A DNA stretch of 64,000 nt from NCBI GenBank assembly GCA_003116975.1, contig BGKB01000010.1:62001-126000 (forward strand), in the 5' to 3' direction. Of the stretch, positions 1-64,000 are shown one piece after another. The translations under genes and the position numbers were made by a program. Position 1 is the first letter of the stretch. Each line of letters starts with the position of its first letter. Below the pieces are notes generated by a model. It saw only the letters and a list, made by a program, of their open reading frames with translations, had not been told where the DNA came from and did not search any database. The stretch comes from Aurantiochytrium sp. KH105 (lineage: Eukaryota; Sar; Bigyra; Thraustochytrida; Thraustochytriidae).

Positions 1-58
1 AGAATCGAAAGCTCTCGACAACGGTGTAGAGACGAACGCATCAGACTCGCCTTCCAAA

Positions 59-676
59 ATGGCGGTGACCGACAATATGCAGGCTCGTCATCTTCAAAAA
101 GCTGTCAAAGGAACACATGGCGAGGCAGACTCGCGTGCGCGAGGAGCGTCATCCTCCTCCTCCTCGTCGTCAAGCTCTTCATCTTCTTCGACCGCAGCAA
201 CCAGTGCTAGCTCGTCTGGCACGCGTGGCTTTGGTCGTCTCTCGCGAGGCTCTTTAGGGGATGCACCGACCGAATATGCCGAAGGAGAGTATCATGACTA
301 CGTCATGAAAGAGGGCGGAGGAACTACGGTCTTTGGGCGCAAGTCTTGGAAGAGGCGATTCATGGTACTCAAGCATGGGGAATTGGGATGGTTCCGCTCT
401 TTCAAGGAGTATGCCAGCGGCGCCATGCCGCTCAAAGGAAGGTGGACGTCACTAGCCACCTACCGCTTGGAAGAAATGCTGCAGGACAATCTGGGCATCC
501 GTTTAATTCCGGTCAACCCTGACGCTTCCACGCGCGTGTGGAACATTCGCTGCGACGATGTTGACAAGAAACACAAGTGTATGGAGGCCATGGCGCCCCA
601 CATTGTATCGCGCTCCTTTGTCAAGTCTTTGGACAAGATGCTCTCGGGACGACGTTTTCTCAGCGTAGCCGAGTAG
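59..676 (+). CDS. Small PH-domain protein
   Basis: The frame opens with ATG at 59 and ends with TAG, giving 205 residues. A low-complexity serine run (about residues 31-45) precedes a glycine/serine linker. From about residue 78 to 180 the protein looks like a pleckstrin-homology fold: a first strand with Tyr-Val-Met-Lys-Glu, then Trp-Lys-Arg-Arg-Phe-Met-Val-Leu, the usual strand-2/3 motif that follows the variable loop, and a later Trp-Asn-Ile-Arg strand before the C-terminal helix. PH domains bind phosphoinositides or proteins at membranes, so a membrane-recruited adaptor is the likely role. There is no second domain and no membrane segment. The Arg/Lys pair after Lys-Ser-Trp could contact lipid phosphates, but specificity cannot be read from the sequence. 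The next gene is convergent, about 125 bases away. Confidence 0.75.
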   Translation: MAVTDNMQARHLQKAVKGTHGEADSRARGASSSSSSSSSSSSSSTAATSASSSGTRGFGRLSRGSLGDAPTEYAEGEYHDYVMKEGGGTTVFGRKSWKRRFMVLKHGELGWFRSFKEYASGAMPLKGRWTSLATYRLEEMLQDNLGIRLIPVNPDASTRVWNIRCDDVDKKHKCMEAMAPHIVSRSFVKSLDKMLSGRRFLSVAE

Positions 677-802
677 TGTTGCTTGAAAGAGAATAGAAAC
701 ATTTTTCAGACATCGCAGGCAGAACGTGCTCGATCAATTGGCAAGTGGAGCGTCTCGCTGCATTTAGAGTGGGCGATAAAGACAATTTGCTTGGGTCTGC
801 TG

Positions 803-2269
803 CTATTGCGGCTGGTCATCCTGTGGTAGTTGTCCTTGCCCTTGTTGTTGTTCTTGCTGTTGTTGTTGTTGCTGCTGCTGCTGACGCTGCTGAAGAACAG
901 TTGTGAGTACATGTGGCTGCTGTTGTTGCTGGTGCTGCTGCTGGTGCTGCAGAGAGGGTAATTGATTTATGAGCTCAGTTTGAAGCTGGTGCTGATCGAG
1001 ATGCTGCCGGCGTTGATTCTGATGGTGCATTTGCTGGCTGGCATTGGACTCGTGCTCAGATGCCTGCGGCGCGATGGTAAAGCTTGGCAAATCGTGTGAG
1101 TTCTGCCGTTGCTGCGGTAGCGAAGAATGAGGTGACAGCTGTTCTGGCGGGCGCGGGGGCTCTTGCAGAACATTGTGGTGGTGTTGATGATGACGGTGGC
1201 GGTTTTGTTGATGGTCCTCATGTTGCTGATCATCGTGGGGATGCTCATGGATAGGTTGCTGCGTCTGCTGCGTTTGTGGCTGCTTCTGCTGCGGCTGATG
1301 TACACTGTGAGAATCAGGGTTTTGTGAAGTCTCGTGCGCACCGCTGACTTCCGCGGACGCGTTGGTGTTCGTGCCGTCTTCGGCGGCCCCACCCAAGATC
1401 TCACGGTGTGACTCCTTCTTTTCCTGCAAAATGCGTGCCTCTAGCGTTGGCAACGGAGGGATAGGAAGCCGCACATCGTGCGGATCGAAAGTAGGTCCAG
1501 AGGCGCGGGGTTTGATGGTTTTCTCATTTTCGCTAATGAGATAGCGACATGCTCGACGGCCGCCCTCAAGCTTGCGAAGACCAATAAAGAAGGCAAGAAC
1601 CTCGGCCCCAAACTTGCATCGATCCCAAACCCAACCACGCGCCCCCTTTTCTAGGATACGCCGCCAATAGTGCAGCGTGACATAGAGAAACTTGTAAAAG
1701 AAGCAGGTTTCGGGCAGCAAACCTTCGTTCTCCAGGTAGCGCACAAGCGCCGCGATGGGTGGAAAGGTGGATTTTTGCACTTGCTCCATCTTTCGCTTTT
1801 CTTCCTTGACGGACTTTTCAATAATGGTCATACGTGCAGCTAGTTTGTGCAACAGTTGAAACTTGGACATGGCCATGAGGTCTTCGAGGTTGGTATCAAA
1901 TTTGTCTCTTGCCACGTGTGCAATTGTGCGAATATACCTTCTGTAGGTGTTGCGCGAGGTAATGCAGCTCATACAAATTCCTTGACCTGCATGTCGCGCG
2001 CGGTTCGTGCATGTGTGTGCCCTGACAACCACATTTCCTGGGCTGGCTGCTTTGCGCGTTTCGTCAACGGCGAGTGTGTTGAGGACTTGATCTTTGGGTA
2101 CCTCGAAGCCATTGCAGGTATCCCGGCCACCGCTCATCAAGTGCATATCAGGCTCCTCGCCCAGGCCTATTGCCTCTCCGTCTTCGTCGTGGTCAAGGTC
2201 ACGGCCATCGTCGACGAGGCCATCCACCACGGCGCCCTGGTCGCTCAGGGCTCCCCTTGCTCGCTTCAT
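803..2269 (-). CDS. Gln/His-rich protein of unknown function
   Basis: The first in-frame ATG is at 2269 (Met-Lys-Arg-Ala-Arg), giving 488 residues ending with TAG at 803. The N-terminal 75 residues are acidic. Residues about 120-290 look globular, with a Cys/His-containing stretch, a helical segment and a Trp-rich hydrophobic section (Tyr-Trp-Arg-Arg, Trp-Val-Trp). The last 180 residues are dominated by Gln and His, including a C-terminal run of ten Gln residues encoded by mixed CAG/CAA codons. Gln/His-rich tails are common in transcriptional or RNA-binding regulators, but no DNA-binding domain is recognisable, so the function stays open. Residues near 85-120 have a different texture from their surroundings and could hide an unrecognised intron; no convincing splice pair that keeps the frame was found. 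It is convergent with the PH-domain gene. Confidence 0.6.
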   Translation of the reverse strand: MKRARGALSDQGAVVDGLVDDGRDLDHDEDGEAIGLGEEPDMHLMSGGRDTCNGFEVPKDQVLNTLAVDETRKAASPGNVVVRAHTCTNRARHAGQGICMSCITSRNTYRRYIRTIAHVARDKFDTNLEDLMAMSKFQLLHKLAARMTIIEKSVKEEKRKMEQVQKSTFPPIAALVRYLENEGLLPETCFFYKFLYVTLHYWRRILEKGARGWVWDRCKFGAEVLAFFIGLRKLEGGRRACRYLISENEKTIKPRASGPTFDPHDVRLPIPPLPTLEARILQEKKESHREILGGAAEDGTNTNASAEVSGAHETSQNPDSHSVHQPQQKQPQTQQTQQPIHEHPHDDQQHEDHQQNRHRHHQHHHNVLQEPPRPPEQLSPHSSLPQQRQNSHDLPSFTIAPQASEHESNASQQMHHQNQRRQHLDQHQLQTELINQLPSLQHQQQHQQQQQPHVLTTVLQQRQQQQQQQQQQEQQQGQGQLPQDDQPQ

Positions 2270-2644
2270 GCTGAGCCAGAGGGACTTGCGACCGCCGCAA
2301 AAGGACTTTGACAAGGCGTCTGCGCTCTGCGCTCTGCCCGTCTGCCTATTTGCGCGCCTGTCTGCGCTCTACGGCCTTGAGCTCGAGCTCGCTCGATGGC
2401 GTGCTCGCTTTGCTTGCCCGCAATAAAACGTTGGAGCCGCCAAACCGCCCACCGCGGCGAGTGACTGACTGACTGACCATCTTTGTGGACTAATGTTGAC
2501 AATACGTCGTATCAACGCTGCTTGCATGGCAGGTGGCTATTCTCCCATTGAGGAGGACGAGAAAGAGGGTGTTGCGCAAGCGGCAGCGGGCTTTCCCCGA
2601 TCATGCCATCAAGACTGTAGTCATCACAGCAGCAGCTGCAGCGT

Positions 2645-2693
2645 CAGCGGCAGCGGCAGCGGCAGCGGCAGCGGCAGCGGCAGCGGCAGCGGC
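2645..2693. repeat. (CAGCGG)n hexanucleotide microsatellite
   Basis: About eight perfect copies of CAGCGG. It lies upstream of the Gln-rich gene and is not inside a credible gene. Confidence 0.95.
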
Positions 2694-3444
2694 GTGTTCT
2701 GGGATTGGCGAATTGTTTTTTTCGCTTTTCTCTTCGTCGTTTACAAGCCAAGAAAAACAGCTTTTGCAAGTCGAGTAAACCAGCAAAAGAGGCGTACACT
2801 CTGCTTGCCAGTCAGTCAACTGAGTGCAGACAGGATCTCTATACGCTGCTTTAACTTTTATAATAAAAAAGGGTGAACCAAACAAGAAGCTCGTCACTCC
2901 CCCTCCGCGTCATCACCCAAGTCTTTGTGCGCTGCCAGCCACGCCACTGCCTCATGTCATTCATTGCCAGTCATGCCCTACAGAAGATTCGACCATCGCG
3001 TGTCAGTACATACTACTTGGTCTCGCCACGTCACTGTTTCTTTTTGCCAGAAAAAGAGATGGAGCTGGGTGACGCACCTCCGACATGTGGCGCTCTCAAG
3101 AGAGCTGTTGCAGTTGCTCTTGCTAACGCGTCACCACCCCACGCGTCAACAACTCTCTTCTTTTCTGCGCCGACCATTTTTTTTTTCGTTCTCTCTCCTC
3201 TCGACTGCGATCGCCGATCGGCGCGGTGCAGTGCGGCAACCAGCGCGGCGCGTGGTTCGGTTGGGACACGACAAGAACTATTTCGCGTGCGTGCGTCAGC
3301 GTGTGCGCGTCGCAGTCGCAGACGAATTCGCTGCTGCTGAAGAAGTCGAATCAACCGATGACGCACAACAATGATTGATGCGAAAACGTTCAAAGTCGGC
3401 GGTCCAATTCTTTTCTTTCCTTTGTCGGGAGACTAAAGACTGGC

Positions 3445-3470
3445 GCTGCTGCTGCTGCTGCTGCTGCTGC
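3445..3470. repeat. (GCT)n trinucleotide microsatellite
   Basis: Uninterrupted GCT run in gene-free DNA. Confidence 0.95.
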
Positions 3471-4922
3471 CAGATGTCGCTGTGCCCAGCAGCAGATTGA
3501 CAGTAGATTCTCAGAACGCAACAGCGAGGCTCCCGAAGTGCATGCGTCAGCACAGCACAGCACGCAATTTGTTTCTTTTGAGTGGCATGGCGGTGAATCG
3601 TAACAAAGCAAGACGAACTCGCTCACTCACTCGCTGTCGGGGGCGACCTCCGTGCGTCCCCAGCCAGCCACACGAGCAAAGGACTCGGAGATGGTAGAAG
3701 ACAAGTTCGCGCAAAAATCGCGACAGCGACACCGGTGCGAGCGTCGCAGTCGCAGTCGCTGTCGGTCGCGTGTGGTAGTACTACCTCCGAAGGCTCTTTG
3801 GCAACTTCGACCAACCATCTCGAGTTTCCTGCTTTCCTTCATTCCTTTTTTCCCTCTCTCTTTCACCAGCCAAGCTTTTCCTTTTTACTCGCTCCTGCTG
3901 CACTACTACAGTGACGCGACCTCCTTCACCTTCTCCTTATCCTCGTGCTCATGTTCCTCCATCGAACGATGAGACGCATTCGTTTGTGCATTCCTCGTTG
4001 CCGCCACCGTCCTCCACCCGTCCCTTGCGCGCGTCACTCACCGCCTGCGCGCGTTGCGTGGCGCTGCGTCGTGTTACGTGCATCATCATCATCAGCTGCA
4101 GCACAAGCACCAGCACCAGCACCAGCTGCAGTGTGCTGATGCACGCATCGCCCTGCCGCGAGTTCGTAGAACGCGGACCCTGCCGAATGCCCTTTTCATG
4201 TCCCTGTCAGTCAGCGCGGTCCGGTTAGTCGGCGGCGACTCATCGTTCTTTCACCCGCCTCGCTCTCCTGCTCGCGTCAGCGCGGGACCTCTGTGACTGA
4301 CTACCACTGCCGCTGCCAGGATACCGGCCGCCCAAGCAGCAGCAGCTGCAGTGCAGGCTGCACGGTCCCAAGTCGCGCAGCAGCTGCAGCAGCGCGACTG
4401 CGATCTCCATCTCCACCGACGCCTCCTCCGCGAGCGACTGCGGCTCCGGCAAGCAGGACCTCAGGCTGGCCGGCCACCTCCTTCTCCACGAGCTCCGCCT
4501 CGGCGTACGCCACCCCGGCAGGCTGGACCACTTTCTGCAGGCAAGCCCGGGCCGCCTCGCCATGTCGCCAGCCAGGCCGCAGCCGTGGCCTCGATCTGCA
4601 GTGAGTGCAGCGGAGGCGGGCCCCGCCAAGCGCAGCCAAGCGCACCGAGCAAAGAAAAGAAACCAAAGCAAAGCGTCGCAGCGATGCGATGCGGCCTCGC
4701 CTCGCCTCCGCATCCTCGGCGTTTCAGGAGCGGCGGCGTTCGCTGCGCGGCATGCCGTGGCTTTGCATCGCATCCCCTTGCACTGCTCCATCTCGACCAA
4801 TCGCCAGCGCCGCCAAGCATCGCGTGCCTCGCCGACTGTCTCTCCGACGCCGGCTCCGCTCCTGCAGTGGCAGCGCGTCTGCGCCCCTGGAGACGCCGCG
4901 CCGCGCTGCATCGCGTCGCCGG

Positions 4923-4971
4923 TCGCCTCGCCTCGCCTCGCATCGCCTCGCATCGCCTCGCATCGCCTCGC
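4923..4971. repeat. TCGCC/TCGCA pentanucleotide array
   Basis: Pentamers of TCGCC alternating with TCGCA, the same family of unit as the much purer GCATC array at 44961-45033. Confidence 0.9.
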
Positions 4972-5758
4972 GCTGGTGTTTTTTGTCCAACAAAACAGAC
5001 TGGCGACCGGGAAAAAGACGGACCGGCGAGATAAGAAGCCACAGCCAGCAGCAGCTCGGCGTGGTCCGTCCATCCTCGCGGGGGACCGATCGTCATCATC
5101 CCGCCGGCAACCGGGATGCCGCATGCCGCTGCGGCGCCTCGCCGCGGCGCAGTCGAGATCGGCCGGAACCCGCTCTCGCCCGCTCGGGGCCGCCGGGATT
5201 GGCCGGAACCGGCGGATGCGGCGGCAGCATGCAATGCGTGCACGGGCGTCGCGTGGTGTCGCGGCGAGTCGTGGCCAGGCTCCGCATGCGTCCTTTTCTA
5301 CATTTTTTTTTACCTTGTCGTCTCATGCATGAAGCGGCAGCGGGCTCAGGAAGCCGGCAAAGGCACAGCACAGCAAAGAAAGCGCCAGAGCCCTCATCCC
5401 TCCTCGCGCGCCATACCGCCGCGATGGCGGCCTGGCCTCTGCAGCTGCAGCTGCCTCTGCTGCAGCGGCCTGGCTCCGACTGCGCAGAGGTCTCGGCTGG
5501 AAAAGGTTTCCGCGGAGGAGGTCGGGGATGCACGAGTTGGGGGCGAGAGACGCGTGCCGCGCGGAGCCAGCGAGGCACGGGCAAACCGCGAGCAGCCGGG
5601 CAGGGAATGCTCCGGCGCGGAGAGTCCGCGGCGCGGCGGAGTGCGGCTGCCTGCACTGACAGTGACCTGAGTGCGCGCAGCGGCCTCGTTGGGGGCGGGG
5701 AAGCCGGGCGAGGGACGCGAGTCTCGCCAGCATCATGAGCGATCGACGGCAGACCAAC

Positions 5759-5921
5759 CAAGAAAACAAAAGAAAGAAAGAAGGAAAGGAAGTTAGAAAG
5801 AAAACAAAAAATCTCGCTTCCATAAAAACAAAAAAGATACTATGAGGAACGAACGCGGCCGGCCGGAAAGAAAAAGAAAAAGAAAAAAAAAGAAAAAGAA
5901 AGAAAGAAAGAAAAAGAAAAT
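5759..5921. repeat. Purine-rich A/G tract (GAAA-type repeats)
   Basis: Almost pure A and G on the plus strand, with GAAA and GAAAAA units, broken near 5838-5866 by a GGCCGGCCGG-containing patch. It ends about 140 bases before the ATG at 6058, so it may lie in the promoter or 5' leader. Confidence 0.85.
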
Positions 5922-6000
5922 CCAGGCAGGGCTGCTGCGTTGAGAGAAGCAAACCCCAAATCCAAGAAACGCTCGCAGCAGCAGCAAAAGCAGAAGCACA

Positions 6001-6028
6001 GCAAGCAAGCAAGCAAGCAAGCAAGCAA
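6001..6028. repeat. (GCAA)n tetranucleotide array in the 5' leader
   Basis: Seven GCAA units ending 30 bases before the ATG at 6058, so probably transcribed. The same unit recurs at 10244-10271 and, inverted, at 44857-44882. Confidence 0.9.
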
Positions 6029-6057
6029 GAACAAGCAAGCGAGCAGCGAAAGAGACG

Positions 6058-7101
6058 ATGGCGTTCCTTCTGGCCGGCATGGCGCTGGGCGCGACGGCGG
6101 TGGCGCTGAGCGAGTCGGACAGGCAGTACTATCGGTCGTCCCGATATGCCATGGACTATCTTGGCAACAAGAACGGCCAGGATATCTACAAGGACCGCGT
6201 GACCGGCCTCTTCTACTGCGACGACGGGTGGGACGTTCGCCGCGTCGGCACGGCCGGCTGGCGCGCCCACCCCGTCGACCTGGAGCGCCTCAAGTCCAAG
6301 CTGGCAAAGTACTCGCATGAGCAACTCAAGTTTTCAGAGTACATTCTCGCGAGCTTTGCTGGACACGAGGATCGTCTCTGGGAAACCATCTTCCGCCGCT
6401 TCGAGCAGCCCAAGGAGCCCAAGAAACCTCACTTTGGCAAGGGCATCCGCAAGCAGCGCTGGGGCAAGTACGACGAAGAAGTCGAGGAATGGGAGAAGGA
6501 GGTCGCAGAAGCCAAGAAGCTCTTCAAGGTCGAGTGCGAGGAATGGAACAAAAAGAAGGCATCCTTTGATGCTTCCGTAAACCACGCAGCTTCCGGCAGC
6601 GAGCTGCTTAAGCGCGCTCTCGCCCCTGTCGCAGAATCCGATGTAGAGATCTTCAAGATTGTGGTTCCACAGGGTAAGCAGCCCGGCGACACGCTCGTGG
6701 TTCAGGCCGGCGGCCGCAATCTGCAGGTCATGGTTCCCCCGGGCTCTGCCGCAGGTTCTGAAATCCAGTTCGAGGTCCCAAAGCCCAAGGCCATCGTCAT
6801 TGAGGCGCAGCAGGCACCCGCGCGCCGCGCGCCGCAACCTGCCATCGGTGGTGTCATCAGCCGTCGCGCTCCCACGCAATCGGGTGCGACAACTTACGGT
6901 GGCGCCATGACGCGCCGACCGGGTGCGCCGCGCAAGCACCAGGTGCCCAACGAGCAGCCTCAGAGCGCGTACGAGAGCTTACCCATCGTTGGCAGCGCTG
7001 TGCCACCAGCAGCGCTCAAGGCGCAGCTCGCCGCCTCGGGTCCGGCAGAGCGCCCGAGCGCCACAGCGGATGCCCAGTCGTCTTTTCATTTCGAACAGTA
7101 A
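6058..7101 (+). CDS. Protein with one Val-Pro-x-Gly...Pro-Gly-Asp beta motif, function unknown
   Basis: Starts at ATG 6058 and runs 347 residues. The first 20 residues are hydrophobic and alanine-rich, which could act as a weak signal or anchor. A Trp/Tyr-rich region (residues 20-75) and a charged helical region (105-180, repeated Lys-Glu-Glu) follow. Residues about 195-243 form a motif of alternating hydrophobics with Val-Pro-Gln-Gly, Pro-Gly-Asp-Thr and Val-Met-Val-Pro-Pro-Gly-Ser; such Pro-Gly/Val-Pro units are recurrent in stramenopile proteins of unknown function. The C-terminal 100 residues are Pro/Ala/Arg-rich and likely disordered. Codon use strongly prefers G/C at third positions, supporting a real gene. 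The biological role cannot be deduced. Confidence 0.75.
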   Translation: MAFLLAGMALGATAVALSESDRQYYRSSRYAMDYLGNKNGQDIYKDRVTGLFYCDDGWDVRRVGTAGWRAHPVDLERLKSKLAKYSHEQLKFSEYILASFAGHEDRLWETIFRRFEQPKEPKKPHFGKGIRKQRWGKYDEEVEEWEKEVAEAKKLFKVECEEWNKKKASFDASVNHAASGSELLKRALAPVAESDVEIFKIVVPQGKQPGDTLVVQAGGRNLQVMVPPGSAAGSEIQFEVPKPKAIVIEAQQAPARRAPQPAIGGVISRRAPTQSGATTYGGAMTRRPGAPRKHQVPNEQPQSAYESLPIVGSAVPPAALKAQLAASGPAERPSATADAQSSFHFEQ

Positions 7102-7443
7102 TTTGTCGTGAAAGTCTACGTACGACAAAACTCCGTATACCCCTCTGGCGTGCCAAATTTCTTCTCCCCCCAATTTTTGAAGATGCCAAGATGCACAGTG
7201 AAATGATAATGTGGCAATATATGCAAAACAAGAAACACATAAACCAAAACAATGTTGACGATGTAATAACATTACCGTACACCGGTTTTCATCTTTGTGG
7301 GCCGATGTTTCTGCTCCTTACAACATAGGTGTAGTGCGCAGAAGAAAAAAGAAAAGAGAACCTGTTTGCAGGTTTGAGCAATTATTTCTCCAATATCCCA
7401 TCAAGATTCAAGTTGCATTTTGGTTTTTTAGACGGCTGGTACA
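7102..7443. other. Convergent 3' intergenic spacer
   Basis: AT-richer DNA between two convergent genes; it should hold both 3' ends. No gene or recognised element seen. Confidence 0.6.
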
Positions 7444-9285
7444 TCACTGCTGACCTGCTGCATCCGTGTTCGAGGTAGAGACGCCGTCGGCGCTCCACAT
7501 GACCCTTGCCGAGCTCGTCGTCTGAGGCATGTTCTCGGCGTCTTCGTCGTCAAAGAGATCGAGCATGTCATCAAAGGAGATGCTCTTGCGGCGGCTTGAT
7601 CGCGACTTGGGATTGCGGACTTGCTTTTTAGGCTTGGCATCTTCTTGCATTGCAGGCAGAACATTTGCATCCACGGGGTGCAGAGCAACATTGTGTTCGC
7701 GCAGAATGCGCTTCTTCTCGGCGATGAATTCATCCATGGCTCGTTCAAACTTTGCGTGCAAGTCTGCCTCTGCGCGAGCGAGGGCTTGCTCGATGGAGCC
7801 CGGACTTGTGTATTGCGTGACCGCTCGTGCCTCGCTTAAGTCTGCTTGACCTTGACCTTGACCTTGGTCTTGACCTTGGTCTTGTTGCTGACGCTGACGT
7901 TGCTGTTGCTGATGATGTTGCTGTTGCTTCTTCAGGTGCATGTCCTGATCAGCAGATTGCAAGTGCTCCTGCGTGGGAGCTTCCTGCTGTGCGCCATCTT
8001 GTTTCTTCGTTTTGACCTCGGCTTTGACTTTCGCTCGCGTGGTCATTTTCTCATGGCTACTTTCTTTAGCCGACGCCGTGTCAAGACGATGATCGCCACG
8101 GCTAGCACTTGTTCTTGTGCTAGGGTTTGCTCGTGTATTTGAACGCGGATTTGAGGTGTCGCCTTGCACGTAGCGAAGGTAACGCGATGCATACTCGGAA
8201 GGGCTAAGAACTTGCAGTGATTCTTGGTCAATGTACTGCATTTTGCGCGAGCGGCCGTGCGGAGACTTGATCTTTACATTGGTGGCGCGCTCGATGTCAG
8301 CCCTTTCCTTCTTGCTATTCTCCTGCATGTCGACCACGATGGGCTTAAGCTTGCGCACATATTTCTTTTGTGGCTCCGTATTTCGCGCAGGGCTTCGCGC
8401 CACACGCTCGCGCGATGGTGTCGGCACGCAAGACAGGTCATATGCATACTTTGAGTTGAGCATCTCCAAGAGACTCTCCTGCTGCCCTTGTGGATCGCGC
8501 ACAAAAGCGCGCACCCGGGCACGTAGATCATCGCCGCTGCTAGACTTTTCTAGCTTGTTAGGAGTGCTCGGTGACTCTGTTTCGGCACTCATCTCGATGT
8601 GAGTCTCGGCGGATGCGATGGTCCTTTCTGTCGCACCATTCCGTGGAGGCGCTGGAGAAGCCTCTGCGAGCACAGGCGCCTCGTTGTCGTCTTGTGTTTC
8701 GTCCTGCTCATGGTCCTCGCTTTCGGCAACGAGCGAAGTCACTGCATCCAGAGAAATACTCGCGCGGCGGTCCCGCTTTGACTCTTCGCCTGGACTGCCA
8801 GCCTCGCGTCGCGCGGAAGGCATGTCATCCATGGCATCGAGCGCAGAGGCACGCACCGTTTCGACAAGATTATAGAGGTCCTCAAGAACTTCGTGGGCTT
8901 CGAGCGAACTGCCGTCGGTGGCGCGTAGCAAGAGGTCTACCGGATCCTCATGAGGGATTTGGAGAATGAGCAACACAAAGGGGTGACCCCGATCGTCCAT
9001 GGAGAGTTCCAGGTCGTCGATGTGCTCGCCGGGAACAAGCGCCTGGACGTGGGCCTCGTCGTGTGCCATGCCATCCCAAATGATGGCGTCTTTCGTCACT
9101 GCAAGGCGTCCCAGACTGCTTTGGGCGTGGTCGGCGTCTCCGGGAAGGCTTGCGCACAGACTTTCAAACTTGCGCGCTTGCTCCAGGCGGCCCTTGAGGA
9201 GTCCGCCGTCATCTTGCGCGTCCTTCTCGGCTCCGGGCGGCCAGCACGCCACAAGCCAAGGTCGCAAGGCCTCCGTTACGTCCAT
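7444..9285 (-). CDS. PH-like N-terminal protein with acidic and Gln-rich low-complexity regions
   Basis: The first ATG in frame is at 9285 (Met-Asp-Val-Thr-Glu), giving 613 residues ending with TGA at 7444. Residues about 35-130 have the strand pattern of a PH-like fold (a Leu-Ala-Val-Thr strand, an Asp-Ala-Ile-Ile-Trp strand, then a long helix ending Leu-Tyr-Asn-Leu-Val-Glu), but the match is weak. The middle is acidic and serine-rich, and residues near 300-420 are basic. A Gln/His run is followed by Asp-Gln-Gly-Gln repeats coming from an ACCTTG hexamer array in the DNA (about 7850-7885). The C-terminus has a predicted helix (Phe-Glu-Arg-Ala-Met-Asp) and a basic-to-acidic cluster (Arg-Arg-Lys-Ser ... 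Asp-Asp-Glu-Asp). It may be a cytoskeletal or signalling scaffold; no enzymatic motif is visible. Confidence 0.65.
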   Translation of the reverse strand: MDVTEALRPWLVACWPPGAEKDAQDDGGLLKGRLEQARKFESLCASLPGDADHAQSSLGRLAVTKDAIIWDGMAHDEAHVQALVPGEHIDDLELSMDDRGHPFVLLILQIPHEDPVDLLLRATDGSSLEAHEVLEDLYNLVETVRASALDAMDDMPSARREAGSPGEESKRDRRASISLDAVTSLVAESEDHEQDETQDDNEAPVLAEASPAPPRNGATERTIASAETHIEMSAETESPSTPNKLEKSSSGDDLRARVRAFVRDPQGQQESLLEMLNSKYAYDLSCVPTPSRERVARSPARNTEPQKKYVRKLKPIVVDMQENSKKERADIERATNVKIKSPHGRSRKMQYIDQESLQVLSPSEYASRYLRYVQGDTSNPRSNTRANPSTRTSASRGDHRLDTASAKESSHEKMTTRAKVKAEVKTKKQDGAQQEAPTQEHLQSADQDMHLKKQQQHHQQQQRQRQQQDQGQDQGQGQGQADLSEARAVTQYTSPGSIEQALARAEADLHAKFERAMDEFIAEKKRILREHNVALHPVDANVLPAMQEDAKPKKQVRNPKSRSSRRKSISFDDMLDLFDDEDAENMPQTTSSARVMWSADGVSTSNTDAAGQQ

Positions 9286-9504
9286 CGTGATCAGACGAAC
9301 CTGGCAAAACCTTGCTTGCCGCACGCGATGCGGCGTCCGTTCACCTCTCACGCTCGCGCACGCTGACCTGACAAACGACCTGCCAAACGATCGCCGCCCC
9401 GTCGATCGCGGGGCCAGGCTGCCGGTCAGTCAGTCAGACAGACAATCAACCACTACGAGCACCTCTGCCTGGCCGCGCCCGGCGCGATGGTCGATGCTCT
9501 CGTC

Positions 9505-9514
9505 GTAGGCCTCG
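9505..9514. promoter_or_regulatory. GTAGGCCT(A/C)G motif, copy 1
   Basis: GTAGGCCTCG lies 220 bases upstream of the minus-strand ATG at 9285. Related copies occur upstream of the copine gene (24981) and the Tipin gene (41323), in the same orientation relative to the gene. A regulatory role is inferred only from placement. Confidence 0.35.
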
Positions 9515-9708
9515 TTGTATGTATACTAACTATACGGCGGCGGTTATACAACATGGCTGGGACAGTGCGACTCTGTCTCGGTTCTGTCTTCGATCCGCAT
9601 TCGTTCTTGTATTCTCAGAGATGATACGAAAGGGGTTTATTTCAATGGCGCTAGGCCGAATAGGTCTCTTTTTCATATTTGACAATGTCGAGTCATCTCG
9701 TGATCAGT

Positions 9709-9733
9709 CAGCCAGCCAGCCAGCCAGCCAGCC
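9709..9733. repeat. (CAGC)n tetranucleotide array
   Basis: About six CAGC units in intergenic DNA. Confidence 0.9.
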
Positions 9734-9795
9734 ACACGAGCAGCCATCGAGCAGCTACAGCTCGTTGTCCGTCTCATTGTCGCATACGTACATTA

Positions 9796-9842
9796 CTCGC
9801 TCGTTCGCTCATTCGCTCGCTCGCTCGCTCGCTCGCTCGTTC
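9796..9842. repeat. (GCTC)n tetranucleotide array with GTTC/ATTC variants
   Basis: Runs of GCTC with interspersed GTTC and ATTC units. A near-identical array lies at 14473-14500 in the leader of the epoxide hydrolase gene. Confidence 0.9.
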
Positions 9843-10243
9843 GTGCGTTCATACTTTCGCCCACGATCTCAATCGCGACCTTTTACAAATCACGATCTCG
9901 ATCACGTTGGCCCAAAATAAATATACACCACACCACCACACCGTGCTGGCCGTGGCAGGTAGGCTGCTGCTGCATCTGCCCGAGTCCCCACGCATACACG
10001 CACGTACGCACAGCTCCTGCAAGTCGCATGTCGCAGTCGAGGTCGTATCGTCGCGTCACTCGTCGCGCTCCACGCAAAAGTACCCAGAGCTCGCAGTGAA
10101 ATTCCACCTGCAGCCCGCCGTCATCGCGAATCCTTCAGCCCGGAAGTACTCGGAGCTGCAGCTAGTCGAGGCCGGTCTTACACACGCTCGCTCGCACAAG
10201 CCAGCGCGGCGCGCACGTTGAACGTACGCGCGTACGCATGCAC

Positions 10244-10271
10244 GCAAGCAAGCAAGCAAGCAAGCAAGCAA
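10244..10271. repeat. (GCAA)n tetranucleotide array
   Basis: Seven GCAA units; same unit as at 6001-6028. Confidence 0.9.
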
Positions 10272-11419
10272 TGGATGCTCGCCATGAATGCGACGGTGCC
10301 GTGCGATCATGATGCCAAGCGCGAGACGAGGCGCCGCGATGTCACTCGACTTTCGTTCTCGTTCTCGTTCTTCGGCCACGGGGGTGTGCGCGCCGGTCCA
10401 GGCCGCGGTCCCAACGCGCTCAAACTCGTGCGCTACCCCCCATACGCCGCGGCGGGCGCCAGTCAGTCCCCGCGAGGCCCGGCCGGAGGGGCGCATTCGC
10501 GGAGTCCGTGGCTGACGCAAGCGCGCCCCGGTGTTCGAGCAGCTGCAGCTGCAGAGAGAGCACAGCGGAGCAGCAGCACCGCCACCCACGAGTCAACGGT
10601 CGCGGCGCAGGGCTGTAGCAACAGCATCAGCTGCAGTTGGTGTGGCAAGCGGCCGCCGAGGCAGGGCGCTGCAGCTACGGCCCCAGCGGGCGCGCGTCGA
10701 CTGTGCCTTCCTTGCCTGCCAGCCTTCAAGTTCCTCCGAGGTGTTGCTGGCGAGGAGTGGCGGAGGAAGGGAGTGCGATGGGATAGGATAGGAAGGGAGT
10801 TTATGGGATGTTCTTTCACCGCCACCGGTTGCTGGTGGTACCTTGCCTGCTACCAGGTAATGACGGTGGACGCGACGTCTACGACGCAAGGAGGCTGCAC
10901 TGCTTTTCGTTGGTTACTCGAAGGCTTGCGTTTGCTTTGCTTTCCATGACTTGTTTCCTCGACAAGCGATGCGAAGGACGAGCGTGTCTTGCTCGAGCGC
11001 TCGAGCAAGGATCAATCAATCGGCCGATCATCATCCCCCCCCCACCCCAACCGACCCGACCAGTCAGACAGACAGCCAGACAGCCAAACTGCCAGACATC
11101 TCTACTTTTACCCGCCCGCCGACACAGCCCAGTACCAGTACCCGCAAGGCCTGACCTGCCAGGCCGGACTTGCACAGCGCCGCCGGAAGGAAGTGAAGTA
11201 GTAGTGTAGGCGGCACGACGCTTGACAGCTCGGCGGTGGCCTGAACTTGCGCGCGACAGCAAAGCAAAACCGGAACGCCAAACAAAGTGGGGAAAGGTAG
11301 CGGCAAGAAAACCGCGAGTCCCGACCGGGCCGGACCGCCAAGGACGGACTCCAGTCAGTCAGTCAGTCAGCCACAGCCAAGCCGGCCAGCCATCAGCCGA
11401 TATCCTCGCTTCTACAATC

Positions 11420-12691
11420 ATGTGCAAGGCGGACCCAGTCACGGTCTCCTCGCAGGAAACGTCTGGAGCTGCTCTGGCGTCCGAAGACGCGTGGATTCGG
11501 GACCTTGATCTCAAGGCCTTCGGCGCAGAGATCCGCGAACTGGGAAAAACCCTGCGCGAGAACCAAGGCGCCGCTGACGATGAGCACCTCTACAAGCTCG
11601 TGCGATGGCAGACGGGGCTCTCACTAGCCGGCCTCCTCACCATGTGGATGACGCCGAATCCGTTCACCATCATCTGCCTCTCGACTGGTCTCTTCATGCG
11701 CTGGGCCATGCTCGCGCATCATGTCTGCCACAATGGCTACAGAGACACCGATGCAGGCAAACGCTTTGGCTACAATCAACTCGTCTTCGCCGTCGGCAGC
11801 CTTGTACGCCGCATAATTGACTGGGCGGACTGGATCTATCCGGAGGCTTGGAACTTGGAGCACGGCCGCCTTCACCATTATAGCCTCAACGAAAACGCCG
11901 ACCCCGACGTCGTCGAGCTCAACACACGCTACTTGCAGGAAATGGCCATTCCTAGACCCCTCAAGTATCTCGTGGTTCTCTTTTTCGGCGCCACGTGGAA
12001 ATTTACCTACTACAGCTCCAACACGTACTCGGCGCTCTTGCACAGCCGTCGCTTGCGGGAAGCGACGCTTAAGAACGATGAGGTCACCAAGGCGCGCCTG
12101 CAAAAGGAGGCCGTAGAATCCCGCATGATGACCGTCTTTTCCATCTTTGATGGCTCGGGCCCGAGCTGGTGGTCTACGTCCAGCTTCTTCTTTAATGTGC
12201 TCCTTCCCTTCTTTGTCCTACGCTTTGTCGTCACGCCATTGCCTGTGTACCTTTTTATCGGTGCAGCTGCGTACAAGAACGCTATCATCAATCTTGTGCT
12301 CGCGGAAATTCTCACGAACATGCACAGCTTCCTCGCGATTGTCCCCAACCATGCAGGCAACGACATGTACAGATTTGAGACGCACTGCGAGCCGCTCAGC
12401 GATGAGTTCTTTTTGCGCCAGGTCATTGGCTCCGTCGACTTCCAAGTTGGAAACGATGTCATTGACACATTTCACGGATTCCTTTCCTATCAAATCGAGC
12501 ATCATCTTTGGCCTGATCTCTCCATGCTCTCGTACCAAAAGGCGCACCCGCTGGTCAAGGACATTTGCAAACGCCACGGCGTCCCTTTTGTCCAAGAGTC
12601 TGTCTTTCTTCGCCTCTACAAGACCGTTCGCATTTTTCTCGGTGACGATCACATGCGCCTCTTCCCACAACAGGCGCTTCACGCCGAGTGA
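11420..12691 (+). CDS. Membrane fatty-acid desaturase with Q-x-x-H-H third box, no fused cytochrome b5
   Basis: The ATG at 11420 is the first in frame and gives 423 residues. Three histidine boxes characteristic of membrane di-iron desaturases are present: His-His-Val-Cys-His (residues 100-104), His-Gly-Arg-Leu-His-His (148-153) and Gln-Ile-Glu-His-His (358-362). A Gln in place of the first His of box 3 is the hallmark of front-end (delta-4/5/6/8) and sphingolipid-type desaturases. Hydrophobic stretches near 65-95, 183-200 and 255-295 would form the membrane hairpins in the endoplasmic reticulum. Front-end enzymes usually carry an N-terminal cytochrome b5 domain with His-Pro-Gly-Gly; none is present, so electrons must come from a separate b5 protein. 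Substrate and double-bond position cannot be read from sequence. In a thraustochytrid-like host a role in lipid remodelling is plausible. Confidence 0.85.
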   Translation: MCKADPVTVSSQETSGAALASEDAWIRDLDLKAFGAEIRELGKTLRENQGAADDEHLYKLVRWQTGLSLAGLLTMWMTPNPFTIICLSTGLFMRWAMLAHHVCHNGYRDTDAGKRFGYNQLVFAVGSLVRRIIDWADWIYPEAWNLEHGRLHHYSLNENADPDVVELNTRYLQEMAIPRPLKYLVVLFFGATWKFTYYSSNTYSALLHSRRLREATLKNDEVTKARLQKEAVESRMMTVFSIFDGSGPSWWSTSSFFFNVLLPFFVLRFVVTPLPVYLFIGAAAYKNAIINLVLAEILTNMHSFLAIVPNHAGNDMYRFETHCEPLSDEFFLRQVIGSVDFQVGNDVIDTFHGFLSYQIEHHLWPDLSMLSYQKAHPLVKDICKRHGVPFVQESVFLRLYKTVRIFLGDDHMRLFPQQALHAE

Positions 12692-13005
12692 TTCCTGAAC
12701 ACCCTCCCCCTTGAACAAAAGCTACAAATTAAAGCAAAGTAAGGAGCTTGTACTTGATCTCGTCACAAAAGTTTTCCTTCTATCTTCCGATCGTGCATCA
12801 CACGCGTCCTCTATGAATCAGAATCAATCCTGATTCTAATATGGTCGTTTCTTTTTGCAATGATGCTTCAATAATTCATCTGTCACTCATCTCTTGCACA
12901 GTCCGTCTCAGTGCTGGTCTTGACCAGCGTATAAACTAGCATAACATTCGAACACATCCCGCCGATAAAGTGATTATGTTTCTGTCATGATTAGGGAGTC
13001 TAATC
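12692..13005. other. Convergent 3' intergenic spacer
   Basis: AT-richer spacer between the desaturase and the epoxide hydrolase, whose 3' ends face each other. No gene seen. Confidence 0.6.
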
Positions 13006-14433
13006 TTAGAGACGAGAGGCGACAAGCGCGCCCACACCGGCCGCTGCTGCGAGGGCTCCGCCTGCAGAAACCACATTTGCAAAGGTGGAGGAGGAGGAGG
13101 AGGAGGAGGAAGAAGTCGGAGAAGAAGAAGAGGAGGGCTCGCGAAAAGTGAGGCCCCGGCGCTCTGTTGCTTCACGCTTGCACGTCTCAAAATCAAGTAC
13201 CTCGTGAAAGAATTCGCGCACGTCTTGAGCGAGTACAGCGGGAACTTCCCAAGCCGCAAAGTGGCCACCAAAATCGTGCGTCTTCCACTGCTTCAGGTTC
13301 CACGCCATGGCAACCACGGGACGCGTTTCAGCGAGTATCTCCTTAGGAAAAGTGCTGCAGCCGAGTGGCGTCTCGCAATACTCCCAAGGTATAGCCGTTC
13401 GCTGCGAGACACCAGGGACTACCGGCACCGTCTCAAAGTAAAAGCGGCAGCTCGATGCGATACTCTGCGTGAACCAGTACACTGACAAGTTACACAGAAT
13501 TTGGTCCTTGGATAGACCATCAAAGACGCCGCGCTCGGGCGCAAAATCCGTCCATGCGTGCATTTTCTCCAGGATCCAGGACGCCAAGGCAACAGGACTG
13601 TCCTGGAGCGCAACCCCCAATTGATGCGGTTTCGTGCAGTGCATCAAAAAGTAAGCGCTCCCATGCAAGAGGTAGTCCTTGCGACGCGCAATCTTCGTCT
13701 GATCGGTCTTGTCGAGAAACACTCGAGGAAACAAGTTCACGGCAGCAGCAGTTGCCGTGCGTGCAAATCCATGCGCAGTGTAGGCGTCACGGCTACTGCG
13801 AGTGCCAACCGTTGGCATATTTTGGTGGACTGCAACGCAGGCTTGCGGGTGGTCAGCTGCGAGCCAGTGAACGACCACTGCGCCCCAGTCACCGGCTTGT
13901 GCTACAAACTGGGGGTATCCGAGGTGGGCCATGAGGTCCTTGAAAAGCGCAGCTGTCGAGCGCGCCCCCCATTGGCCGCCGTGCCGCGCAAGATCGCGGC
14001 TCCAGGCAAAACCGGGAAGGCTCGGCGCCACCACGTGAAAGGCTCTTCCTTTGCCGTCACCCTTTGTTAGTAATGGAATCATGTCCAGAAACTCCACCAC
14101 ACTTCCGGGCCAGCCATGCACGAGAAGAAGTGGAATTGCATCTTTGCATGCTGAACGCTGGTGGATAAAATGCATGCCATCCAGCATAAAGTGGTCAAAC
14201 GAATTGAGCTTGGTTTCATGAGCGCGCCAGTCAAAGTCCGAAGCCCAGTACGCCATGAGATCATCAAGAGTAACCGCATCGGTGCCATCTGTCCAGGTAC
14301 CAGGGCTTTCGATGGACGCAGCGGGCTTCTTTCTTCGTGCCAGACGAAGACGCAGATCTTCGATGGCCTCCTCACTTACACGAACCTCGAAGGGCACGGG
14401 CGCCCCGCTCGTAGACAACATGCCCGGCGACAT
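13006..14433 (-). CDS. Epoxide hydrolase (microsomal EPHX1 type), alpha/beta-hydrolase
   Basis: Starting at ATG 14433 the protein has 475 residues (an in-frame ATG at 14421 would remove four). Residues about 12-100 match the epoxide hydrolase N-terminal lid domain (Asp-Leu-Arg-Leu-Arg-Leu, Tyr-Trp-x-x-x-Phe-Asp-Trp-Arg). The oxyanion-hole motif His-Gly-Trp-Pro-Gly-Ser is at 106-111, the nucleophile Asp182 sits in Gly-Asp-Trp-Gly, and His391 in Gly-Gly-His-Phe-Ala-Ala is the catalytic base. The enzyme would hydrolyse lipid or xenobiotic epoxides to diols. Canonical microsomal enzymes have an N-terminal membrane anchor; here that is absent. Instead the C-terminus has a serine run (434-449), a hydrophobic Ala/Gly/Val segment (451-472) and a terminal Ser-Arg-Leu, which fits either a tail anchor or a type 1 peroxisomal signal. 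Family assignment is firm; location is inference. Confidence 0.9.
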   Translation of the reverse strand: MSPGMLSTSGAPVPFEVRVSEEAIEDLRLRLARRKKPAASIESPGTWTDGTDAVTLDDLMAYWASDFDWRAHETKLNSFDHFMLDGMHFIHQRSACKDAIPLLLVHGWPGSVVEFLDMIPLLTKGDGKGRAFHVVAPSLPGFAWSRDLARHGGQWGARSTAALFKDLMAHLGYPQFVAQAGDWGAVVVHWLAADHPQACVAVHQNMPTVGTRSSRDAYTAHGFARTATAAAVNLFPRVFLDKTDQTKIARRKDYLLHGSAYFLMHCTKPHQLGVALQDSPVALASWILEKMHAWTDFAPERGVFDGLSKDQILCNLSVYWFTQSIASSCRFYFETVPVVPGVSQRTAIPWEYCETPLGCSTFPKEILAETRPVVAMAWNLKQWKTHDFGGHFAAWEVPAVLAQDVREFFHEVLDFETCKREATERRGLTFREPSSSSSPTSSSSSSSSSTFANVVSAGGALAAAAGVGALVASRL

Positions 14434-14472
14434 GCTTCCCTCGCGCGTTCTGCTTCGATCGAGCCTCACTGG

Positions 14473-14537
14473 TTCGTTCGCTCGCTCGCTCGCTCGCTCG
14501 TCGGACCTCTTCTTCTTCTTCTTCTTCTTCTTCTTCT
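14473..14537. repeat. Adjacent GCTC and CTT microsatellites
   Basis: A GTTC/GCTC tetramer array directly followed, after a few bases, by about ten CTT trimers. They lie 40-105 bases upstream of the epoxide hydrolase ATG. Confidence 0.9.
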
Positions 14538-14705
14538 TTTCGCGTCTACATACGTCCCGCTGCGCGTTTTTCGTCAAGAAGTCACCTGGTGAGCGCGGAT
14601 TGCGCAGCCTCGCGCACCGCCCTAACCTGCCGCAACGCAAAATCAATAATGGGTTGCGCAGATATTTTCTTTATCCTTTTTGGGGGGGAGAGAACGCCGT
14701 CAAGG

Positions 14706-14730
14706 ATTAGGGCCTAGGCCTAGGCCTAGA
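14706..14730. promoter_or_regulatory. ATTAGGGCCTAGGCCT element with overlapping TAGGCCTA palindromes
   Basis: The 16-mer ATTAGGGCCTAGGCCT starts at 14706 and recurs exactly at 48905. Two overlapping TAGGCCTA palindromes (14715-14722 and 14721-14728) follow. It is 275-300 bases upstream of the epoxide hydrolase ATG. A regulatory role is inferred only from recurrence and placement. Confidence 0.35.
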
Positions 14731-14927
14731 ACCAAGTCTGCTTTTTTATCCTCTCAGTTATAAAAAATCATCATGTAGCAAATGGAACCACTTGGGTTGC
14801 ATGCAACAAGTGCTCCCTCTTTCATCAGTTTCGAAAGTTCAAAAAGAAGATTTGCCATAAAGAAAACAAAAAAACAGGAAAAGCAACGTTCGCTTTCTCA
14901 CATCCCTGATAAGCTCACGCAGACTCC

Positions 14928-17789
14928 TCATTGGGATTCCTTACTGACATGAGTATTCACACGACGCCGAGCGGGAGTGCGCCCAGTCTGTGACTTCGGC
15001 GCGCTGAGTGCACGAAATGCATTTTGACGACATTCGTCGCGACGCTCTCGCTCCGTAGGGTGCCGATCTTGAACAGAACGCACATCACCATCTCGTTGAT
15101 ACCGGTGCCTCCAAGACTCTGGCTCGAGTGAGACGCTGCCTCCGCCCCGCACCATGTAGCTCACCTCGTGTCGAAAATATACCCCAATGGCAACTACGCC
15201 CATGCAAAAGAGAAGCAACCCGAGACCCACTGCGAGTCGCTGCGCCAAAGCTGCTTGAGATAATGTCATTCCTGGCTCTACATGGGAATGCGACGCACCA
15301 GAAATGACGTGTGGCGAACGCTCGGCACCGACCTGCCCACCGAGCTCGTCCAATGGCAAATAGGTCCCCAGAGGCACGTGCGCGATGCGAAAGGGTTCAC
15401 TTTTCAGGGTCATATAACTAGCAGCAGACGTATCATGCGGCTTGATCAAGACATGCGCTGCATGATCCTCCGCAAGATCCCGAGGAAGATTTACAAAAAT
15501 CTCGCCGCTGTTGGGCACCTTTTGAGCTAAGACCATCTCATGGCGGCCCGCTAGCAATTGCACAACAATGTCCACGGGCTTTGCAGCGGGCCAAAGGCAT
15601 GCATTTTCATTAATGTCCACGACCCAGGCAATTCGAGCACGCATACCCGGACGCCACGTGTCTCTATGCAATGGTGCCGTCACCCCGGCTTCCAAACTGA
15701 CTACATTAAAATGCAAAAGGGGAGGCGAGTAGGCATCTCGCCCAGCTGCTTTTGGCGAATTAGTCGTGGCGCTCGAGAGTCTTTGCACCACCGTGTATTT
15801 GCCGCGTGGCATCTGGCACGGGACAGTCCACGTAGATCGCCAAGTATCGCCATTGCGCTGCGCTCGTGGGATCTTGGCATTCATTCGCTGCTCGTTTCCA
15901 CGCACCCACAAGCCCACCTCCGCGTTCGCGCGTTCAGACGAGGGCAAGCGCCATGCAAAAACAATCTTTTCTCCGGGACGGACCCCAAGATCGCCCGATC
16001 CCGGCATAAATATTTGTGCATAGAGACCATCCAGCCAAAAGGGCCCAGTTGCACCAAGAACGCGATCCGGCCGTTGCGCGTCCACTGCCTTGATGAAAAC
16101 CATAGTTCCACTCGCAAGGTCGGGGGGAACCAAGAAGGCGTCCCCAATGCCTGCATCCAGCGACCGTGTTGCTTTCACAATGTGTTCTGCATTTGGTATG
16201 ACAAGACGGAGCTCGCGCGCGGCACCTCGCGTGCGCGGATCCATTCTCACAGCTTGCGGCACCTTTGTTGTGGTGCCAAGTGTCCAATGCTGGCCTACGC
16301 CTTCGTGCGAGGAGAACAGTAGAGCATCGTGTCGAAACTCTGTGGCACGCTCCGCAAAGGGAGACGAGGTATCGGAAGCGTCGGCCAGCACAAACGGACC
16401 CGAGACGGCGCGCGACGCTGTCAGTGCTCCTGGGACGGCGAAGCCGCCACCTGCGTTAGAAGTCACGGGAACGTGTGGGAAGACGTCCAGGCGAACAGCG
16501 GTCTCGAGAAGCCGTGCTTTCCGGAGATCAGCGACGGGAAGCGTCCAGTCCAGTGACACCATTTGATGCCGACGCCTTGAAAGGCTGAGGTCGTGCGCGA
16601 TCAGAAAGACCAAGGAAGGATTCTGTACGGCACGGAGGATTACATCTACGCCACCAACGCGTTTGCCAGGATTATTGAAATGCCACCGGATTGGAAGTAC
16701 ATCTGAATAGGTTGGAAGAGCCTCCAAAGCACCCGTAGGCTCTTGGATGTCCGCGAGCACAGGGGAAAGCAAAAAAGTCTCGAACCCAGCAATGTAAAAT
16801 TCTCCCGAGATTCCCAAGATAGCTCGTGACTTGACCCCGCGGGCTTGCAAACGATAGTAACCACTTTGCAAATTTGGGGCAACCGAGGCAAGCGCCACAG
16901 AGGCATGTTCGCGGTCCGCATCCACGGAGAGCAGCGAGATTTCACGTTTCATCCCTTTGCTGATGAGCACGAGGTCCACGACCCGGTGCACCTTTTTCAG
17001 CGACGCGTGCGCAATCCATCTCACATGTACCGTGTCCTCATTGGTGAATGGTCCGTCTGAGCTGACAGGCTCCAAAAAATGAAGATTTTGGCCTGCAAGG
17101 GTAAAATGTGCACTTTCCACCGTCCGTCCATCGCGTGCGACAAGCACCACACGATATCTTGGCCCGGGGGGCGTACCAGGTGGTATCTCGACGGCGTGTT
17201 GCGATGTCGTGCAGCTAGCTTTAGACACGAGAACTACTTTTTTGATGCCTGGATATGGGCTCTGCAAAAATACATCGACAATGCAGTCATGGTCGCTTGG
17301 CTCAGCTCGCCACGACAAGCGTAGAGGATCATCAAGCGAGTATCTTCTCTCTAGCCCTTCCTGCACCATCCATGGATCTGGCGCCGCGGGTTCGAGCAGC
17401 AAGAGAGTCTTTGGACGAATCAAAAATGAAGAATCGGGTACTTCAAAAGCACCCCGTTGCGAGCTAAAGCGAAGCCGGAAGCGCTGCTCAAAGGCCCCTG
17501 CCACACCCACGGGTACGCGAAAACGTAACGTTCCTGTACTTTCAAGGTGCTCTCCAACTTTGATAGCCGGCGTGCTTCGGTCTGTTGTGGCTCGCACAAG
17601 GTCAATTGTCCACGTAAGGTTCGCACCCAGGGGGGCGCCCCAACCTGCAAAAGACCACTCGACGAGACCGTGTCTTCCTTCGTACCACACGGTTTCTGGC
17701 GAGGGATGCCGTAATTGCATCACTTTCCTCGCGTTTCCAAGCTTTGTGGAGCCAAACAGCAAAGCTAAGAAGACCGTGACCCAGAGCAT
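14928..17789 (-). CDS. Large secretory-pathway membrane protein with repeated beta-sandwich (Kre9/Ig-like) units
   Basis: From ATG 17789 the protein has 953 residues and begins with a good signal peptide (Met-Leu-Trp-Val-Thr-Val-Phe-Leu-Ala-Leu-Leu, then small residues). An earlier in-frame ATG at 18023 would add 78 basic, low-quality residues and bury this signal, so the shorter start is preferred. The body is repetitive: units of about 110-130 residues each begin with a Leu-x-Pro strand, contain a Val/Ile-x-Trp strand and an Arg-Tyr-Arg-Val or Tyr-Arg-Leu strand, and end with Gly-x-Phe. This is the pattern of Kre9/KNH-like or Ig-like sandwiches found in cell-wall and surface proteins. A single transmembrane helix near residues 851-871 is followed by a basic cytosolic tail of about 80 residues. 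A cell-surface receptor or wall-binding role is inferred. Confidence 0.6.
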   Translation of the reverse strand: MLWVTVFLALLFGSTKLGNARKVMQLRHPSPETVWYEGRHGLVEWSFAGWGAPLGANLTWTIDLVRATTDRSTPAIKVGEHLESTGTLRFRVPVGVAGAFEQRFRLRFSSQRGAFEVPDSSFLIRPKTLLLLEPAAPDPWMVQEGLERRYSLDDPLRLSWRAEPSDHDCIVDVFLQSPYPGIKKVVLVSKASCTTSQHAVEIPPGTPPGPRYRVVLVARDGRTVESAHFTLAGQNLHFLEPVSSDGPFTNEDTVHVRWIAHASLKKVHRVVDLVLISKGMKREISLLSVDADREHASVALASVAPNLQSGYYRLQARGVKSRAILGISGEFYIAGFETFLLSPVLADIQEPTGALEALPTYSDVLPIRWHFNNPGKRVGGVDVILRAVQNPSLVFLIAHDLSLSRRRHQMVSLDWTLPVADLRKARLLETAVRLDVFPHVPVTSNAGGGFAVPGALTASRAVSGPFVLADASDTSSPFAERATEFRHDALLFSSHEGVGQHWTLGTTTKVPQAVRMDPRTRGAARELRLVIPNAEHIVKATRSLDAGIGDAFLVPPDLASGTMVFIKAVDAQRPDRVLGATGPFWLDGLYAQIFMPGSGDLGVRPGEKIVFAWRLPSSERANAEVGLWVRGNEQRMNAKIPRAQRNGDTWRSTWTVPCQMPRGKYTVVQRLSSATTNSPKAAGRDAYSPPLLHFNVVSLEAGVTAPLHRDTWRPGMRARIAWVVDINENACLWPAAKPVDIVVQLLAGRHEMVLAQKVPNSGEIFVNLPRDLAEDHAAHVLIKPHDTSAASYMTLKSEPFRIAHVPLGTYLPLDELGGQVGAERSPHVISGASHSHVEPGMTLSQAALAQRLAVGLGLLLFCMGVVAIGVYFRHEVSYMVRGGGSVSLEPESWRHRYQRDGDVRSVQDRHPTERERRDECRQNAFRALSAPKSQTGRTPARRRVNTHVSKESQ

Positions 17790-18808
17790 GAAGGTAGTAG
17801 TGGTGGTGGAAGAGGCAGACGTCGCTCGGCGTGGAGGTCGTCCCTTTCGATGAACGCCATTCTGACTGGCCCGAAACTTTCTCCCATGAGGCCCAGTGCC
17901 CTTCTTCCACAAAGACAGTTCCGATCTTCGCCAGCAGCTCCTTGCGCTCCTTGAAGGTGTCGTCCAAGCAAAGCTCACGGCAGACGGTTTGGCTTCGAGC
18001 CAGCCCCACGTCAACGTCGCCATCGGATCGGCGGCCCGCCCCTCTTGCTCAATCTGTGCGCAGGCGCGCGGGGTCTGCGCAAGGAGCGCAGCGGAGCGGC
18101 CTCGCGGCCCTCTGCCCGCGGGCCCCTGGTGGTCGACGATCGTCTGCGGCCCCTCGCTCCTTCGCTGTCTCCGCTCCTCGTGGGCGACGCCTCATCAGAG
18201 ATCGGGATCCCTCGATCTCGATCTCAATCCCTTCTTTGGGAAGAGCTCCGCAGGTTCCACGAGTTCTCTGCGTTCGAATGAAATGGTGAGTTGCTAACGG
18301 ATAGTTTCCAGAAGTTTTAAGTACGGATAGTACGAGGACAGAGTCGTCAGCTTTTGCCAGATTGGCTCCTGAAAGAGTGGTGGTACGTTCCTAAAGCCTG
18401 CAATGGTGCCAACACCTACCTACCTCCCTTCCCCCCTCATGCCAACGAGCAAAGGCCTGAGTGCCATTTTTGTAAAGACATTTTGATGTGGTGGCTGTAA
18501 TTGAAACGTAATTAGAATAAAAGAGACCAACCAGGTGCCTGCGCACCTACGCATCCGCAGCAGACGATTATCATCGGCCCGACTGCCGGAGCCTGGCTGC
18601 TCTGGCAGCAGCGAGGCGAGCGATCGGACGAAACCCACGTTGGCTGTGAGGGTGAGGCGAGCACCAACTCGCCAACGATTCGCTCGCATAGTGCTTGCTC
18701 GCCATACGTGGTACATCGGAGGCGCGAGCAGACGATTATCTCCGAGCGCTTGTCCGGCTCATCAGTAAGACCTGCGAGCGAAGTGGCTCGATTACTCAAC
18801 CGTGGAAA
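17790..18808. other. Divergent promoter region
   Basis: Spacer between the minus-strand surface-protein gene and the plus-strand DUF2254-like gene. It contains a direct repeat AGCAGACGATTATC (18559-18572 and 18727-18740). If the surface-protein gene starts at 18023 the spacer is shorter. No separate gene seen. Confidence 0.55.
18559..18740. repeat. Direct repeat of AGCAGACGATTATC, 168 bases apart
   Basis: Two identical 14-mers at 18559-18572 and 18727-18740, both upstream of the ATG at 18809; possible paired regulatory sites or a small local duplication. Confidence 0.6.
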
Positions 18809-21523
18809 ATGCCAAGGTTTCGCAGCACCTCAAAAACTGCATCGGGCGAGCTCGATGTCCGCCAAACACATCTTCACATGCGCCAGGAATTCGCAGAAAT
18901 CGCCCGAGAAACAACGCAAAAGCGAAGATCCTTCCTCGAAAAGAATGGCAATGGCAAAGCAAGAGAGGCACCGAGGCTGTCACAGATCGGCAAAAATCGC
19001 CGTCGCGTGACTCCGAGCATTGACGCACACAACGAGAAGACTCATGACTCGGCGAGAGAACAGCGCAAGTGGCAGCAATTCCGTATCTCCAAGATTGACA
19101 TCAATCGGGAGCAGTCCAATCGAGAAGAACCTGTGCAGCGCAAGGGAAGCATTCAATTGTTTAGGAGAAGCACCTCCTCCAGACTTCGGTCCGCATCGCT
19201 CTTCAAGGTTGTTCTTCTCCTCTTTTTGGCGTTCAACGCGTTCACAGTATTACTTTTTCTTGGTGGCTTCAAGCTCAATCAATTGCTTGGCCCTGCGTGG
19301 AAAAGATTTCAGAGCATCGGGATGTCCGATGCGGAAATCTCGGAGAACGTCGTGCTTGATGCTGTGGACACAAATACTCTACAGTCCAGCTTTTTGGACA
19401 TGGGTCCCGAGCAGGCTCGCGCAGCGGTGAGCGACCTCACCAAAATAAACTGTGTCATATTCAGTATTGTTGTCCAGGTGACGACCATTCTCATTCAGGT
19501 TGGGGCTCAAGAGGTTTCCTCGAATGCAATCCAGCTCTTTGTCTCGGACAAATTTATTGTCGGCGGAATGACGCTGTACACTTTAACATTGAGCTTCATG
19601 GTCGTGCTCACCAATTCAACCAGTGAGGTTTATGTCCCGCGAGGAGAGATTATGATTGCTTCGTTGTTCACCCTGACGTCTGTGCTTCTTCTCGTCCCGT
19701 ACTTTATGTATCTGTCACGCTTGCTCAATCCTTTGCGACTCGTGCGCAAGGTTGCAGAGGCAGGTCTCAAGGCATGCACATATGTAGAGAACGCAGAGGC
19801 AGTGCAGCGCAAGACGGACAGCGAAATCGAGCGCGATCGCAAGATGGCCATCTGGGCGGTTGAAAACATCTCGCAGTTCGCACTGAACGCCATTCAGCAC
19901 AAACGGATCCAGTTGGTTTACGCCTGCATCGAGGTGCTCTGCCATTTCCTCATTGGTTACAGCAATCGCAAGGATTTGTGGGACAGACGTTGGTTTAAAA
20001 TCACCGACATTATGCGAGAAAAACCAGACTTTTTCTCTCTTAGTGACCGAGGAGCGCAGGACCTTGAGCACCGCCGTTGCTGGCTCGAGTGGAAGGTTTT
20101 GCGGCAGTTCCAGAACATGTTTACAGAATCCTTTGACTCCATGAAGGACGTCTCGTATGTTATTGCGGTCAACACCCGCCAAATCGCGGAGGCCGCAGCG
20201 CAGCGGCACGACTATCACGCCATGGAGTACTGTATTCGCTACTTTAACACCTTTGTGAGGGTGTCAATCAACAAGCGCGACGGACAGACGGCGCGCAATG
20301 TTCTGCACCAGTACACCTTGCTCTGTAACTCAGTCTTGTCGAACGACAGTGAGCTGCTGAATCTCGTGCAGCAGCGCAAGCGCAAAGCCCTCACCGAAGG
20401 CCTTGAATTTCATCAGGTCGACGACCTTATCCAAATTCGGGGGAATTATGTCGTGGAAGAATCGCGAGACATTATCATTGCCATGGAGAAAAAAATGATT
20501 GCTGTCGCCGGGCACTTTGCATTCTACAGCAACATCGCCGTGCAGGCCGGCGTCATGAGCGTGTCCGAAAACCTTGCCCACGAGCTAGCCAGTATCTGTG
20601 AGACTGCCTTCCTACAGAGACGTGAAAGTCACGAAGAGATTCTGCTCGTGCTTCTCACCATGCACGAAGCGCCACGCGAAAAGAACCTGCAAGCTGTCAC
20701 ATGGGGTATTCGTGCGGCCCAAATCAAGCTTGCCACCTTTTATGCGAACAACAATGGCATGGAATTCTTCACATGCATACAAAATACTTTTCGCCACGCG
20801 AGTCGAGCTGATCTCATCAGGGTATGGCGTCGCCTGGAAAAGGTGCAAGCCCGCGAATTCTGGGAGGTCCTGAACCTGGAAAAGAACCACGAGTACATTA
20901 CACCCGAGTGCAAGGAATATCTACCTTTATTCTTCGAGCCATTCGGACTGACAAATCGCGACGTCGAGACGAATCTTACCGTGGTCCAGCAGGAATCTAC
21001 CGAAACAAATTTCATGGAGTCGACCTTTGGTATCTTTGAGCGCGGAATCAGTGAAGCTTCCTTTCGACAAAACGGTCGACCGATGATGCTGGACCCGGGT
21101 CGCGCAATGTCCTTCTCTCCAACGATGTCGCTCACTGCGACCGACTCAAAGCAGGACTTCGTGTTGCCGCTCACCGAGGAAAAAGCGGAACACGCGACCG
21201 ACGAGGAAGAATTTGGGGCAGCCACCACGGCACATACAGCCTATATGCCGAGCAACGACGCAGCAGAGCCTACGAGTACAGCATCCTCTCGCATTAAATC
21301 TACTGCGGAAGAGGTTCTTCACATCCGTCGACGCGCATCCGATGTTTCCAGCGGCAGCCTCGTCGATATGTGTCTTGGTAGCTTGCATTCCATGCGTATT
21401 GTTGAGGACGAAAACGAGGACGAAAACGAGGACTCAAAGGACGAAGCGGAGGAGAGTTTTCCTCGTCCCAGTGACGCGTCGGCCGTCAAGATCAACGAAG
21501 CACGCCTCTCGCGAGGAGCATAA
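18809..21523 (+). CDS. DUF2254-like multi-pass membrane protein
   Basis: The first in-frame ATG is at 18809, giving 904 residues. The first 125 residues are very basic. Four hydrophobic helices follow at about 130-154, 214-234, 250-269 and 281-300. Between helix 1 and 2 lies Gly-Pro-Glu-Gln-Ala-Arg-Ala-Ala, and helix 2 to helix 3 follows the order 'Val-Phe/Ile-Phe-Ser-Ile ... Gln/Asn-x-Phe-x-x-Asp', as in bacterial DUF2254 membrane proteins; helix 4 plus Leu-Val-Arg-Lys-Val also fits that family. A large helical cytosolic domain (about 310-720) and an acidic low-complexity tail follow. The DUF2254 family has no known biochemical function. The match was judged by eye and needs a profile search. 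The gene is divergent from the surface-protein gene. Confidence 0.6.
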   Translation: MPRFRSTSKTASGELDVRQTHLHMRQEFAEIARETTQKRRSFLEKNGNGKAREAPRLSQIGKNRRRVTPSIDAHNEKTHDSAREQRKWQQFRISKIDINREQSNREEPVQRKGSIQLFRRSTSSRLRSASLFKVVLLLFLAFNAFTVLLFLGGFKLNQLLGPAWKRFQSIGMSDAEISENVVLDAVDTNTLQSSFLDMGPEQARAAVSDLTKINCVIFSIVVQVTTILIQVGAQEVSSNAIQLFVSDKFIVGGMTLYTLTLSFMVVLTNSTSEVYVPRGEIMIASLFTLTSVLLLVPYFMYLSRLLNPLRLVRKVAEAGLKACTYVENAEAVQRKTDSEIERDRKMAIWAVENISQFALNAIQHKRIQLVYACIEVLCHFLIGYSNRKDLWDRRWFKITDIMREKPDFFSLSDRGAQDLEHRRCWLEWKVLRQFQNMFTESFDSMKDVSYVIAVNTRQIAEAAAQRHDYHAMEYCIRYFNTFVRVSINKRDGQTARNVLHQYTLLCNSVLSNDSELLNLVQQRKRKALTEGLEFHQVDDLIQIRGNYVVEESRDIIIAMEKKMIAVAGHFAFYSNIAVQAGVMSVSENLAHELASICETAFLQRRESHEEILLVLLTMHEAPREKNLQAVTWGIRAAQIKLATFYANNNGMEFFTCIQNTFRHASRADLIRVWRRLEKVQAREFWEVLNLEKNHEYITPECKEYLPLFFEPFGLTNRDVETNLTVVQQESTETNFMESTFGIFERGISEASFRQNGRPMMLDPGRAMSFSPTMSLTATDSKQDFVLPLTEEKAEHATDEEEFGAATTAHTAYMPSNDAAEPTSTASSRIKSTAEEVLHIRRRASDVSSGSLVDMCLGSLHSMRIVEDENEDENEDSKDEAEESFPRPSDASAVKINEARLSRGA

Positions 21524-21874
21524 AAAAAGAACGCCTGGTCTCAATGCTGGCCACGTTGGGTCTTCAGGTCCGACGAATTCTGGCCTTTTTTCCGGGTCTC
21601 TTGTCCACAGGCCTCCAGACCCCTCGAATTCCCAGTAAGGCCTCAGGGCCAAGCTACCGACCGCTGGATGTGTTGTGGCGACGATGAAAATAAAAAAGTT
21701 GACGACGATGAAAAATTGATGATGATGACACTTACCTCTTGGCAACTCTTGCGCGATTCGTAAACAATTTGCATTCTGGTTTCACTGACTTGAAGTTTCG
21801 GTTCGGCAGCTTGACGTTCCTCTTTGAAGAAGGATCTCGTAAGAGGCTCACGTGAGACCGTACGGCCTGTCCCA

Positions 21875-21894
21875 TTAACACGGAGTTCGCGAGT
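21875..21894 (+). repeat. Left inverted repeat
   Basis: TTAACACGGAGTTCGCGAGT; pairs with the right copy at 22988-23007. Confidence 0.8.
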
Positions 21895-22149
21895 GAAATG
21901 TACCAAAAACAGCAGGCCAATCGGCACCTAGACCCCTCCGGCTTTGATTTTTTTTTCGAATCGGTTGGTCGACCGTTCGCCCACCGGCGAGAAACGTCGA
22001 TTGCCGCACTCTTGGTCTGCAAAGTCAACTCGTTGCAAAGTTAGACCCGGGCGCCCTATGTAATATATGGGCAGGCGGGCGCGTGAAGCTCCGCCCGAAG
22101 GGGGAGGGGCGGCGCGCCTGACGGCTGGAGCAGACGGGGATCGCAGGGG

Positions 22150-22396
22150 NNNNNNNNNNNNNNNNNNNNNNNNNNNNNNNNNNNNNNNNNNNNNNNNNNN
22201 NNNNNNNNNNNNNNNNNNNNNNNNNNNNNNNNNNNNNNNNNNNNNNNNNNNNNNNNNNNNNNNNNNNNNNNNNNNNNNNNNNNNNNNNNNNNNNNNNNNN
22301 NNNNNNNNNNNNNNNNNNNNNNNNNNNNNNNNNNNNNNNNNNNNNNNNNNNNNNNNNNNNNNNNNNNNNNNNNNNNNNNNNNNNNNNNNNNNNNNN
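22150..22396. other. Assembly gap (247 N)
   Basis: A run of N. Open frames that read through it are meaningless. The true length and content are unknown. Confidence 1.
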
Positions 22397-22599
22397 TCGC
22401 AACGCTCCAAGAAGCCCTCGAGCAGTCCTTGACCACGATGGATGCCCTCCACTTCTTCCGCGAGAAGTGGGACCAGACCGAGGCAGACTGGAGCGCGATG
22501 CCAGGCGACAAGCCGGCGTCGTTTCCGGACGACAAGCAGCTCAAGACCAAGCTCGCCAACATGAAGCATGCCCTCAAGAAGCAGAGGTCGGAGGTTTGA
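22397..22599 (+). CDS. 3' fragment of an unidentified gene, 5' part lost in the gap
   Basis: Immediately after the gap one frame (codons from 22399, TGA at 22597-22599) encodes about 66 residues with strong third-position G/C bias and a balanced helical, charged composition: Met-Asp-Ala-Leu-His-Phe-Phe-Arg-Glu-Lys-Trp, then an acidic stretch with two Trp residues, and a Lys-rich C-terminal helix. This is far more gene-like than any other frame in this region. The other strand is open only as a shadow. No family is recognised. It may be the tail of a normal gene, of a repeated gene family captured between the inverted repeats, or of an element-encoded protein. Confidence 0.5.
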
Positions 22600-22987
22600 C
22601 GACTTGCTGACCCCAGACGTAACGATAAACAAAGATCATTCCGATGCATTTGCGCTAATCCAACTCTTCTACCCCGTCCATGCAGTACGTCCATGGCCTT
22701 GTCACGCCCTCCACGCCTCCGCAAGGCCCGCACGCCCGCCCAGGGCCTCGCAGGTCCCGGTTCTGCCTGCTTGTTCCCTATGATGCTTGCTGCTGATTAG
22801 CTGCTGATTAGGTGTTTGCCGGGCCGAAGCAACTTTGCAGGGACGGCCCGCACGCCCGCGCCCTTCCGGCCGGCGTCCTCCCTCGGGGGCGCGCGCACGC
22901 TGCCGCGGCCGCGCGCCGATCGAAGCAAAGCCGGACAGGGCTGATGCCCAGAACCTCTGGCAACAAGGAGAGGCCAGGTGGCACTTT

Positions 22988-23007
22988 ACTCGCGAACTCC
23001 GTGTTAA
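22988..23007 (-). repeat. Right inverted repeat
   Basis: Exact reverse complement of the left repeat; it ends with TTAA at 23004-23007, only 53 bases from the copine stop codon. Confidence 0.8.
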
Positions 23008-23059
23008 ATTTATAAAAATGAAACAACCTTCACGAACAAAGGACTAGGTTAAGCCTTAG

Positions 23060-24868
23060 CTAGAGATGATACGCTTGCGTGAGAACCTGTCTGCCTCTTG
23101 CAGCTAGATCAGCTTGAGTCTGTGGTTGCGATTGCTGGTATGAAGGGGGCGGAGGTGGAGCACTTGCTTGCATGCTTTGAGAGGGAGCAGAAGCTGCCTG
23201 CCTCGGAGGGTTTGGCCGAATCCCACGGCGAGAAAAGAACTCAACAATTTGACCAGGAATCTCCGCGAGGGTACGCTTCGCCAAAAGCTCCCCCGAATTT
23301 CTGCACGCAGAAAATGGTACAAATTGAACGAGATCTCGTGAAGCCTTGCGGCCCCTTCGATCGACCAAGGCCTTATCGTCAGCGTCGAGCCGCTCCATGC
23401 TAGAAAAATCCGCTGCGCCAACACCGACAATAACCACCGACAACGGAAGATCAGCACCCTTGACGAGAGCATCAACCGTCTCTTGCATATCCATGATTGC
23501 GCCGTCTGTTAGAATGAGCAAGATGGTGTAGTTTTGCGACTGCTGCGAAAGTTCTGGATCGTAGATGCGCTCGTTCATGAAATTCAGCAAGGGCGCAAAG
23601 AAGGTTGGGCCACTCAGCTGTACGGTGCTCAGCGCATGTACATATGCCTTCTCCACGCCACTCCCACCATAGACTTCTGGATTCTCGTAGTTACCAGTCA
23701 ATGGAAAACAGTGACTCACGGTACCCTGCAGGTTGCCACCAAAACCAAGCGCAGGTATCATGTGATCAGAATCATACGCGACCAAGATCTCGGTCATGGC
23801 TCGGATGGCCGCCTGGTATTGGTTTACGCCGCCACCGCAAAAATGCAAAGACGAAGGGCTATGCGGGTTACCATTGGACGCAGTGAAATCCACAGCCACA
23901 CAGAGCCCGATTTCAAGCCCACCTGCGAGATAGTTGAGCATTTCGGTGACCGGGCTTGATCGAAGTGCGGCAGCACGGACGCCAAGAAGCCCTGAGTTCT
24001 TATAAGAGCTCTTTTGATACTTGCGTTTCGTGGGCGGATGTTTCACATCGATCATCGTCCCGTTCGAGGCCGCTTGTAGCAAAAGATTGACACTCACCGC
24101 AGCATGGCCAATCAGGTCGTGCTTTGTCCCGTCGTCATAGTCATAGACGGAAATGAGAAGCTCTTCGTCAAGATTTCCACGACAGATCTTGCCCAGGTCG
24201 AGGCGCTGGGGCTTCCATGTCGGATTCGACTCGTTCTTGATGTACTCTGACTTGAAGACAGGGGTCCATTCACCGCCAGCACTTTTGCGCTGGATTATAT
24301 AGTAGGGATCGGATTTGCCGAAGCCGCCCCAGTCTTTGGCATCAAGCTTCTTGGCGTGAAGATGCAATTCCAGAAAGCCAGTGTCACCTAACTTTTTCTC
24401 CGCGCGAACTGTCACCGTGCCTCGGTGTCCACTGCTGCTGCTATCGCCTGCCTTCGCTAGACGCACCTGGGTTTGCTGTCCCGGCGCACTCATGATTGAG
24501 CCAAGCAGCGCGCGGCCTTCGCCCAAAAAGTCATGGTTTGTGTGCTTGTCGTGGTCGTACACGCGAACGAGGAGCTCTTGCCGCTCCTCAAACTTGAAGA
24601 AAACGTCTATTTGCGCGGCCCAGCTGCCCTTGTGCACGTTGAAGAGCGGCTCCGTTTTCCCAAGAGAGACCCATTTCTTCGTCAGCACGTCCAGGAGCAG
24701 GACCTCGGCAAAGGGATCGCTTTTGCTCAGCAAGTCAGACCCGCGCACGTCTGCGAAATCGAGTTGCAGGCACAGCTCGCATCCGAGCGCGGCATCCACG
24801 CCAGCAGCCGCGCCGTACCCGGCTTGCGGTCCTTGCGGCACAGCCACGACGCTCGCGACCGTGTTCAT
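23060..24868 (-). CDS. Copine: two C2 domains and a copine-type von Willebrand A domain
   Basis: Starts at ATG 24868 and has 602 residues, close to the usual 530-600 of copines. C2A covers about residues 28-140 (Ser-Asp-Pro-Phe at 50-53 and Tyr-Asp-His-Asp at 104-107 carry calcium ligands). C2B covers about 163-285 (Ser-Asp-Pro-Tyr at 186-189, Tyr-Asp-Tyr-Asp-Asp at 242-246). The copine A-domain begins with Leu-Ala-Gly-Gly-Leu-Glu-Ile, and its metal site Asp-x-Thr-x-Ser is intact at 327-331. Copines bind phospholipids in a calcium-dependent way and recruit partners through the A domain. The N-terminus carries about 27 extra residues, and the C-terminus is a Pro/Gln-rich tail. The motif GTAGGCCTAG lies 113 bases upstream. 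Family assignment is secure. Confidence 0.95.
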   Translation of the reverse strand: MNTVASVVAVPQGPQAGYGAAAGVDAALGCELCLQLDFADVRGSDLLSKSDPFAEVLLLDVLTKKWVSLGKTEPLFNVHKGSWAAQIDVFFKFEERQELLVRVYDHDKHTNHDFLGEGRALLGSIMSAPGQQTQVRLAKAGDSSSSGHRGTVTVRAEKKLGDTGFLELHLHAKKLDAKDWGGFGKSDPYYIIQRKSAGGEWTPVFKSEYIKNESNPTWKPQRLDLGKICRGNLDEELLISVYDYDDGTKHDLIGHAAVSVNLLLQAASNGTMIDVKHPPTKRKYQKSSYKNSGLLGVRAAALRSSPVTEMLNYLAGGLEIGLCVAVDFTASNGNPHSPSSLHFCGGGVNQYQAAIRAMTEILVAYDSDHMIPALGFGGNLQGTVSHCFPLTGNYENPEVYGGSGVEKAYVHALSTVQLSGPTFFAPLLNFMNERIYDPELSQQSQNYTILLILTDGAIMDMQETVDALVKGADLPLSVVIVGVGAADFSSMERLDADDKALVDRRGRKASRDLVQFVPFSACRNSGELLAKRTLAEIPGQIVEFFSRRGIRPNPPRQAASAPSQSMQASAPPPPPSYQQSQPQTQADLAARGRQVLTQAYHL

Positions 24869-25221
24869 GATTCACACCGAGTGAAGGCGGACGTTTGTTG
24901 TTTGGATCTTCTGAAGAAAGAGTCAGCGTGGTACTAGTAGTTGTCTGTAGTGTAGTGCCTAGCAGTAAGCTAAGCATAGGGTAGGCCTAGCTTAAGACTC
25001 TGAACCAGATTCCAAGTCAATCATTGCAACTAATTATAATGCCACTCCGATTCTCAGCAAGAGATTGACAACGGTGCTGCGAGTTTTATCTTCTGTTCGT
25101 GAATAAGCCTGGGACAAAGAAGCAGCGGGCCTGCAAATGTATGTGTGCGTGCATCCCCGACGCTGGAAATGCTTTTCAACGGATCTTGGCGCTCATTATG
25201 CCACAAGTCGGTCGCTGATCG
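24869..25221. other. Divergent spacer between copine and CHY zinc-finger genes
   Basis: A short bidirectional promoter region of 353 bases; contains GTAGGCCTAG at 24981. No gene seen. Confidence 0.6.
24981..24990. promoter_or_regulatory. GTAGGCCT(A/C)G motif, copy 2
   Basis: GTAGGCCTAG, 113 bases upstream of the copine ATG, includes the palindrome TAGGCCTA. Same orientation relative to its gene as copies 1 and 3. Confidence 0.35.
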
Positions 25222-25593
25222 ATGGCTTTCAGTGCGCAGATTGAGCAAGCAAGCCGCATGGAGGCCGCGGAGCTACTATTGGGGCGGAAAGAAGAATCGC
25301 CGCGTGAAAAGCAGGGATGCAAACACGTGCGGAATGCAGTTCTTAAGTTTCGAGCGCCGTGCTGCAAGCGCTGGTTCCATTGCGCGAATTGCCATGATGA
25401 GGCAATGAAGCATCCATGCGAAATCCGCGATCAAATGGCCTTTCTTTGCGACGTTTGTGGCAAAGGCTTTCGCAAAGTATTTTCTATGTTCCAGGCGCAA
25501 GATGAGGTTTGCCCCTTTTGCAAGACTCTTTTTATGAAAACTGCTGTGATGGGGGATACGAATGCCCCCGATTCAGAGTCAACTACCAAATGA
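25222..25593 (+). CDS. Small CHY-type zinc-finger protein
   Basis: Starts at ATG 25222, 123 residues, stop TGA at 25591. The conserved metal-binding pattern of CHY zinc fingers is present: Cys33-x-His35, Cys47-Cys48, Cys54-x-x-Cys57-His58, His64/Cys66, Cys76-x-x-Cys79 and Cys97-x-x-Cys100. The tyrosine that names the family (Cys-x-His-Tyr) is replaced by valine. Stand-alone CHY proteins include yeast Hot13, a zinc-binding factor that keeps small Tim proteins and Mia40 working in the mitochondrial intermembrane space; longer relatives are RING ubiquitin ligases such as Pirh2. With no RING here, the Hot13-like role is the better guess. The 3' end is only 25 bases from the stop of the convergent coiled-coil gene. 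Confidence 0.85.
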   Translation: MAFSAQIEQASRMEAAELLLGRKEESPREKQGCKHVRNAVLKFRAPCCKRWFHCANCHDEAMKHPCEIRDQMAFLCDVCGKGFRKVFSMFQAQDEVCPFCKTLFMKTAVMGDTNAPDSESTTK

Positions 25594-25618
25594 ATATGAA
25601 CAGCGAAAGCCATGAACC

Positions 25619-28600
25619 CTATTTTACTCGAGAAATTTGTCTCTGTCTGTCTATCGTTTGCTCACTGCTTCTTTTTTCTACACTTGCGAGCTCAGCAAGC
25701 AAAAGCTTTTGCTGCTCAACGAGAATGGCAACAAGTCCCGCTTCCATCTCCCGAAGATCCTCCTCCTTGAGCTCTGCATCTTCTTGCACGGCAGCAATAC
25801 GCTCATTCACCGCATCAATCTGTTTGCGCTGGTGTGCCACACGATCGAGCAGGTGCTCAAACTCTTGATCCAGGCGACGCTTGCGCTTTGCGTGCGTCAC
25901 GTTGATCTGACCATCTTGTACGGCCGATACCTTGGAAAGTTGCTCGAGCTGCTGCTCAACGCCCCGAATTTGTCCCTCCAAGTACCCAACGTCGCGTTGC
26001 AGCTGCTCGCGCTGCTTTTCAAGTGCCTCTCGCGAGTGCTGTAGCTTCTTGAGGTCGTCCTGGATCACCCCGGTCTCTACCTTATGCTGCAAAAGATCTT
26101 CGCGCTTGTGGTTGACGAGAATGTCATGCATGCGCCGACGCGACTTTTCCAGCGTGCGTGTGGCATCTTCGGCACGCTGCGTTTGTGCCTCGTGACGCTC
26201 CACTTGATTGTTGACGCGTTTCTCTGCCTCGGCGATATGCTTTGCCGTGCTGGCCTCAAGACGCTGCTTGAGTCTGCAAAAGCCAGTAACAGTACGCCCA
26301 TGTTCGAGCTTCTGCTTGAGAGCAAAATACCGCCCGGCCTGCTCGAGTCGCTCCACCCGTCCTTGCAGGTCGAAAGCGAGATCCTCTGCCTCCTCAAGTG
26401 CAGCGTTTGCCTTTTCGAGACTCGCGCGCAACCGATCACGTTCCGCATGAGCTGCTTGCATCCCATGATCTGCGTCATCCATGAGCTGCGTGCGTTCTCG
26501 GCGCATCTGCTCGAGTTCCTTTCCAAATTGGTCCTCGCATTGCTTCCGGCATTTCAGAACAGCCTCGTGAAGTTGCAGCTGCGCCTCTTCGAGCTTTCGA
26601 TCGGTAACACGATCACACTCCTCAAGGATGGCCGCCTCGGACTCCTTGCGCTCGCTCTCCATGCTTTCTCGCAAAGATTCAAGTTTTTCGGAAGCTTGTT
26701 CCCGCTCTCGATTGAGGGCACTGGCCATTTGGGAGGCAGCCTCGCGCGCGCACGTTGCCAAGGCGCTTTCCTTGGCTGTCTCGGCTTCTTGCTTGACACG
26801 CTCGAGCTGCTCCGTGGCCTTGTTGCGCTGAACCCGAAGCGCCCGCTCCTTTTCGGCCTGAGCCCGTAGCAAAGCGGCCTCTTCGCGCTTTCCCGCGGCC
26901 TCCGTGGCTGCTTGCAGTTGCTTCGCATGCTCCGCCATCAATTTTTCCCGGAGCTCATCCAGCTGCGCTTGGGACTTTTGCAAGAGCTTCTCTTCAAAAG
27001 CTGCTCTTGATTTCGTTGAGGCCGTGTCGCGGGCCGCAATATCTGCTCTCGCCTCGAGCTTGACTTTCTCCACGGCGGCAGCCTTCGCCTTGGCAGCCTC
27101 GGCGAGAAGTCGTTCCTGCTCGCGAAGGCCGTCTTCGGTGCACTCCTGGACAATGCGCTGCCACTTCTCTGTCGACTGGGTGAGAGCCTGGGTCCGCTCG
27201 GCACGCTCTTCCTCACGAGTGCGACGAACGGCTTCCTCGAGCTTGGACATGCTTGTGTCCATTTGCGCCGCCAACTCAGCTTCATGCTTCTCCTTTAAGG
27301 TACGAATTTGCGCGCGGTGCTCTGCGGTCAGCTGCTCTTGGCGATCCTCGTGTTCGCGAGACAGTCGGGCAAGCTCCTCGTGAGCCATGCTCTCTAGTTC
27401 CTTGCGAAGCTCTGCTAGATCTTGAGCCGCCTTTTCGGCGCCTTCCTGCAAGGCAAACGCTAACTTGGCATCTGCTTCTCGGGCGGATTCTTCTTGAGAG
27501 TTCTTCAGTGCCGCAGCATGCCCGGCTTCAAGCTCTTGTCGGATTGCGTCAATGCGCGATTGCATTTCGCGCTCAAGCGCTTCGAGCGCGCACTTGCAGT
27601 CCGTCTCAGCTGAGTTCATCATAGATGCCACGGCCTGGTCCTTGTCTCGTGTCAGCTCCTCCCGCATCGCCGCAAGTGCCTGGTCGTGCCTCTCGGTTGC
27701 CTCTGCAAGTTGAGCATTGTGCTGCTTCCGGGCCTCTTCGAGAGACTCTCGAAGTTGCTTTTGTAGTGCCTCGCGAGCCGTACGCACCTCCTCTTCTCGC
27801 TCTTGCGCAGCGCGAGTCACCATGCTCTGGAAGGCGGCCTTGTGAGTTGCTTCGAGCGTAGCAACCGCGCGCCGGGCCTCTTCCCGCTGTCTCTTCTCTT
27901 CTGCCTCACGAATCGCCTGGTGTTCTGCAAGTTGCACCGCGAGGGCCTCGTGATGAGACTTTATGGCCTCATCGAGCTCACGCTGCCACCTTTCGTCACA
28001 AGACTTCTCTATCGCGCGCACCGCGGACTCGTGTTCGCGCTGGGCATTTTCGAGTTCTTGCCGCAGGTCCTTCTGGGCGTCCTGGGTCATCTGCGACCGA
28101 AGAGATGCCAGCTCAGCGTGCAAGGTCTCTTCGTGTTGTTTGCGAAGCGAGTCTGCGAATTCCGCGGCGGCGTGGCGTTCCGATGCCGCGACAGTAGCTG
28201 TACGCATGCGGTGAAAAGCAGAGCAAGCCTGAAGCCGCGCTCGGCCATGCAAAGCCGCCACAATGAGACGTACAGCGCCCTGTCGCGAGAGAACCTCCAT
28301 TTCCTGCGTCGAGGACTCGCGAAGCTCCAGCATCGCGGCGTGGGAGGCGCTGACTTGGCGGTGCGCGCTTGTAAGCTTGCTCTTGAGGTCAGCAACCACT
28401 TCTTGACGTTTTTCACGAACAGCTTCAAGCTCTTCGCGAAGATTGTGGGCTTCTTCCCTATGTTGCCTTTCGGCTCGCTCGGCGCGCTCATGCGCTGCAG
28501 CCAATCGGCTCTGCGCTTCATCGAGATCCTCTTTAAGCTGTGAGACGGCCGAGGCGCTCGCCTCGAGAGCACGTTGATCGGTCTGCAGCTGCTCTTTGGC

Positions 28601-31600
28601 GCGAGAAAAACCTTCTCGCGCCTCTAAGAGCTGGCTTTGCAGACGCTTGATTTCGCTCGTCGCATCGAGTTTGGCCTCGCGCAGAGCAACGGCCTCGCTT
28701 TCGGCTTGCTCCAAGATGTGGCGATGCTGGGCCTGAATCGCGGCCACATCGGCTTTCCAGTCCTCAATCGTCTTGCGCAGCTGCGCGCGCGTTGTCTCAA
28801 CAGCCTTCGAGAGCTCTCTCTTGGCACGTTCCTCCACGTCCACCTGTTTGCGTAGATACTCGACCTCGTTCTGCACACGAACAAGCTGCGCAGATTGGTC
28901 AGACGTCGCGGTGTGCGTGCCCCCTTCCTCGGTGTCGGCGTTGAAGCCAGCCTCGGAGTCGATGTCTCTAACAGAACCGTCCTCATACGTTTTGTCATCT
29001 AGGTGTGCGGACTGAATTGCAAGCGTTGCCTGGAGCTCCGCAAGGTTGCGCTCAAGCGCGAGTTTTTGCTCTTCGCTTCGTTGCGCCTCGTCTCGAGCTC
29101 GACGCAGGTCCATTTCGCTGACTTGAAGTTTACGATTCGTCGCAGCCATCTCGTTTCCCATCTTTTGCAAACTCGTCTGTAGCGTAGAGACCTTGTCTTC
29201 CAAGAGGCTTATTTGCGACCGCGGAATTTGAAGCTCGCGCGCAAATTGATTTTCGCGTTCCGCCAGCTCTGCCTTGAGCCGTGTGGCGAGCTCGGAAGAC
29301 TCCTGCTTTAGTTTCGACACGACCTCGGCTTGCTGGCGCTTCAGCTCGGCCAACTGGCCTCGCAGCTCCTCTGCAAAGCCAGACTCGGTTTCGGCTTGCT
29401 TGCGCACAAAATCGAGCTCGTTCTTCACTTGCTGCACTTTTGCTTCCGCCGTTGCGCGCACAGCAGCCATTGCAGCATCTTCCGAGTTCCCTATGCTCGT
29501 GATCGATTTTAGGCTCTGTTTGGCCTTGTCGAGGTGACCCTGCAAGCGCTGTTTCTCGCCTCCAAGCTGATTGACCTGGCGACGTAACTCTGCTTCTTTT
29601 TCGCGCTGCGTCTCAAGGAGATGGCGAAGCTCACTTGACTCTGCGGCCTGGTCGTCATTTGCTGTACTGAGTCTTTCCACTTCGGCCGCGAGCTTTGCTA
29701 CCTCGTCTTGGGCGCGTCCTTGCACCTCGCGAAGTACCTCCTTTTTCGTCTTTGCGCTGGCAGTTGTCAAGGCTTCATTTTCCGCTTCAAGATCTTTGAC
29801 TTGCTGCGAAAGCTCGTCGACCTTTTGTGAAAGACGATGCTCTGCTTGCGCCGCATCGAGCAGCTGAGCCGACAACGATTCTGAGGTTTCGCCCTGCGAC
29901 TGTGCGGCCAAAGCGGCATGACGCACGCGCTCCATTTCCAGTGCAAGTCGCTTGATTTCTTCATCCTTCTCCTGCATGACGCGTGTAAAGCCGCGTTGCG
30001 AGGTGGTCAAGGTTTCTTGCGTCGCTCGAAGCGAGTCACCGAGCTTCTCGGCTGCTGCCGTCTGCGAAGCAGCTTCATGGCTGGCTTTTGTTAGCGCTTC
30101 TCGCAGAGCCTTGATTTGGGCCACGTTGCTCTGCTGATCGCGACGCAAGCGTTCAATTTCCTGCATTGACTCTTGCCGCTCCTGCTGAAGAACCTTGGCT
30201 TGTTGCTCGGATCGAAGCTGGTCGGCGTGGCGCATAAGAAAGGCAGTTTCTGCAAGACTCGGCTTGCTGTGCTTGCTCTGCGATTCAGTGCCGTCTGCAT
30301 GTTGCTCAGACTTTGCCTTCTTTGTCACAGTCGACGCCTTGGACCCGTGACCAGACTGGACTGCCACAGAGCCGTCCTCCTTGCGCGAACGGCGAGACAG
30401 AGCAGATGACTTCTGCTTGGGCCCTTTCTCTTTTCTGGTGCTGCGCTCACTGACACTTTCGCTCCGTCCAGGTGCACTTGTCACTTCATGTCGTTTCGAG
30501 GAATTCGAATGTGAGGGCGACGACGAGGCTTCTTTGACGGTGGAGTCAGAGCGAATGGCACTTTCTCTCTCCGATTGTGGCCGCTGAACAGGAGCACGGT
30601 GGTAATTGCGAGCCCGAATCGTCTCAAGTCTCTTGTAGACTTGCTCACAAGATTCACACACTTGAGCATCCTGATAAAACTGGTCCGGGTGCTTAACTCC
30701 AAGGTCATATTGGAGCTTCTCGTCGAGCTGTCGCCAAGCACGACCGAAATCTTCCTCATCTCGCAGGGCAGCATCAGTGATGCGAACGGCTCCAGTGATA
30801 AAATGCATTGCGTGACGCGCAAGAAGTATGTCACGTTGTCCAATTTTGTGCATCGATGAAGAACTAGGCATACGTGAGTCTTCGGGTCTTCGATGCTTTC
30901 GGGAGGCGCTAGCTGCTCGCACACGGTCAAGTTCGGCGCTCCAGAGAGATGCATCATGGGGAAGTTTCTCCTTGGATTTCCACGTATCAATCTCAATGAC
31001 ATCCAGGCCGTCCGATTGGTTCACGCGCAGACCACAAAAGTCCCCGCTGCAGCGCAGAGCAAGGCTGGATGTTGTTGGCCCTGATGCAGATTTCGCGTTT
31101 GAAGATGAGGAAGACCGAGCGTCGCGCCGGCAAGAGAGAGACGGCAAACTCGGTGACGAGCTGGTGTGCAGCTTTGCTGTATCTGAGCGTCCACTAGGCC
31201 CGCGTCGGCGTGCGGGCTTTGTCAGAGCTCGTTTGGTAGGGCGATGCGTATCCTCCTCACGAGGGTCATCGCGCTTCTCGAGGGCCCGTATCACCTCTGA
31301 CACCTGCACAACACGAAGCACGCCATCGCGATCAGCCGCGAAATCGAGACTTAAAGCCTCGATGGACGTACTTGCGCCGACTTCGAGTGCGGCGACAAAT
31401 TCTGAGCACATTCCGGCAAGCGCCGTCTCAAAGTCGAGTGTATCCTCTGGAACCCCTCCGAGAACCTTGGTGCGACAACCGTGCTGACTTGAGTAAGACG
31501 CGCGGCAGCAAAGCTGCTCGCGCCCCTTTGACAGAGATACGCAGGCTTGCATGGTACGCACGGCACTTAAGCCGCCGTCGCGCTTTGCGCCAGCCAAGAG

Positions 31601-32161
31601 AGCCTGAAACGTTGCCCGATCGAGCGTGTGTGAGCTCCCATTGATCATGGTCACTCTGCAAATAGAATTTTCGTCTTCGTTAAGCGCGAGAAAGGCATCT
31701 CGAATCCGGTGCCATGATATAGCCTTACCAGTTCGATAGCTCAATTTGCCTTTGTCGTTGGTGTAAACCCACCCAGTGGGGAATCGGAGTGATTTTCGGC
31801 TTTGGTTCCTCTTCTTTTTCGCCTTTCGCTTTCCCGCTCCGTTGCTCGCGTCATGTGAGTCATGATCACTGGCCTCCTCGAAGATGATTACGTCTGCGAT
31901 AGGCACGAAGCACGGGTTTACATTCTTGGAGAGGCCTTTCGGAAAGAGACATGTCCATACCCAACTTGGATCAGACTTGCCGTGCTGCTGGTGATGATGT
32001 TGCTGGTGATGATCGTCGCGATTATGATGATGTGCAAGGTGATCCCGTGGAGAGACTGCAGGCGACTGCGCGGCCGGTGATGTGGCCACTGGCGACGAAG
32101 TCTGCGACGCAAGAGCATCGAGTCCAGCGTCCTGCAAGATCAATTCGCTCGCGGAAGCCAT
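25619..32161 (-). CDS. Very large coiled-coil protein with conserved N-terminal module
   Basis: The preferred start is ATG 32161 (Met-Ala-Ser-Ala-Ser-Glu), giving 2,180 residues; the upstream 94 in-frame residues lack gene-like texture. A His-rich stretch (about 35-65) precedes a globular region (about 75-600) with Gly-Asp-Phe-Cys and Cys-Glu-Ser-Cys motifs that may bind zinc. From about residue 620 to the end the protein is almost continuous heptad-rich coiled coil, dense in Glu, Gln, Lys, Arg and Ala, with two basic aromatic breaks (Gly-Arg-Ala-Arg-Leu-Gln-Ala-Cys near 1,320; Phe-Cys-Arg-Leu-Lys-Gln near 1,980) that could bind a partner. Such proteins are typical of centrosomes, basal bodies or Golgi tethers. 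There is no motor head. The function is inferred from shape only. Confidence 0.8.
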   Translation of the reverse strand: MASASELILQDAGLDALASQTSSPVATSPAAQSPAVSPRDHLAHHHNRDDHHQQHHHQQHGKSDPSWVWTCLFPKGLSKNVNPCFVPIADVIIFEEASDHDSHDASNGAGKRKAKKKRNQSRKSLRFPTGWVYTNDKGKLSYRTGKAISWHRIRDAFLALNEDENSICRVTMINGSSHTLDRATFQALLAGAKRDGGLSAVRTMQACVSLSKGREQLCCRASYSSQHGCRTKVLGGVPEDTLDFETALAGMCSEFVAALEVGASTSIEALSLDFAADRDGVLRVVQVSEVIRALEKRDDPREEDTHRPTKRALTKPARRRGPSGRSDTAKLHTSSSPSLPSLSCRRDARSSSSSNAKSASGPTTSSLALRCSGDFCGLRVNQSDGLDVIEIDTWKSKEKLPHDASLWSAELDRVRAASASRKHRRPEDSRMPSSSSMHKIGQRDILLARHAMHFITGAVRITDAALRDEEDFGRAWRQLDEKLQYDLGVKHPDQFYQDAQVCESCEQVYKRLETIRARNYHRAPVQRPQSERESAIRSDSTVKEASSSPSHSNSSKRHEVTSAPGRSESVSERSTRKEKGPKQKSSALSRRSRKEDGSVAVQSGHGSKASTVTKKAKSEQHADGTESQSKHSKPSLAETAFLMRHADQLRSEQQAKVLQQERQESMQEIERLRRDQQSNVAQIKALREALTKASHEAASQTAAAEKLGDSLRATQETLTTSQRGFTRVMQEKDEEIKRLALEMERVRHAALAAQSQGETSESLSAQLLDAAQAEHRLSQKVDELSQQVKDLEAENEALTTASAKTKKEVLREVQGRAQDEVAKLAAEVERLSTANDDQAAESSELRHLLETQREKEAELRRQVNQLGGEKQRLQGHLDKAKQSLKSITSIGNSEDAAMAAVRATAEAKVQQVKNELDFVRKQAETESGFAEELRGQLAELKRQQAEVVSKLKQESSELATRLKAELAERENQFARELQIPRSQISLLEDKVSTLQTSLQKMGNEMAATNRKLQVSEMDLRRARDEAQRSEEQKLALERNLAELQATLAIQSAHLDDKTYEDGSVRDIDSEAGFNADTEEGGTHTATSDQSAQLVRVQNEVEYLRKQVDVEERAKRELSKAVETTRAQLRKTIEDWKADVAAIQAQHRHILEQAESEAVALREAKLDATSEIKRLQSQLLEAREGFSRAKEQLQTDQRALEASASAVSQLKEDLDEAQSRLAAAHERAERAERQHREEAHNLREELEAVREKRQEVVADLKSKLTSAHRQVSASHAAMLELRESSTQEMEVLSRQGAVRLIVAALHGRARLQACSAFHRMRTATVAASERHAAAEFADSLRKQHEETLHAELASLRSQMTQDAQKDLRQELENAQREHESAVRAIEKSCDERWQRELDEAIKSHHEALAVQLAEHQAIREAEEKRQREEARRAVATLEATHKAAFQSMVTRAAQEREEEVRTAREALQKQLRESLEEARKQHNAQLAEATERHDQALAAMREELTRDKDQAVASMMNSAETDCKCALEALEREMQSRIDAIRQELEAGHAAALKNSQEESAREADAKLAFALQEGAEKAAQDLAELRKELESMAHEELARLSREHEDRQEQLTAEHRAQIRTLKEKHEAELAAQMDTSMSKLEEAVRRTREEERAERTQALTQSTEKWQRIVQECTEDGLREQERLLAEAAKAKAAAVEKVKLEARADIAARDTASTKSRAAFEEKLLQKSQAQLDELREKLMAEHAKQLQAATEAAGKREEAALLRAQAEKERALRVQRNKATEQLERVKQEAETAKESALATCAREAASQMASALNREREQASEKLESLRESMESERKESEAAILEECDRVTDRKLEEAQLQLHEAVLKCRKQCEDQFGKELEQMRRERTQLMDDADHGMQAAHAERDRLRASLEKANAALEEAEDLAFDLQGRVERLEQAGRYFALKQKLEHGRTVTGFCRLKQRLEASTAKHIAEAEKRVNNQVERHEAQTQRAEDATRTLEKSRRRMHDILVNHKREDLLQHKVETGVIQDDLKKLQHSREALEKQREQLQRDVGYLEGQIRGVEQQLEQLSKVSAVQDGQINVTHAKRKRRLDQEFEHLLDRVAHQRKQIDAVNERIAAVQEDAELKEEDLREMEAGLVAILVEQQKLLLAELASVEKRSSEQTIDRQRQISRVK

Positions 32162-32664
32162 GGTCCTCACCGCAGGTTCGCGGGCGAGCGGGGCTGCAAC
32201 GACCCCTCTCCCCCTCCCCCGCGCGCGTGTGCGCAGACGTAAGCTTGAGGGCGGCGCCCCCGCGCCAAGCGTGCCTGTGTCTTTGCTTGCCCTCCGCTTT
32301 GGATGCTGGCCTCGCTGCTCTAGTCGAAAACATTGAGAGACGAAAACTGTCTTGTCATTGAATAATCGCACGATGGATGGCAAGCGAGGTATCCGTTGAC
32401 CTAAATGGGGCCCAATCTGGGACTCTTGACCGGAGTCCCCCATTCCCTCCGAGTCGGAGCCGAGTCAAATGAGCATCAGTCCCGGCGGTCGGTCTACGTG
32501 CTCTGGATGGACCGAGCAGGCAGCACAGGTTGAGCGTCGACGTTGAGCTTTTACCTCAGGCAGAACCAAGTCCAAAGAAAAGGAAGACGGGCGTCAGGAT
32601 AAAAGATTTTACTCACCCAAAAAAAAGGAAAAAAAGAAAGAAAGGAAAATTGTTTTGCGCATGC
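32162..32664. other. Upstream region of the coiled-coil gene
   Basis: About 500 bases between two minus-strand genes; should contain the coiled-coil promoter and the 3' end of the paladin-like gene. An A/G-rich patch lies at 32615-32650. No gene seen. Confidence 0.6.
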
Positions 32665-35600
32665 TCACTGGAGAGTAATGCGTTTGACGATCGATCGGAG
32701 CTCGGATCGAGACTGCAGCCAACTGGCAAAGGTCTCCACGCTAGTACGATCTTCGGGGCTCACTGAGATAAGGTAGTTGACGAACTCGATGAGCTGGTAG
32801 TACCTGCGCAAGTAGTGCACGCCGCGATTGTACGCAGCAGCGCGCTGCACGGGCGACTTGTCCCCGCTTTCGGACTGCACCTTGAGCGTGTAAATGGCCT
32901 CTCGGAGATTTTGCATGGCGTCGCACACGTCAATGACCGCATCGCACTCACGCTTGGCCACGATACCGTGCTCGAGCACGCGCTGAAGAGTGCCCACGGC
33001 CTCGTAATTGCCTTCCAAGTAGCGGCGTTCTTCGACGTCAAGGGTGTCCGTCTCGCAGCACACCCGCGCCTTGATACTAACACGTCCTGCGCGAAATTCA
33101 TTCCGAAGCTCTTCAGAAAATCCAATGAGCTCGCGACGCGTCCAAAGCCTAAGTGCAGTCGCAACACAGAGCCCAGTCGTAGTTCTACCACGACCCATTT
33201 GACAGTTAAAGACCAGCTTTGTGTCAATGGACGTGTTGCGGACAATGGTAGAGATCGCATCGTAGTCTGTCACTTTCGGTGCCTGCTCATCCGTGATGGG
33301 GACACGAAAGTACGCCACCTTAAACTCTCGGGCCATCATGTTGTACAGCTCTCGCGGCGTTTGGATGGCGGTGGAACCCTCACTGATGTCGACTTCGGTC
33401 CACACTGGTTGTAGACCCGTCTCGTCCTCGTCGTGCACAAGAAAGGATCCATCATTTGCATAAACCTCACTAATGATGTCCTCCTTGAGGCGCTCCTCCA
33501 TGTCCTCAACCCGCTGCCGCGAGATTCCCGTAAATTCGAGATTACCAAAGGGATGCTCTAGTTTGCGAAGCACAAAGGGACGCCCGTTGATGTAGATAAT
33601 GGGCTCCTCTCGAAGACTGATCCAGCAAATGTGAGCATCCGAGGAATCTGTAACGTGCTTGAGGATACCGCGGAGGCCTTCGACCGTGGGGATGCCCGTA
33701 CCGTAAACGGCAATGTTTTCGGCGACCCGACGAAAGTTAGGGGCGCCCGAAATCTGCACTTTCGACTGCTTCAGACGCGAGCAACCCGGAAAGTGGTCGC
33801 TTTTTGCAATGGCTCCTCGTGTCAACACCTTACCATTGCGTTGCGCCACCACGCGCAAGACGTCACGAGAAGGGTCTCGCGCACTCTCGCCCGTCGGTGT
33901 GGTCGAACCATTGGCCCCGTTCGCCCCACTGGCGGTGGCAGCGGCGGCAAGGGGCACGGCGCCGGTGTCGTCCGTTGGCGGTGCGGAGAGCACGCTGTCC
34001 GAAGCGAACTGCAAGGCTTCCTCGCCCTTGATCTCGTGAAAAATTGTCTTGAGCTCGGGCCGACCAAAGTACCACGAGGAGAACAAGACGCTGCGGTCAC
34101 CACATTCTGAGACGCTAATCTCGTAAGCAGCAATGAGCACGAGCGTAAAGTAGCGACGCAAATTAATGAGACCCCGCTCGACAAATTCGGCCGCACGCTT
34201 GTTCGTGCGGGACTTGGACGCGCGAATGGCGCTCTCGCTAATCTTGAGGCGAATGTTCTCCACCGCGCCGCAGCGGTCAATGACGAGATCGGCCCACTTT
34301 TTCGCCGTTTTGCCCTTGCTAAGTACGCGAATGAGGCTGAGCATGACGCCAAACTCCTGCTCTGCGCCAAGAGATATATCTTCTTCACTCTCTGCTTCAG
34401 ATTCCGTTGTGTCCGCATTTGTTGACGGGAAGCCACTGAGAGGTGGAGTCTTGGAGCCACCCTCGCGACGGAGACTGAGACTCATCGACGGATTCGACGT
34501 GTTTTCGTCTTCTTCATCGTCGGTATCGTTTCCGGTAAGGAAGCGGGGCATGGACGAGTCTCCACGCACGTGAGAGCGCGTCTTCATAAGTGGCGTCGTA
34601 GAACTCTTTTGTTGGTGGTCGTCGAGGCCAGAGTGCACGTCATTGCTTCGTCCATAGTTGAGCAGATAACGATAGAGGTCATCGCTCGTGGGTGCAAGTT
34701 TTTGTTCGGCCTCAAGATGGCGGCGCTCAAGCTCCATGAGCGCAATAGCCATGGCCATGGTTGAGCGTCCGCGACCCATTTGGCAATGAAAGACAAAGTG
34801 CGTTCCCACATCGAGATTGCTGCGGAGCCGCATTAGCAACGCGTCAATGTCCGCCGCTGAGGCCGTCTCTTCTGGCGTCATGGGTACGCGCGCATAGTCT
34901 ACGGGAAGTCCGGCCTCCATGAGACTCGCGTACATTTCACGCGGCGTCAGTACGTCGTCGTCGTCAGAAATTGACTCCCACAAAACCTTGAGAGAGCGAT
35001 CGTCCCGCTCGGAGTGCACGAGAATGCGCCCACCATACTGCGCGGCTTCGGCGAGAATGTCCTGCTTGAGACGCAGCTCCGCTGCCTCCAGACGCTCGGC
35101 GTCGATCGCGACGAAAGTGTGCACGTTTCGGAAAGGCGCGCGCGTGGACCGAAGCACAAAGGGCTGCTTGTTGATGTATACGAGAGGCTCCTCGCGCAGG
35201 TTCGTCCAGCAAACGCGCTTGGCGTTCGAGGCGTTCTGAATGTACATCGTGATCTCGCTCGCGGCGTCCACCGTCGGCGTACAGACACCGTACACGGGTG
35301 TGCCGTCGACATTGCGAAAGTTCGGTGCGCCGCGAATCGAAATGTCGAGCTGGCCAGCTTCCTGCGTTCGGTCAACGAGGCCGCTTGAAAAGTGATCGTT
35401 CTTGAGAAGCGTGTCCGTGTTGAGCATCGAGCCCCGCCGCGCGGCGAGTGCAGCACGCACATCGTCAGCAAGGCCTCCGCTCAACTTGAGGTCGGCGCTC
35501 GTATCGACAGCCTCGAGCGCCTTTTCCGGGTCGTCCTCGATCGCCCGGAGGACACGACCAATCTCAGGCCTGGCGACGATCCAACGCGCGAATGTAGACG

Positions 35601-37335
35601 GGAAAGAGCCACGCGAGGCCCGTTTGCTCACCGCGGGTTCTTCGGCGTACAAGCGGCCCTCTCCGACACTGGTAATGCCCTCAATCCCATTTCCGTCAAA
35701 GCGAAAATGCGAACTGCCTGACGAAGGCTCCGAGATTAAGGCGCCGGAAAGGCTCGTCGAGCGCGGACTTGGCGGGTTGCCGGACATCATCATGCTCACC
35801 TGTTCAGCCATGTAGGCGTCAAAGGCAATGAGAAGAACATAGCGGTGAAGCGACGTGGCGGCACGCTGCATCTTGAAAAGTTCGGAAGGCTGATGCCGCT
35901 CGCGGCCGGCGTTGCTGCGCTGAACAAAGATGGTGCTGCGAAGATCGACGAGGTGGGAGGCGTCCTCGCAGAAGAAATCAACATGGCGCTTCGCCTCGCG
36001 ACCGGTGTGGATGAGCCGAATGAGATGGAGTACGGGCTGGTACCAGCCTGCCTCGAGCTGGCGCGTGAGGTCATCGTCGCGCGCGGGCTCGTCCAGCTCG
36101 CTCGCAGCGGACTCGTCGGGCATTTGAAGATCGGTCTCCATGGAAGACAAGGCGACGCCGCTCAAAACGCGCACGACGGCTTCGTCGTTCCCTTTGCCAA
36201 TCTTGGGGCTGTTTGCGGGTGGCGAGGCAACTTCTTCGGACTCGCGATAATCCTCGCTAGGGGGGCTAGAAGCGGTGGTCTGATCGTCTTTGGTGGCAGG
36301 CGCAGCCGAGGTTTCGACGCTCATGCCGTTTCGCCCGCGCGAATCGGACGACGTGCTCGGTGCAGAGAGTTTCGGCGTCCGCTTTGCCGGGACTCGGATG
36401 ACACCGCGCCACATGTGAATGAGGCCTGCTGCAACCATGGCGATGGTCGAACGTCCACCGCCCGAAGCACAATTGAAGACAACCAGGGTGTTCTCCGGCG
36501 AGGAGCGCATAAGGGTATCGAGAAGGTCATCAAAAAATTTGGGCGAAGGCGCCTTTTCCGGGGTCGTGGGAATACGCCGGTACTGCACGCGGTAGCCTTG
36601 CATGCGAAACGTGAAAAAGACCTCGTCTGGCGTCTTAATGTCGTCGAGGTCTAGGGCCTCCCAGTTGGCCTCCAGCTCGCGGCGCCTGTCTTCTTCGTGG
36701 AGCAGAACGTTTCCACCGTAACGCAGGGTTTCTGCAACAACGTCTTCCTTGAGCCTGCGCTCGAGGTCCTCAAGGCGTTTCGTATCGATCCCTTGAAACT
36801 GATCCATGTTGGAAAAGGGTCGCCGCGTATCGCGGAGCACTGTGCTCCGTCCGTTGATATAGACGGCAGGCTCCTCGCGAAGAGAGATCCACAAGACAGA
36901 GCGAAGCTTGGGGTTGCCGAGCTGCAGATTGCCCTGGCTCGAGTTGAAGCGGCCTGCTCCCAGCACATTAAGCACACCACGAATGCCTGGCACCGTGGGC
37001 TGGGCACATCCGAAGATTTGCGTCGTCTGGCTTTGGCGAAGATTCCAGGTGCCACTGATGCGGACGGGGTACATTTCGTCCGAGGATTTGGACTCTGCGC
37101 TCCGCTGGGGGATGTAGTCCGTCTTGAGGATCGACCGACTGTCCAGGACCGACCCGTGTCGCGTCTGCAGGGTCTCCTGCACGCTGGGCATGCGGGCCTC
37201 GCTGAGGGCGTCTGCAAGTTCTGCCTCGGAGCTGTTCGACATCATCATTCTGCGCCGCGACGGGTTCGCGGCCGACCTTGCGCGTTGCAGCTCGCTGGCC
37301 GTGATGGTGCCTGCATCCTCCTTGCCGGGCGCCAT
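32665..37335 (-). CDS. Paladin-like protein with three tandem PTP-like phosphatase domains
   Basis: ATG 37335 is preferred (1,556 residues); upstream in-frame sequence is microsatellite-derived Phe-Glu and Arg runs. Three homologous units of about 450 residues each begin with an Arg-x-Gly-x-Val/Met-Leu-x-x-x-x-x-Leu/Ile-Lys-x-Asp segment, then Val-Tyr-Gly-x-x-x-Pro-Thr-Val, Ser/Asn-Leu-Arg-Glu-Glu-Pro-x-x-Tyr-Ile-Asn, Arg-Leu-Glu-x-x-Glu-x-Arg-Leu-Lys-x-Asp and a Cys-x5-Arg phosphatase loop. The catalytic cysteines are residues 289, 851 and 1378, with loops Cys-Ala-Ser-Gly-Gly-Gly-Arg, Cys-Gln-Met-Gly-Arg-Gly-Arg and Cys-Gln-Met-Gly-Arg-Gly-Arg. Paladin (PALD1) is reported as a phosphoinositide phosphatase, and related PTP-like phytases act on inositol phosphates. 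The first loop is glycine-rich and lacks the second basic residue, so it may differ in activity. Confidence 0.9.
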   Translation of the reverse strand: MAPGKEDAGTITASELQRARSAANPSRRRMMMSNSSEAELADALSEARMPSVQETLQTRHGSVLDSRSILKTDYIPQRSAESKSSDEMYPVRISGTWNLRQSQTTQIFGCAQPTVPGIRGVLNVLGAGRFNSSQGNLQLGNPKLRSVLWISLREEPAVYINGRSTVLRDTRRPFSNMDQFQGIDTKRLEDLERRLKEDVVAETLRYGGNVLLHEEDRRRELEANWEALDLDDIKTPDEVFFTFRMQGYRVQYRRIPTTPEKAPSPKFFDDLLDTLMRSSPENTLVVFNCASGGGRSTIAMVAAGLIHMWRGVIRVPAKRTPKLSAPSTSSDSRGRNGMSVETSAAPATKDDQTTASSPPSEDYRESEEVASPPANSPKIGKGNDEAVVRVLSGVALSSMETDLQMPDESAASELDEPARDDDLTRQLEAGWYQPVLHLIRLIHTGREAKRHVDFFCEDASHLVDLRSTIFVQRSNAGRERHQPSELFKMQRAATSLHRYVLLIAFDAYMAEQVSMMMSGNPPSPRSTSLSGALISEPSSGSSHFRFDGNGIEGITSVGEGRLYAEEPAVSKRASRGSFPSTFARWIVARPEIGRVLRAIEDDPEKALEAVDTSADLKLSGGLADDVRAALAARRGSMLNTDTLLKNDHFSSGLVDRTQEAGQLDISIRGAPNFRNVDGTPVYGVCTPTVDAASEITMYIQNASNAKRVCWTNLREEPLVYINKQPFVLRSTRAPFRNVHTFVAIDAERLEAAELRLKQDILAEAAQYGGRILVHSERDDRSLKVLWESISDDDDVLTPREMYASLMEAGLPVDYARVPMTPEETASAADIDALLMRLRSNLDVGTHFVFHCQMGRGRSTMAMAIALMELERRHLEAEQKLAPTSDDLYRYLLNYGRSNDVHSGLDDHQQKSSTTPLMKTRSHVRGDSSMPRFLTGNDTDDEEDENTSNPSMSLSLRREGGSKTPPLSGFPSTNADTTESEAESEEDISLGAEQEFGVMLSLIRVLSKGKTAKKWADLVIDRCGAVENIRLKISESAIRASKSRTNKRAAEFVERGLINLRRYFTLVLIAAYEISVSECGDRSVLFSSWYFGRPELKTIFHEIKGEEALQFASDSVLSAPPTDDTGAVPLAAAATASGANGANGSTTPTGESARDPSRDVLRVVAQRNGKVLTRGAIAKSDHFPGCSRLKQSKVQISGAPNFRRVAENIAVYGTGIPTVEGLRGILKHVTDSSDAHICWISLREEPIIYINGRPFVLRKLEHPFGNLEFTGISRQRVEDMEERLKEDIISEVYANDGSFLVHDEDETGLQPVWTEVDISEGSTAIQTPRELYNMMAREFKVAYFRVPITDEQAPKVTDYDAISTIVRNTSIDTKLVFNCQMGRGRTTTGLCVATALRLWTRRELIGFSEELRNEFRAGRVSIKARVCCETDTLDVEERRYLEGNYEAVGTLQRVLEHGIVAKRECDAVIDVCDAMQNLREAIYTLKVQSESGDKSPVQRAAAYNRGVHYLRRYYQLIEFVNYLISVSPEDRTSVETFASWLQSRSELRSIVKRITLQ

Positions 37336-38270
37336 CCTGCTCCCCTCCTTCTCTTTCTCCTTCTCCTTCTCCTTGACCTCCTCGCCTTCGACAGGCTCTG
37401 GCTCTGCGCGAGCTTTTCGCTGGGCCTCGATCTGGCTGGGCCTTCTTCGCCCGCTCCGTGTGCACCACCTCCAAACCGCCGCGCGGGCTGCTGGCTGCGG
37501 GCGCAGTCGCTCGCGGTGGCGCGCGGCCGGCCGGGCGCGGCAGGGCGTGCGCGCGGCGGGGCGGGCCTGCGGACGCCTGCCGCCGACGCGAGCTCGAGCT
37601 CGAGTCGGGTCGGGCCGGGTCGACTCGCGTCGTGTCGTGCAAGATCGACGGCGAAGACTGTTTGCCCGCCGCCTCCTCCTCCTCCTTCTTCGCTTTTCCA
37701 AATTCAAATTCAAATTCGAATTCGAATTCAAATGCAAATGCAAATTCATATTCACGCTGTCAATACCAACTTCGAATTCGAATTCGAATATGAATTCAAA
37801 TTCAAACTCCAAGCAGCTGCAGATTCTGACACAGTCAACACCAATTTCAACACCAAGTTTCTCCGAAGTGTCACACGCTGGTGGGGCGGAAGATTCTTTA
37901 CTGTCTTAAGTCTCTTTCAGGACGCCGCTGCCGCCCGTTGAGCCGGTTTTATTGATCCGGTGCGAGGCCGTCAAACTCGAACTGCCCTGACGGTGGGTGC
38001 CGAGGTCGACGGGCCATCGATCGACCACTTGTCGTCTATCTTTGTATCTGTTTGAACGAGCTTCTCGTCGCATCTTGAATGGCGTGGTGGTGTTTGGGGT
38101 GGGGTTGGAAATGTGAAGGAAGGAGGATAGCACTGACTTCGGCGGAAAGGAGGCAGTCAGGTGACGGAAAGGGAAGGGAATGAAAGACAAGGGAGCCTTT
38201 GCTTGGCTTGCTTGTTTTGCCCGCTTGCTTGTTTTTAGTTGCAGTGCTTGCAGGTCTTGCCTGCGCGCTT
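37336..38270. other. Divergent spacer with TTCGAA-type microsatellite
   Basis: About 935 bases between the paladin-like gene (minus) and the EF-hand-like gene (plus). The paladin side is GC-rich, followed by an AATTCG array at 37690-37806. The minus-strand frame stays open through it only because the repeat has no stop codon. No separate gene seen. Confidence 0.6.
37690..37806. repeat. AATTCA/AATTCG/AATGCA hexanucleotide array
   Basis: Hexamers of AATTCA, AATTCG and AATGCA in two blocks separated by about 30 bases. Many AATTCGAATTCG stretches are self-complementary and could fold back. Confidence 0.9.
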
Positions 38271-39923
38271 ATGATTGGACGGAAAAAGCCAGGAGATCTG
38301 GCGAGTTCTTCACAATCGACAGAGCCAAACAAAAGGTATCGCGAGTCTGCGAGACAGACGTGCAAAACCATGGGAGAACCGTGCGACGCCTCGATGCGCA
38401 GCAACAGACGGCGCGAGCGGCTACAGCAGAGAGAACAAGAAGAAGCGCTGGAGAGCGTGCGGTCCTTGAACGAATGGCGCGCAAGTTCTGAACCATCTCT
38501 AAGAACGACACCTCCGCCCACAGACCGTCTCTACCTTGATTTAGACACACGAAATATTGGACATGGCAAGACGGAGGAGCAAAAGCAGGCCTTGCGAAAA
38601 CAGAAGGAGGAACGTGCAATGCGCGAAGCCAAACGACATCAAGTCATTGTTTCCAATATTAAGCGTCTCGAAGAACTTGAAGGTGATGAACGCGACAAAC
38701 TCAACACTCAGCTCAAGGTTCTTGATCGCCTCTCACCTCGATGCAAAGGAGCGAATGATGCGGCGAACAAGATGCTTTCCCTTTTTCGCAAATGCCTGCC
38801 CGATGAATTCGGGTTCGTACGGAAGCGCAACTTTCTGCACGAGATGCGCCGCAGTTACGGTCTCGATCACCCCGAAGCCGAACGATTGTTTCGCATCGCG
38901 AGTGACAACGGTGACGAGATCACCTACAAGCAGTTCCGCAACGCATTTTCTCGCATCGACAAGAGCACCACCTTCATCCCGGAGTCGTACCGACCCATCT
39001 TGAAGCGAGATCCGGACGAGCAGGCGCACAGGGAAGCGCCGCCGAGTCCGCAGCCTGTAGCACCGAAAAGCTTTCAAAGTATGACGCACGCGGAGCGTGA
39101 AGCGCATCGTCAGCGTACACGAATTCTCAACGCGCTTGAAAGCTCTCATGTGAAGATGCAAGCCCGGTTCCGTCGAGCCGAGGAAGAACCTGGAGGCGCA
39201 AACATTCGTGTCAGAACAAAACTTACCTTTCCCGAGGTCGCCCAAGTTCTAAATGAATTTGGGGTCGAGGTATCGGCTGATGCTCTCACGAACTTGTACG
39301 GTGCAAAGGACTCGAGTGAGTCTCAAGAGCTCACCTTTTCGCAGCTCCATCGACGCACCGCAGATTACTTTGCGCAACTCGAAGCTGGAGACGCCGCGAT
39401 CGGAGACGATCATCGTAATATGGAGCTCAAGGGACAGTATCTGGGTTGTCGCCGAATGCTAAAGCCTTTAGAGGGTGCGGAGAAGTCACGGAAGAAGTCT
39501 GGAGCAGTATCTGAAGCAGCCACATCAAATCAGCATGCAGACCACACGAGTGATGCCGCTATTCCGAAGAACGATGGCCAAGAAAATGACAAGGAGGGCG
39601 CCCGGCGACGGCGGCGGCGTCGCAGACGACGACGGCATTCTGCTCTGCCTACAGTATCCGAAAGCATGGCCCAAATTCGCAATCCCACGCGCGAGGAAGA
39701 CAACATTTGGAAAGCCCACTGGACCGACAAAACTATCCCGAAAACAGACAGAACGCCTGGAATCCGCATTACCGATACAGGTCGGCGAATGCAGCAGGGT
39801 AATGGCGACATTCTTCGCTGGGAAACCAATTCTCTCGAGCCGCACCCTCTCGAGACGTACCGCGAGCTGGACACGGGTCGATCAACACTTTCTTCGGCTT
39901 CATTCTATTCGGATTTCTACTGA
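38271..39923 (+). CDS. Degenerate EF-hand-like protein
   Basis: The first in-frame ATG is at 38271 (550 residues); ATG 38370, in a better context, would give 517. A hydrophobic-looking upstream stretch has no ATG and is not part of the protein. The N-terminal 140 residues are basic and helical. Residues about 165-245 (from ATG 38271) resemble an EF-hand pair; the second loop reads Ser-Asp-Asn-Gly-Asp-Glu-Ile-Thr-Tyr-Lys-Gln-Phe, one residue short of a canonical calcium loop. A second EF-like pair with poor loops lies near 320-385. A basic run of about eleven arginines (about 450-462) precedes a C-terminal region with scattered Pro and Trp. Calcium binding is doubtful; a flagellar or cytoskeletal role is possible but only a guess. 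Confidence 0.6.
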   Translation: MIGRKKPGDLASSSQSTEPNKRYRESARQTCKTMGEPCDASMRSNRRRERLQQREQEEALESVRSLNEWRASSEPSLRTTPPPTDRLYLDLDTRNIGHGKTEEQKQALRKQKEERAMREAKRHQVIVSNIKRLEELEGDERDKLNTQLKVLDRLSPRCKGANDAANKMLSLFRKCLPDEFGFVRKRNFLHEMRRSYGLDHPEAERLFRIASDNGDEITYKQFRNAFSRIDKSTTFIPESYRPILKRDPDEQAHREAPPSPQPVAPKSFQSMTHAEREAHRQRTRILNALESSHVKMQARFRRAEEEPGGANIRVRTKLTFPEVAQVLNEFGVEVSADALTNLYGAKDSSESQELTFSQLHRRTADYFAQLEAGDAAIGDDHRNMELKGQYLGCRRMLKPLEGAEKSRKKSGAVSEAATSNQHADHTSDAAIPKNDGQENDKEGARRRRRRRRRRRHSALPTVSESMAQIRNPTREEDNIWKAHWTDKTIPKTDRTPGIRITDTGRRMQQGNGDILRWETNSLEPHPLETYRELDTGRSTLSSASFYSDFY

Positions 39924-40123
39924 TCGAAAACATTGTAGAATTCTTCCCTCCTTCAAATTGTTTTCCACGGGAATCCTTTTCCAAAAAAAAAAAAAAAAAG
40001 GCAAAAGATCCTTATCTTTACTCGTCTTTTCTTGACTTGTGTGCATGTGCTTGGACGCATCCAACGCGGTTGTCTTTTATTTTCCTTTTTTTTGTCGTTT
40101 CCAGCTAATTTCTCTCCCCTTTT

Positions 40124-41146
40124 TTAAAAGTCGTCTTCATCATCGCTGTCCTCAAAGACTTTGCGCCGCTTCGGCACGTTAATCTCTTTCTCATTTTCTT
40201 GTCCTGTCTCACGAACACTGACATTGTCTTCTTTCTCATCATTATCATCATCGCCAGCAGATGCTTCTTCGCCCATTTCTACATCCTCATTCGCATTCGC
40301 ATTCGCATTCGCATTTGCAGTGGCATTTGCGTTTGTACTCGCGTCGCGACTGGCGAGATTTGCGACATCTTCGTCGCCCTTGGACTGCTCAGCCAACGCT
40401 TCATCGTCTTTCGCGTCAGCGGCGTCTTTTCTGACGTCTGGAAGTTCGGCGGAAGATTGTTCTGCTTCTGCCTGAAATGCACGACGTCTCGCGAGAGCCG
40501 CTTCTCGATTCTTACGAATACGTTCCGCCACATCGTCGTTACTACTCTTCGATTTTGATGCATTTGCATTGTCATCGTCATCGTGTGCAGGACGAGCGAC
40601 GCGATTGGTCTCGTCGTCACCGTCTTTTTCGTCCTCACTCGCGTCCTCGTCCTCATACGAGGTTTTCTTTTGGGGAAACAACGAGCCAAAGACGCGTTCA
40701 GCCTCGGCGTCGCGTAGCGTTTGCAAATGTCCATTAATGTCGGATCGTTTCAAGTCTTTGCCACCACCGCCACGATTCGTTCTGTGGACAAACTCCGCCA
40801 GAGATAACTTCATGCCTGGCACAAGATCTGCCGCCCATATCTCGCATTTGCGAAGCAAGCGGTCAATGTCTGCGGCCTCTCGGCCCTCTCCACGCGCTTC
40901 AAAGCCTTCGAACATGCCCACAAGCTTGCGAAGACCAGTCCTGTCGTCCACAATGTACTCGCTCTTCAGCCTTGGTCCTTGTTGCCGTTTTTTCTTCGCG
41001 ACTACGACCTCGCCTGCGACGAGGTCGCCGTCCTCGTCCTCGCCGTCGGCCCCGGCACCGCTGTTCGCAGGGTCGAGTTGCGGCACGACGAGGTCCACAT
41101 CGCTGCGCTCGCCATCGTCGCTCTCCTCGTCCGCAAAGTCCACCAT
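40124..41146 (-). CDS. Tipin/Swi3/Csm3 replication-fork protection protein
   Basis: Starts at ATG 41146, 340 residues. Residues about 62-155 match the Swi3 domain: a Thr-Gly-Leu-Arg-Lys-Leu start, a helix with Asp-Ile-Asp-Arg-Leu-Leu-Arg-Lys-Cys-Glu-Ile-Trp, Leu-Val-Pro-Gly and Leu-Ala-Glu-Phe-Val. Tipin pairs with Timeless (Swi1/Tof1) to stabilise stalled forks and support the S-phase checkpoint. Residues about 207-225 (Glu-Arg-Ile-Arg-Lys-Asn-Arg-Glu-Ala-Ala-Leu-Ala-Arg-Arg-Arg) match the RPA32-binding helix shared by Tipin, XPA and SMARCAL1. The rest is acidic and disordered and contains an Asn-Ala run encoded by a GCATTC hexamer array. The C-terminus has a basic patch (Pro-Lys-Arg-Arg-Lys), probably a nuclear signal, followed by an acidic end. 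GTAGGCCTCG lies 177 bases upstream. Confidence 0.88.
   Translation of the reverse strand: MVDFADEESDDGERSDVDLVVPQLDPANSGAGADGEDEDGDLVAGEVVVAKKKRQQGPRLKSEYIVDDRTGLRKLVGMFEGFEARGEGREAADIDRLLRKCEIWAADLVPGMKLSLAEFVHRTNRGGGGKDLKRSDINGHLQTLRDAEAERVFGSLFPQKKTSYEDEDASEDEKDGDDETNRVARPAHDDDDNANASKSKSSNDDVAERIRKNREAALARRRAFQAEAEQSSAELPDVRKDAADAKDDEALAEQSKGDEDVANLASRDASTNANATANANANANANEDVEMGEEASAGDDDNDEKEDNVSVRETGQENEKEINVPKRRKVFEDSDDEDDF
40288..40315. repeat. TCGCAT hexamer array inside the Tipin coding region
   Basis: In-frame hexamer array encoding alternating Asn and Ala in a disordered acidic segment; length changes would keep the frame. Confidence 0.85.
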
Positions 41147-41531
41147 CGCGCGTCCTCAGCTCGCGCTGCCGCCTCTGCTGCCTGCGTGCCTGCCCGTCCG
41201 CGTGCCTGCCCGTCTCGCGCGCTCGTGCGTCTGCGCTCTGCCGCCGGCGCGCTGCTCGAGGGACTCGCCCTTGGTCGTTAGGTCGCGCGGGACTTTGCTT
41301 CTTTCTGCAGAAGGATAGTTAAGTAGGCCTCGGCTAGTGTTCACATAAGCTTGGACCGGCCGGCCATCAATGCCTGCCTGCCTGCCTTGGCTCGAATCAC
41401 GCCTTCAAGTTGTCGTTGGAAAGATCATCCTCGGCCGATGATTTTGGCGCGGTTGCCAGCCAGTGCCTGACATGTGAGATACCTTTCCTCGATTATTTTA
41501 TATACGTGTAGAAAAGTGAGGTATGCCAACC
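41147..41531. other. Spacer between Tipin start and TBC gene end
   Basis: 385 bases, both neighbours on the minus strand. Holds the Tipin promoter and GTAGGCCTCG at 41323. No gene seen. Confidence 0.6.
41323..41332. promoter_or_regulatory. GTAGGCCT(A/C)G motif, copy 3
   Basis: GTAGGCCTCG, 177 bases upstream of the Tipin ATG, same orientation relative to its gene as copies 1 and 2. Confidence 0.35.
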
Positions 41532-44500
41532 CTACTTGGTCCGTGGCTTTGCTTGCGAGAGATCAGAAAATCGTCTCTTGACAATGTCGATGCACTCACC
41601 AGCCTTCTCGATAATGAACGAGCGCTGTTTGACACCATTCGGCCCAACTTTAAAGTGAAAAACGATCTCGCGACGTTTCTTTTTGCTGGTGATCTTGATG
41701 AGACGAGAAATCTCATGGACTTCTTGAACGCAGGCGAAACTACTACGATCCGGGTGTGCGCGAAGTTCCACCAGGCGTGACTTGGTGACGGCCAGCGTGC
41801 ATTCTGTCGATCGTTTGCATCCGTCGAGGTCCAACGTCAGTCGCGCCGCAGCAAAAATTTGCGCGTCCACTCCACTACCCTCGGTCTGGGACGTCCATTC
41901 CTCAATATCGAGCCATTGGCTTTCGCTGTCATGAGCCAACAGTGCAAGCTCAAGAAGATCCTTGGGACCTGATTTGGAGTTGGCTTTGGCAGCACCTTCC
42001 GATGTCTTGGTAAAGTAGCGATTGGCCACACGGGAAACAAAAGCGCTGGCGGCACTTGCAATTTTTGGAGCTGTGCCATCCGCCGCTGCTCCAGCGCTTT
42101 TCGCGCCGTCTTGGTCCCGTTGCATCTGCTTTCTAGTGCTTGGGTCAGACACCTTGGGGGTATTTGAAAGTCGCGACGAAGCTAGGGACGTCGTGTCATC
42201 TCCTTTGGAGGAGGCCACATCTGTTTCTTCCGTGTCGCCTGGAACTTGGCTCGACCCAGACGAGGTGGATGAGATGGAAGAGGTCGAGAAAAGAGCTCCC
42301 AAAGGCGCCGCGTCTCCAATTCTGCTACTGAGCTGTTGATACCAGCTTGGGGAGGACCCCGAGGCAGCTTTGCGCGATGCATTCTGACCGGCAGACGCCG
42401 AGCCGGCAGAAGGTTCTGTAACGGACCCGAAAGAGTCCATCGACAATGCCCCGCGTAGAGTTTCCATGCCGGACTCGCGCCAGGTATGAATGGGTGCGCG
42501 CGTTTTTTGGCGCAAGACGTCCGGATCGACAAGCTCGTCGATGGAGGCCCCAGACTCGAGCACAGCGCCGACTTCGGGGTCTCGAGCAACTGCGTCCCAT
42601 CCACCTTCTAAAATGGAGACTTTCGAAAACTTGCGCTGAATGGCATGCAGGACAAAGAGCACAGCGCTCTGGTCCTCTTCGGCAGGAGCGACGGCCAAAT
42701 CGGGAGCCATTCCGCTGTTTGCACGCGAGCGTTCTAGACCGCCGCTCTCCGCAAACGATGTTGGCGTCACGCTCGGGGAAGGTGTCGGCGAGCATGCAGA
42801 GGACGGGCCCACGACGACGAGATGCAGGCTCAAGTCGGTCAGTTGCAATCGGTCCGCAAGCGACTCCATTGCTTCAGAGAGAAGATCTGGCAGGTTGAGG
42901 AGCTCTGGGTCTAGATGCAGCGATCCGATTACGTGCTCTTGTTCAAAGTCCTCACGCGAACGACAGTCTACCACACGAACGATGAACTCATTCTCGTCTC
43001 TCATGCGGTCACGGTTCGTCACCAATCCTAAAAGCTGCGAAGCCGACATGTGCAGGCAAGACTGGTTTTCAAGCCGCTCTAAAAATGCCAATGTAGGTAG
43101 CTTTGGAGAGAGGAGGGCGCGCGAAAAGGTCTCTGTAAAATGTGTTGGAGTGTGCGCGCGGAGTTTGCGCGCACGCACGATGAGCCGAGCCATCCAGGAG
43201 CTGTCGTACAGATAGGGTGTCGATTGCGCGAGATCTTCCGCGGCGGTGTTCGGGGACGTTGCATTCGGTCCAAGGACACTCGTCAGGTAGATTGGCAAGT
43301 CGCTTGGGTGCGTTTCGAGAATCCCCGTGCGGTTCTCGAGGGTGAGAGCTAACGCAACAAACATGTGAAGGTGGGGTCCGTGGTCCTCTTCCTCAAGAAG
43401 ATAGGTGTCCCAAAGCTGATACAATACTTTTAGGGGCACATTCCGCGCAAAGAGTGTGAGAAACCATGGCGTCGCGTACAGTTCGGGAGAGAGACTGTGC
43501 GTGTCGAGAAAGTTACAGAGCTCGGGATCATGGTACAAAAGTAAGAGCCGAAATAGTCGAAAGCTACACTGCAGCGCATGAAAGTCTTCGTGCACAAACG
43601 AGTGCGGAAGAAAACGCTCAATGAAGGCATAGAACATGTTGAAGACTGTTCCATCAGGGAGCGGTGGATCGCGTCGGAGCATGATGAATGGCGCAAGCAC
43701 TTCATTAAGACCCTGTTTGTATTTGATCCCCTTGCGCTTGCAGTAAAAGGTGAGCAAGCGGCTCACGAGCAGCTGCATCTCTTCTGTGCGGAATATCTCC
43801 ACGTCTGCGCGTGTGCGCTGGGCATCGACGCGAATGACGCGCTGATTTTCGAGATCTTGCTTTGTGTCACGAATTGAGTCATCGAGAAGAAAGCGGTCTT
43901 TGCTCTCTGTGCCGAGGAGAAGCTGCCATACGTCCGATCGGCATTGGGCTGGGATCCGACAGCCGAGGCCGTCTCGACAGATTTTACGTATTCTGTAGAC
44001 CGAAGGTCTTCTTTTTTGAAGTTCCTGTCGCAGAGAGACGCGCGGTGGCTGATCGGCGTCACCTAATTTACTTTTGGATGGGACGAGGCCATCAGCAGCA
44101 GCTACCGTCGACGGCATTGGGGGAGACGGCTGAGACTGTAGGTCTGAAGACGAAGACGATGGTGATGATGATCCTGGTGCTGGCGATGATGATGATGATG
44201 ATGATATTGATGATGATGTTGGAAGTCGAGAGGTCTCAGCAGCGTCCACGGCTGCCAAAGGACTCGTTTTGGGGCAGTCTACTGCTCGTGCAGATTCCTC
44301 GCCCGAGACATTGCCACCTTCACTATGCCCATCATCATTCCCAATGCCAATGCCAATACCAGTCCCATTCTCATTCTCATTATCATTTTCTCCAGCGTGA
44401 TCTCCAGCGTGATCCTCTGCTTGCAAAGATCCAGCTTCCTGCGCCGCTCTCGGCGGCAGTACGGGTGTAGGCTCGGCAGCGACGAGACCTTCAGCGGACG

Positions 44501-44627
44501 AGCCGGCGTCGATCAGGCCCGTGTCGCTCTCTCTGCCACCCTCGTGCTCTCCCGTGTCCACCTGCTCTTCTTCGGCGTCGCGCCCCGCCTCGACAGGCGA
44601 CTCCGTCTCGTTGCCCGCCGTGCTCAT
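41532..44627 (-). CDS. TBC1D23-like protein: TBC domain, rhodanese domain, PH-like C-terminus
   Basis: First in-frame ATG 44627 gives 1,031 residues. The first 190 residues are low complexity: acidic, Asn-Glu and Gly-Ile repeats from hexamers, and a serine run from GAT repeats. A TBC domain spans about 215-420 with Cys-Arg-x-Asp-Val-Trp, Ile-x-x-Asp-x-x-Arg-Thr (arginine finger, Arg271) and Tyr-Lys-Gln-Gly (glutamine finger, Gln305). A rhodanese-like domain follows (about 530-690; Val-Asp-Cys-Arg-Ser-Arg and Leu-Glu-Gly-Gly-Trp). The last 100 residues (about 925-1,031) look like the PH-like TBC1D23 C-terminal domain. In animals TBC1D23 sits on the trans-Golgi, bridging golgin-captured endosomal vesicles to the WASH complex. 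The same domain order supports that role here. Unlike the animal protein, usually described as GAP-dead, both finger residues look present. Confidence 0.85.
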   Translation of the reverse strand: MSTAGNETESPVEAGRDAEEEQVDTGEHEGGRESDTGLIDAGSSAEGLVAAEPTPVLPPRAAQEAGSLQAEDHAGDHAGENDNENENGTGIGIGIGNDDGHSEGGNVSGEESARAVDCPKTSPLAAVDAAETSRLPTSSSISSSSSSSPAPGSSSPSSSSSDLQSQPSPPMPSTVAAADGLVPSKSKLGDADQPPRVSLRQELQKRRPSVYRIRKICRDGLGCRIPAQCRSDVWQLLLGTESKDRFLLDDSIRDTKQDLENQRVIRVDAQRTRADVEIFRTEEMQLLVSRLLTFYCKRKGIKYKQGLNEVLAPFIMLRRDPPLPDGTVFNMFYAFIERFLPHSFVHEDFHALQCSFRLFRLLLLYHDPELCNFLDTHSLSPELYATPWFLTLFARNVPLKVLYQLWDTYLLEEEDHGPHLHMFVALALTLENRTGILETHPSDLPIYLTSVLGPNATSPNTAAEDLAQSTPYLYDSSWMARLIVRARKLRAHTPTHFTETFSRALLSPKLPTLAFLERLENQSCLHMSASQLLGLVTNRDRMRDENEFIVRVVDCRSREDFEQEHVIGSLHLDPELLNLPDLLSEAMESLADRLQLTDLSLHLVVVGPSSACSPTPSPSVTPTSFAESGGLERSRANSGMAPDLAVAPAEEDQSAVLFVLHAIQRKFSKVSILEGGWDAVARDPEVGAVLESGASIDELVDPDVLRQKTRAPIHTWRESGMETLRGALSMDSFGSVTEPSAGSASAGQNASRKAASGSSPSWYQQLSSRIGDAAPLGALFSTSSISSTSSGSSQVPGDTEETDVASSKGDDTTSLASSRLSNTPKVSDPSTRKQMQRDQDGAKSAGAAADGTAPKIASAASAFVSRVANRYFTKTSEGAAKANSKSGPKDLLELALLAHDSESQWLDIEEWTSQTEGSGVDAQIFAAARLTLDLDGCKRSTECTLAVTKSRLVELRAHPDRSSFACVQEVHEISRLIKITSKKKRREIVFHFKVGPNGVKQRSFIIEKAGECIDIVKRRFSDLSQAKPRTK

Positions 44628-44856
44628 GGCGCTTTCCGAGCCGCCCAGCGCCCTGAGCCGCACCGTGATGCCCTGCTCCGGGAGGGAGGGAGCTTGGGCC
44701 GACCTGCGAAGCCTGCGCAGGTCCCGCGACCCGAGCCGAGCCAAGCCACGCCAAGCTCAGCCGAGCCCAGGCTCGCGTACCCACGCTCGCTCGCTTGCGC
44801 TTGCTGCCGACGCCGATCTCGGCCGCGAACGGAGTTGCGTTCGAGGTCTGCGTTTT

Positions 44857-44882
44857 CTTGCTTGCTTGCTTGCTTGCTTGCT
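44857..44882. repeat. (CTTG)n tetranucleotide array
   Basis: About six CTTG/GCTT units; reverse complement of the GCAA arrays at 6001 and 10244. Confidence 0.9.
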
Positions 44883-44960
44883 TCGCGTTTCTTGCTTCGC
44901 GTTTCTTGCGTTTCGTTTTGTGAGGAGCTTGATTTGATGACAGTGCAAGGAGTCGGGTTG

Positions 44961-45033
44961 GATCGCATCGCATCGCATCGCATCGCATCGCATCGCATCG
45001 CATCGCATCGCATCGCATCGCATCGCATCGCAT
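44961..45033. repeat. (GCATC)n pentanucleotide array, about 14 copies
   Basis: Nearly perfect GCATC repeat, the longest pure tandem array in the window. Confidence 0.95.
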
Positions 45034-45445
45034 AGCACGGCATCCCAGTGACCATGGCGAATGAAAATGTGGGAAGTGGCTTTGGCAGACAAAATGGCAA
45101 GGAAAGGGGACCCTGACATTATCTTTGTTGGGACCCTGACACTATTCTTGTTCGTGGTCAATCTAATTATGTGTTCAGGTGCTGCTCTAGCATTAGCAAT
45201 GGCAATGACATTGCAGGCCTTGCAGGCCAATGCCAATCTATTTGACCAAGTCCATGGCATCGGCATTGGCATACTGCAATTTAGCCCTTGACTTTGGGCA
45301 TCGACACTGACTTTGGGCATCGGCATGAAGATCGACTTGGGCACATATGTACGTATACGTACACAAGCACTCGACTCGCCACGGAATGGAAAACCTACGA
45401 GGGGCGCACCGCGTCGCGACCATGATTCGTGCATTCCAAGCGACG

Positions 45446-48241
45446 CTAGCAACAATAGCACATGGAGGCCGGCGGCGAGTCTGGTGAAATGGGTTCATCG
45501 AGAACAAGACGCGCAGGCGTCACCCGAGCCGTATTTTGTGAGCCCTTGCGCAGCGATCCTTGGGAGCCTTGCGCCCGGGACGGACGACGTTCTTTCCCGC
45601 TGGCACCTTCCACCTGGCTTGCTTGTCGCTCCATGCTGCCTTTACGCGAGGGAAGCCGCTCAGTGCTCTTTATACCACTGCCTTTGGAAGCTGCCGATGA
45701 ATGTTTTGCGGCTGCACCTGACGAGGAAGCATCTCGTTTAACGATTGCCTCTCCGCTTCGAGTTGACCCGGTGCCTGAAGGTACCTTGTTGAGACGGCGT
45801 TTCGAGCTGTAATTCAGATTGAGTTGGCCCACACAGTACTTTGACATTGCTTGAATGTGTTTTTCGGTGTGCCCTTGATCTCGAAACTCGGATGTCGCAT
45901 CACCCCCTGCATGCCAATGAATTCTTGCGGCTCCACCAGGATGTTCATCTGCAAATGCTGTCAAATCGTACACCTTGCCCTCCACAATAACGTAGCAGTC
46001 GCTCGTCTTGCCATGCTCCTGTACCATTTCCGGCGTGAACAGTTTTTTTCGCTGCAAGGAAGCTAAAGACAGCGTCGAGCCATCCAGTATAAAGGTTGTA
46101 GATCGAGTCGCAAAGCTTCCTTGGTGCGACACAGTGGTTGCATCGGCAATAGAGGATGCAGAGGGACGCAGCACAAGAGATGCCTTTGCTTCAAGATCCC
46201 CAGGATCCAGCACAGGAATCGGCAGAAGCCGATTTTTTAAGCTGCCGCTTGGCGATTGTGGAATTTGCGAAGCATTCATCGATGACGAAAGAGATCGAGT
46301 TCGAACAGAGGATCTCTCGCTTGGCATGTTAAGAGTCCTTGCACTTGCACTCTGCGCGAGCACTTTCTCCCTGGGGGCACTTCCTAGCTCAACGAGGCTT
46401 CGACTGGTTGCAAGTGTCGACATCTTTATGACGCCGGCATCCTCAGAATTAGCGTCAAGACCGTGCTCTTCCGAGATGTTCTCCGAGATTGTAGGTTGAG
46501 ACGTGAGCCCCGTGTTGCGCCGACTTTCGTAAGCTTGTTCCGCTCCCGTATCAGATGACAAATCTTCTTGATGCTCTCGAAACGATGTGACAATTGGCAA
46601 GTGCCGACGTGAGGAAAAGCTCATATTCAAGTGGCCAATGCAATACTCTTGAAGGCTTTCGATATGCTTGTTGCCGTGGCCCTGCTCGCGAAACACGCCT
46701 GTAGCGTCACATCCCGCTTGCCACTGGATAATGGAATCCCCGCCAGGATGAAGTGCCGCAAAATGAGTGAGATCGTACACGCGCCCCTGAATTGCCACCC
46801 ATGCGTCTTTAGGGCGATCATGTGCCGCAACGTCTGCCATTGTCAAAAGACGCTTTTTTCCTGATGGAGAGCGAGTCATGTTGACCTGCACACTCTTTAA
46901 TGACCCTGATTGACGAAGGTGAACCTTGTCTTCACCTATTGCCCCTGTTGATGCTCGCCTTGGCGTCTGTCCCACAGTCCCTGCAGTATTCAATTCATAA
47001 GACTTTCGTCGTGTTTGGCGCTGAGGCGAAGCTTCAGTCTGGCAGACGCGTCCCACGCAGTACTTTTCAAGGACTTGAAGCTGATGCTGTCCATGGCCTT
47101 GTTCCCGGAACGCAGCAGTGCCGTCCATTCCAGCCTGCCAAGCAATATTTGCAGCACCTCCAGGGTGGATACTGGCAAACTCTGTCACATCATACACCCG
47201 TCCCTCTACAATTACCCAAGCATCGTCTGGGCGGTCATGCTCGCTGACTTCTTGAGGCGTCCAAGAGTTCATGATTGGCGAAAGACACTCGCGGTCCTCA
47301 GGGGTAACGTCTTGATTGGGTCGCTGAGCTTGCTCAAGGAGAGAGCTTGAAGTTTGCAGAGATGGGGTGAGATTTTCTCCGTGGTCCTCGTCAGGGCTCT
47401 GCGGTCCATTATCACTGCTTCCACCACTTGAAGCGGCGCGCACTGATTCTAGGAACTTCTTTGTCTCTTCCATCTTGGATTCTGATTCGCTGGACAGCAA
47501 GCTCGATCGCCGGCGCGTCGTGTTGAGATTAAGATATCCAATGAAATACCTTTCCAGCGCCTGGATCTGGTCGTAACCATGACCCTGCTCGCGAAAGACC
47601 TGCGTTGCGTCAGTTCCAGCATTCCAGGTGATTATCCCACTGCCGCCAGGGTGTTTGTCTGCGAATTCAGTCACGTCATAGACCTTGCCTTCAAGAGCAA
47701 TCCACGCGTCACGTGGTTTGTCGTGCGCTTCAATATCGCTTTGCGTCCACAATTTTTTGCTCGTCGAGGTGCCGCTTGTTGCAAATGATTCAACAGATCT
47801 TCGGCCGACAGATTCGCCTCCGCCACGAATGCTTAGGGAGTCCACGGAGCCGCGACGTCTCATTTCTCCGTGCTCCCGAGGAAGACTGCTTATCGATGGG
47901 CGTCTCGAAGTCGGAAGCGTTGGCGCGGAGGTCACAAGTCCAACGCAAAACTTTTGAAGAATGTGCAATTGCTTCTCGCCATGGCCTTGCTCCTCAAACG
48001 CTCTGGTTGCATCGCTTCCCGCGTGCCATGTGATATTTGCAGTACCACCAGGATGAATTTCTGCAAACTCGATCAGATTGTACACATGACCGTGCACAAT
48101 GACGAGACATGCCTCTGGGGAGTCGTGCTCGGCAACTTCAGCTTCCGTCCACTTGCGCTCGACTTCCATGGTGTTTGCTAGCGTCTTTGTCCCCTCGACG
48201 CTGCTATCGCCCTCCTCCGTCTTGGTCTGAGCCGTCTCCAT
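45446..48241 (-). CDS. Five tandem cytochrome b5 domains with a C-terminal Cys-Tyr-Cys-Cys
   Basis: ATG 48241 (Met-Glu-Thr-Ala-Gln) has an A at -3 and G at +4 and gives 931 residues; an in-frame ATG at 48391 would add 50 unremarkable residues. Five cytochrome b5 domains have axial histidines in His-Pro-Gly-Gly at residues 63, 197, 359, 498 and 767. The second haem histidine follows exactly 24 residues later in Gln-Gly-His (87, 221, 383, 522, 791), the canonical spacing. Each unit starts Trp/Leu/Phe-Thr-x-x-x-Val/Ile-x-x-His and ends with a Leu/Met-x-x-Tyr/Phe-x-Val/Ile-Gly segment. Linkers are Ser/Arg-rich; the one before domain five is about 190 residues. No transmembrane helix is visible; the protein ends Met-Cys-Tyr-Cys-Cys, which could be prenylated or palmitoylated. 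A multi-haem electron carrier for membrane desaturases or hydroxylases is the likely role. Confidence 0.92.
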   Translation of the reverse strand: METAQTKTEEGDSSVEGTKTLANTMEVERKWTEAEVAEHDSPEACLVIVHGHVYNLIEFAEIHPGGTANITWHAGSDATRAFEEQGHGEKQLHILQKFCVGLVTSAPTLPTSRRPSISSLPREHGEMRRRGSVDSLSIRGGGESVGRRSVESFATSGTSTSKKLWTQSDIEAHDKPRDAWIALEGKVYDVTEFADKHPGGSGIITWNAGTDATQVFREQGHGYDQIQALERYFIGYLNLNTTRRRSSLLSSESESKMEETKKFLESVRAASSGGSSDNGPQSPDEDHGENLTPSLQTSSSLLEQAQRPNQDVTPEDRECLSPIMNSWTPQEVSEHDRPDDAWVIVEGRVYDVTEFASIHPGGAANIAWQAGMDGTAAFREQGHGQHQLQVLEKYCVGRVCQTEASPQRQTRRKSYELNTAGTVGQTPRRASTGAIGEDKVHLRQSGSLKSVQVNMTRSPSGKKRLLTMADVAAHDRPKDAWVAIQGRVYDLTHFAALHPGGDSIIQWQAGCDATGVFREQGHGNKHIESLQEYCIGHLNMSFSSRRHLPIVTSFREHQEDLSSDTGAEQAYESRRNTGLTSQPTISENISEEHGLDANSEDAGVIKMSTLATSRSLVELGSAPREKVLAQSASARTLNMPSERSSVRTRSLSSSMNASQIPQSPSGSLKNRLLPIPVLDPGDLEAKASLVLRPSASSIADATTVSHQGSFATRSTTFILDGSTLSLASLQRKKLFTPEMVQEHGKTSDCYVIVEGKVYDLTAFADEHPGGAARIHWHAGGDATSEFRDQGHTEKHIQAMSKYCVGQLNLNYSSKRRLNKVPSGTGSTRSGEAIVKRDASSSGAAAKHSSAASKGSGIKSTERLPSRKGSMERQASQVEGASGKERRPSRAQGSQGSLRKGSQNTARVTPARLVLDEPISPDSPPASMCYCC

Positions 48242-48904
48242 CGTGGCGTGCGTGTTTGGCTGAAGGCGAATCAAATGTGAACTGCGACACGGGGATGCGT
48301 TGAACTTTGGATCAATACTACCTGGCTGAACCCAGGAATGTGCTGTTAAGCCTATACCACAACGAGACTGGTGCCCGCGCGCCTCGATCATTTTGAGTCA
48401 GCCAGCTTGTGACTCTTTTATAAAAAATCGCGTCTGACTCTGAAATGTGAGTGGATGGACGATTCTTGCAGCGGCGTCAGCCAGCTCGATCCGAAGCGAG
48501 AATGGAAAGGTTCGGGGAAAGGAGATACGAGGGAAGGAGGTAGGGGGTGGGAAGGGGGAAGGGAAGGGAAGAAATTGGAAGAACGAAAAGTTGAGGAAGA
48601 AGAAGAAGGAGATCGAGGAGAACAAGAAAAAAGGAGATCAAAGCTGATAATTATGACGATGAGAAAAACATATAAGCAGGAGGAAGCTCGCAAAACATGT
48701 TTACGATGGCCAGCCTTACCGCGCACATTGCGGGCGCATTCACATCTCCCAACCGACTTGCAGTAGTTGCTCCAACCTTTTCCCTTCTTTTCAACCGTGG
48801 GAACCGTCCGAAGAACCACTCATATGTGTACACACCTCAATATCCGCTATTACGTCTTGCAATATCAAGTTATCACAGCAGCACCCCGATGAACGGCACT
48901 GGGC

Positions 48905-48920
48905 ATTAGGGCCTAGGCCT
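48905..48920. promoter_or_regulatory. ATTAGGGCCTAGGCCT element, second copy
   Basis: Exact 16-base match to 14706-14721, in the region between two divergent genes. Confidence 0.35.
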
Positions 48921-49018
48921 GGCTGGCAAGCCTAGACCTACCAGCCGCGAGCCGGTTGGTCTGCATATCGGACTCACAGACGATGACTCGGACGGGGACG
49001 AGGAGTGTCATCAGTGCG

Positions 49019-49065
49019 CACTGCCAGGCCACTCACTGCCAGTAGCCGCCAGAGGCACTGCCAGT
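49019..49065. promoter_or_regulatory. Three copies of CACTGCCAG upstream of the giant gene
   Basis: CACTGCCAGG at 49019, CACTGCCAGT at 49034 and CACTGCCAGT at 49056, spaced 15 and 22 bases, 126-172 bases before the ATG at 49191. Clustered short sites suggest transcription-factor binding, by inference only. Confidence 0.35.
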
Positions 49066-49190
49066 GCTGGTGATTCGTAACGGACAAAGGGCACAAGTAG
49101 CTAACCTATCTCAATAAAAAATTGGGCCAAGTGTCCCAGTACGGCCGGGCGCAAGTTGTATGCCCGTACAAACCGTGACCTCCTGACAGC

Positions 49191-52100
49191 ATGGGCGGCT
49201 CGGCGCCCGAAGAGGGGCCCCGCGCTGGCCCCGTGGAGCCACGAGACTGCGGCCACGGAAGGCAACGCCGTCTTGGGGCGTGCACGGCGTGTCGAGCCGC
49301 AGCAGCGGGTGTGGTCGTCGAGCAACAAGGCCAAAAACTTGGTCTCACGACTCAACAAGCCTTGTCTGCGAAATTGAGAGTGACGAGAGCAGTACATGCT
49401 GCTCTCGATGACGAAGACGCACGCTATCGACGTGAAGAGATCGAGAGCAAAGGTTTCCGTCGTGATCTCGTTAAAGCCACCTCCGTCGCGGAGGCGGCGG
49501 TCCTTCTCGAGGGCCACAGACAATCCCAACACAATAGAAAAAGAGTCGGCTTGGAGACCGGAGCGGACACTTCTTCGAGCACCCAAAGCATCAACGAAGC
49601 AGCATACAAGGAGACAGAGATTCTTGACGATACAAGCTTCCAAGATCTTTCAGAGTTTCGCACATGGCTCCATGAGTCTGGCATTGACACGCTACATTGG
49701 GGTCTCGCCCGAACAAAATCTTCCGCAAGTTTATTTCGAGAAATCCAAAACAAAACGAGCGTGCTTGTCATTGAGGCCGCAGATGGCGACTCGTTCAGAA
49801 TCTTTCGTCTACTGCGCGTCGTGCGAGCGAGGGTAAAGCAGGAGATTGAGCGCGGTCGTATTCGGTACCTTGTCGAGGCTTCTCAGGAACTCGGTGAAAC
49901 AGGACAGCTTCGGTACAGAAACATGCTATTGTCTTCGATGATGCGCTACGGTGAAAATGCATTCAACGCAGCAAGACGTAGCGTCGAGAAGGAAATGCAA
50001 AACATTAATACCGTTCGCGGAAGATGCATTCCTCGCCGCGCCATCACCGCCAAGCGGGACAGCCCAAGAGTCTGCGTCGAGGATCTCGAGTCTCCATCCT
50101 ACCCGGGACTACTAACACGATATATCCTTGTAACCGTAGACGTAGCTCTGGATCGCAGACTTCCTGATGCCGACTTTTGCACCGTGGAGTATCTCCCAAC
50201 GATGCACATTGCGACGAAACATTATTGGAAGTGGAGAACGCGGGCCGAGGTCGCTCAGATTGTCAACGGGAAAACGTCCCGGTCAGCACCGTCAACAGCT
50301 CATCGCCGGAATCTTTTGCTGGGCGATGCGACCGAGTCCACCTCGGCTCTGCTACCTGGAACCGAGAAGCCTTTCTTCTGGAGTCTGTATGACGACGACT
50401 TCGAAGAAGCTTCTGACTCTGACGACCTCTATATTCCATTCAGTCGGCTCCGGCGCCACATGCGTCAGTGGGGTCTCACAGAAAATGAAATCTCCGATCT
50501 TTTGCAGCAGATCGAGGATGTACTGCGCGACGAAAGTCTTCTCTCCAAATCGGACTTTAAGGAGAAGCTGGCAGATCCAATCACGGAGCTCATTGTTGCT
50601 GATCAAGACAGCCTCTCGTCGCGAGGCCTGGGCAACGAACATTATCAGGTGCTCAAAAATCTCTTTCCCAATGCCAGTCGAATTTTTTCGAGAATTCTGC
50701 ATGGTGGATTCTCTGGATCCTTCGTCCTTCAGGCCCAGGCACGATACTGCGATGGGTCGCAGGGAGACCCCACGGTCGTGAAACTAGACCGAAGAGACCT
50801 CATGCGCGATGAAATCCAGCGCTTTCGAGCCTTGGCGCCGTACATGGGAGACTGCGCCCCCGCGATTCTGCAAACCGACGTCGAGGGCTCCAACTCTCTC
50901 CTTGGCGGGATCAAGTTTGAGCTGGTTGGTGCTGTGTGGATGCTTCCAGATTTTCGATCAAACCTGCTCAATAGTGGTGCGGCGCAGCCTCTCAGCACAT
51001 TCAAAAAGCTATTCATGCATGAAAGCGCCGAGGAGGAGCGTGCGCGCGTCGAACATGCGCTTGACAAGGCCCGGGTTTCGAGCTCGCACGTTCTCGCAAG
51101 CCATACTTCGGATAAGTTTCTCACGATGCAGACAGAGACCCAGGTTGCGCGCTCGCCCTCCTCGCCGGCTTCCATCGCATCGCCAATGACCGGTCCGATG
51201 TCTCCCACATCGGAGGACGAGGAACCGCGGTCAGCCCTGGACGCCAGATCTCCAAAGGAGGTGAGCAAAGGAACGAATCTTGTCTATGGCGAGGTCTATC
51301 AGGTCCTCAAAGAGGTTTTTGGCGAAATCATGCGCACCACCACGCTTTCTTCCAAAGAAACAATCTCGTGTAGTCTCTTGGACGTCTACAAAATAGACAA
51401 GTACATTGGCCGCTTGCTCGAACCACCTGCAGTCCCGGACTTGACCGGTGCTGGCGCCGCGGGCCTCCCTGACTGGGCCCAGCTTGACCCGACGGGGTCC
51501 GGTAGAGCGCTTCTGCAACGTCTACTCGACAAGATCGATCGACAGACTTACCCTTATGAGATGGGTCTCGTCCACGGAGATCTCAATGGAATGAACATTC
51601 TCATTGACTCTCACAACATTGTCTGGGTCATCGATTTTGCCTTTTCCGGACGTGGTCACGTTCTGACGGACATCGCAAAACTGGAATCCTGCGTTCTCTT
51701 TGAGTACACCCAACCGCGCTCAAACGCCGAGTATGAAGCACTGCAAGAGGTTGCAGACATCCTCATTCAAGTCGGGGACCTCCGTGAGGTCGTCTTTAAC
51801 AGTCGCTTTGACATGCAAACGGATGCCGCGCCAACTGACCAGCTCGCTAGAGTAGCCTTTGCCTGGAAGGCCATCAAGCGTCTGCGCATGTACGCGGCAA
51901 ATTATTGCGACACAGATCCAGGGCCAGCGCAAATGCTTGTGGCAATGTTACACAATGCCGCTCGGGCGCTCCGCTTCACAGATATCAAGGACAAGCGTCT
52001 TCCCTTCTTTGTCGCGACGAGCTGCGCACAGCGGCTCTTAGATTTCATGGAGACGAACAGGGGCTCTATCAAAATTCCTGCTCGAGCGCACAGCGAAGCG

Positions 52101-55100
52101 GCCTCGAGGCATAAGCCCATGAACGCAAGTCTTTCCGCCAATCAGATAAGGTACGAGAAACATCGCTACTTTCACGACGTCCGGGTCCGGGAATCTTACA
52201 TTCTTGACCTTTTCACGCGAGAGCCAGTTAACATACTGGAACAAACAGTCGAGCTACAAATGATCGAAGGGAGCTCTCGTGAAAAGGTCATGCGTGAAGT
52301 GGCCAACATGGACGAGATTCAGGCCCAGAGACGTCTTCGAAAACGTCTCGACGCATTACGCGGCGATATTCTGGGTTGCACTGCCGACGAAGGACTGGGA
52401 GGTTCGTGGCCGGCTTCCGCCGTGAATGATGAAGATAACGGTCACGCGCGCTTCACAAGCGCGCTGCAAGTGCTTGGAAACCCTCGCGATGAAGGCCATC
52501 GTGTTCTCTTGGGCGGCGCTGCATCGGGCAAGTCCTGCCTTATGCGCAAGATCCTTGTTTCAATGGGTCATGATCTTGCCTCAGATGGCCACGACGTCAT
52601 TCCCATTCTCATTCTAATCATTGAACTTGGACGTCTCATGACAGAGCGTAAGCTCACCTCCGAGGATGATCTTCTTGATGCTTACTTTGTGAGCACCTTT
52701 GGAGAGGGCAGCGCGCGTCTTGCATTCTTCCGGCAGATGCGCAAAGAAGACGCACTGTGCTATCTCTTTGATGGTCTCGATGAAGCCGGCGACCATAAGC
52801 CCGCCATTGAGCGCTACCTAGCTGGCCTCGTGGACCATGAGAGACGCATCATCATTTCCTCTCGCGAGACAGGCTTCAACGAGACGGCCTTTCGAAGCTT
52901 TCAATTTCTTCAGGTCATGCCACTTACGGACCAAATGCAAAGTCAGATTGTTGAAATGCGCCTCGGGAGTGACCACCCACGTCTCCTCACTATTCGCAGC
53001 GAGCTACGAAAACCTCAGTACGCTGAAATTGCCCGCAACCCGCTCATGCTGTCTCTGCTCGTGTCTCTTCTGGCGAACAAGGCCAACTCTGCTTCGCAGT
53101 CCGCGAACGGCGAGCGCCCGCGAAGCAATCAAGGCATCCTTACGCGCTCGTACCTGTACGAGCGCGCTGTGGCGCAACTTTTGCACCATGGATCAATGGC
53201 AAAGTTTGGAATGCGCAGAGGCGCAGACGACAAGCACGTGCAGCGTTCGATCGAAACGCTTGCTTCCAAGATAAGTTATGGGTTTCTGAAATCTCTTGCG
53301 TTCACCGCGCAGTCTTTGCGCACGCGGGACTTTGGGCCAGACGTACTTAATCGTGTCGCTGAAACCTATGTGGCGGACCCGGTCTACTTTTCATCTGAAG
53401 TCATGGCCAAGCCTCTCGCCTTGCAAGAGGAAGTTTTTCGCGTCATCGAAGTCTTGCAGGGCGCCGTGTACTCGGGTCTCTGCGGTCTGTTTGCGACGAG
53501 CAGAGTCTCAGTTCAACCGAACGCAGCCGCAGAGGGTTCTGGATTGACGACCTCACAAAGTAGCCCTCAGCAGGTATTGCGCTTCGTCCATCTTAGCTTC
53601 CAAGAGTATTTGGCAGGCTTATTCATTGTTGACCATTTACAACAAGCTCTCCGGAGCACAAAGGATGGAGGCGAGAAACCTTTTTGCGAGACAATCAAAT
53701 CACTGCTTTGTATTTGCCCCGAGCAGGAAACATGGGGCCATTTGCACGACCCTTGGTGGCAGGTAACTCTTGCAAGCATGGCTGGTTCCATGCCGCCTCG
53801 CGCGTTTCTTGCGTTTGCGAAATGCATTCTATCGTGGGACGATTCCTCGGGGAGCAACGTTCTGCTCTGTGCAGAGCTTCATGCTGAAGCAGCAGCGTCA
53901 GAATCTCTCGAAGGCGCTCGCGACGTGGGAGCGGAGGCACCGCGGTCGCAGGTGGAGGCTTTAATCAAGAGCAGATTCTCCGACTATATCAACGAGGAAG
54001 AGCTGGTCGACGCACTAACGCATCCTTCCCGCAACCTTCAGCTCATGGCGCTCGCGGAGGTTCACAAACTATACGACTCCCGAAAGGCAGCGTACTCGAT
54101 CATGTTTGGCCCTGGCATCGATGAGACGACTGACCGAGCCCCGTTGCTCCTATTGCCTTGGTACCGCCGCGCTTCTGCTGCCTATGCCTTGAGTCATCTA
54201 GCTTCCGTCAAGAACGATGAAGTTATCATCGACGTTCTTCTCGGGCTTTGGTCCGACGAAAGCGGCCAAGTTCGACGCGCGGCGGTCGAGGCCATCGCAG
54301 CGCTCCAGGCCGAGTCGCATAAGCTCGTCATCGATGAACTCCACCGTCAACTGCACGATGAGGTCGAGTCTGAGAATGGTCATGAACTCGTTGCCGCTCT
54401 CCGGGTTCAACATCCGCGCATCATCGAGGATCTTCTCACGATCGCATCTGTCGACGAGAGCGGTGCAAGCTCGAGCATCAGCAGCAATAGCCACGAGGCA
54501 CTTCTGTCACTTCCACTTACAGTGGAGCTTTTGTACACCTTGTGCCGTGCCGTTTCTCACGCTAAAATTCTCTCAGTGCGGAGCTGCGCGGCGCGGATTC
54601 TCATCTCACGCTGTGCACCTGAAGCGGGCGACGAGGCTGCACCCTTGAATGAGACGCTCGAGACTGCCTTTATTTCCTGGCTTGAACATCCAGAGGTCAC
54701 TTTTTGCATGAGCGCCGCCCAGATGCTTGCGCAAAGTACCTTTAAGTCATTCCGCATCGCCCAAGCACTTACGACGCTCCAAAAACGAGTAGCCAGTCTA
54801 CCGGGAGATCACTCAGACTTATGGGATGCTGCTCTCGTCGCCCTTGTCGCGGTGGCGCAGCCTGCAGATGACCTCGTGCATGATGCCCTGCTCTTTGGAC
54901 TGCACGCGAAGGCTTCCACGACACGTGGAGAATGCATACAGCTTTTGCAGCAGCTCCTTCCCCAAATTTTGACCCAAAGCCAAGATTTCGACGAAAGTCA
55001 GGAAAAGAGAAGTCTCGCGACTTCGGAACCGATCGAGGAGTTGTCCTCTGCACAAGCGTCACAGGAAGACAGACAAGCTAAAAATTCTCGAGTTCCACGG

Positions 55101-58100
55101 AAGAACGCATCTGGAGGCCCTTCTCGAGTGAAGCAAACGGTTCGCTTGGCGAGATACGCGGAAAGATTGCGCGATATGGCCCAAGAGGATCCGGACGCAA
55201 ACGTCGCTCGACAGGCATACGAAGTCGGCCAAATCATTCCGCAATTTGGATCCGAGATTGCGCACTCTCTCTTTGCTGACGATAGAGCGCCTCCTAAAGT
55301 CCGTTCCGCCGCGCTCAAGTCAATCCTCCAGAGAGCCCCGAACCAAGCTGCGATCGCTCAAATGTTGCCGATATTATCAGAGTGGATTGCGAATGGACCG
55401 CGTGGTCTTGTAGACGCTGCAATGCGAGCGATGGTGAGCCTGAAAGAGGGTGGGCCACTCCACTCTGCTCTCGCAAAAGGTACACTGCTCTCGTGGCAGC
55501 AGGCATGCAAACTTGTGGAGACGCTTGAACAAAATGCGCATAGTGTCAAGCGACTGCTTGATCAGCACCAGATGGACATTGTTCTCGAGTCTTTGGTCAA
55601 GGCCTATACTGCGCAAAAACAGGAGCAGACTGCGGCGCAAGACATGGGCGATATTGCAGAATTTGCCTTTTGTGACGCCCTTAGCGGACTTGGAGACAGT
55701 GGCTTTGCTTTCTCTGTTTCTGAGTCTTGGCTCGACTGTTTTGCCGACAGTGACGTGAACCTTCAAGTCGCACTAGCAACAATGTTGAGTGATGCGTGCG
55801 TTTGCTCCCTCGAGGAAACTATTCTGGGCTATATAATGAATGCTGAGACCGACAAACGCGTTCGAGCTTCGCTCGCGCTTGCTTTGCATCGCCTGAATCG
55901 ATGGAAGTCTGAATCTTTGCAATCGGCAATGGAGGCATGGCTCTTAGAAGAAGATGAGAGCATGCAGCTTGCCGCCATTGATGTTTTATGCGAGATTGGC
56001 GACATTGGCTCTCGCCTCGTTCGCTTGTTGCCATCGCTCTTGCATGGGGCGAGCTTCAGAATTGGACCTGCTGTGCAAAAAGCGAGAGCCCAACGTGCAG
56101 GTCTCCTCACGCGAAAGGACACGAAAGCACGCATGCGCATGGCCGTCCTCTCGCACCTGCGCATGCATAGTGACACGAATTCTCTTGCGGATACAGTGGA
56201 AGGCAAGGTCGCTCTGCGTGAAAGCATAGCGCACGGTGTTCAAACGCTTATGTTGCACCCCAAATTTGAGCTTGCGGAAACTGATGTCTTGCGCTGGCTG
56301 GATGACGCTGAAAATGTCAAACTCGTGACCTGTGAGATGCTCGCCAAATCGACCTGCACGGAAGCTGCGCGCACAAAATCTGTGGCTGAAAAGCTCTTCG
56401 AGATTTTGTCAGCAATACCCGACGGTCTGAATAATGAGTCCAAAACGAGAGATACTGCGCAAGCTGATGTTTCTCGAGTCCTTTGTAATGCTGCAAAAGT
56501 CGCACTTGTCACGAGGTTTCGCAGATTCCTGCCTTGGACTGCAGCCTCGGAACGACGACTTGCGACTGGATCAGCACAAGTGCGTGAAGCATTGCTGAAA
56601 ACGTTGGTTCTTCGGGACTGGGTGCAGGATCCTGCGCTCTTCAACGCAATGTTTCCAACCTTGCGCTCGTCTTGTCTCAATGACGATGAACGCGAAGTTC
56701 GGATAAGTGCTGTCGCGCTATGTACAGACTGGCTTCGCGCTGTCAAAGACACTCGCATGGAGCCTGCTTTGGCCGAAGCGCAAGCAGATAATGTTGCCCG
56801 GATGGAAGGGTGCATCGAAGATGTTCTTTTATCATTTGATCGTGAGCCTTCAGAGCTTTCGGCAGTAGTCGACCTCATGCGAGGGTCCACCATGTCCAAA
56901 GCCATCTTCATGGCCATGATCAAGCTGGTGCGTGAGTGCCCGGACCAGAATGTAAGCGCGCGCTGCAGACTTGCTCTCTCACAGGTGAAAAGCCCGCCTC
57001 CTTTCCAGGCAAGTGACCTTCTCAAGTTGGACACCTCCGGCCACGAGTCAAAGCTACTGTGGCTCACGCTCTTGAGAAAATTTCGACGGAATCCGGCATT
57101 TACGGAGATAATTTCCGACGCAGAAGTGGTCATCTACCTTCGCAGTTTTGTCGCCCCAGAGACTGCGCGTGCATATTCGCCATCAACTGCGCTTCTAGTC
57201 ATCGAAGTCTTGCACTGCTGCACGGATCTTCGCATCACGCTTGAGTCGGTCGACATTCTTAACTATCTTGACGTAGCGGCAACAGCCTACGCAGAGGCCA
57301 GCGATGAGCGGATCCTTCGTATTCTGCTGCAGTACTTGCTTGTCAGCGAGAATGTCCGACTGGATGCCGCGGTTGTTGGGCATATAATCGATCTCGCAGG
57401 GTCAGAGAGCACAGACGTCACGCTCGAAACAGATCGGTCGCGCAACATTATTCACTTCTTTGCGCAGTATCAGATCAAAGATGCAGCGGAGACCAGCTCT
57501 CTGCTGGAGGTCATGGAGGAGCACGAAGTTGCCGCATCTTTTCTCTTTGAGCCTGTTTTGAGTTTCTTGCGGCGCGAGCGGACTCACCGGTCATCGGACG
57601 AAGTACACAAGTCCCAAGCTGCCCTTCGTGCGCAGATTGATCAGCTTGCAAGAACAAAGCGGACGCTTGAAGCGACGTATCTAAGCAAGGAGATCAGATT
57701 CGGTTTTGAAATGCACGACACGCTCGGCGTCACATCGAAGCAACTCGCCCTTAAAGGCCGTGGAAAGATCAAAGAGCAGCGCGTGCAGAGGCAGGCGCTC
57801 AAAGACATGCGGGAAGCTGAGTGGGAGCAAGCACGCGCAGAATGGTTTCCGCCCACTCTGGTGGATCAACATCTTGAATTCATCAACGTACCTGCTTCGC
57901 TCGAGTACCAGCAAAGTCGGCTTTCCACAGCATCAACGGGAGTCTTTCTCAATGCTATACCCGATGAGATGGCCACTGAGCGACAGATCTTTGCACAAAA
58001 TGTGCTTCCGGAGATACGGCGTCGTCTCCGGGCCATGGGCGTGCCCGTCGCGCTGCACTTGAGCAATCCAGAAGCGCTCGGGATGTTCTTGGAGCCGATT

Positions 58101-60839
58101 TCTTCTTTGACCTCATCTTCGACGTCTAACTTTTCGTCAGCTTCAGGAGCGAATTTTGCTGCGGCCAATCTGGTCCGAATAGCGCAACGAACAAATCTTG
58201 CTCGTGAGTGCGCACCTTTCATGGTCTGCTTTCTAGGGGCGCGTTATGGGCAGCCGCAGCATAAGGCGCAAATTGATGACAGCATTGAAATGCTGGAGAG
58301 GGGCGCCTGCTTCCTTGGGCGACCTAACATGCCAACGAGCGCACTTTGCTATTTTCGCGACGCTACCTTTTACCAAGATCTTGCAGCGCATCTAGAGATG
58401 GAATCCATTTTCCAGCAAGCCACGCCACGGAGAAGCACAAAGGGGGATGCCAGGGAGAAAGGAAATGCGAGCAGCAATTACAATGCCATAGAACTTTCCT
58501 TTAGCGACAGCGAGAAGCCGGCGCTCGCAAACCTCGAAAAAGTGTACGCTGGTGAAGACAGTACTGACATTCGTCTCAAGTCGCGCCAAGAACGTGAAAA
58601 ACAGGCGATTCTCTCACATCCGTATGTAAAGTCGACCAACGTACGTCTTGCTGCGCCCGTCAAGTTGCAGAACAGTGGTCATGTCTCACCAAATTGTCTC
58701 CTGGACTTCTTTGCGCAAGTGACAGAAGATCTTCTGGCCCGCATCTTGGGTGAATTTCCCGTGAGGACTTCTCATCGCGCCAAACACACCGCGGGTGCAG
58801 TGTGCGGGTCAGAGGAGCTTGCCGAAGAACTCCCCTTCCGTCTCACTGAAGAGCAGCGCGCCCATGAGCACTACCTATGGGAGCACTCGCAACTTTTACG
58901 AAGCGATACGGAATTTGGTGGCTTCTTGCCGCGCACGCGCCAGCATATTTACCAGGACCTCCAGCACTTGCTTACAGAGGACGGGAGCTCTGACAACAAG
59001 TTGCGAGCGGAGCGCCGGACCGTCAAGAATCCCAAGTTCTGGACTAAGGATGAGCATCTGGGTAACAGCGCAATCCTCCTTACGGCTGAACGCTATCAAG
59101 GGAAGACGACGGTACTTGCAACATTCACCGACTGGTACAGAAGTACATGTGCGCCGTCGCTGCCACCGATCATTTTCCACTCTTGCAGGGCATCTGCAAT
59201 GTCAGGTGACCTCACTTTAATCTTGTTGCGCTTGGGTGTTGAGCTGCTCAATGTGTTTCATCCTCGCCTGGACCTAGAGGATTGGTCCCCCCCTTGCGGC
59301 TGCGCTCTGAACCTTGAATCTGTGCGGACCTGGTGGCATGGGCTTCTCTGTGAGGTTTCGAGCCTTGCGTTGTCAGATCATCGACGGCCTGTTCTCATCA
59401 TCGACGGTCTCTTCGAGGTGATGGATTCTGCATCTGTTGAGAGCAAGGAGATCTGGATGGGGCTGCTTCCGCAAAGGTATGGCGGCCGCTGTCCGCCAGG
59501 GGTCTCCATGATTCTGAGCGCATCGGCTTGCAGCAATGCGAAAGCTCTCGCGCGGACAAACAAGCGGCAGCACTTTCCCTATCGTGAACTACAGGTGGGA
59601 TCGCTCAGCAAAGATGAACAGACTATTCTTCTCACCGAGGCGCTTGCACGCTATCGCATGCGTCCCACAGAGAACCTGTTATTAAGAACCTCGCGAGCTG
59701 GCGCGAACTTTGCGCCTGCCAACCTCGACATTTTCGCGCGGCATGTGGCTGGCCTCCACGAAGGATGCACGCAAGTCGAGACAAGCATTGAACATTTGCT
59801 TGGCCTCTTGGGGAACGACGAGCTCGAGAATAATCGAGAGGAAGGCGGTGGGAACGCGCCGGACGGGAACGCGATTGTTGCAGATCGAGATCGAGCTCAC
59901 ACGATCCTCGACTCGATTTTAATCAGACTCGAAGTCGAATTTGGAGTATCGCTGTGTCGGTCAATACTGACATGTCTCGCTCTCACTGGACACATGGACG
60001 AGTCAGATCTCTTTGAATTTTCTTCGCAGTTCTCAGAGACCATCTCCCCGAAAGAATGGCGTCGCCTGTGCTTGCAGCTGGACGAAGTGGTCATTTGTGT
60101 TTCGGTTTGTGCACAGAACGAAATTGCGCCCTGGCAGCGTCGCGGATCGTCTTTGCGGAGCGTTAACTCGCAGAGTTCTCGCTCTTCGCGCGGACCTGAG
60201 GCGCGACGCATTAGTGACCTGGCTTCCCAGGACTTCTCGGCACGCAGAAAGTCCGCGGATGGAGGCGCGGGCAGGCGCTATGTGCGGCACGTCTCGGCAC
60301 CAGAAGAACTCATGCGGGCACTGCACGCCGAAACACACTCGGTACGTGTACTCAGTCTCCGATCTGAATGGTTCAAGCGAGGCGTCCTGCTTAGGTACTA
60401 TAATACCTCAGGAACGGCAAAGTGTCCTCAGCTTGCGGAGTTCTATGAAAGACTCTGTCGATTTTGGACAAGTAAACTCGACGTGTGGTATGCAACGTCA
60501 GCCCAGATCCCACTTCTCACGCATCGCGCTGCCGTGATGCGCAAGATTGTTTATTATGCGCTTTGCGCGTCGGACCCGCTCTCTTGTATTCGGCGCACGC
60601 TGCTATCGCCCAAGACGCTCGCTGCAATGGCAGCCCAAATTACGTGGTATGACGCCATGTCCGCCATGGCAGAGGACTTTGCGCGTGCTCTTGACTTTTT
60701 ACAGCAGGGCCACGATAGTAGGTTTACGGAGGAAGATGCAAAAGAGTGCGCGGCCAAGCTTGCATTTGCGCGCGAACGCATCAGCGCGAACGTTGACGAA
60801 ATCTCCGCAAACCCGGACTGCGTTACTGAATTACTATAA
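49191..60839 (+). CDS. Giant kinase-NACHT-HEAT-DUF4062-STAND protein (3,882 residues)
   Basis: One uninterrupted frame from ATG 49191 to TAA 60837. Residues about 140-340 resemble a Nudix-like module with a degenerate box (Ala-Ala-Arg-Arg-Ser-Val-Glu-Lys-Glu) and a Ser-Tyr-Pro-Gly-Leu motif. Residues about 495-960 form an aminoglycoside-phosphotransferase-like kinase with Gly-Phe-Ser-Gly-Ser near 504, Lys531, His-Gly-Asp-x4-Asn (795-802) and Ile-Asp-Phe (Asp815), similar to the TCAD9 type. A NACHT NTPase follows: Walker A Gly-Gly-Ala-Ala-Ser-Gly-Lys-Ser (Lys1114), Walker B Leu-Phe-Asp-Gly-Leu-Asp-Glu (1192-1198), Phe-Gln-Glu-Tyr-Leu near 1471. Helical HEAT-like repeats run about 1,600-2,780. 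A DUF4062-like segment (2,915-3,015; Phe-Leu-Gly-Ala-Arg-Tyr-Gly) precedes a second STAND NTPase (Lys3305, Asp3405). Probably a nucleotide-driven signalling switch. Its stop abuts the stop of the convergent kinase gene. Confidence 0.88.
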   Translation: MGGSAPEEGPRAGPVEPRDCGHGRQRRLGACTACRAAAAGVVVEQQGQKLGLTTQQALSAKLRVTRAVHAALDDEDARYRREEIESKGFRRDLVKATSVAEAAVLLEGHRQSQHNRKRVGLETGADTSSSTQSINEAAYKETEILDDTSFQDLSEFRTWLHESGIDTLHWGLARTKSSASLFREIQNKTSVLVIEAADGDSFRIFRLLRVVRARVKQEIERGRIRYLVEASQELGETGQLRYRNMLLSSMMRYGENAFNAARRSVEKEMQNINTVRGRCIPRRAITAKRDSPRVCVEDLESPSYPGLLTRYILVTVDVALDRRLPDADFCTVEYLPTMHIATKHYWKWRTRAEVAQIVNGKTSRSAPSTAHRRNLLLGDATESTSALLPGTEKPFFWSLYDDDFEEASDSDDLYIPFSRLRRHMRQWGLTENEISDLLQQIEDVLRDESLLSKSDFKEKLADPITELIVADQDSLSSRGLGNEHYQVLKNLFPNASRIFSRILHGGFSGSFVLQAQARYCDGSQGDPTVVKLDRRDLMRDEIQRFRALAPYMGDCAPAILQTDVEGSNSLLGGIKFELVGAVWMLPDFRSNLLNSGAAQPLSTFKKLFMHESAEEERARVEHALDKARVSSSHVLASHTSDKFLTMQTETQVARSPSSPASIASPMTGPMSPTSEDEEPRSALDARSPKEVSKGTNLVYGEVYQVLKEVFGEIMRTTTLSSKETISCSLLDVYKIDKYIGRLLEPPAVPDLTGAGAAGLPDWAQLDPTGSGRALLQRLLDKIDRQTYPYEMGLVHGDLNGMNILIDSHNIVWVIDFAFSGRGHVLTDIAKLESCVLFEYTQPRSNAEYEALQEVADILIQVGDLREVVFNSRFDMQTDAAPTDQLARVAFAWKAIKRLRMYAANYCDTDPGPAQMLVAMLHNAARALRFTDIKDKRLPFFVATSCAQRLLDFMETNRGSIKIPARAHSEAASRHKPMNASLSANQIRYEKHRYFHDVRVRESYILDLFTREPVNILEQTVELQMIEGSSREKVMREVANMDEIQAQRRLRKRLDALRGDILGCTADEGLGGSWPASAVNDEDNGHARFTSALQVLGNPRDEGHRVLLGGAASGKSCLMRKILVSMGHDLASDGHDVIPILILIIELGRLMTERKLTSEDDLLDAYFVSTFGEGSARLAFFRQMRKEDALCYLFDGLDEAGDHKPAIERYLAGLVDHERRIIISSRETGFNETAFRSFQFLQVMPLTDQMQSQIVEMRLGSDHPRLLTIRSELRKPQYAEIARNPLMLSLLVSLLANKANSASQSANGERPRSNQGILTRSYLYERAVAQLLHHGSMAKFGMRRGADDKHVQRSIETLASKISYGFLKSLAFTAQSLRTRDFGPDVLNRVAETYVADPVYFSSEVMAKPLALQEEVFRVIEVLQGAVYSGLCGLFATSRVSVQPNAAAEGSGLTTSQSSPQQVLRFVHLSFQEYLAGLFIVDHLQQALRSTKDGGEKPFCETIKSLLCICPEQETWGHLHDPWWQVTLASMAGSMPPRAFLAFAKCILSWDDSSGSNVLLCAELHAEAAASESLEGARDVGAEAPRSQVEALIKSRFSDYINEEELVDALTHPSRNLQLMALAEVHKLYDSRKAAYSIMFGPGIDETTDRAPLLLLPWYRRASAAYALSHLASVKNDEVIIDVLLGLWSDESGQVRRAAVEAIAALQAESHKLVIDELHRQLHDEVESENGHELVAALRVQHPRIIEDLLTIASVDESGASSSISSNSHEALLSLPLTVELLYTLCRAVSHAKILSVRSCAARILISRCAPEAGDEAAPLNETLETAFISWLEHPEVTFCMSAAQMLAQSTFKSFRIAQALTTLQKRVASLPGDHSDLWDAALVALVAVAQPADDLVHDALLFGLHAKASTTRGECIQLLQQLLPQILTQSQDFDESQEKRSLATSEPIEELSSAQASQEDRQAKNSRVPRKNASGGPSRVKQTVRLARYAERLRDMAQEDPDANVARQAYEVGQIIPQFGSEIAHSLFADDRAPPKVRSAALKSILQRAPNQAAIAQMLPILSEWIANGPRGLVDAAMRAMVSLKEGGPLHSALAKGTLLSWQQACKLVETLEQNAHSVKRLLDQHQMDIVLESLVKAYTAQKQEQTAAQDMGDIAEFAFCDALSGLGDSGFAFSVSESWLDCFADSDVNLQVALATMLSDACVCSLEETILGYIMNAETDKRVRASLALALHRLNRWKSESLQSAMEAWLLEEDESMQLAAIDVLCEIGDIGSRLVRLLPSLLHGASFRIGPAVQKARAQRAGLLTRKDTKARMRMAVLSHLRMHSDTNSLADTVEGKVALRESIAHGVQTLMLHPKFELAETDVLRWLDDAENVKLVTCEMLAKSTCTEAARTKSVAEKLFEILSAIPDGLNNESKTRDTAQADVSRVLCNAAKVALVTRFRRFLPWTAASERRLATGSAQVREALLKTLVLRDWVQDPALFNAMFPTLRSSCLNDDEREVRISAVALCTDWLRAVKDTRMEPALAEAQADNVARMEGCIEDVLLSFDREPSELSAVVDLMRGSTMSKAIFMAMIKLVRECPDQNVSARCRLALSQVKSPPPFQASDLLKLDTSGHESKLLWLTLLRKFRRNPAFTEIISDAEVVIYLRSFVAPETARAYSPSTALLVIEVLHCCTDLRITLESVDILNYLDVAATAYAEASDERILRILLQYLLVSENVRLDAAVVGHIIDLAGSESTDVTLETDRSRNIIHFFAQYQIKDAAETSSLLEVMEEHEVAASFLFEPVLSFLRRERTHRSSDEVHKSQAALRAQIDQLARTKRTLEATYLSKEIRFGFEMHDTLGVTSKQLALKGRGKIKEQRVQRQALKDMREAEWEQARAEWFPPTLVDQHLEFINVPASLEYQQSRLSTASTGVFLNAIPDEMATERQIFAQNVLPEIRRRLRAMGVPVALHLSNPEALGMFLEPISSLTSSSTSNFSSASGANFAAANLVRIAQRTNLARECAPFMVCFLGARYGQPQHKAQIDDSIEMLERGACFLGRPNMPTSALCYFRDATFYQDLAAHLEMESIFQQATPRRSTKGDAREKGNASSNYNAIELSFSDSEKPALANLEKVYAGEDSTDIRLKSRQEREKQAILSHPYVKSTNVRLAAPVKLQNSGHVSPNCLLDFFAQVTEDLLARILGEFPVRTSHRAKHTAGAVCGSEELAEELPFRLTEEQRAHEHYLWEHSQLLRSDTEFGGFLPRTRQHIYQDLQHLLTEDGSSDNKLRAERRTVKNPKFWTKDEHLGNSAILLTAERYQGKTTVLATFTDWYRSTCAPSLPPIIFHSCRASAMSGDLTLILLRLGVELLNVFHPRLDLEDWSPPCGCALNLESVRTWWHGLLCEVSSLALSDHRRPVLIIDGLFEVMDSASVESKEIWMGLLPQRYGGRCPPGVSMILSASACSNAKALARTNKRQHFPYRELQVGSLSKDEQTILLTEALARYRMRPTENLLLRTSRAGANFAPANLDIFARHVAGLHEGCTQVETSIEHLLGLLGNDELENNREEGGGNAPDGNAIVADRDRAHTILDSILIRLEVEFGVSLCRSILTCLALTGHMDESDLFEFSSQFSETISPKEWRRLCLQLDEVVICVSVCAQNEIAPWQRRGSSLRSVNSQSSRSSRGPEARRISDLASQDFSARRKSADGGAGRRYVRHVSAPEELMRALHAETHSVRVLSLRSEWFKRGVLLRYYNTSGTAKCPQLAEFYERLCRFWTSKLDVWYATSAQIPLLTHRAAVMRKIVYYALCASDPLSCIRRTLLSPKTLAAMAAQITWYDAMSAMAEDFARALDFLQQGHDSRFTEEDAKECAAKLAFARERISANVDEISANPDCVTELL

Positions 60840-62423
60840 TGAATTGTCACTGCCCTGGTGCTGCGGCGCTCCCGGCGACGTTGGGCTCCGGTATTGTAAT
60901 ATATTTTGCTTGGCAATAATGACAGAGCCCAGCGTGCGGACAGAGTTCACCTTGTACGCAGAGATGGCCGTGGCAATCTCCTTTTCTGATACTTCAATGG
61001 GACCCTCAACCTCCGGAAGAAGAAATTCGGCACGACCATAATCTGTACTCCAGGGATGTGCCGAGATCTGCGCAAAGGATGCCCGCTTGGAGACATCTTT
61101 TTCTAGAATAGACTTCAAGAGGCCAACGACATCGTGATCACTTTCCCTGGTCGTAACACCGGCGGATCCGAGGCGTGGTGGGTAGTTTACATTTCCTTCC
61201 TGAATCAGGTTGATGAGCGCTTGCGCAGTATCAGCAACGAAGGGGGGAGTGCCGAAGATCATCATGAACAAGGTCGCGCCAACTGCCCAAATGTCAGCAA
61301 GCTTGCCATTGAAGGCCTCCCCAGAGCACATCTCGGGCGCAAGAAAGGCCATTGTGCCATCTGTCCGATTAATCATGGGATCTTCGTCATCTCGAAAAGC
61401 CTGCGCAGCGCCAAAGTCGGACAGCAACAGGCGATCCGTCTTGTCGACAAGCAAGTTGCTTGGCTTGATATCCTTGTGAATGATGTTGTGCTTGTGCAAA
61501 TAGTCCATAGCAGAAACGAGCTGGGCCATTAGTCGTCGGGCTCTGCACTCTGGAAGAGGAGATGCCTTGCTGTGATCTGGCATGAGCGCTCCTCCATCCA
61601 CAAAGGACGTGACCATGTACGTCTTGGGGTGACTTGGGTCATCGATTACCTCTATGAGAGGCAAAATGTTGGGGTGACGCAAACGCTTCTGGATGGCAAT
61701 TTCTCGCTTCAGGTCCGTCCTTGATGCATCGCTTGTGCGCGGACCGAATTGTGCACGTTTTAGCCTTTTCCGATCGACTATTTTGATGGCACATAGCATC
61801 CCCGTTTCATGTCGTGCTCGAACAACGACCCCAAAGCTACCTGTGCCAATCACAGCGCCAAGCTTGTAGCCATTGACTTTGATCACGTTTCCGTCCTCAT
61901 CGGCGGTGACTTCATTCGAAGTAGTGATTTGCGTCTGCAGCGACGGTCCCATCTGAGGTGAGAAAGCGCCACGCTTGATCATGGATGACCGCCGACGTTC
62001 TGCGAGCGGATCAGCATCACTCGCAGCTCGATTCTCAAGAAAAGATTGCGTGGACGTTTCGGGAATCTCATTACTGCCGCTGCCACTGCTGCTGCTCGAG
62101 TGCGGTGCCGACGGAGTCGGCGAGTCTCCGCTGTCAGCGACTAAATCAAGTAATTCATGCGAAAGCTTTCGGTATTGTGCGATGAGTTTGCGCGCTTCGA
62201 TTAGATTGTCAACTTCATCTGCCCCAGCTGACTTTTGTGTTTCTCCTCGCATGAACTCAAGAGCTCGGCGCACAAGGTCACTTTCTGCAGCCGTCGCCAC
62301 CTTTAAACGAAGCACAGAGCTCGTAGATGGTCTCGGAACCACGACAGATGAACGCGCGCTTGCATTTGTCTGTTCGCCAAAGCTGATCTCGTTGCCGAGC
62401 GGCAAGCTCGCAGATCCCCCCAT
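60834..62423 (-). CDS. CaMKK-like Ser/Thr protein kinase
   Basis: Starts at ATG 62423, 529 residues. The N-terminus Met-Gly-Gly-Ser-Ala-Ser fits an N-myristoylation signal. The kinase domain spans about 186-460 with Gly-Thr-Gly-Ser-Phe-Gly (193-198), Lys214, Glu241, His-Lys-Asp (316-318, in place of His-Arg-Asp), Asp-Phe-Gly (336-338) and Ala-Pro-Glu (362-364). A basic insert after the catalytic lysine (about 220-238) matches the Arg/Pro-rich insert of calcium/calmodulin-dependent kinase kinases, and Leu-Ile-Glu-Val-Ile-Asp-Asp-Pro also fits. The C-terminal Ile-Glu-Val-Ser-Glu-Lys-Glu-Ile and a basic hydrophobic helix resemble the CaMKK regulatory/calmodulin segment. Such kinases activate AMPK/SnRK1-type kinases. 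The TAG stop (60834-60836) is directly next to the TAA of the giant gene on the other strand, so the transcripts must overlap at their 3' ends. Confidence 0.9.
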   Translation of the reverse strand: MGGSASLPLGNEISFGEQTNASARSSVVVPRPSTSSVLRLKVATAAESDLVRRALEFMRGETQKSAGADEVDNLIEARKLIAQYRKLSHELLDLVADSGDSPTPSAPHSSSSSGSGSNEIPETSTQSFLENRAASDADPLAERRRSSMIKRGAFSPQMGPSLQTQITTSNEVTADEDGNVIKVNGYKLGAVIGTGSFGVVVRARHETGMLCAIKIVDRKRLKRAQFGPRTSDASRTDLKREIAIQKRLRHPNILPLIEVIDDPSHPKTYMVTSFVDGGALMPDHSKASPLPECRARRLMAQLVSAMDYLHKHNIIHKDIKPSNLLVDKTDRLLLSDFGAAQAFRDDEDPMINRTDGTMAFLAPEMCSGEAFNGKLADIWAVGATLFMMIFGTPPFVADTAQALINLIQEGNVNYPPRLGSAGVTTRESDHDVVGLLKSILEKDVSKRASFAQISAHPWSTDYGRAEFLLPEVEGPIEVSEKEIATAISAYKVNSVRTLGSVIIAKQNILQYRSPTSPGAPQHQGSDNSL

Positions 62424-63098
62424 GGATCGATTCTCCAGGCTTTACTTGCTTCACTGCAAGAGTCACGAGAGCGACCGATAATTATTTCGAGTTGCGTCGG
62501 TCAGCCACTGGCCCGGGTGGACAATCAAGGTAAATTAGGTTTTAGATTGACTGATCGTGAATTTGCAAACGAGGAAAGAAAACAATCGGCCCGACCCGCC
62601 GGAGCCGATGCCTTTTCGGGGCCTGCGCTAGCGTACGGAGCTAGGACGAGCGCGAGTTGAACTCATTGTCAGCCTAGATATAAGCTGGTCGAGACGCATC
62701 CCCCGTGGCAAGACTGGGTTTATGGCTCAGTGCAGTGCCACTGTCAGTGCCACGAGGCGGCCCGGAACCCGATGTCCGTAACGGATCAATCCAACAATCT
62801 CGTGCGCCATTACTGTAGCAGCTTTCGCTCTATTATTTCTGTGAGACTCAATAAGAAAGAATGAAGAAATGAAATGCAGAAATGCTGAAATGCAGAAATG
62901 CTGAGATGCACAAATGCCGAAATGCAGAAATGCTGAAATGCTGAAATGCAGAAAGAAAGAAAGAAAGAAATGCAGAAAGAAATGCAGAAAGAAATGCAGA
63001 AAGAAAGAAAGAAATGCAGAAAGAAAGAAAGAAAGAAAGAAAGAGAGGTCGATTTGTGATTTTATTCCTACTTGGAGAATTTTGGGGGGCCAAGTTTT
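62424..63098. other. Upstream region of the kinase gene with GAAATGCA microsatellite
   Basis: About 675 bases between the kinase start and the 3' end of the FMO gene. Contains a tandem array of GAAATGC-type units and a short stretch at 62585-62606 similar to 18573-18593. No gene seen. Confidence 0.6.
62862..63046. repeat. GAAATGCA/GAAATGCT octamer array merging into GAAA repeats
   Basis: Imperfect octamers of GAAATGCA and GAAATGCT followed by GAAATGCA spaced with GAAA units. It ends about 50 bases from the FMO stop codon, so it probably lies in or near the 3' untranslated region. Confidence 0.9.
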
Positions 63099-64000
63099 CT
63101 AAATGAGCGACCTCCGATATGTATCATCTTGGGCAGGAAAAGGCGGCCGGATGTTGCCGACGTGATTATAAATTCGGCGAGCCTCTTCAAAGCGATCCAC
63201 GAGCACTGCGTAGTCATCGAGATGCGCCTCGCGTGCTAGGTCCAGCATGTACTCCCATTGATCTCGGAGAACGTGTGCAGAAGCTTCGGGTAGCTCGCCA
63301 GCAATCACGCGCGCATCCATAGAAAGCACACCTTTTTTGCGATCATCAAGATTTGGGACCTCGTCCCGATGAGTGATCATGTATGCGACCCAACGGGCCT
63401 GCATCTCGAAAAACGGGAAAGGAACGATTGGCTGGTTTAGCCCAACAAAGAAGAGCATCGGGTAATCGACGTGCATAAGATCCTTGTACACGGAGCGCAC
63501 GCGTTTCCCCGAGGCAGTAAGCTCCGGCACACCAGGAGGGAGAAAGGGATAGTCGAACTGGTATCCTGTGCAAAATATGACAGTGTCGGCCTCAAGCGGG
63601 GCGCCGCGAGAAAAATGTACAACTCGAGATCCGTGCTCGAGAGACTCGAGGCGTGGGCGCCAGCGAACGCACTGGGTGTTTGGAATCCGATAGCAGAATG
63701 GCCCCTCCATCTCGAACTCTACAAGGTTACCCTCACGATCTGTTGCACGCGGCTCCTTGGGGCAATCATCGTCGCACACGTGCACTTGCGATGCGATTCC
63801 GTCGAGCTCACGCGCGATATCTGTCCCCGAGCTCTGAGCTCCCACCACAACCACCACTTGGTCGCGATAATCTTGAGGCCGTCTGTAGTCTTTTGAGTGG
63901 ACCCAATGCCCCCCCCACTTTTGGGCGTCTGCGGCAAGTTGGCCCGGGATGAGTCTCTTATTGAAGTGCCCGTTGCAGACGACAACTGCGTCAAAGGTTT
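63099..64000 (-). CDS. Flavin-containing monooxygenase, C-terminal part (5' end beyond the window)
   Basis: The minus-strand frame is open from the window edge to the stop at 63099, about 300 residues; the start and the FAD-binding Rossmann motif lie outside. Recognisable features in order are Phe-Asp-Ala-Val-Val-Val-Cys-Asn-Gly-His near the edge, Trp-Gly-Gly-His-Trp-Val-His-Ser-Lys-Asp-Tyr (the FMO Phe-x-Gly-x3-His-x3-Tyr signature with Trp for Phe), Val-Val-Gly-Ala-Gln-Ser-Ser-Gly-Thr-Asp-Ile (second nucleotide-binding loop, NADPH) and Val-Ile-Phe-Cys-Thr-Gly-Tyr (FMO C-terminal signature). These enzymes use NADPH, FAD and oxygen to oxidise nitrogen or sulfur in small molecules. The frame reads cleanly across the edge with no break. 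Substrate is unknown. Confidence 0.93.
   Translation of the reverse strand, partial: TFDAVVVCNGHFNKRLIPGQLAADAQKWGGHWVHSKDYRRPQDYRDQVVVVVGAQSSGTDIARELDGIASQVHVCDDDCPKEPRATDREGNLVEFEMEGPFCYRIPNTQCVRWRPRLESLEHGSRVVHFSRGAPLEADTVIFCTGYQFDYPFLPPGVPELTASGKRVRSVYKDLMHVDYPMLFFVGLNQPIVPFPFFEMQARWVAYMITHRDEVPNLDDRKKGVLSMDARVIAGELPEASAHVLRDQWEYMLDLAREAHLDDYAVLVDRFEEARRIYNHVGNIRPPFPAQDDTYRRSLI

What the first reader, a model, noticed from the sequence alone, without database searches (positions are those of the whole stretch)
49191..60839. 3,882-residue single-exon protein joining an APH-like kinase, a NACHT NTPase, HEAT repeats, a DUF4062 segment and a second STAND NTPase
Seen directly: kinase motifs His-Gly-Asp-x4-Asn and Ile-Asp-Phe, a complete NACHT P-loop and Walker B, and a TEP1/NPHP3-like DUF4062 and NTPase pair, all in one frame. 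Known: TCAD9-type kinase-like domains and STAND NTPases occur in prokaryotic conflict systems, and DUF4062-NACHT pairs in TEP1, NWD1 and NPHP3. Inference: a eukaryotic sensor with two nucleotide switches and its own kinase, perhaps in immunity, self-recognition or large RNP assembly. I know of no described protein with this order.
Basis: partly seen in the sequence, partly recalled or inferred. Interest (0 to 1): 0.92.

Follow-up and report, generated by a model that had tools for sequence, protein, structure and literature searches.

The report
Giant kinase–NACHT–HEAT–TEP1-like fusion protein
A eukaryotic microbe carries one huge gene that joins a kinase known from bacterial conflict systems, an immune-receptor-type molecular switch with a long repeat arm, and a second module related to the human vault protein TEP1; the parts look real, but what the protein does is not yet known.

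Summary
In detail: 49191-60839 is one open frame of 3,882 codons with coding-like codon usage (best of six frames in 38 of 38 windows, residues 1-3800). Confirmed in order: an unnamed N-terminal domain; a full-length TCAD9 kinase-like domain with intact catalytic motifs; a NACHT switch with complete motifs; a HEAT-type solenoid; a diverged DUF4062; a diverged STAND NTPase of TEP1 type. Pfam misses the DUF4062; a profile of 16 bacterial TEP1-type proteins finds it (19.6 bits; at most 5.2 in 500 shuffles) and the NTPase (43 bits). Corrections: a 2026 preprint shows DUF4062 to be a TIR-like NADase family. Here the catalytic glutamate (E3036) is kept, but SSTF, DLRWG and a P-loop glycine are lost, so the second module is a weakened switch at best. 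TCAD9-STAND-repeat fusions already exist in bacteria, but this TCAD9 groups with Planctomycetota isochorismatase-TCAD9 proteins. Best reading: an NLR-like signalling ATPase using a bacterial-type kinase as output, with a TEP1-like scaffold or second effector. Expression, function and spread among eukaryotes could not be tested. New variant of a known kind.

The parts
49191..60839 (+). single open reading frame, 3,882 aa
49623..50237 (+). N-terminal domain of unknown family, residues about 145-349; weak Nudix-box-like stretch GENAFNAARRSVEKE at residues 254-268
   Evidence: nothing over cut-off in Pfam, no PDB match; AF2 uninformative, pLDDT 39.5; hhalign to Nudix 19.5 against null maximum 18.3 in 100 shuffles
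50688..51971 (+). TCAD9 / APH-like kinase domain, residues 500-927: G-loop HGGFSGSF 504, K531 (VVK), HGDLNGMN 795, VIDF 813
51042..51284 (+). insert of 81 residues (618-698), Ser/Pro-rich in part, inside the kinase domain; absent from 24 of 24 aligned bacterial rows
52503..52955 (+). first NTPase, NACHT, residues 1105-1255: P-loop GGAASGKS 1108, Walker B 1191, IIISSRE 1220
54108..57590 (+). helical solenoid of HEAT type, residues about 1640-2800 (repeats recognised at about 1657-1749 and weakly at 2216-2275; the rest inferred)
57936..58370 (+). diverged DUF4062 (TIR-like) domain, residues 2916-3060
58296..58298 (+). codon of E3036, the residue aligned with the catalytic Glu E1008 of human TEP1
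   Evidence: E1008 from PMC13174449
58998..60110 (+). second NTPase, TEP1/APAF1-like STAND core with degenerate P-loop (AERYQGKTT, K3305; Walker B D3405) and following helical region, residues 3270-3640
60111..60836 (+). C-terminal tail, residues 3641-3882; by eye like the helical part after the TEP1-type NTPase, but not significant; no WD40 recognised
   Evidence: (3.3 bits against shuffle maximum 5.8)
60834..62423 (-). neighbouring gene, ordinary protein kinase, tail-to-tail with a 6-nt overlap; not part of the protein

Best explanation
A giant NLR-like signalling protein of a eukaryotic microbe. Shown: one reading frame encodes [unknown N-terminal domain]-[TCAD9 kinase with all catalytic motifs]-[NACHT with complete motifs]-[HEAT-type solenoid]-[DUF4062 with catalytic Glu]-[STAND NTPase with weakened P-loop]. 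Inferred mechanism: at rest the solenoid folds back on the NACHT, which holds ADP. A ligand bound by the solenoid opens it; ATP exchange and oligomerisation gather TCAD9 kinase domains, which then phosphorylate each other, a partner protein or a small molecule. The C-terminal TEP1-like module either scaffolds the assembly or, once clustered, adds NAD+ hydrolysis through its TIR-like domain. The first half matches the bacterial order TCAD9-STAND-repeats; the second half matches the TEP1/NWD1/NPHP3 order DUF4062-NTPase. I put the architecture at about 0.95, an NLR-like ligand switch at about 0.55, a catalytically active kinase at about 0.6, and an active NADase at about 0.2.
For: TCAD9 E 2e-30 over nearly the whole model. 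Alignment with 24 bacterial TCAD9 rows shows that the window protein keeps the glycine loop, VVK lysine, HGDxxxxN and DF. NACHT motifs complete. HEAT repeats. A profile of 16 bacterial TEP1-type proteins covers residues 3005-3634 with 47 bits, 5e-17 for one target (nearly the same); taken apart, DUF4062 19.6 bits (maximum 5.2 in 500 shuffles, 380 reported) and NTPase 43.0 bits (maximum 4.8, 290 reported), with this protein's first NACHT as runner-up at 17.4 bits. E3036 is one of 14 columns identical in 17 of 17 rows. The profile of that alignment, in which the window protein is 1 of 17 rows, finds human TEP1 (3e-50), Apaf-1 (8e-12) and the KpSwz NADase (3e-4) among solved structures. TCAD9 followed by a STAND-type NTPase and TPRs in 4 of 22 bacterial TCAD9 proteins scanned: L140, L141 5391-9632, L143, L144. 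One bacterial TCAD9 protein ends in a caspase domain (L145, Peptidase_C14 9e-20), which fits a conflict role. NADase activity of the DUF4062 family: PMC13174449.
Against: No functional data. The first NACHT alone is under Pfam's cut-off. DUF4062 is below Pfam detection; SSTF and DLRWG are lost; in the preprint only TEP1 of four purified human proteins was active, so an inactive domain is likely. The second P-loop lacks a nearly invariant glycine. The C-terminal tail is not recognisably TEP1-like. The structure model of the C-terminal part is of low confidence (mean pLDDT 57, pTM 0.41), and its fold matches are mostly generic AAA+/ORC proteins, with no TIR or TEP1 among the 50 listed of 777. 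No bacterial TCAD9 protein scanned carried a NACHT or DUF4062 at E<=0.01 (0 of 22), and the tree does not join this TCAD9 with STAND-fused ones. No ligand, partner or expression evidence; no second species.
Confidence: 0.5

Rival explanations
1. A TEP1/NPHP3-like scaffold for a large complex (vault-like RNP, cilium or metabolic assembly) in which the kinase and both NTPases serve assembly, not immunity.
For: The C-terminal module is of the TEP1/NWD1/NPHP3 type; in PMC13174449 NWD1, NWD2 and NPHP3 showed no NADase activity, which points to non-enzymatic roles; long solenoid and degenerate P-loop suit a scaffold.
Against: No WD40 or TPR arm recognised after the module; no TROVE or other vault-type domain among the nine Pfam families listed at E<=10; the TCAD9 kinase is catalytically complete.
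Confidence: 0.25
2. A conflict-system protein whose output is phosphorylation of a small molecule or nucleotide rather than protein, as suggested for APH-type kinases of bacterial ternary systems.
For: TCAD9 domain also matches APH; PMC7159879 (passages seen) proposes low-molecular-weight substrates for active APH-type kinases there; the closest bacterial TCAD9s all carry an isochorismatase-like domain (7 of 7, one under cut-off).
Against: Two of those relatives also carry a dual-specificity protein phosphatase domain (L211, L212), which fits a protein substrate equally well.
Confidence: 0.15
3. Two neighbouring genes joined only on paper: the TCAD9-NACHT-HEAT part and the DUF4062-NTPase part are separate transcripts or joined by an unseen splice.
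For: The two halves have different nearest relatives; no cDNA is available.
Against: 11.6 kb without a stop, and in-frame codon usage right across the joint (windows from residues 2701, 2801 and 2901 score 26.5, 18.1 and 11.1, best of six).
Confidence: 0.05
4. A decaying or recently assembled fusion without a selected function.
For: DUF4062 and second NTPase have lost motifs that are nearly invariant in relatives.
Against: No stop or frameshift in 3,882 codons; kinase and first NACHT motifs complete; E3036, K3305 and D3405 kept.
Confidence: 0.05

Closest known systems
TCAD9 (PF19974) proteins of Planctomycetota: isochorismatase-like-TCAD9, some with a DSP phosphatase
   Same: Closest TCAD9 domains: 27-28% identity to L210-L212; same fork in the tree, support 92/98; the same kinase motifs
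   Different: No NACHT, HEAT, DUF4062 or second NTPase recognised; bacterial; P0001 sits on a long branch
Bacterial TCAD9-STAND-TPR fusions (L140, L141, L143, L144)
   Same: Same order: kinase-like domain, STAND NTPase, superstructure repeats
   Different: NTPase of nSTAND6/AAA_16 (both under cut-off) or NB-ARC type and TPR instead of NACHT and HEAT; TCAD9 in another part of the tree, so the fusion seems to have arisen separately
TEP1 / NWD1 / NPHP3-type proteins and bacterial relatives such as L157
   Same: DUF4062 followed by a STAND NTPase; catalytic-Glu position kept
   Different: SSTF, DLRWG and a P-loop glycine lost; no WD40 arm recognised; preceded by 2,900 residues with a kinase and a second NTPase
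NLRs and bacterial NACHT defence proteins
   Same: Effector-like domain, NACHT, C-terminal repeat arm
   Different: TCAD9 kinase as the domain before the NACHT; a second TEP1-like module at the end; no defence role shown
Swarozyc (KpSwz) DUF4062 antiphage NADase
   Same: DUF4062 TIR-like family and catalytic Glu
   Different: Bacterial protein of DUF4062 plus an auxiliary domain (PMC13174449); no NTPase or kinase

Membership tests
TCAD9 (PF19974) | profile match over the curated cut-off (40 bits) across the domain | tested here: met
   106.7 bits, profile 6-428 of 429
TCAD9 (PF19974) | kinase catalytic motifs as in bacterial members | tested here: met
   G-loop, VVK, HGDxxxxN, DF aligned with 24 bacterial rows
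vWA-MoxR ternary conflict system | neighbouring MoxR, vWA and VMAP genes | tested here: not met
   Pfam of six neighbouring ORFs shows none; the context is eukaryotic
NACHT/STAND signalling NTPase (NLR-like) | P-loop, Walker B and sensor-like motifs in a NACHT match | tested here: met
   whole-protein score (two stretches) over the cut-off, first NACHT piece alone under it
NACHT/STAND signalling NTPase (NLR-like) | C-terminal superstructure repeats | tested here: met
   HEAT_2 2.5e-6, just over cut-off; alphaRep hit 4.7e-4
NACHT/STAND signalling NTPase (NLR-like) | ligand-driven, nucleotide-dependent oligomerisation | not testable with these tools
   needs protein
TEP1-type DUF4062-NTPase | DUF4062 followed by a STAND NTPase | tested here: met
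TEP1-type DUF4062-NTPase | Pfam DUF4062 (PF13271) match | tested here: not met
   no match at E<=10
TEP1-type DUF4062-NTPase | WD40 or similar arm after the NTPase | tested here: not met
   chain ends about 240 residues after the NTPase region; no repeat family found at E<=1
DUF4062 TIR-like NADase | catalytic Glu (TEP1 E1008) | tested here: met
   E3036, identical in 17 of 17 rows; register
DUF4062 TIR-like NADase | SSTF and DLRWG motifs (conserved in the TEP1-type rows aligned here) | tested here: not met
   NAIP in place of SSTF, and no DLRWG
DUF4062 TIR-like NADase | NAD+ hydrolysis | not testable with these tools
   needs an assay
Nudix superfamily (N-terminal domain) | Nudix box and fold | tested here: inconclusive
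   hhalign probability 2%, score just over the null; fold model unusable

The most novel reading that the evidence does not exclude
A single-chain eukaryotic immune-type receptor that carries two outputs, a TCAD9 kinase taken from bacterial conflict systems and a TEP1-like TIR/NADase module, worked by two STAND NTPases of different origin in one polypeptide, possibly with an N-terminal Nudix-like domain that could read or remove the ADP-ribose made by the NADase.
Probability: 0.12. Interest if true: 0.9.

Novelty: new variant of a known kind. Interest (0 to 1): 0.62.

Why it matters
TCAD9 is named for bacterial conflict systems. In the papers I could search, the term appears in four, two listed; the only eukaryotic mention seen is a 44-residue motif-finder match in a Plasmodium choline kinase, not a full domain. 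Here a full-length TCAD9 sits before a NACHT switch and a TEP1-type module, whose DUF4062 was reported only in 2026 to be a TIR-like NADase family. If expressed and conserved, the protein would tie kinase output, STAND switching and a TIR-like domain together in one chain, and would give a test case for how eukaryotes assemble immune-type receptors from bacterial parts. Its kinase and NADase activities can be assayed directly.

Tried and rejected
tblastn of the TCAD9-NACHT part against plasmids and phages and of the C-terminal part against plasmids: no match. TCAD9 alone at E<=10 against plasmids gave 42 records with weak partial matches (best listed 3e-2), several annotated as phosphotransferases, none covering 80% of the query. 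Viral contigs: no relative of the TCAD9-NACHT part, of the N-terminal domain or of the C-terminal part, and no match to the TCAD9 motif pattern.

Single-sequence AF2 of the N-terminal domain failed (pLDDT 39.5), so nothing is built on it. Nudix as its identity was tried and kept only as a weak idea.

Early guess that genes upstream of bacterial TCAD9 genes would be NACHT-HEAT proteins: rejected. The five upstream proteins picked and scanned are GAF-histidine kinases. Guess that P0001's TCAD9 descends from a bacterial TCAD9-STAND fusion: not supported by the tree (the clade test was not run). Relatives of the NACHT-HEAT stretch in the phylum of G001: only weak hits, 2 of 151 genomes. Chance ORF and two merged genes: judged unlikely on codon usage. 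No RNA family or tRNA in the window.

Full report
WHAT IS THERE. The frame 49191-60839 (+) runs 3,882 codons from ATG to stop. Trained on seven other long ORFs of the window, a codon score ranks this frame first of six in 38 of 38 windows of 300 nt covering residues 1-3800. GC3 is even. No genome is held for the window. Pfam of six neighbouring ORFs shows RabGAP-TBC, a protein kinase, a five-copy cytochrome b5 protein, PTP-like phytase repeats and a DUF2254 protein, and nothing for one: a eukaryote with long uninterrupted genes.

KINASE. Residues 500-927 match TCAD9 at 2e-30 over 6-428 of 429 profile positions. In an alignment with 24 bacterial TCAD9 rows the window protein keeps the glycine loop, the VVK lysine, HGDxxxxN and the DF aspartate. 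An insert of 81 residues (618-698) is absent from all 24 rows. Bacterial TCAD9 was found with a motif pattern: 64 stretches in the genome collection, of which three encode a TCAD9 relative at E<1e-5. From there, genomes over the family cut-off were 20 of 400 (phylum of G001, Chloroflexota by record title), 10 of 246 (phylum of G008, Planctomycetota), 2 of 146 (G004, Myxococcota), 3 of 194 (G009, Verrucomicrobiota) and 0 of 198 (G006, Actinomycetota). The phylum names are my reading of record titles.

BACTERIAL CONTEXTS OF TCAD9. I fetched 27 regions (17, 10) and scanned 22 proteins with a TCAD9 match by Pfam at E<=0.01 (2, 10, 10; L147 and L219 are under the TCAD9 cut-off). Four of 22 have a STAND-type NTPase and TPRs after TCAD9: L143 (NB-ARC 4e-9) and L144 (NB-ARC 1e-6), over cut-off; L140 (nSTAND6 2e-5) and L141 5391-9632 (AAA_16 5e-5), under cut-off. 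Seven have an isochorismatase-like domain before it (L210-L216; L215 under cut-off), and two of these also a DSP-type phosphatase after it (L211, L212). Four have a receiver domain at the N-terminal side (L146, L151, L152 over cut-off, L145 under), and L145 also a caspase domain at its end; in L141 10545-14624 a receiver match (under cut-off) precedes a second TCAD9-like copy. None of the 22 has NACHT or DUF4062. The five upstream neighbours scanned, chosen by position (L145, L146, L151, L152, L156), are GAF-histidine kinases. In the tree of 25 rows the window's TCAD9 falls with the seven isochorismatase-type rows (fork of 8 rows, support 92/98, short of the tool's star) and not with the STAND-fused ones; it is a long branch (1.91), so its place is provisional, and the clade test was not run.

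FIRST SWITCH AND REPEATS. The NACHT (1105-1255) has its P-loop, Walker B and IIISSRE motifs; alone it scores 22.5 bits, under Pfam's 26.7. HEAT repeats are recognised at about 1664-1737 and weakly at 2216-2275; designed alphaRep proteins are the best PDB hits (4.7e-4). The rest of the solenoid to about 2800 is inferred.

TEP1-LIKE MODULE. Pfam shows no DUF4062 and single-sequence PDB search no TEP1. I therefore built a profile from 16 bacterial proteins of the TEP1 type: L157, which runs to its contig edge and is DUF4062-NTPase followed by WD40-like repeats by eye, and 15 proteins from L220-L234. It matches residues 3005-3634 with 47 bits, 5e-17 for a single target. Split and rebuilt without the window protein, the DUF4062 part scores 19.6 bits against at most 5.2 in 500 shuffles (380 reported), the NTPase part 43.0 against 4.8 (290 reported), and the C-terminal tail 3.3 against 5.8, which is not significant. 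The cut limits for these pieces came from an alignment that included the window protein.

ACTIVE-SITE READING. The preprint PMC13174449 (abstract, sections 11 and 15 and passages seen) reports DUF4062 to be a TIR-like NADase family; human TEP1 needs E1008, and NWD1, NWD2 and NPHP3 were inactive as purified. In the PDB chain of TEP1 (11gz_A), E1008 is the second Glu of SVTEME (numbering set from R908 in the same chain). In alignment A1 this column is E3036 of the window protein and is identical in 17 of 17 rows. Against activity: SSTF reads NAIP, DLRWG is missing, and the NTPase P-loop reads AERYQGKTT, with Tyr in place of the nearly invariant glycine two before GK, although K3305 and D3405 are kept.

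STRUCTURE. AF2 of the N-terminal domain alone failed (pLDDT 39.5). AF2 of 2890-3882 with 17 sequences gave mean pLDDT 57 and pTM 0.41; in the NTPase core (model residues 401-600) 16 of 20 ten-residue blocks are at 70 or more. Foldseek's best matches are archaeal and other AAA+ ATPases (2qen 3.3e-5), mostly ORC/Cdc6; Avs3, Dark and NLRP2 appear lower; no TIR or TEP1 is among the 50 listed of 777. This supports an AAA+/STAND core and does not test the DUF4062.

N-TERMINAL DOMAIN. Residues 145-349 have only one Pfam match, under cut-off (YicC-like_N, 0.053), and none in PDB. A stretch GENAFNAARRSVEKE aligns with the Nudix box; windows holding it are the best places in the whole protein, but only just over the shuffled null (19.5 against a maximum of 18.3 in 100). 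That similar domains occur in stramenopile proteins is my recollection, from no call.

HOW IT MAY WORK. Shown: the parts, their order and which motifs are kept. From knowledge of STAND proteins: a repeat arm senses, the NACHT switches by nucleotide exchange and oligomerises, and the flanking domain is the output. Inferred: TCAD9 is the output; the TEP1-like end is a scaffold or a second output. A scaffold without catalysis is the main rival.

LITERATURE. TCAD9 is described as associated with vWA-MoxR-VMAP in a figure legend of PMC10910872 (one passage). PMC7159879 (passages) reports a few active APH-type kinases and sporadic NACHT in such systems; the word TCAD9 is not in its main text. A search for TCAD9 gave 4 papers, 2 listed; the second, PMC11195610 (one passage), reports a motif-finder match to TCAD9 over residues 281-324 of Plasmodium berghei choline kinase, which reads as cross-matching of a kinase active site. 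Thraustochytrid + NACHT gave two papers, unrelated by title. PMC10907252 was seen in passages. Other papers were seen as search listings only.

CHANGES ON CHECKING.

VERDICT. The architecture is real and unusual; the mechanism is plausible but untested; it is a new variant of the STAND/NLR-like kind.

Noticed in passing
45446-48391 (-): 981-aa protein with five recognised cytochrome b5-like stretches (PF00173, E 1.9e-107).
   Followed up: no
32665-37812 (-): 1,715-aa protein with three PTP-like phytase stretches (PF14566, E 4e-140), a paladin-like repeat build (the name paladin is recalled).
   Followed up: no
60834-60839: The giant gene and a protein kinase gene on the other strand overlap tail to tail by 6 nt.
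   Followed up: no
25619-32443 (-): 2,274-aa ORF in a stretch of strong AT skew; not scanned for domains.
   Followed up: no
L157:3-4580 (-): Bacterial protein of at least 1,526 aa (runs to the contig edge) with the TEP1/NWD1 order DUF4062-NTPase followed by WD40-like repeats (repeats judged by eye); its first 700 residues match TEP1 chain 11gz_A at 3e-21.
   Followed up: partly
L211:2796-5048 (+), L212:4121-6499 (+): Isochorismatase-like domain, TCAD9 kinase and DSP-type phosphatase in one bacterial protein: kinase and phosphatase in one chain.
   Followed up: partly
L145:4562-7096 (-): Bacterial protein with a receiver-like match, TCAD9 and a C-terminal caspase domain (Peptidase_C14, 9e-20), downstream of a GAF-histidine kinase gene.
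   Followed up: partly
L146, L151, L152, L156: TCAD9 genes sit directly downstream of large GAF-histidine kinase genes; a receiver domain precedes TCAD9 in L146, L151 and L152 but none was found in L156, suggesting a two-component input.
   Followed up: partly
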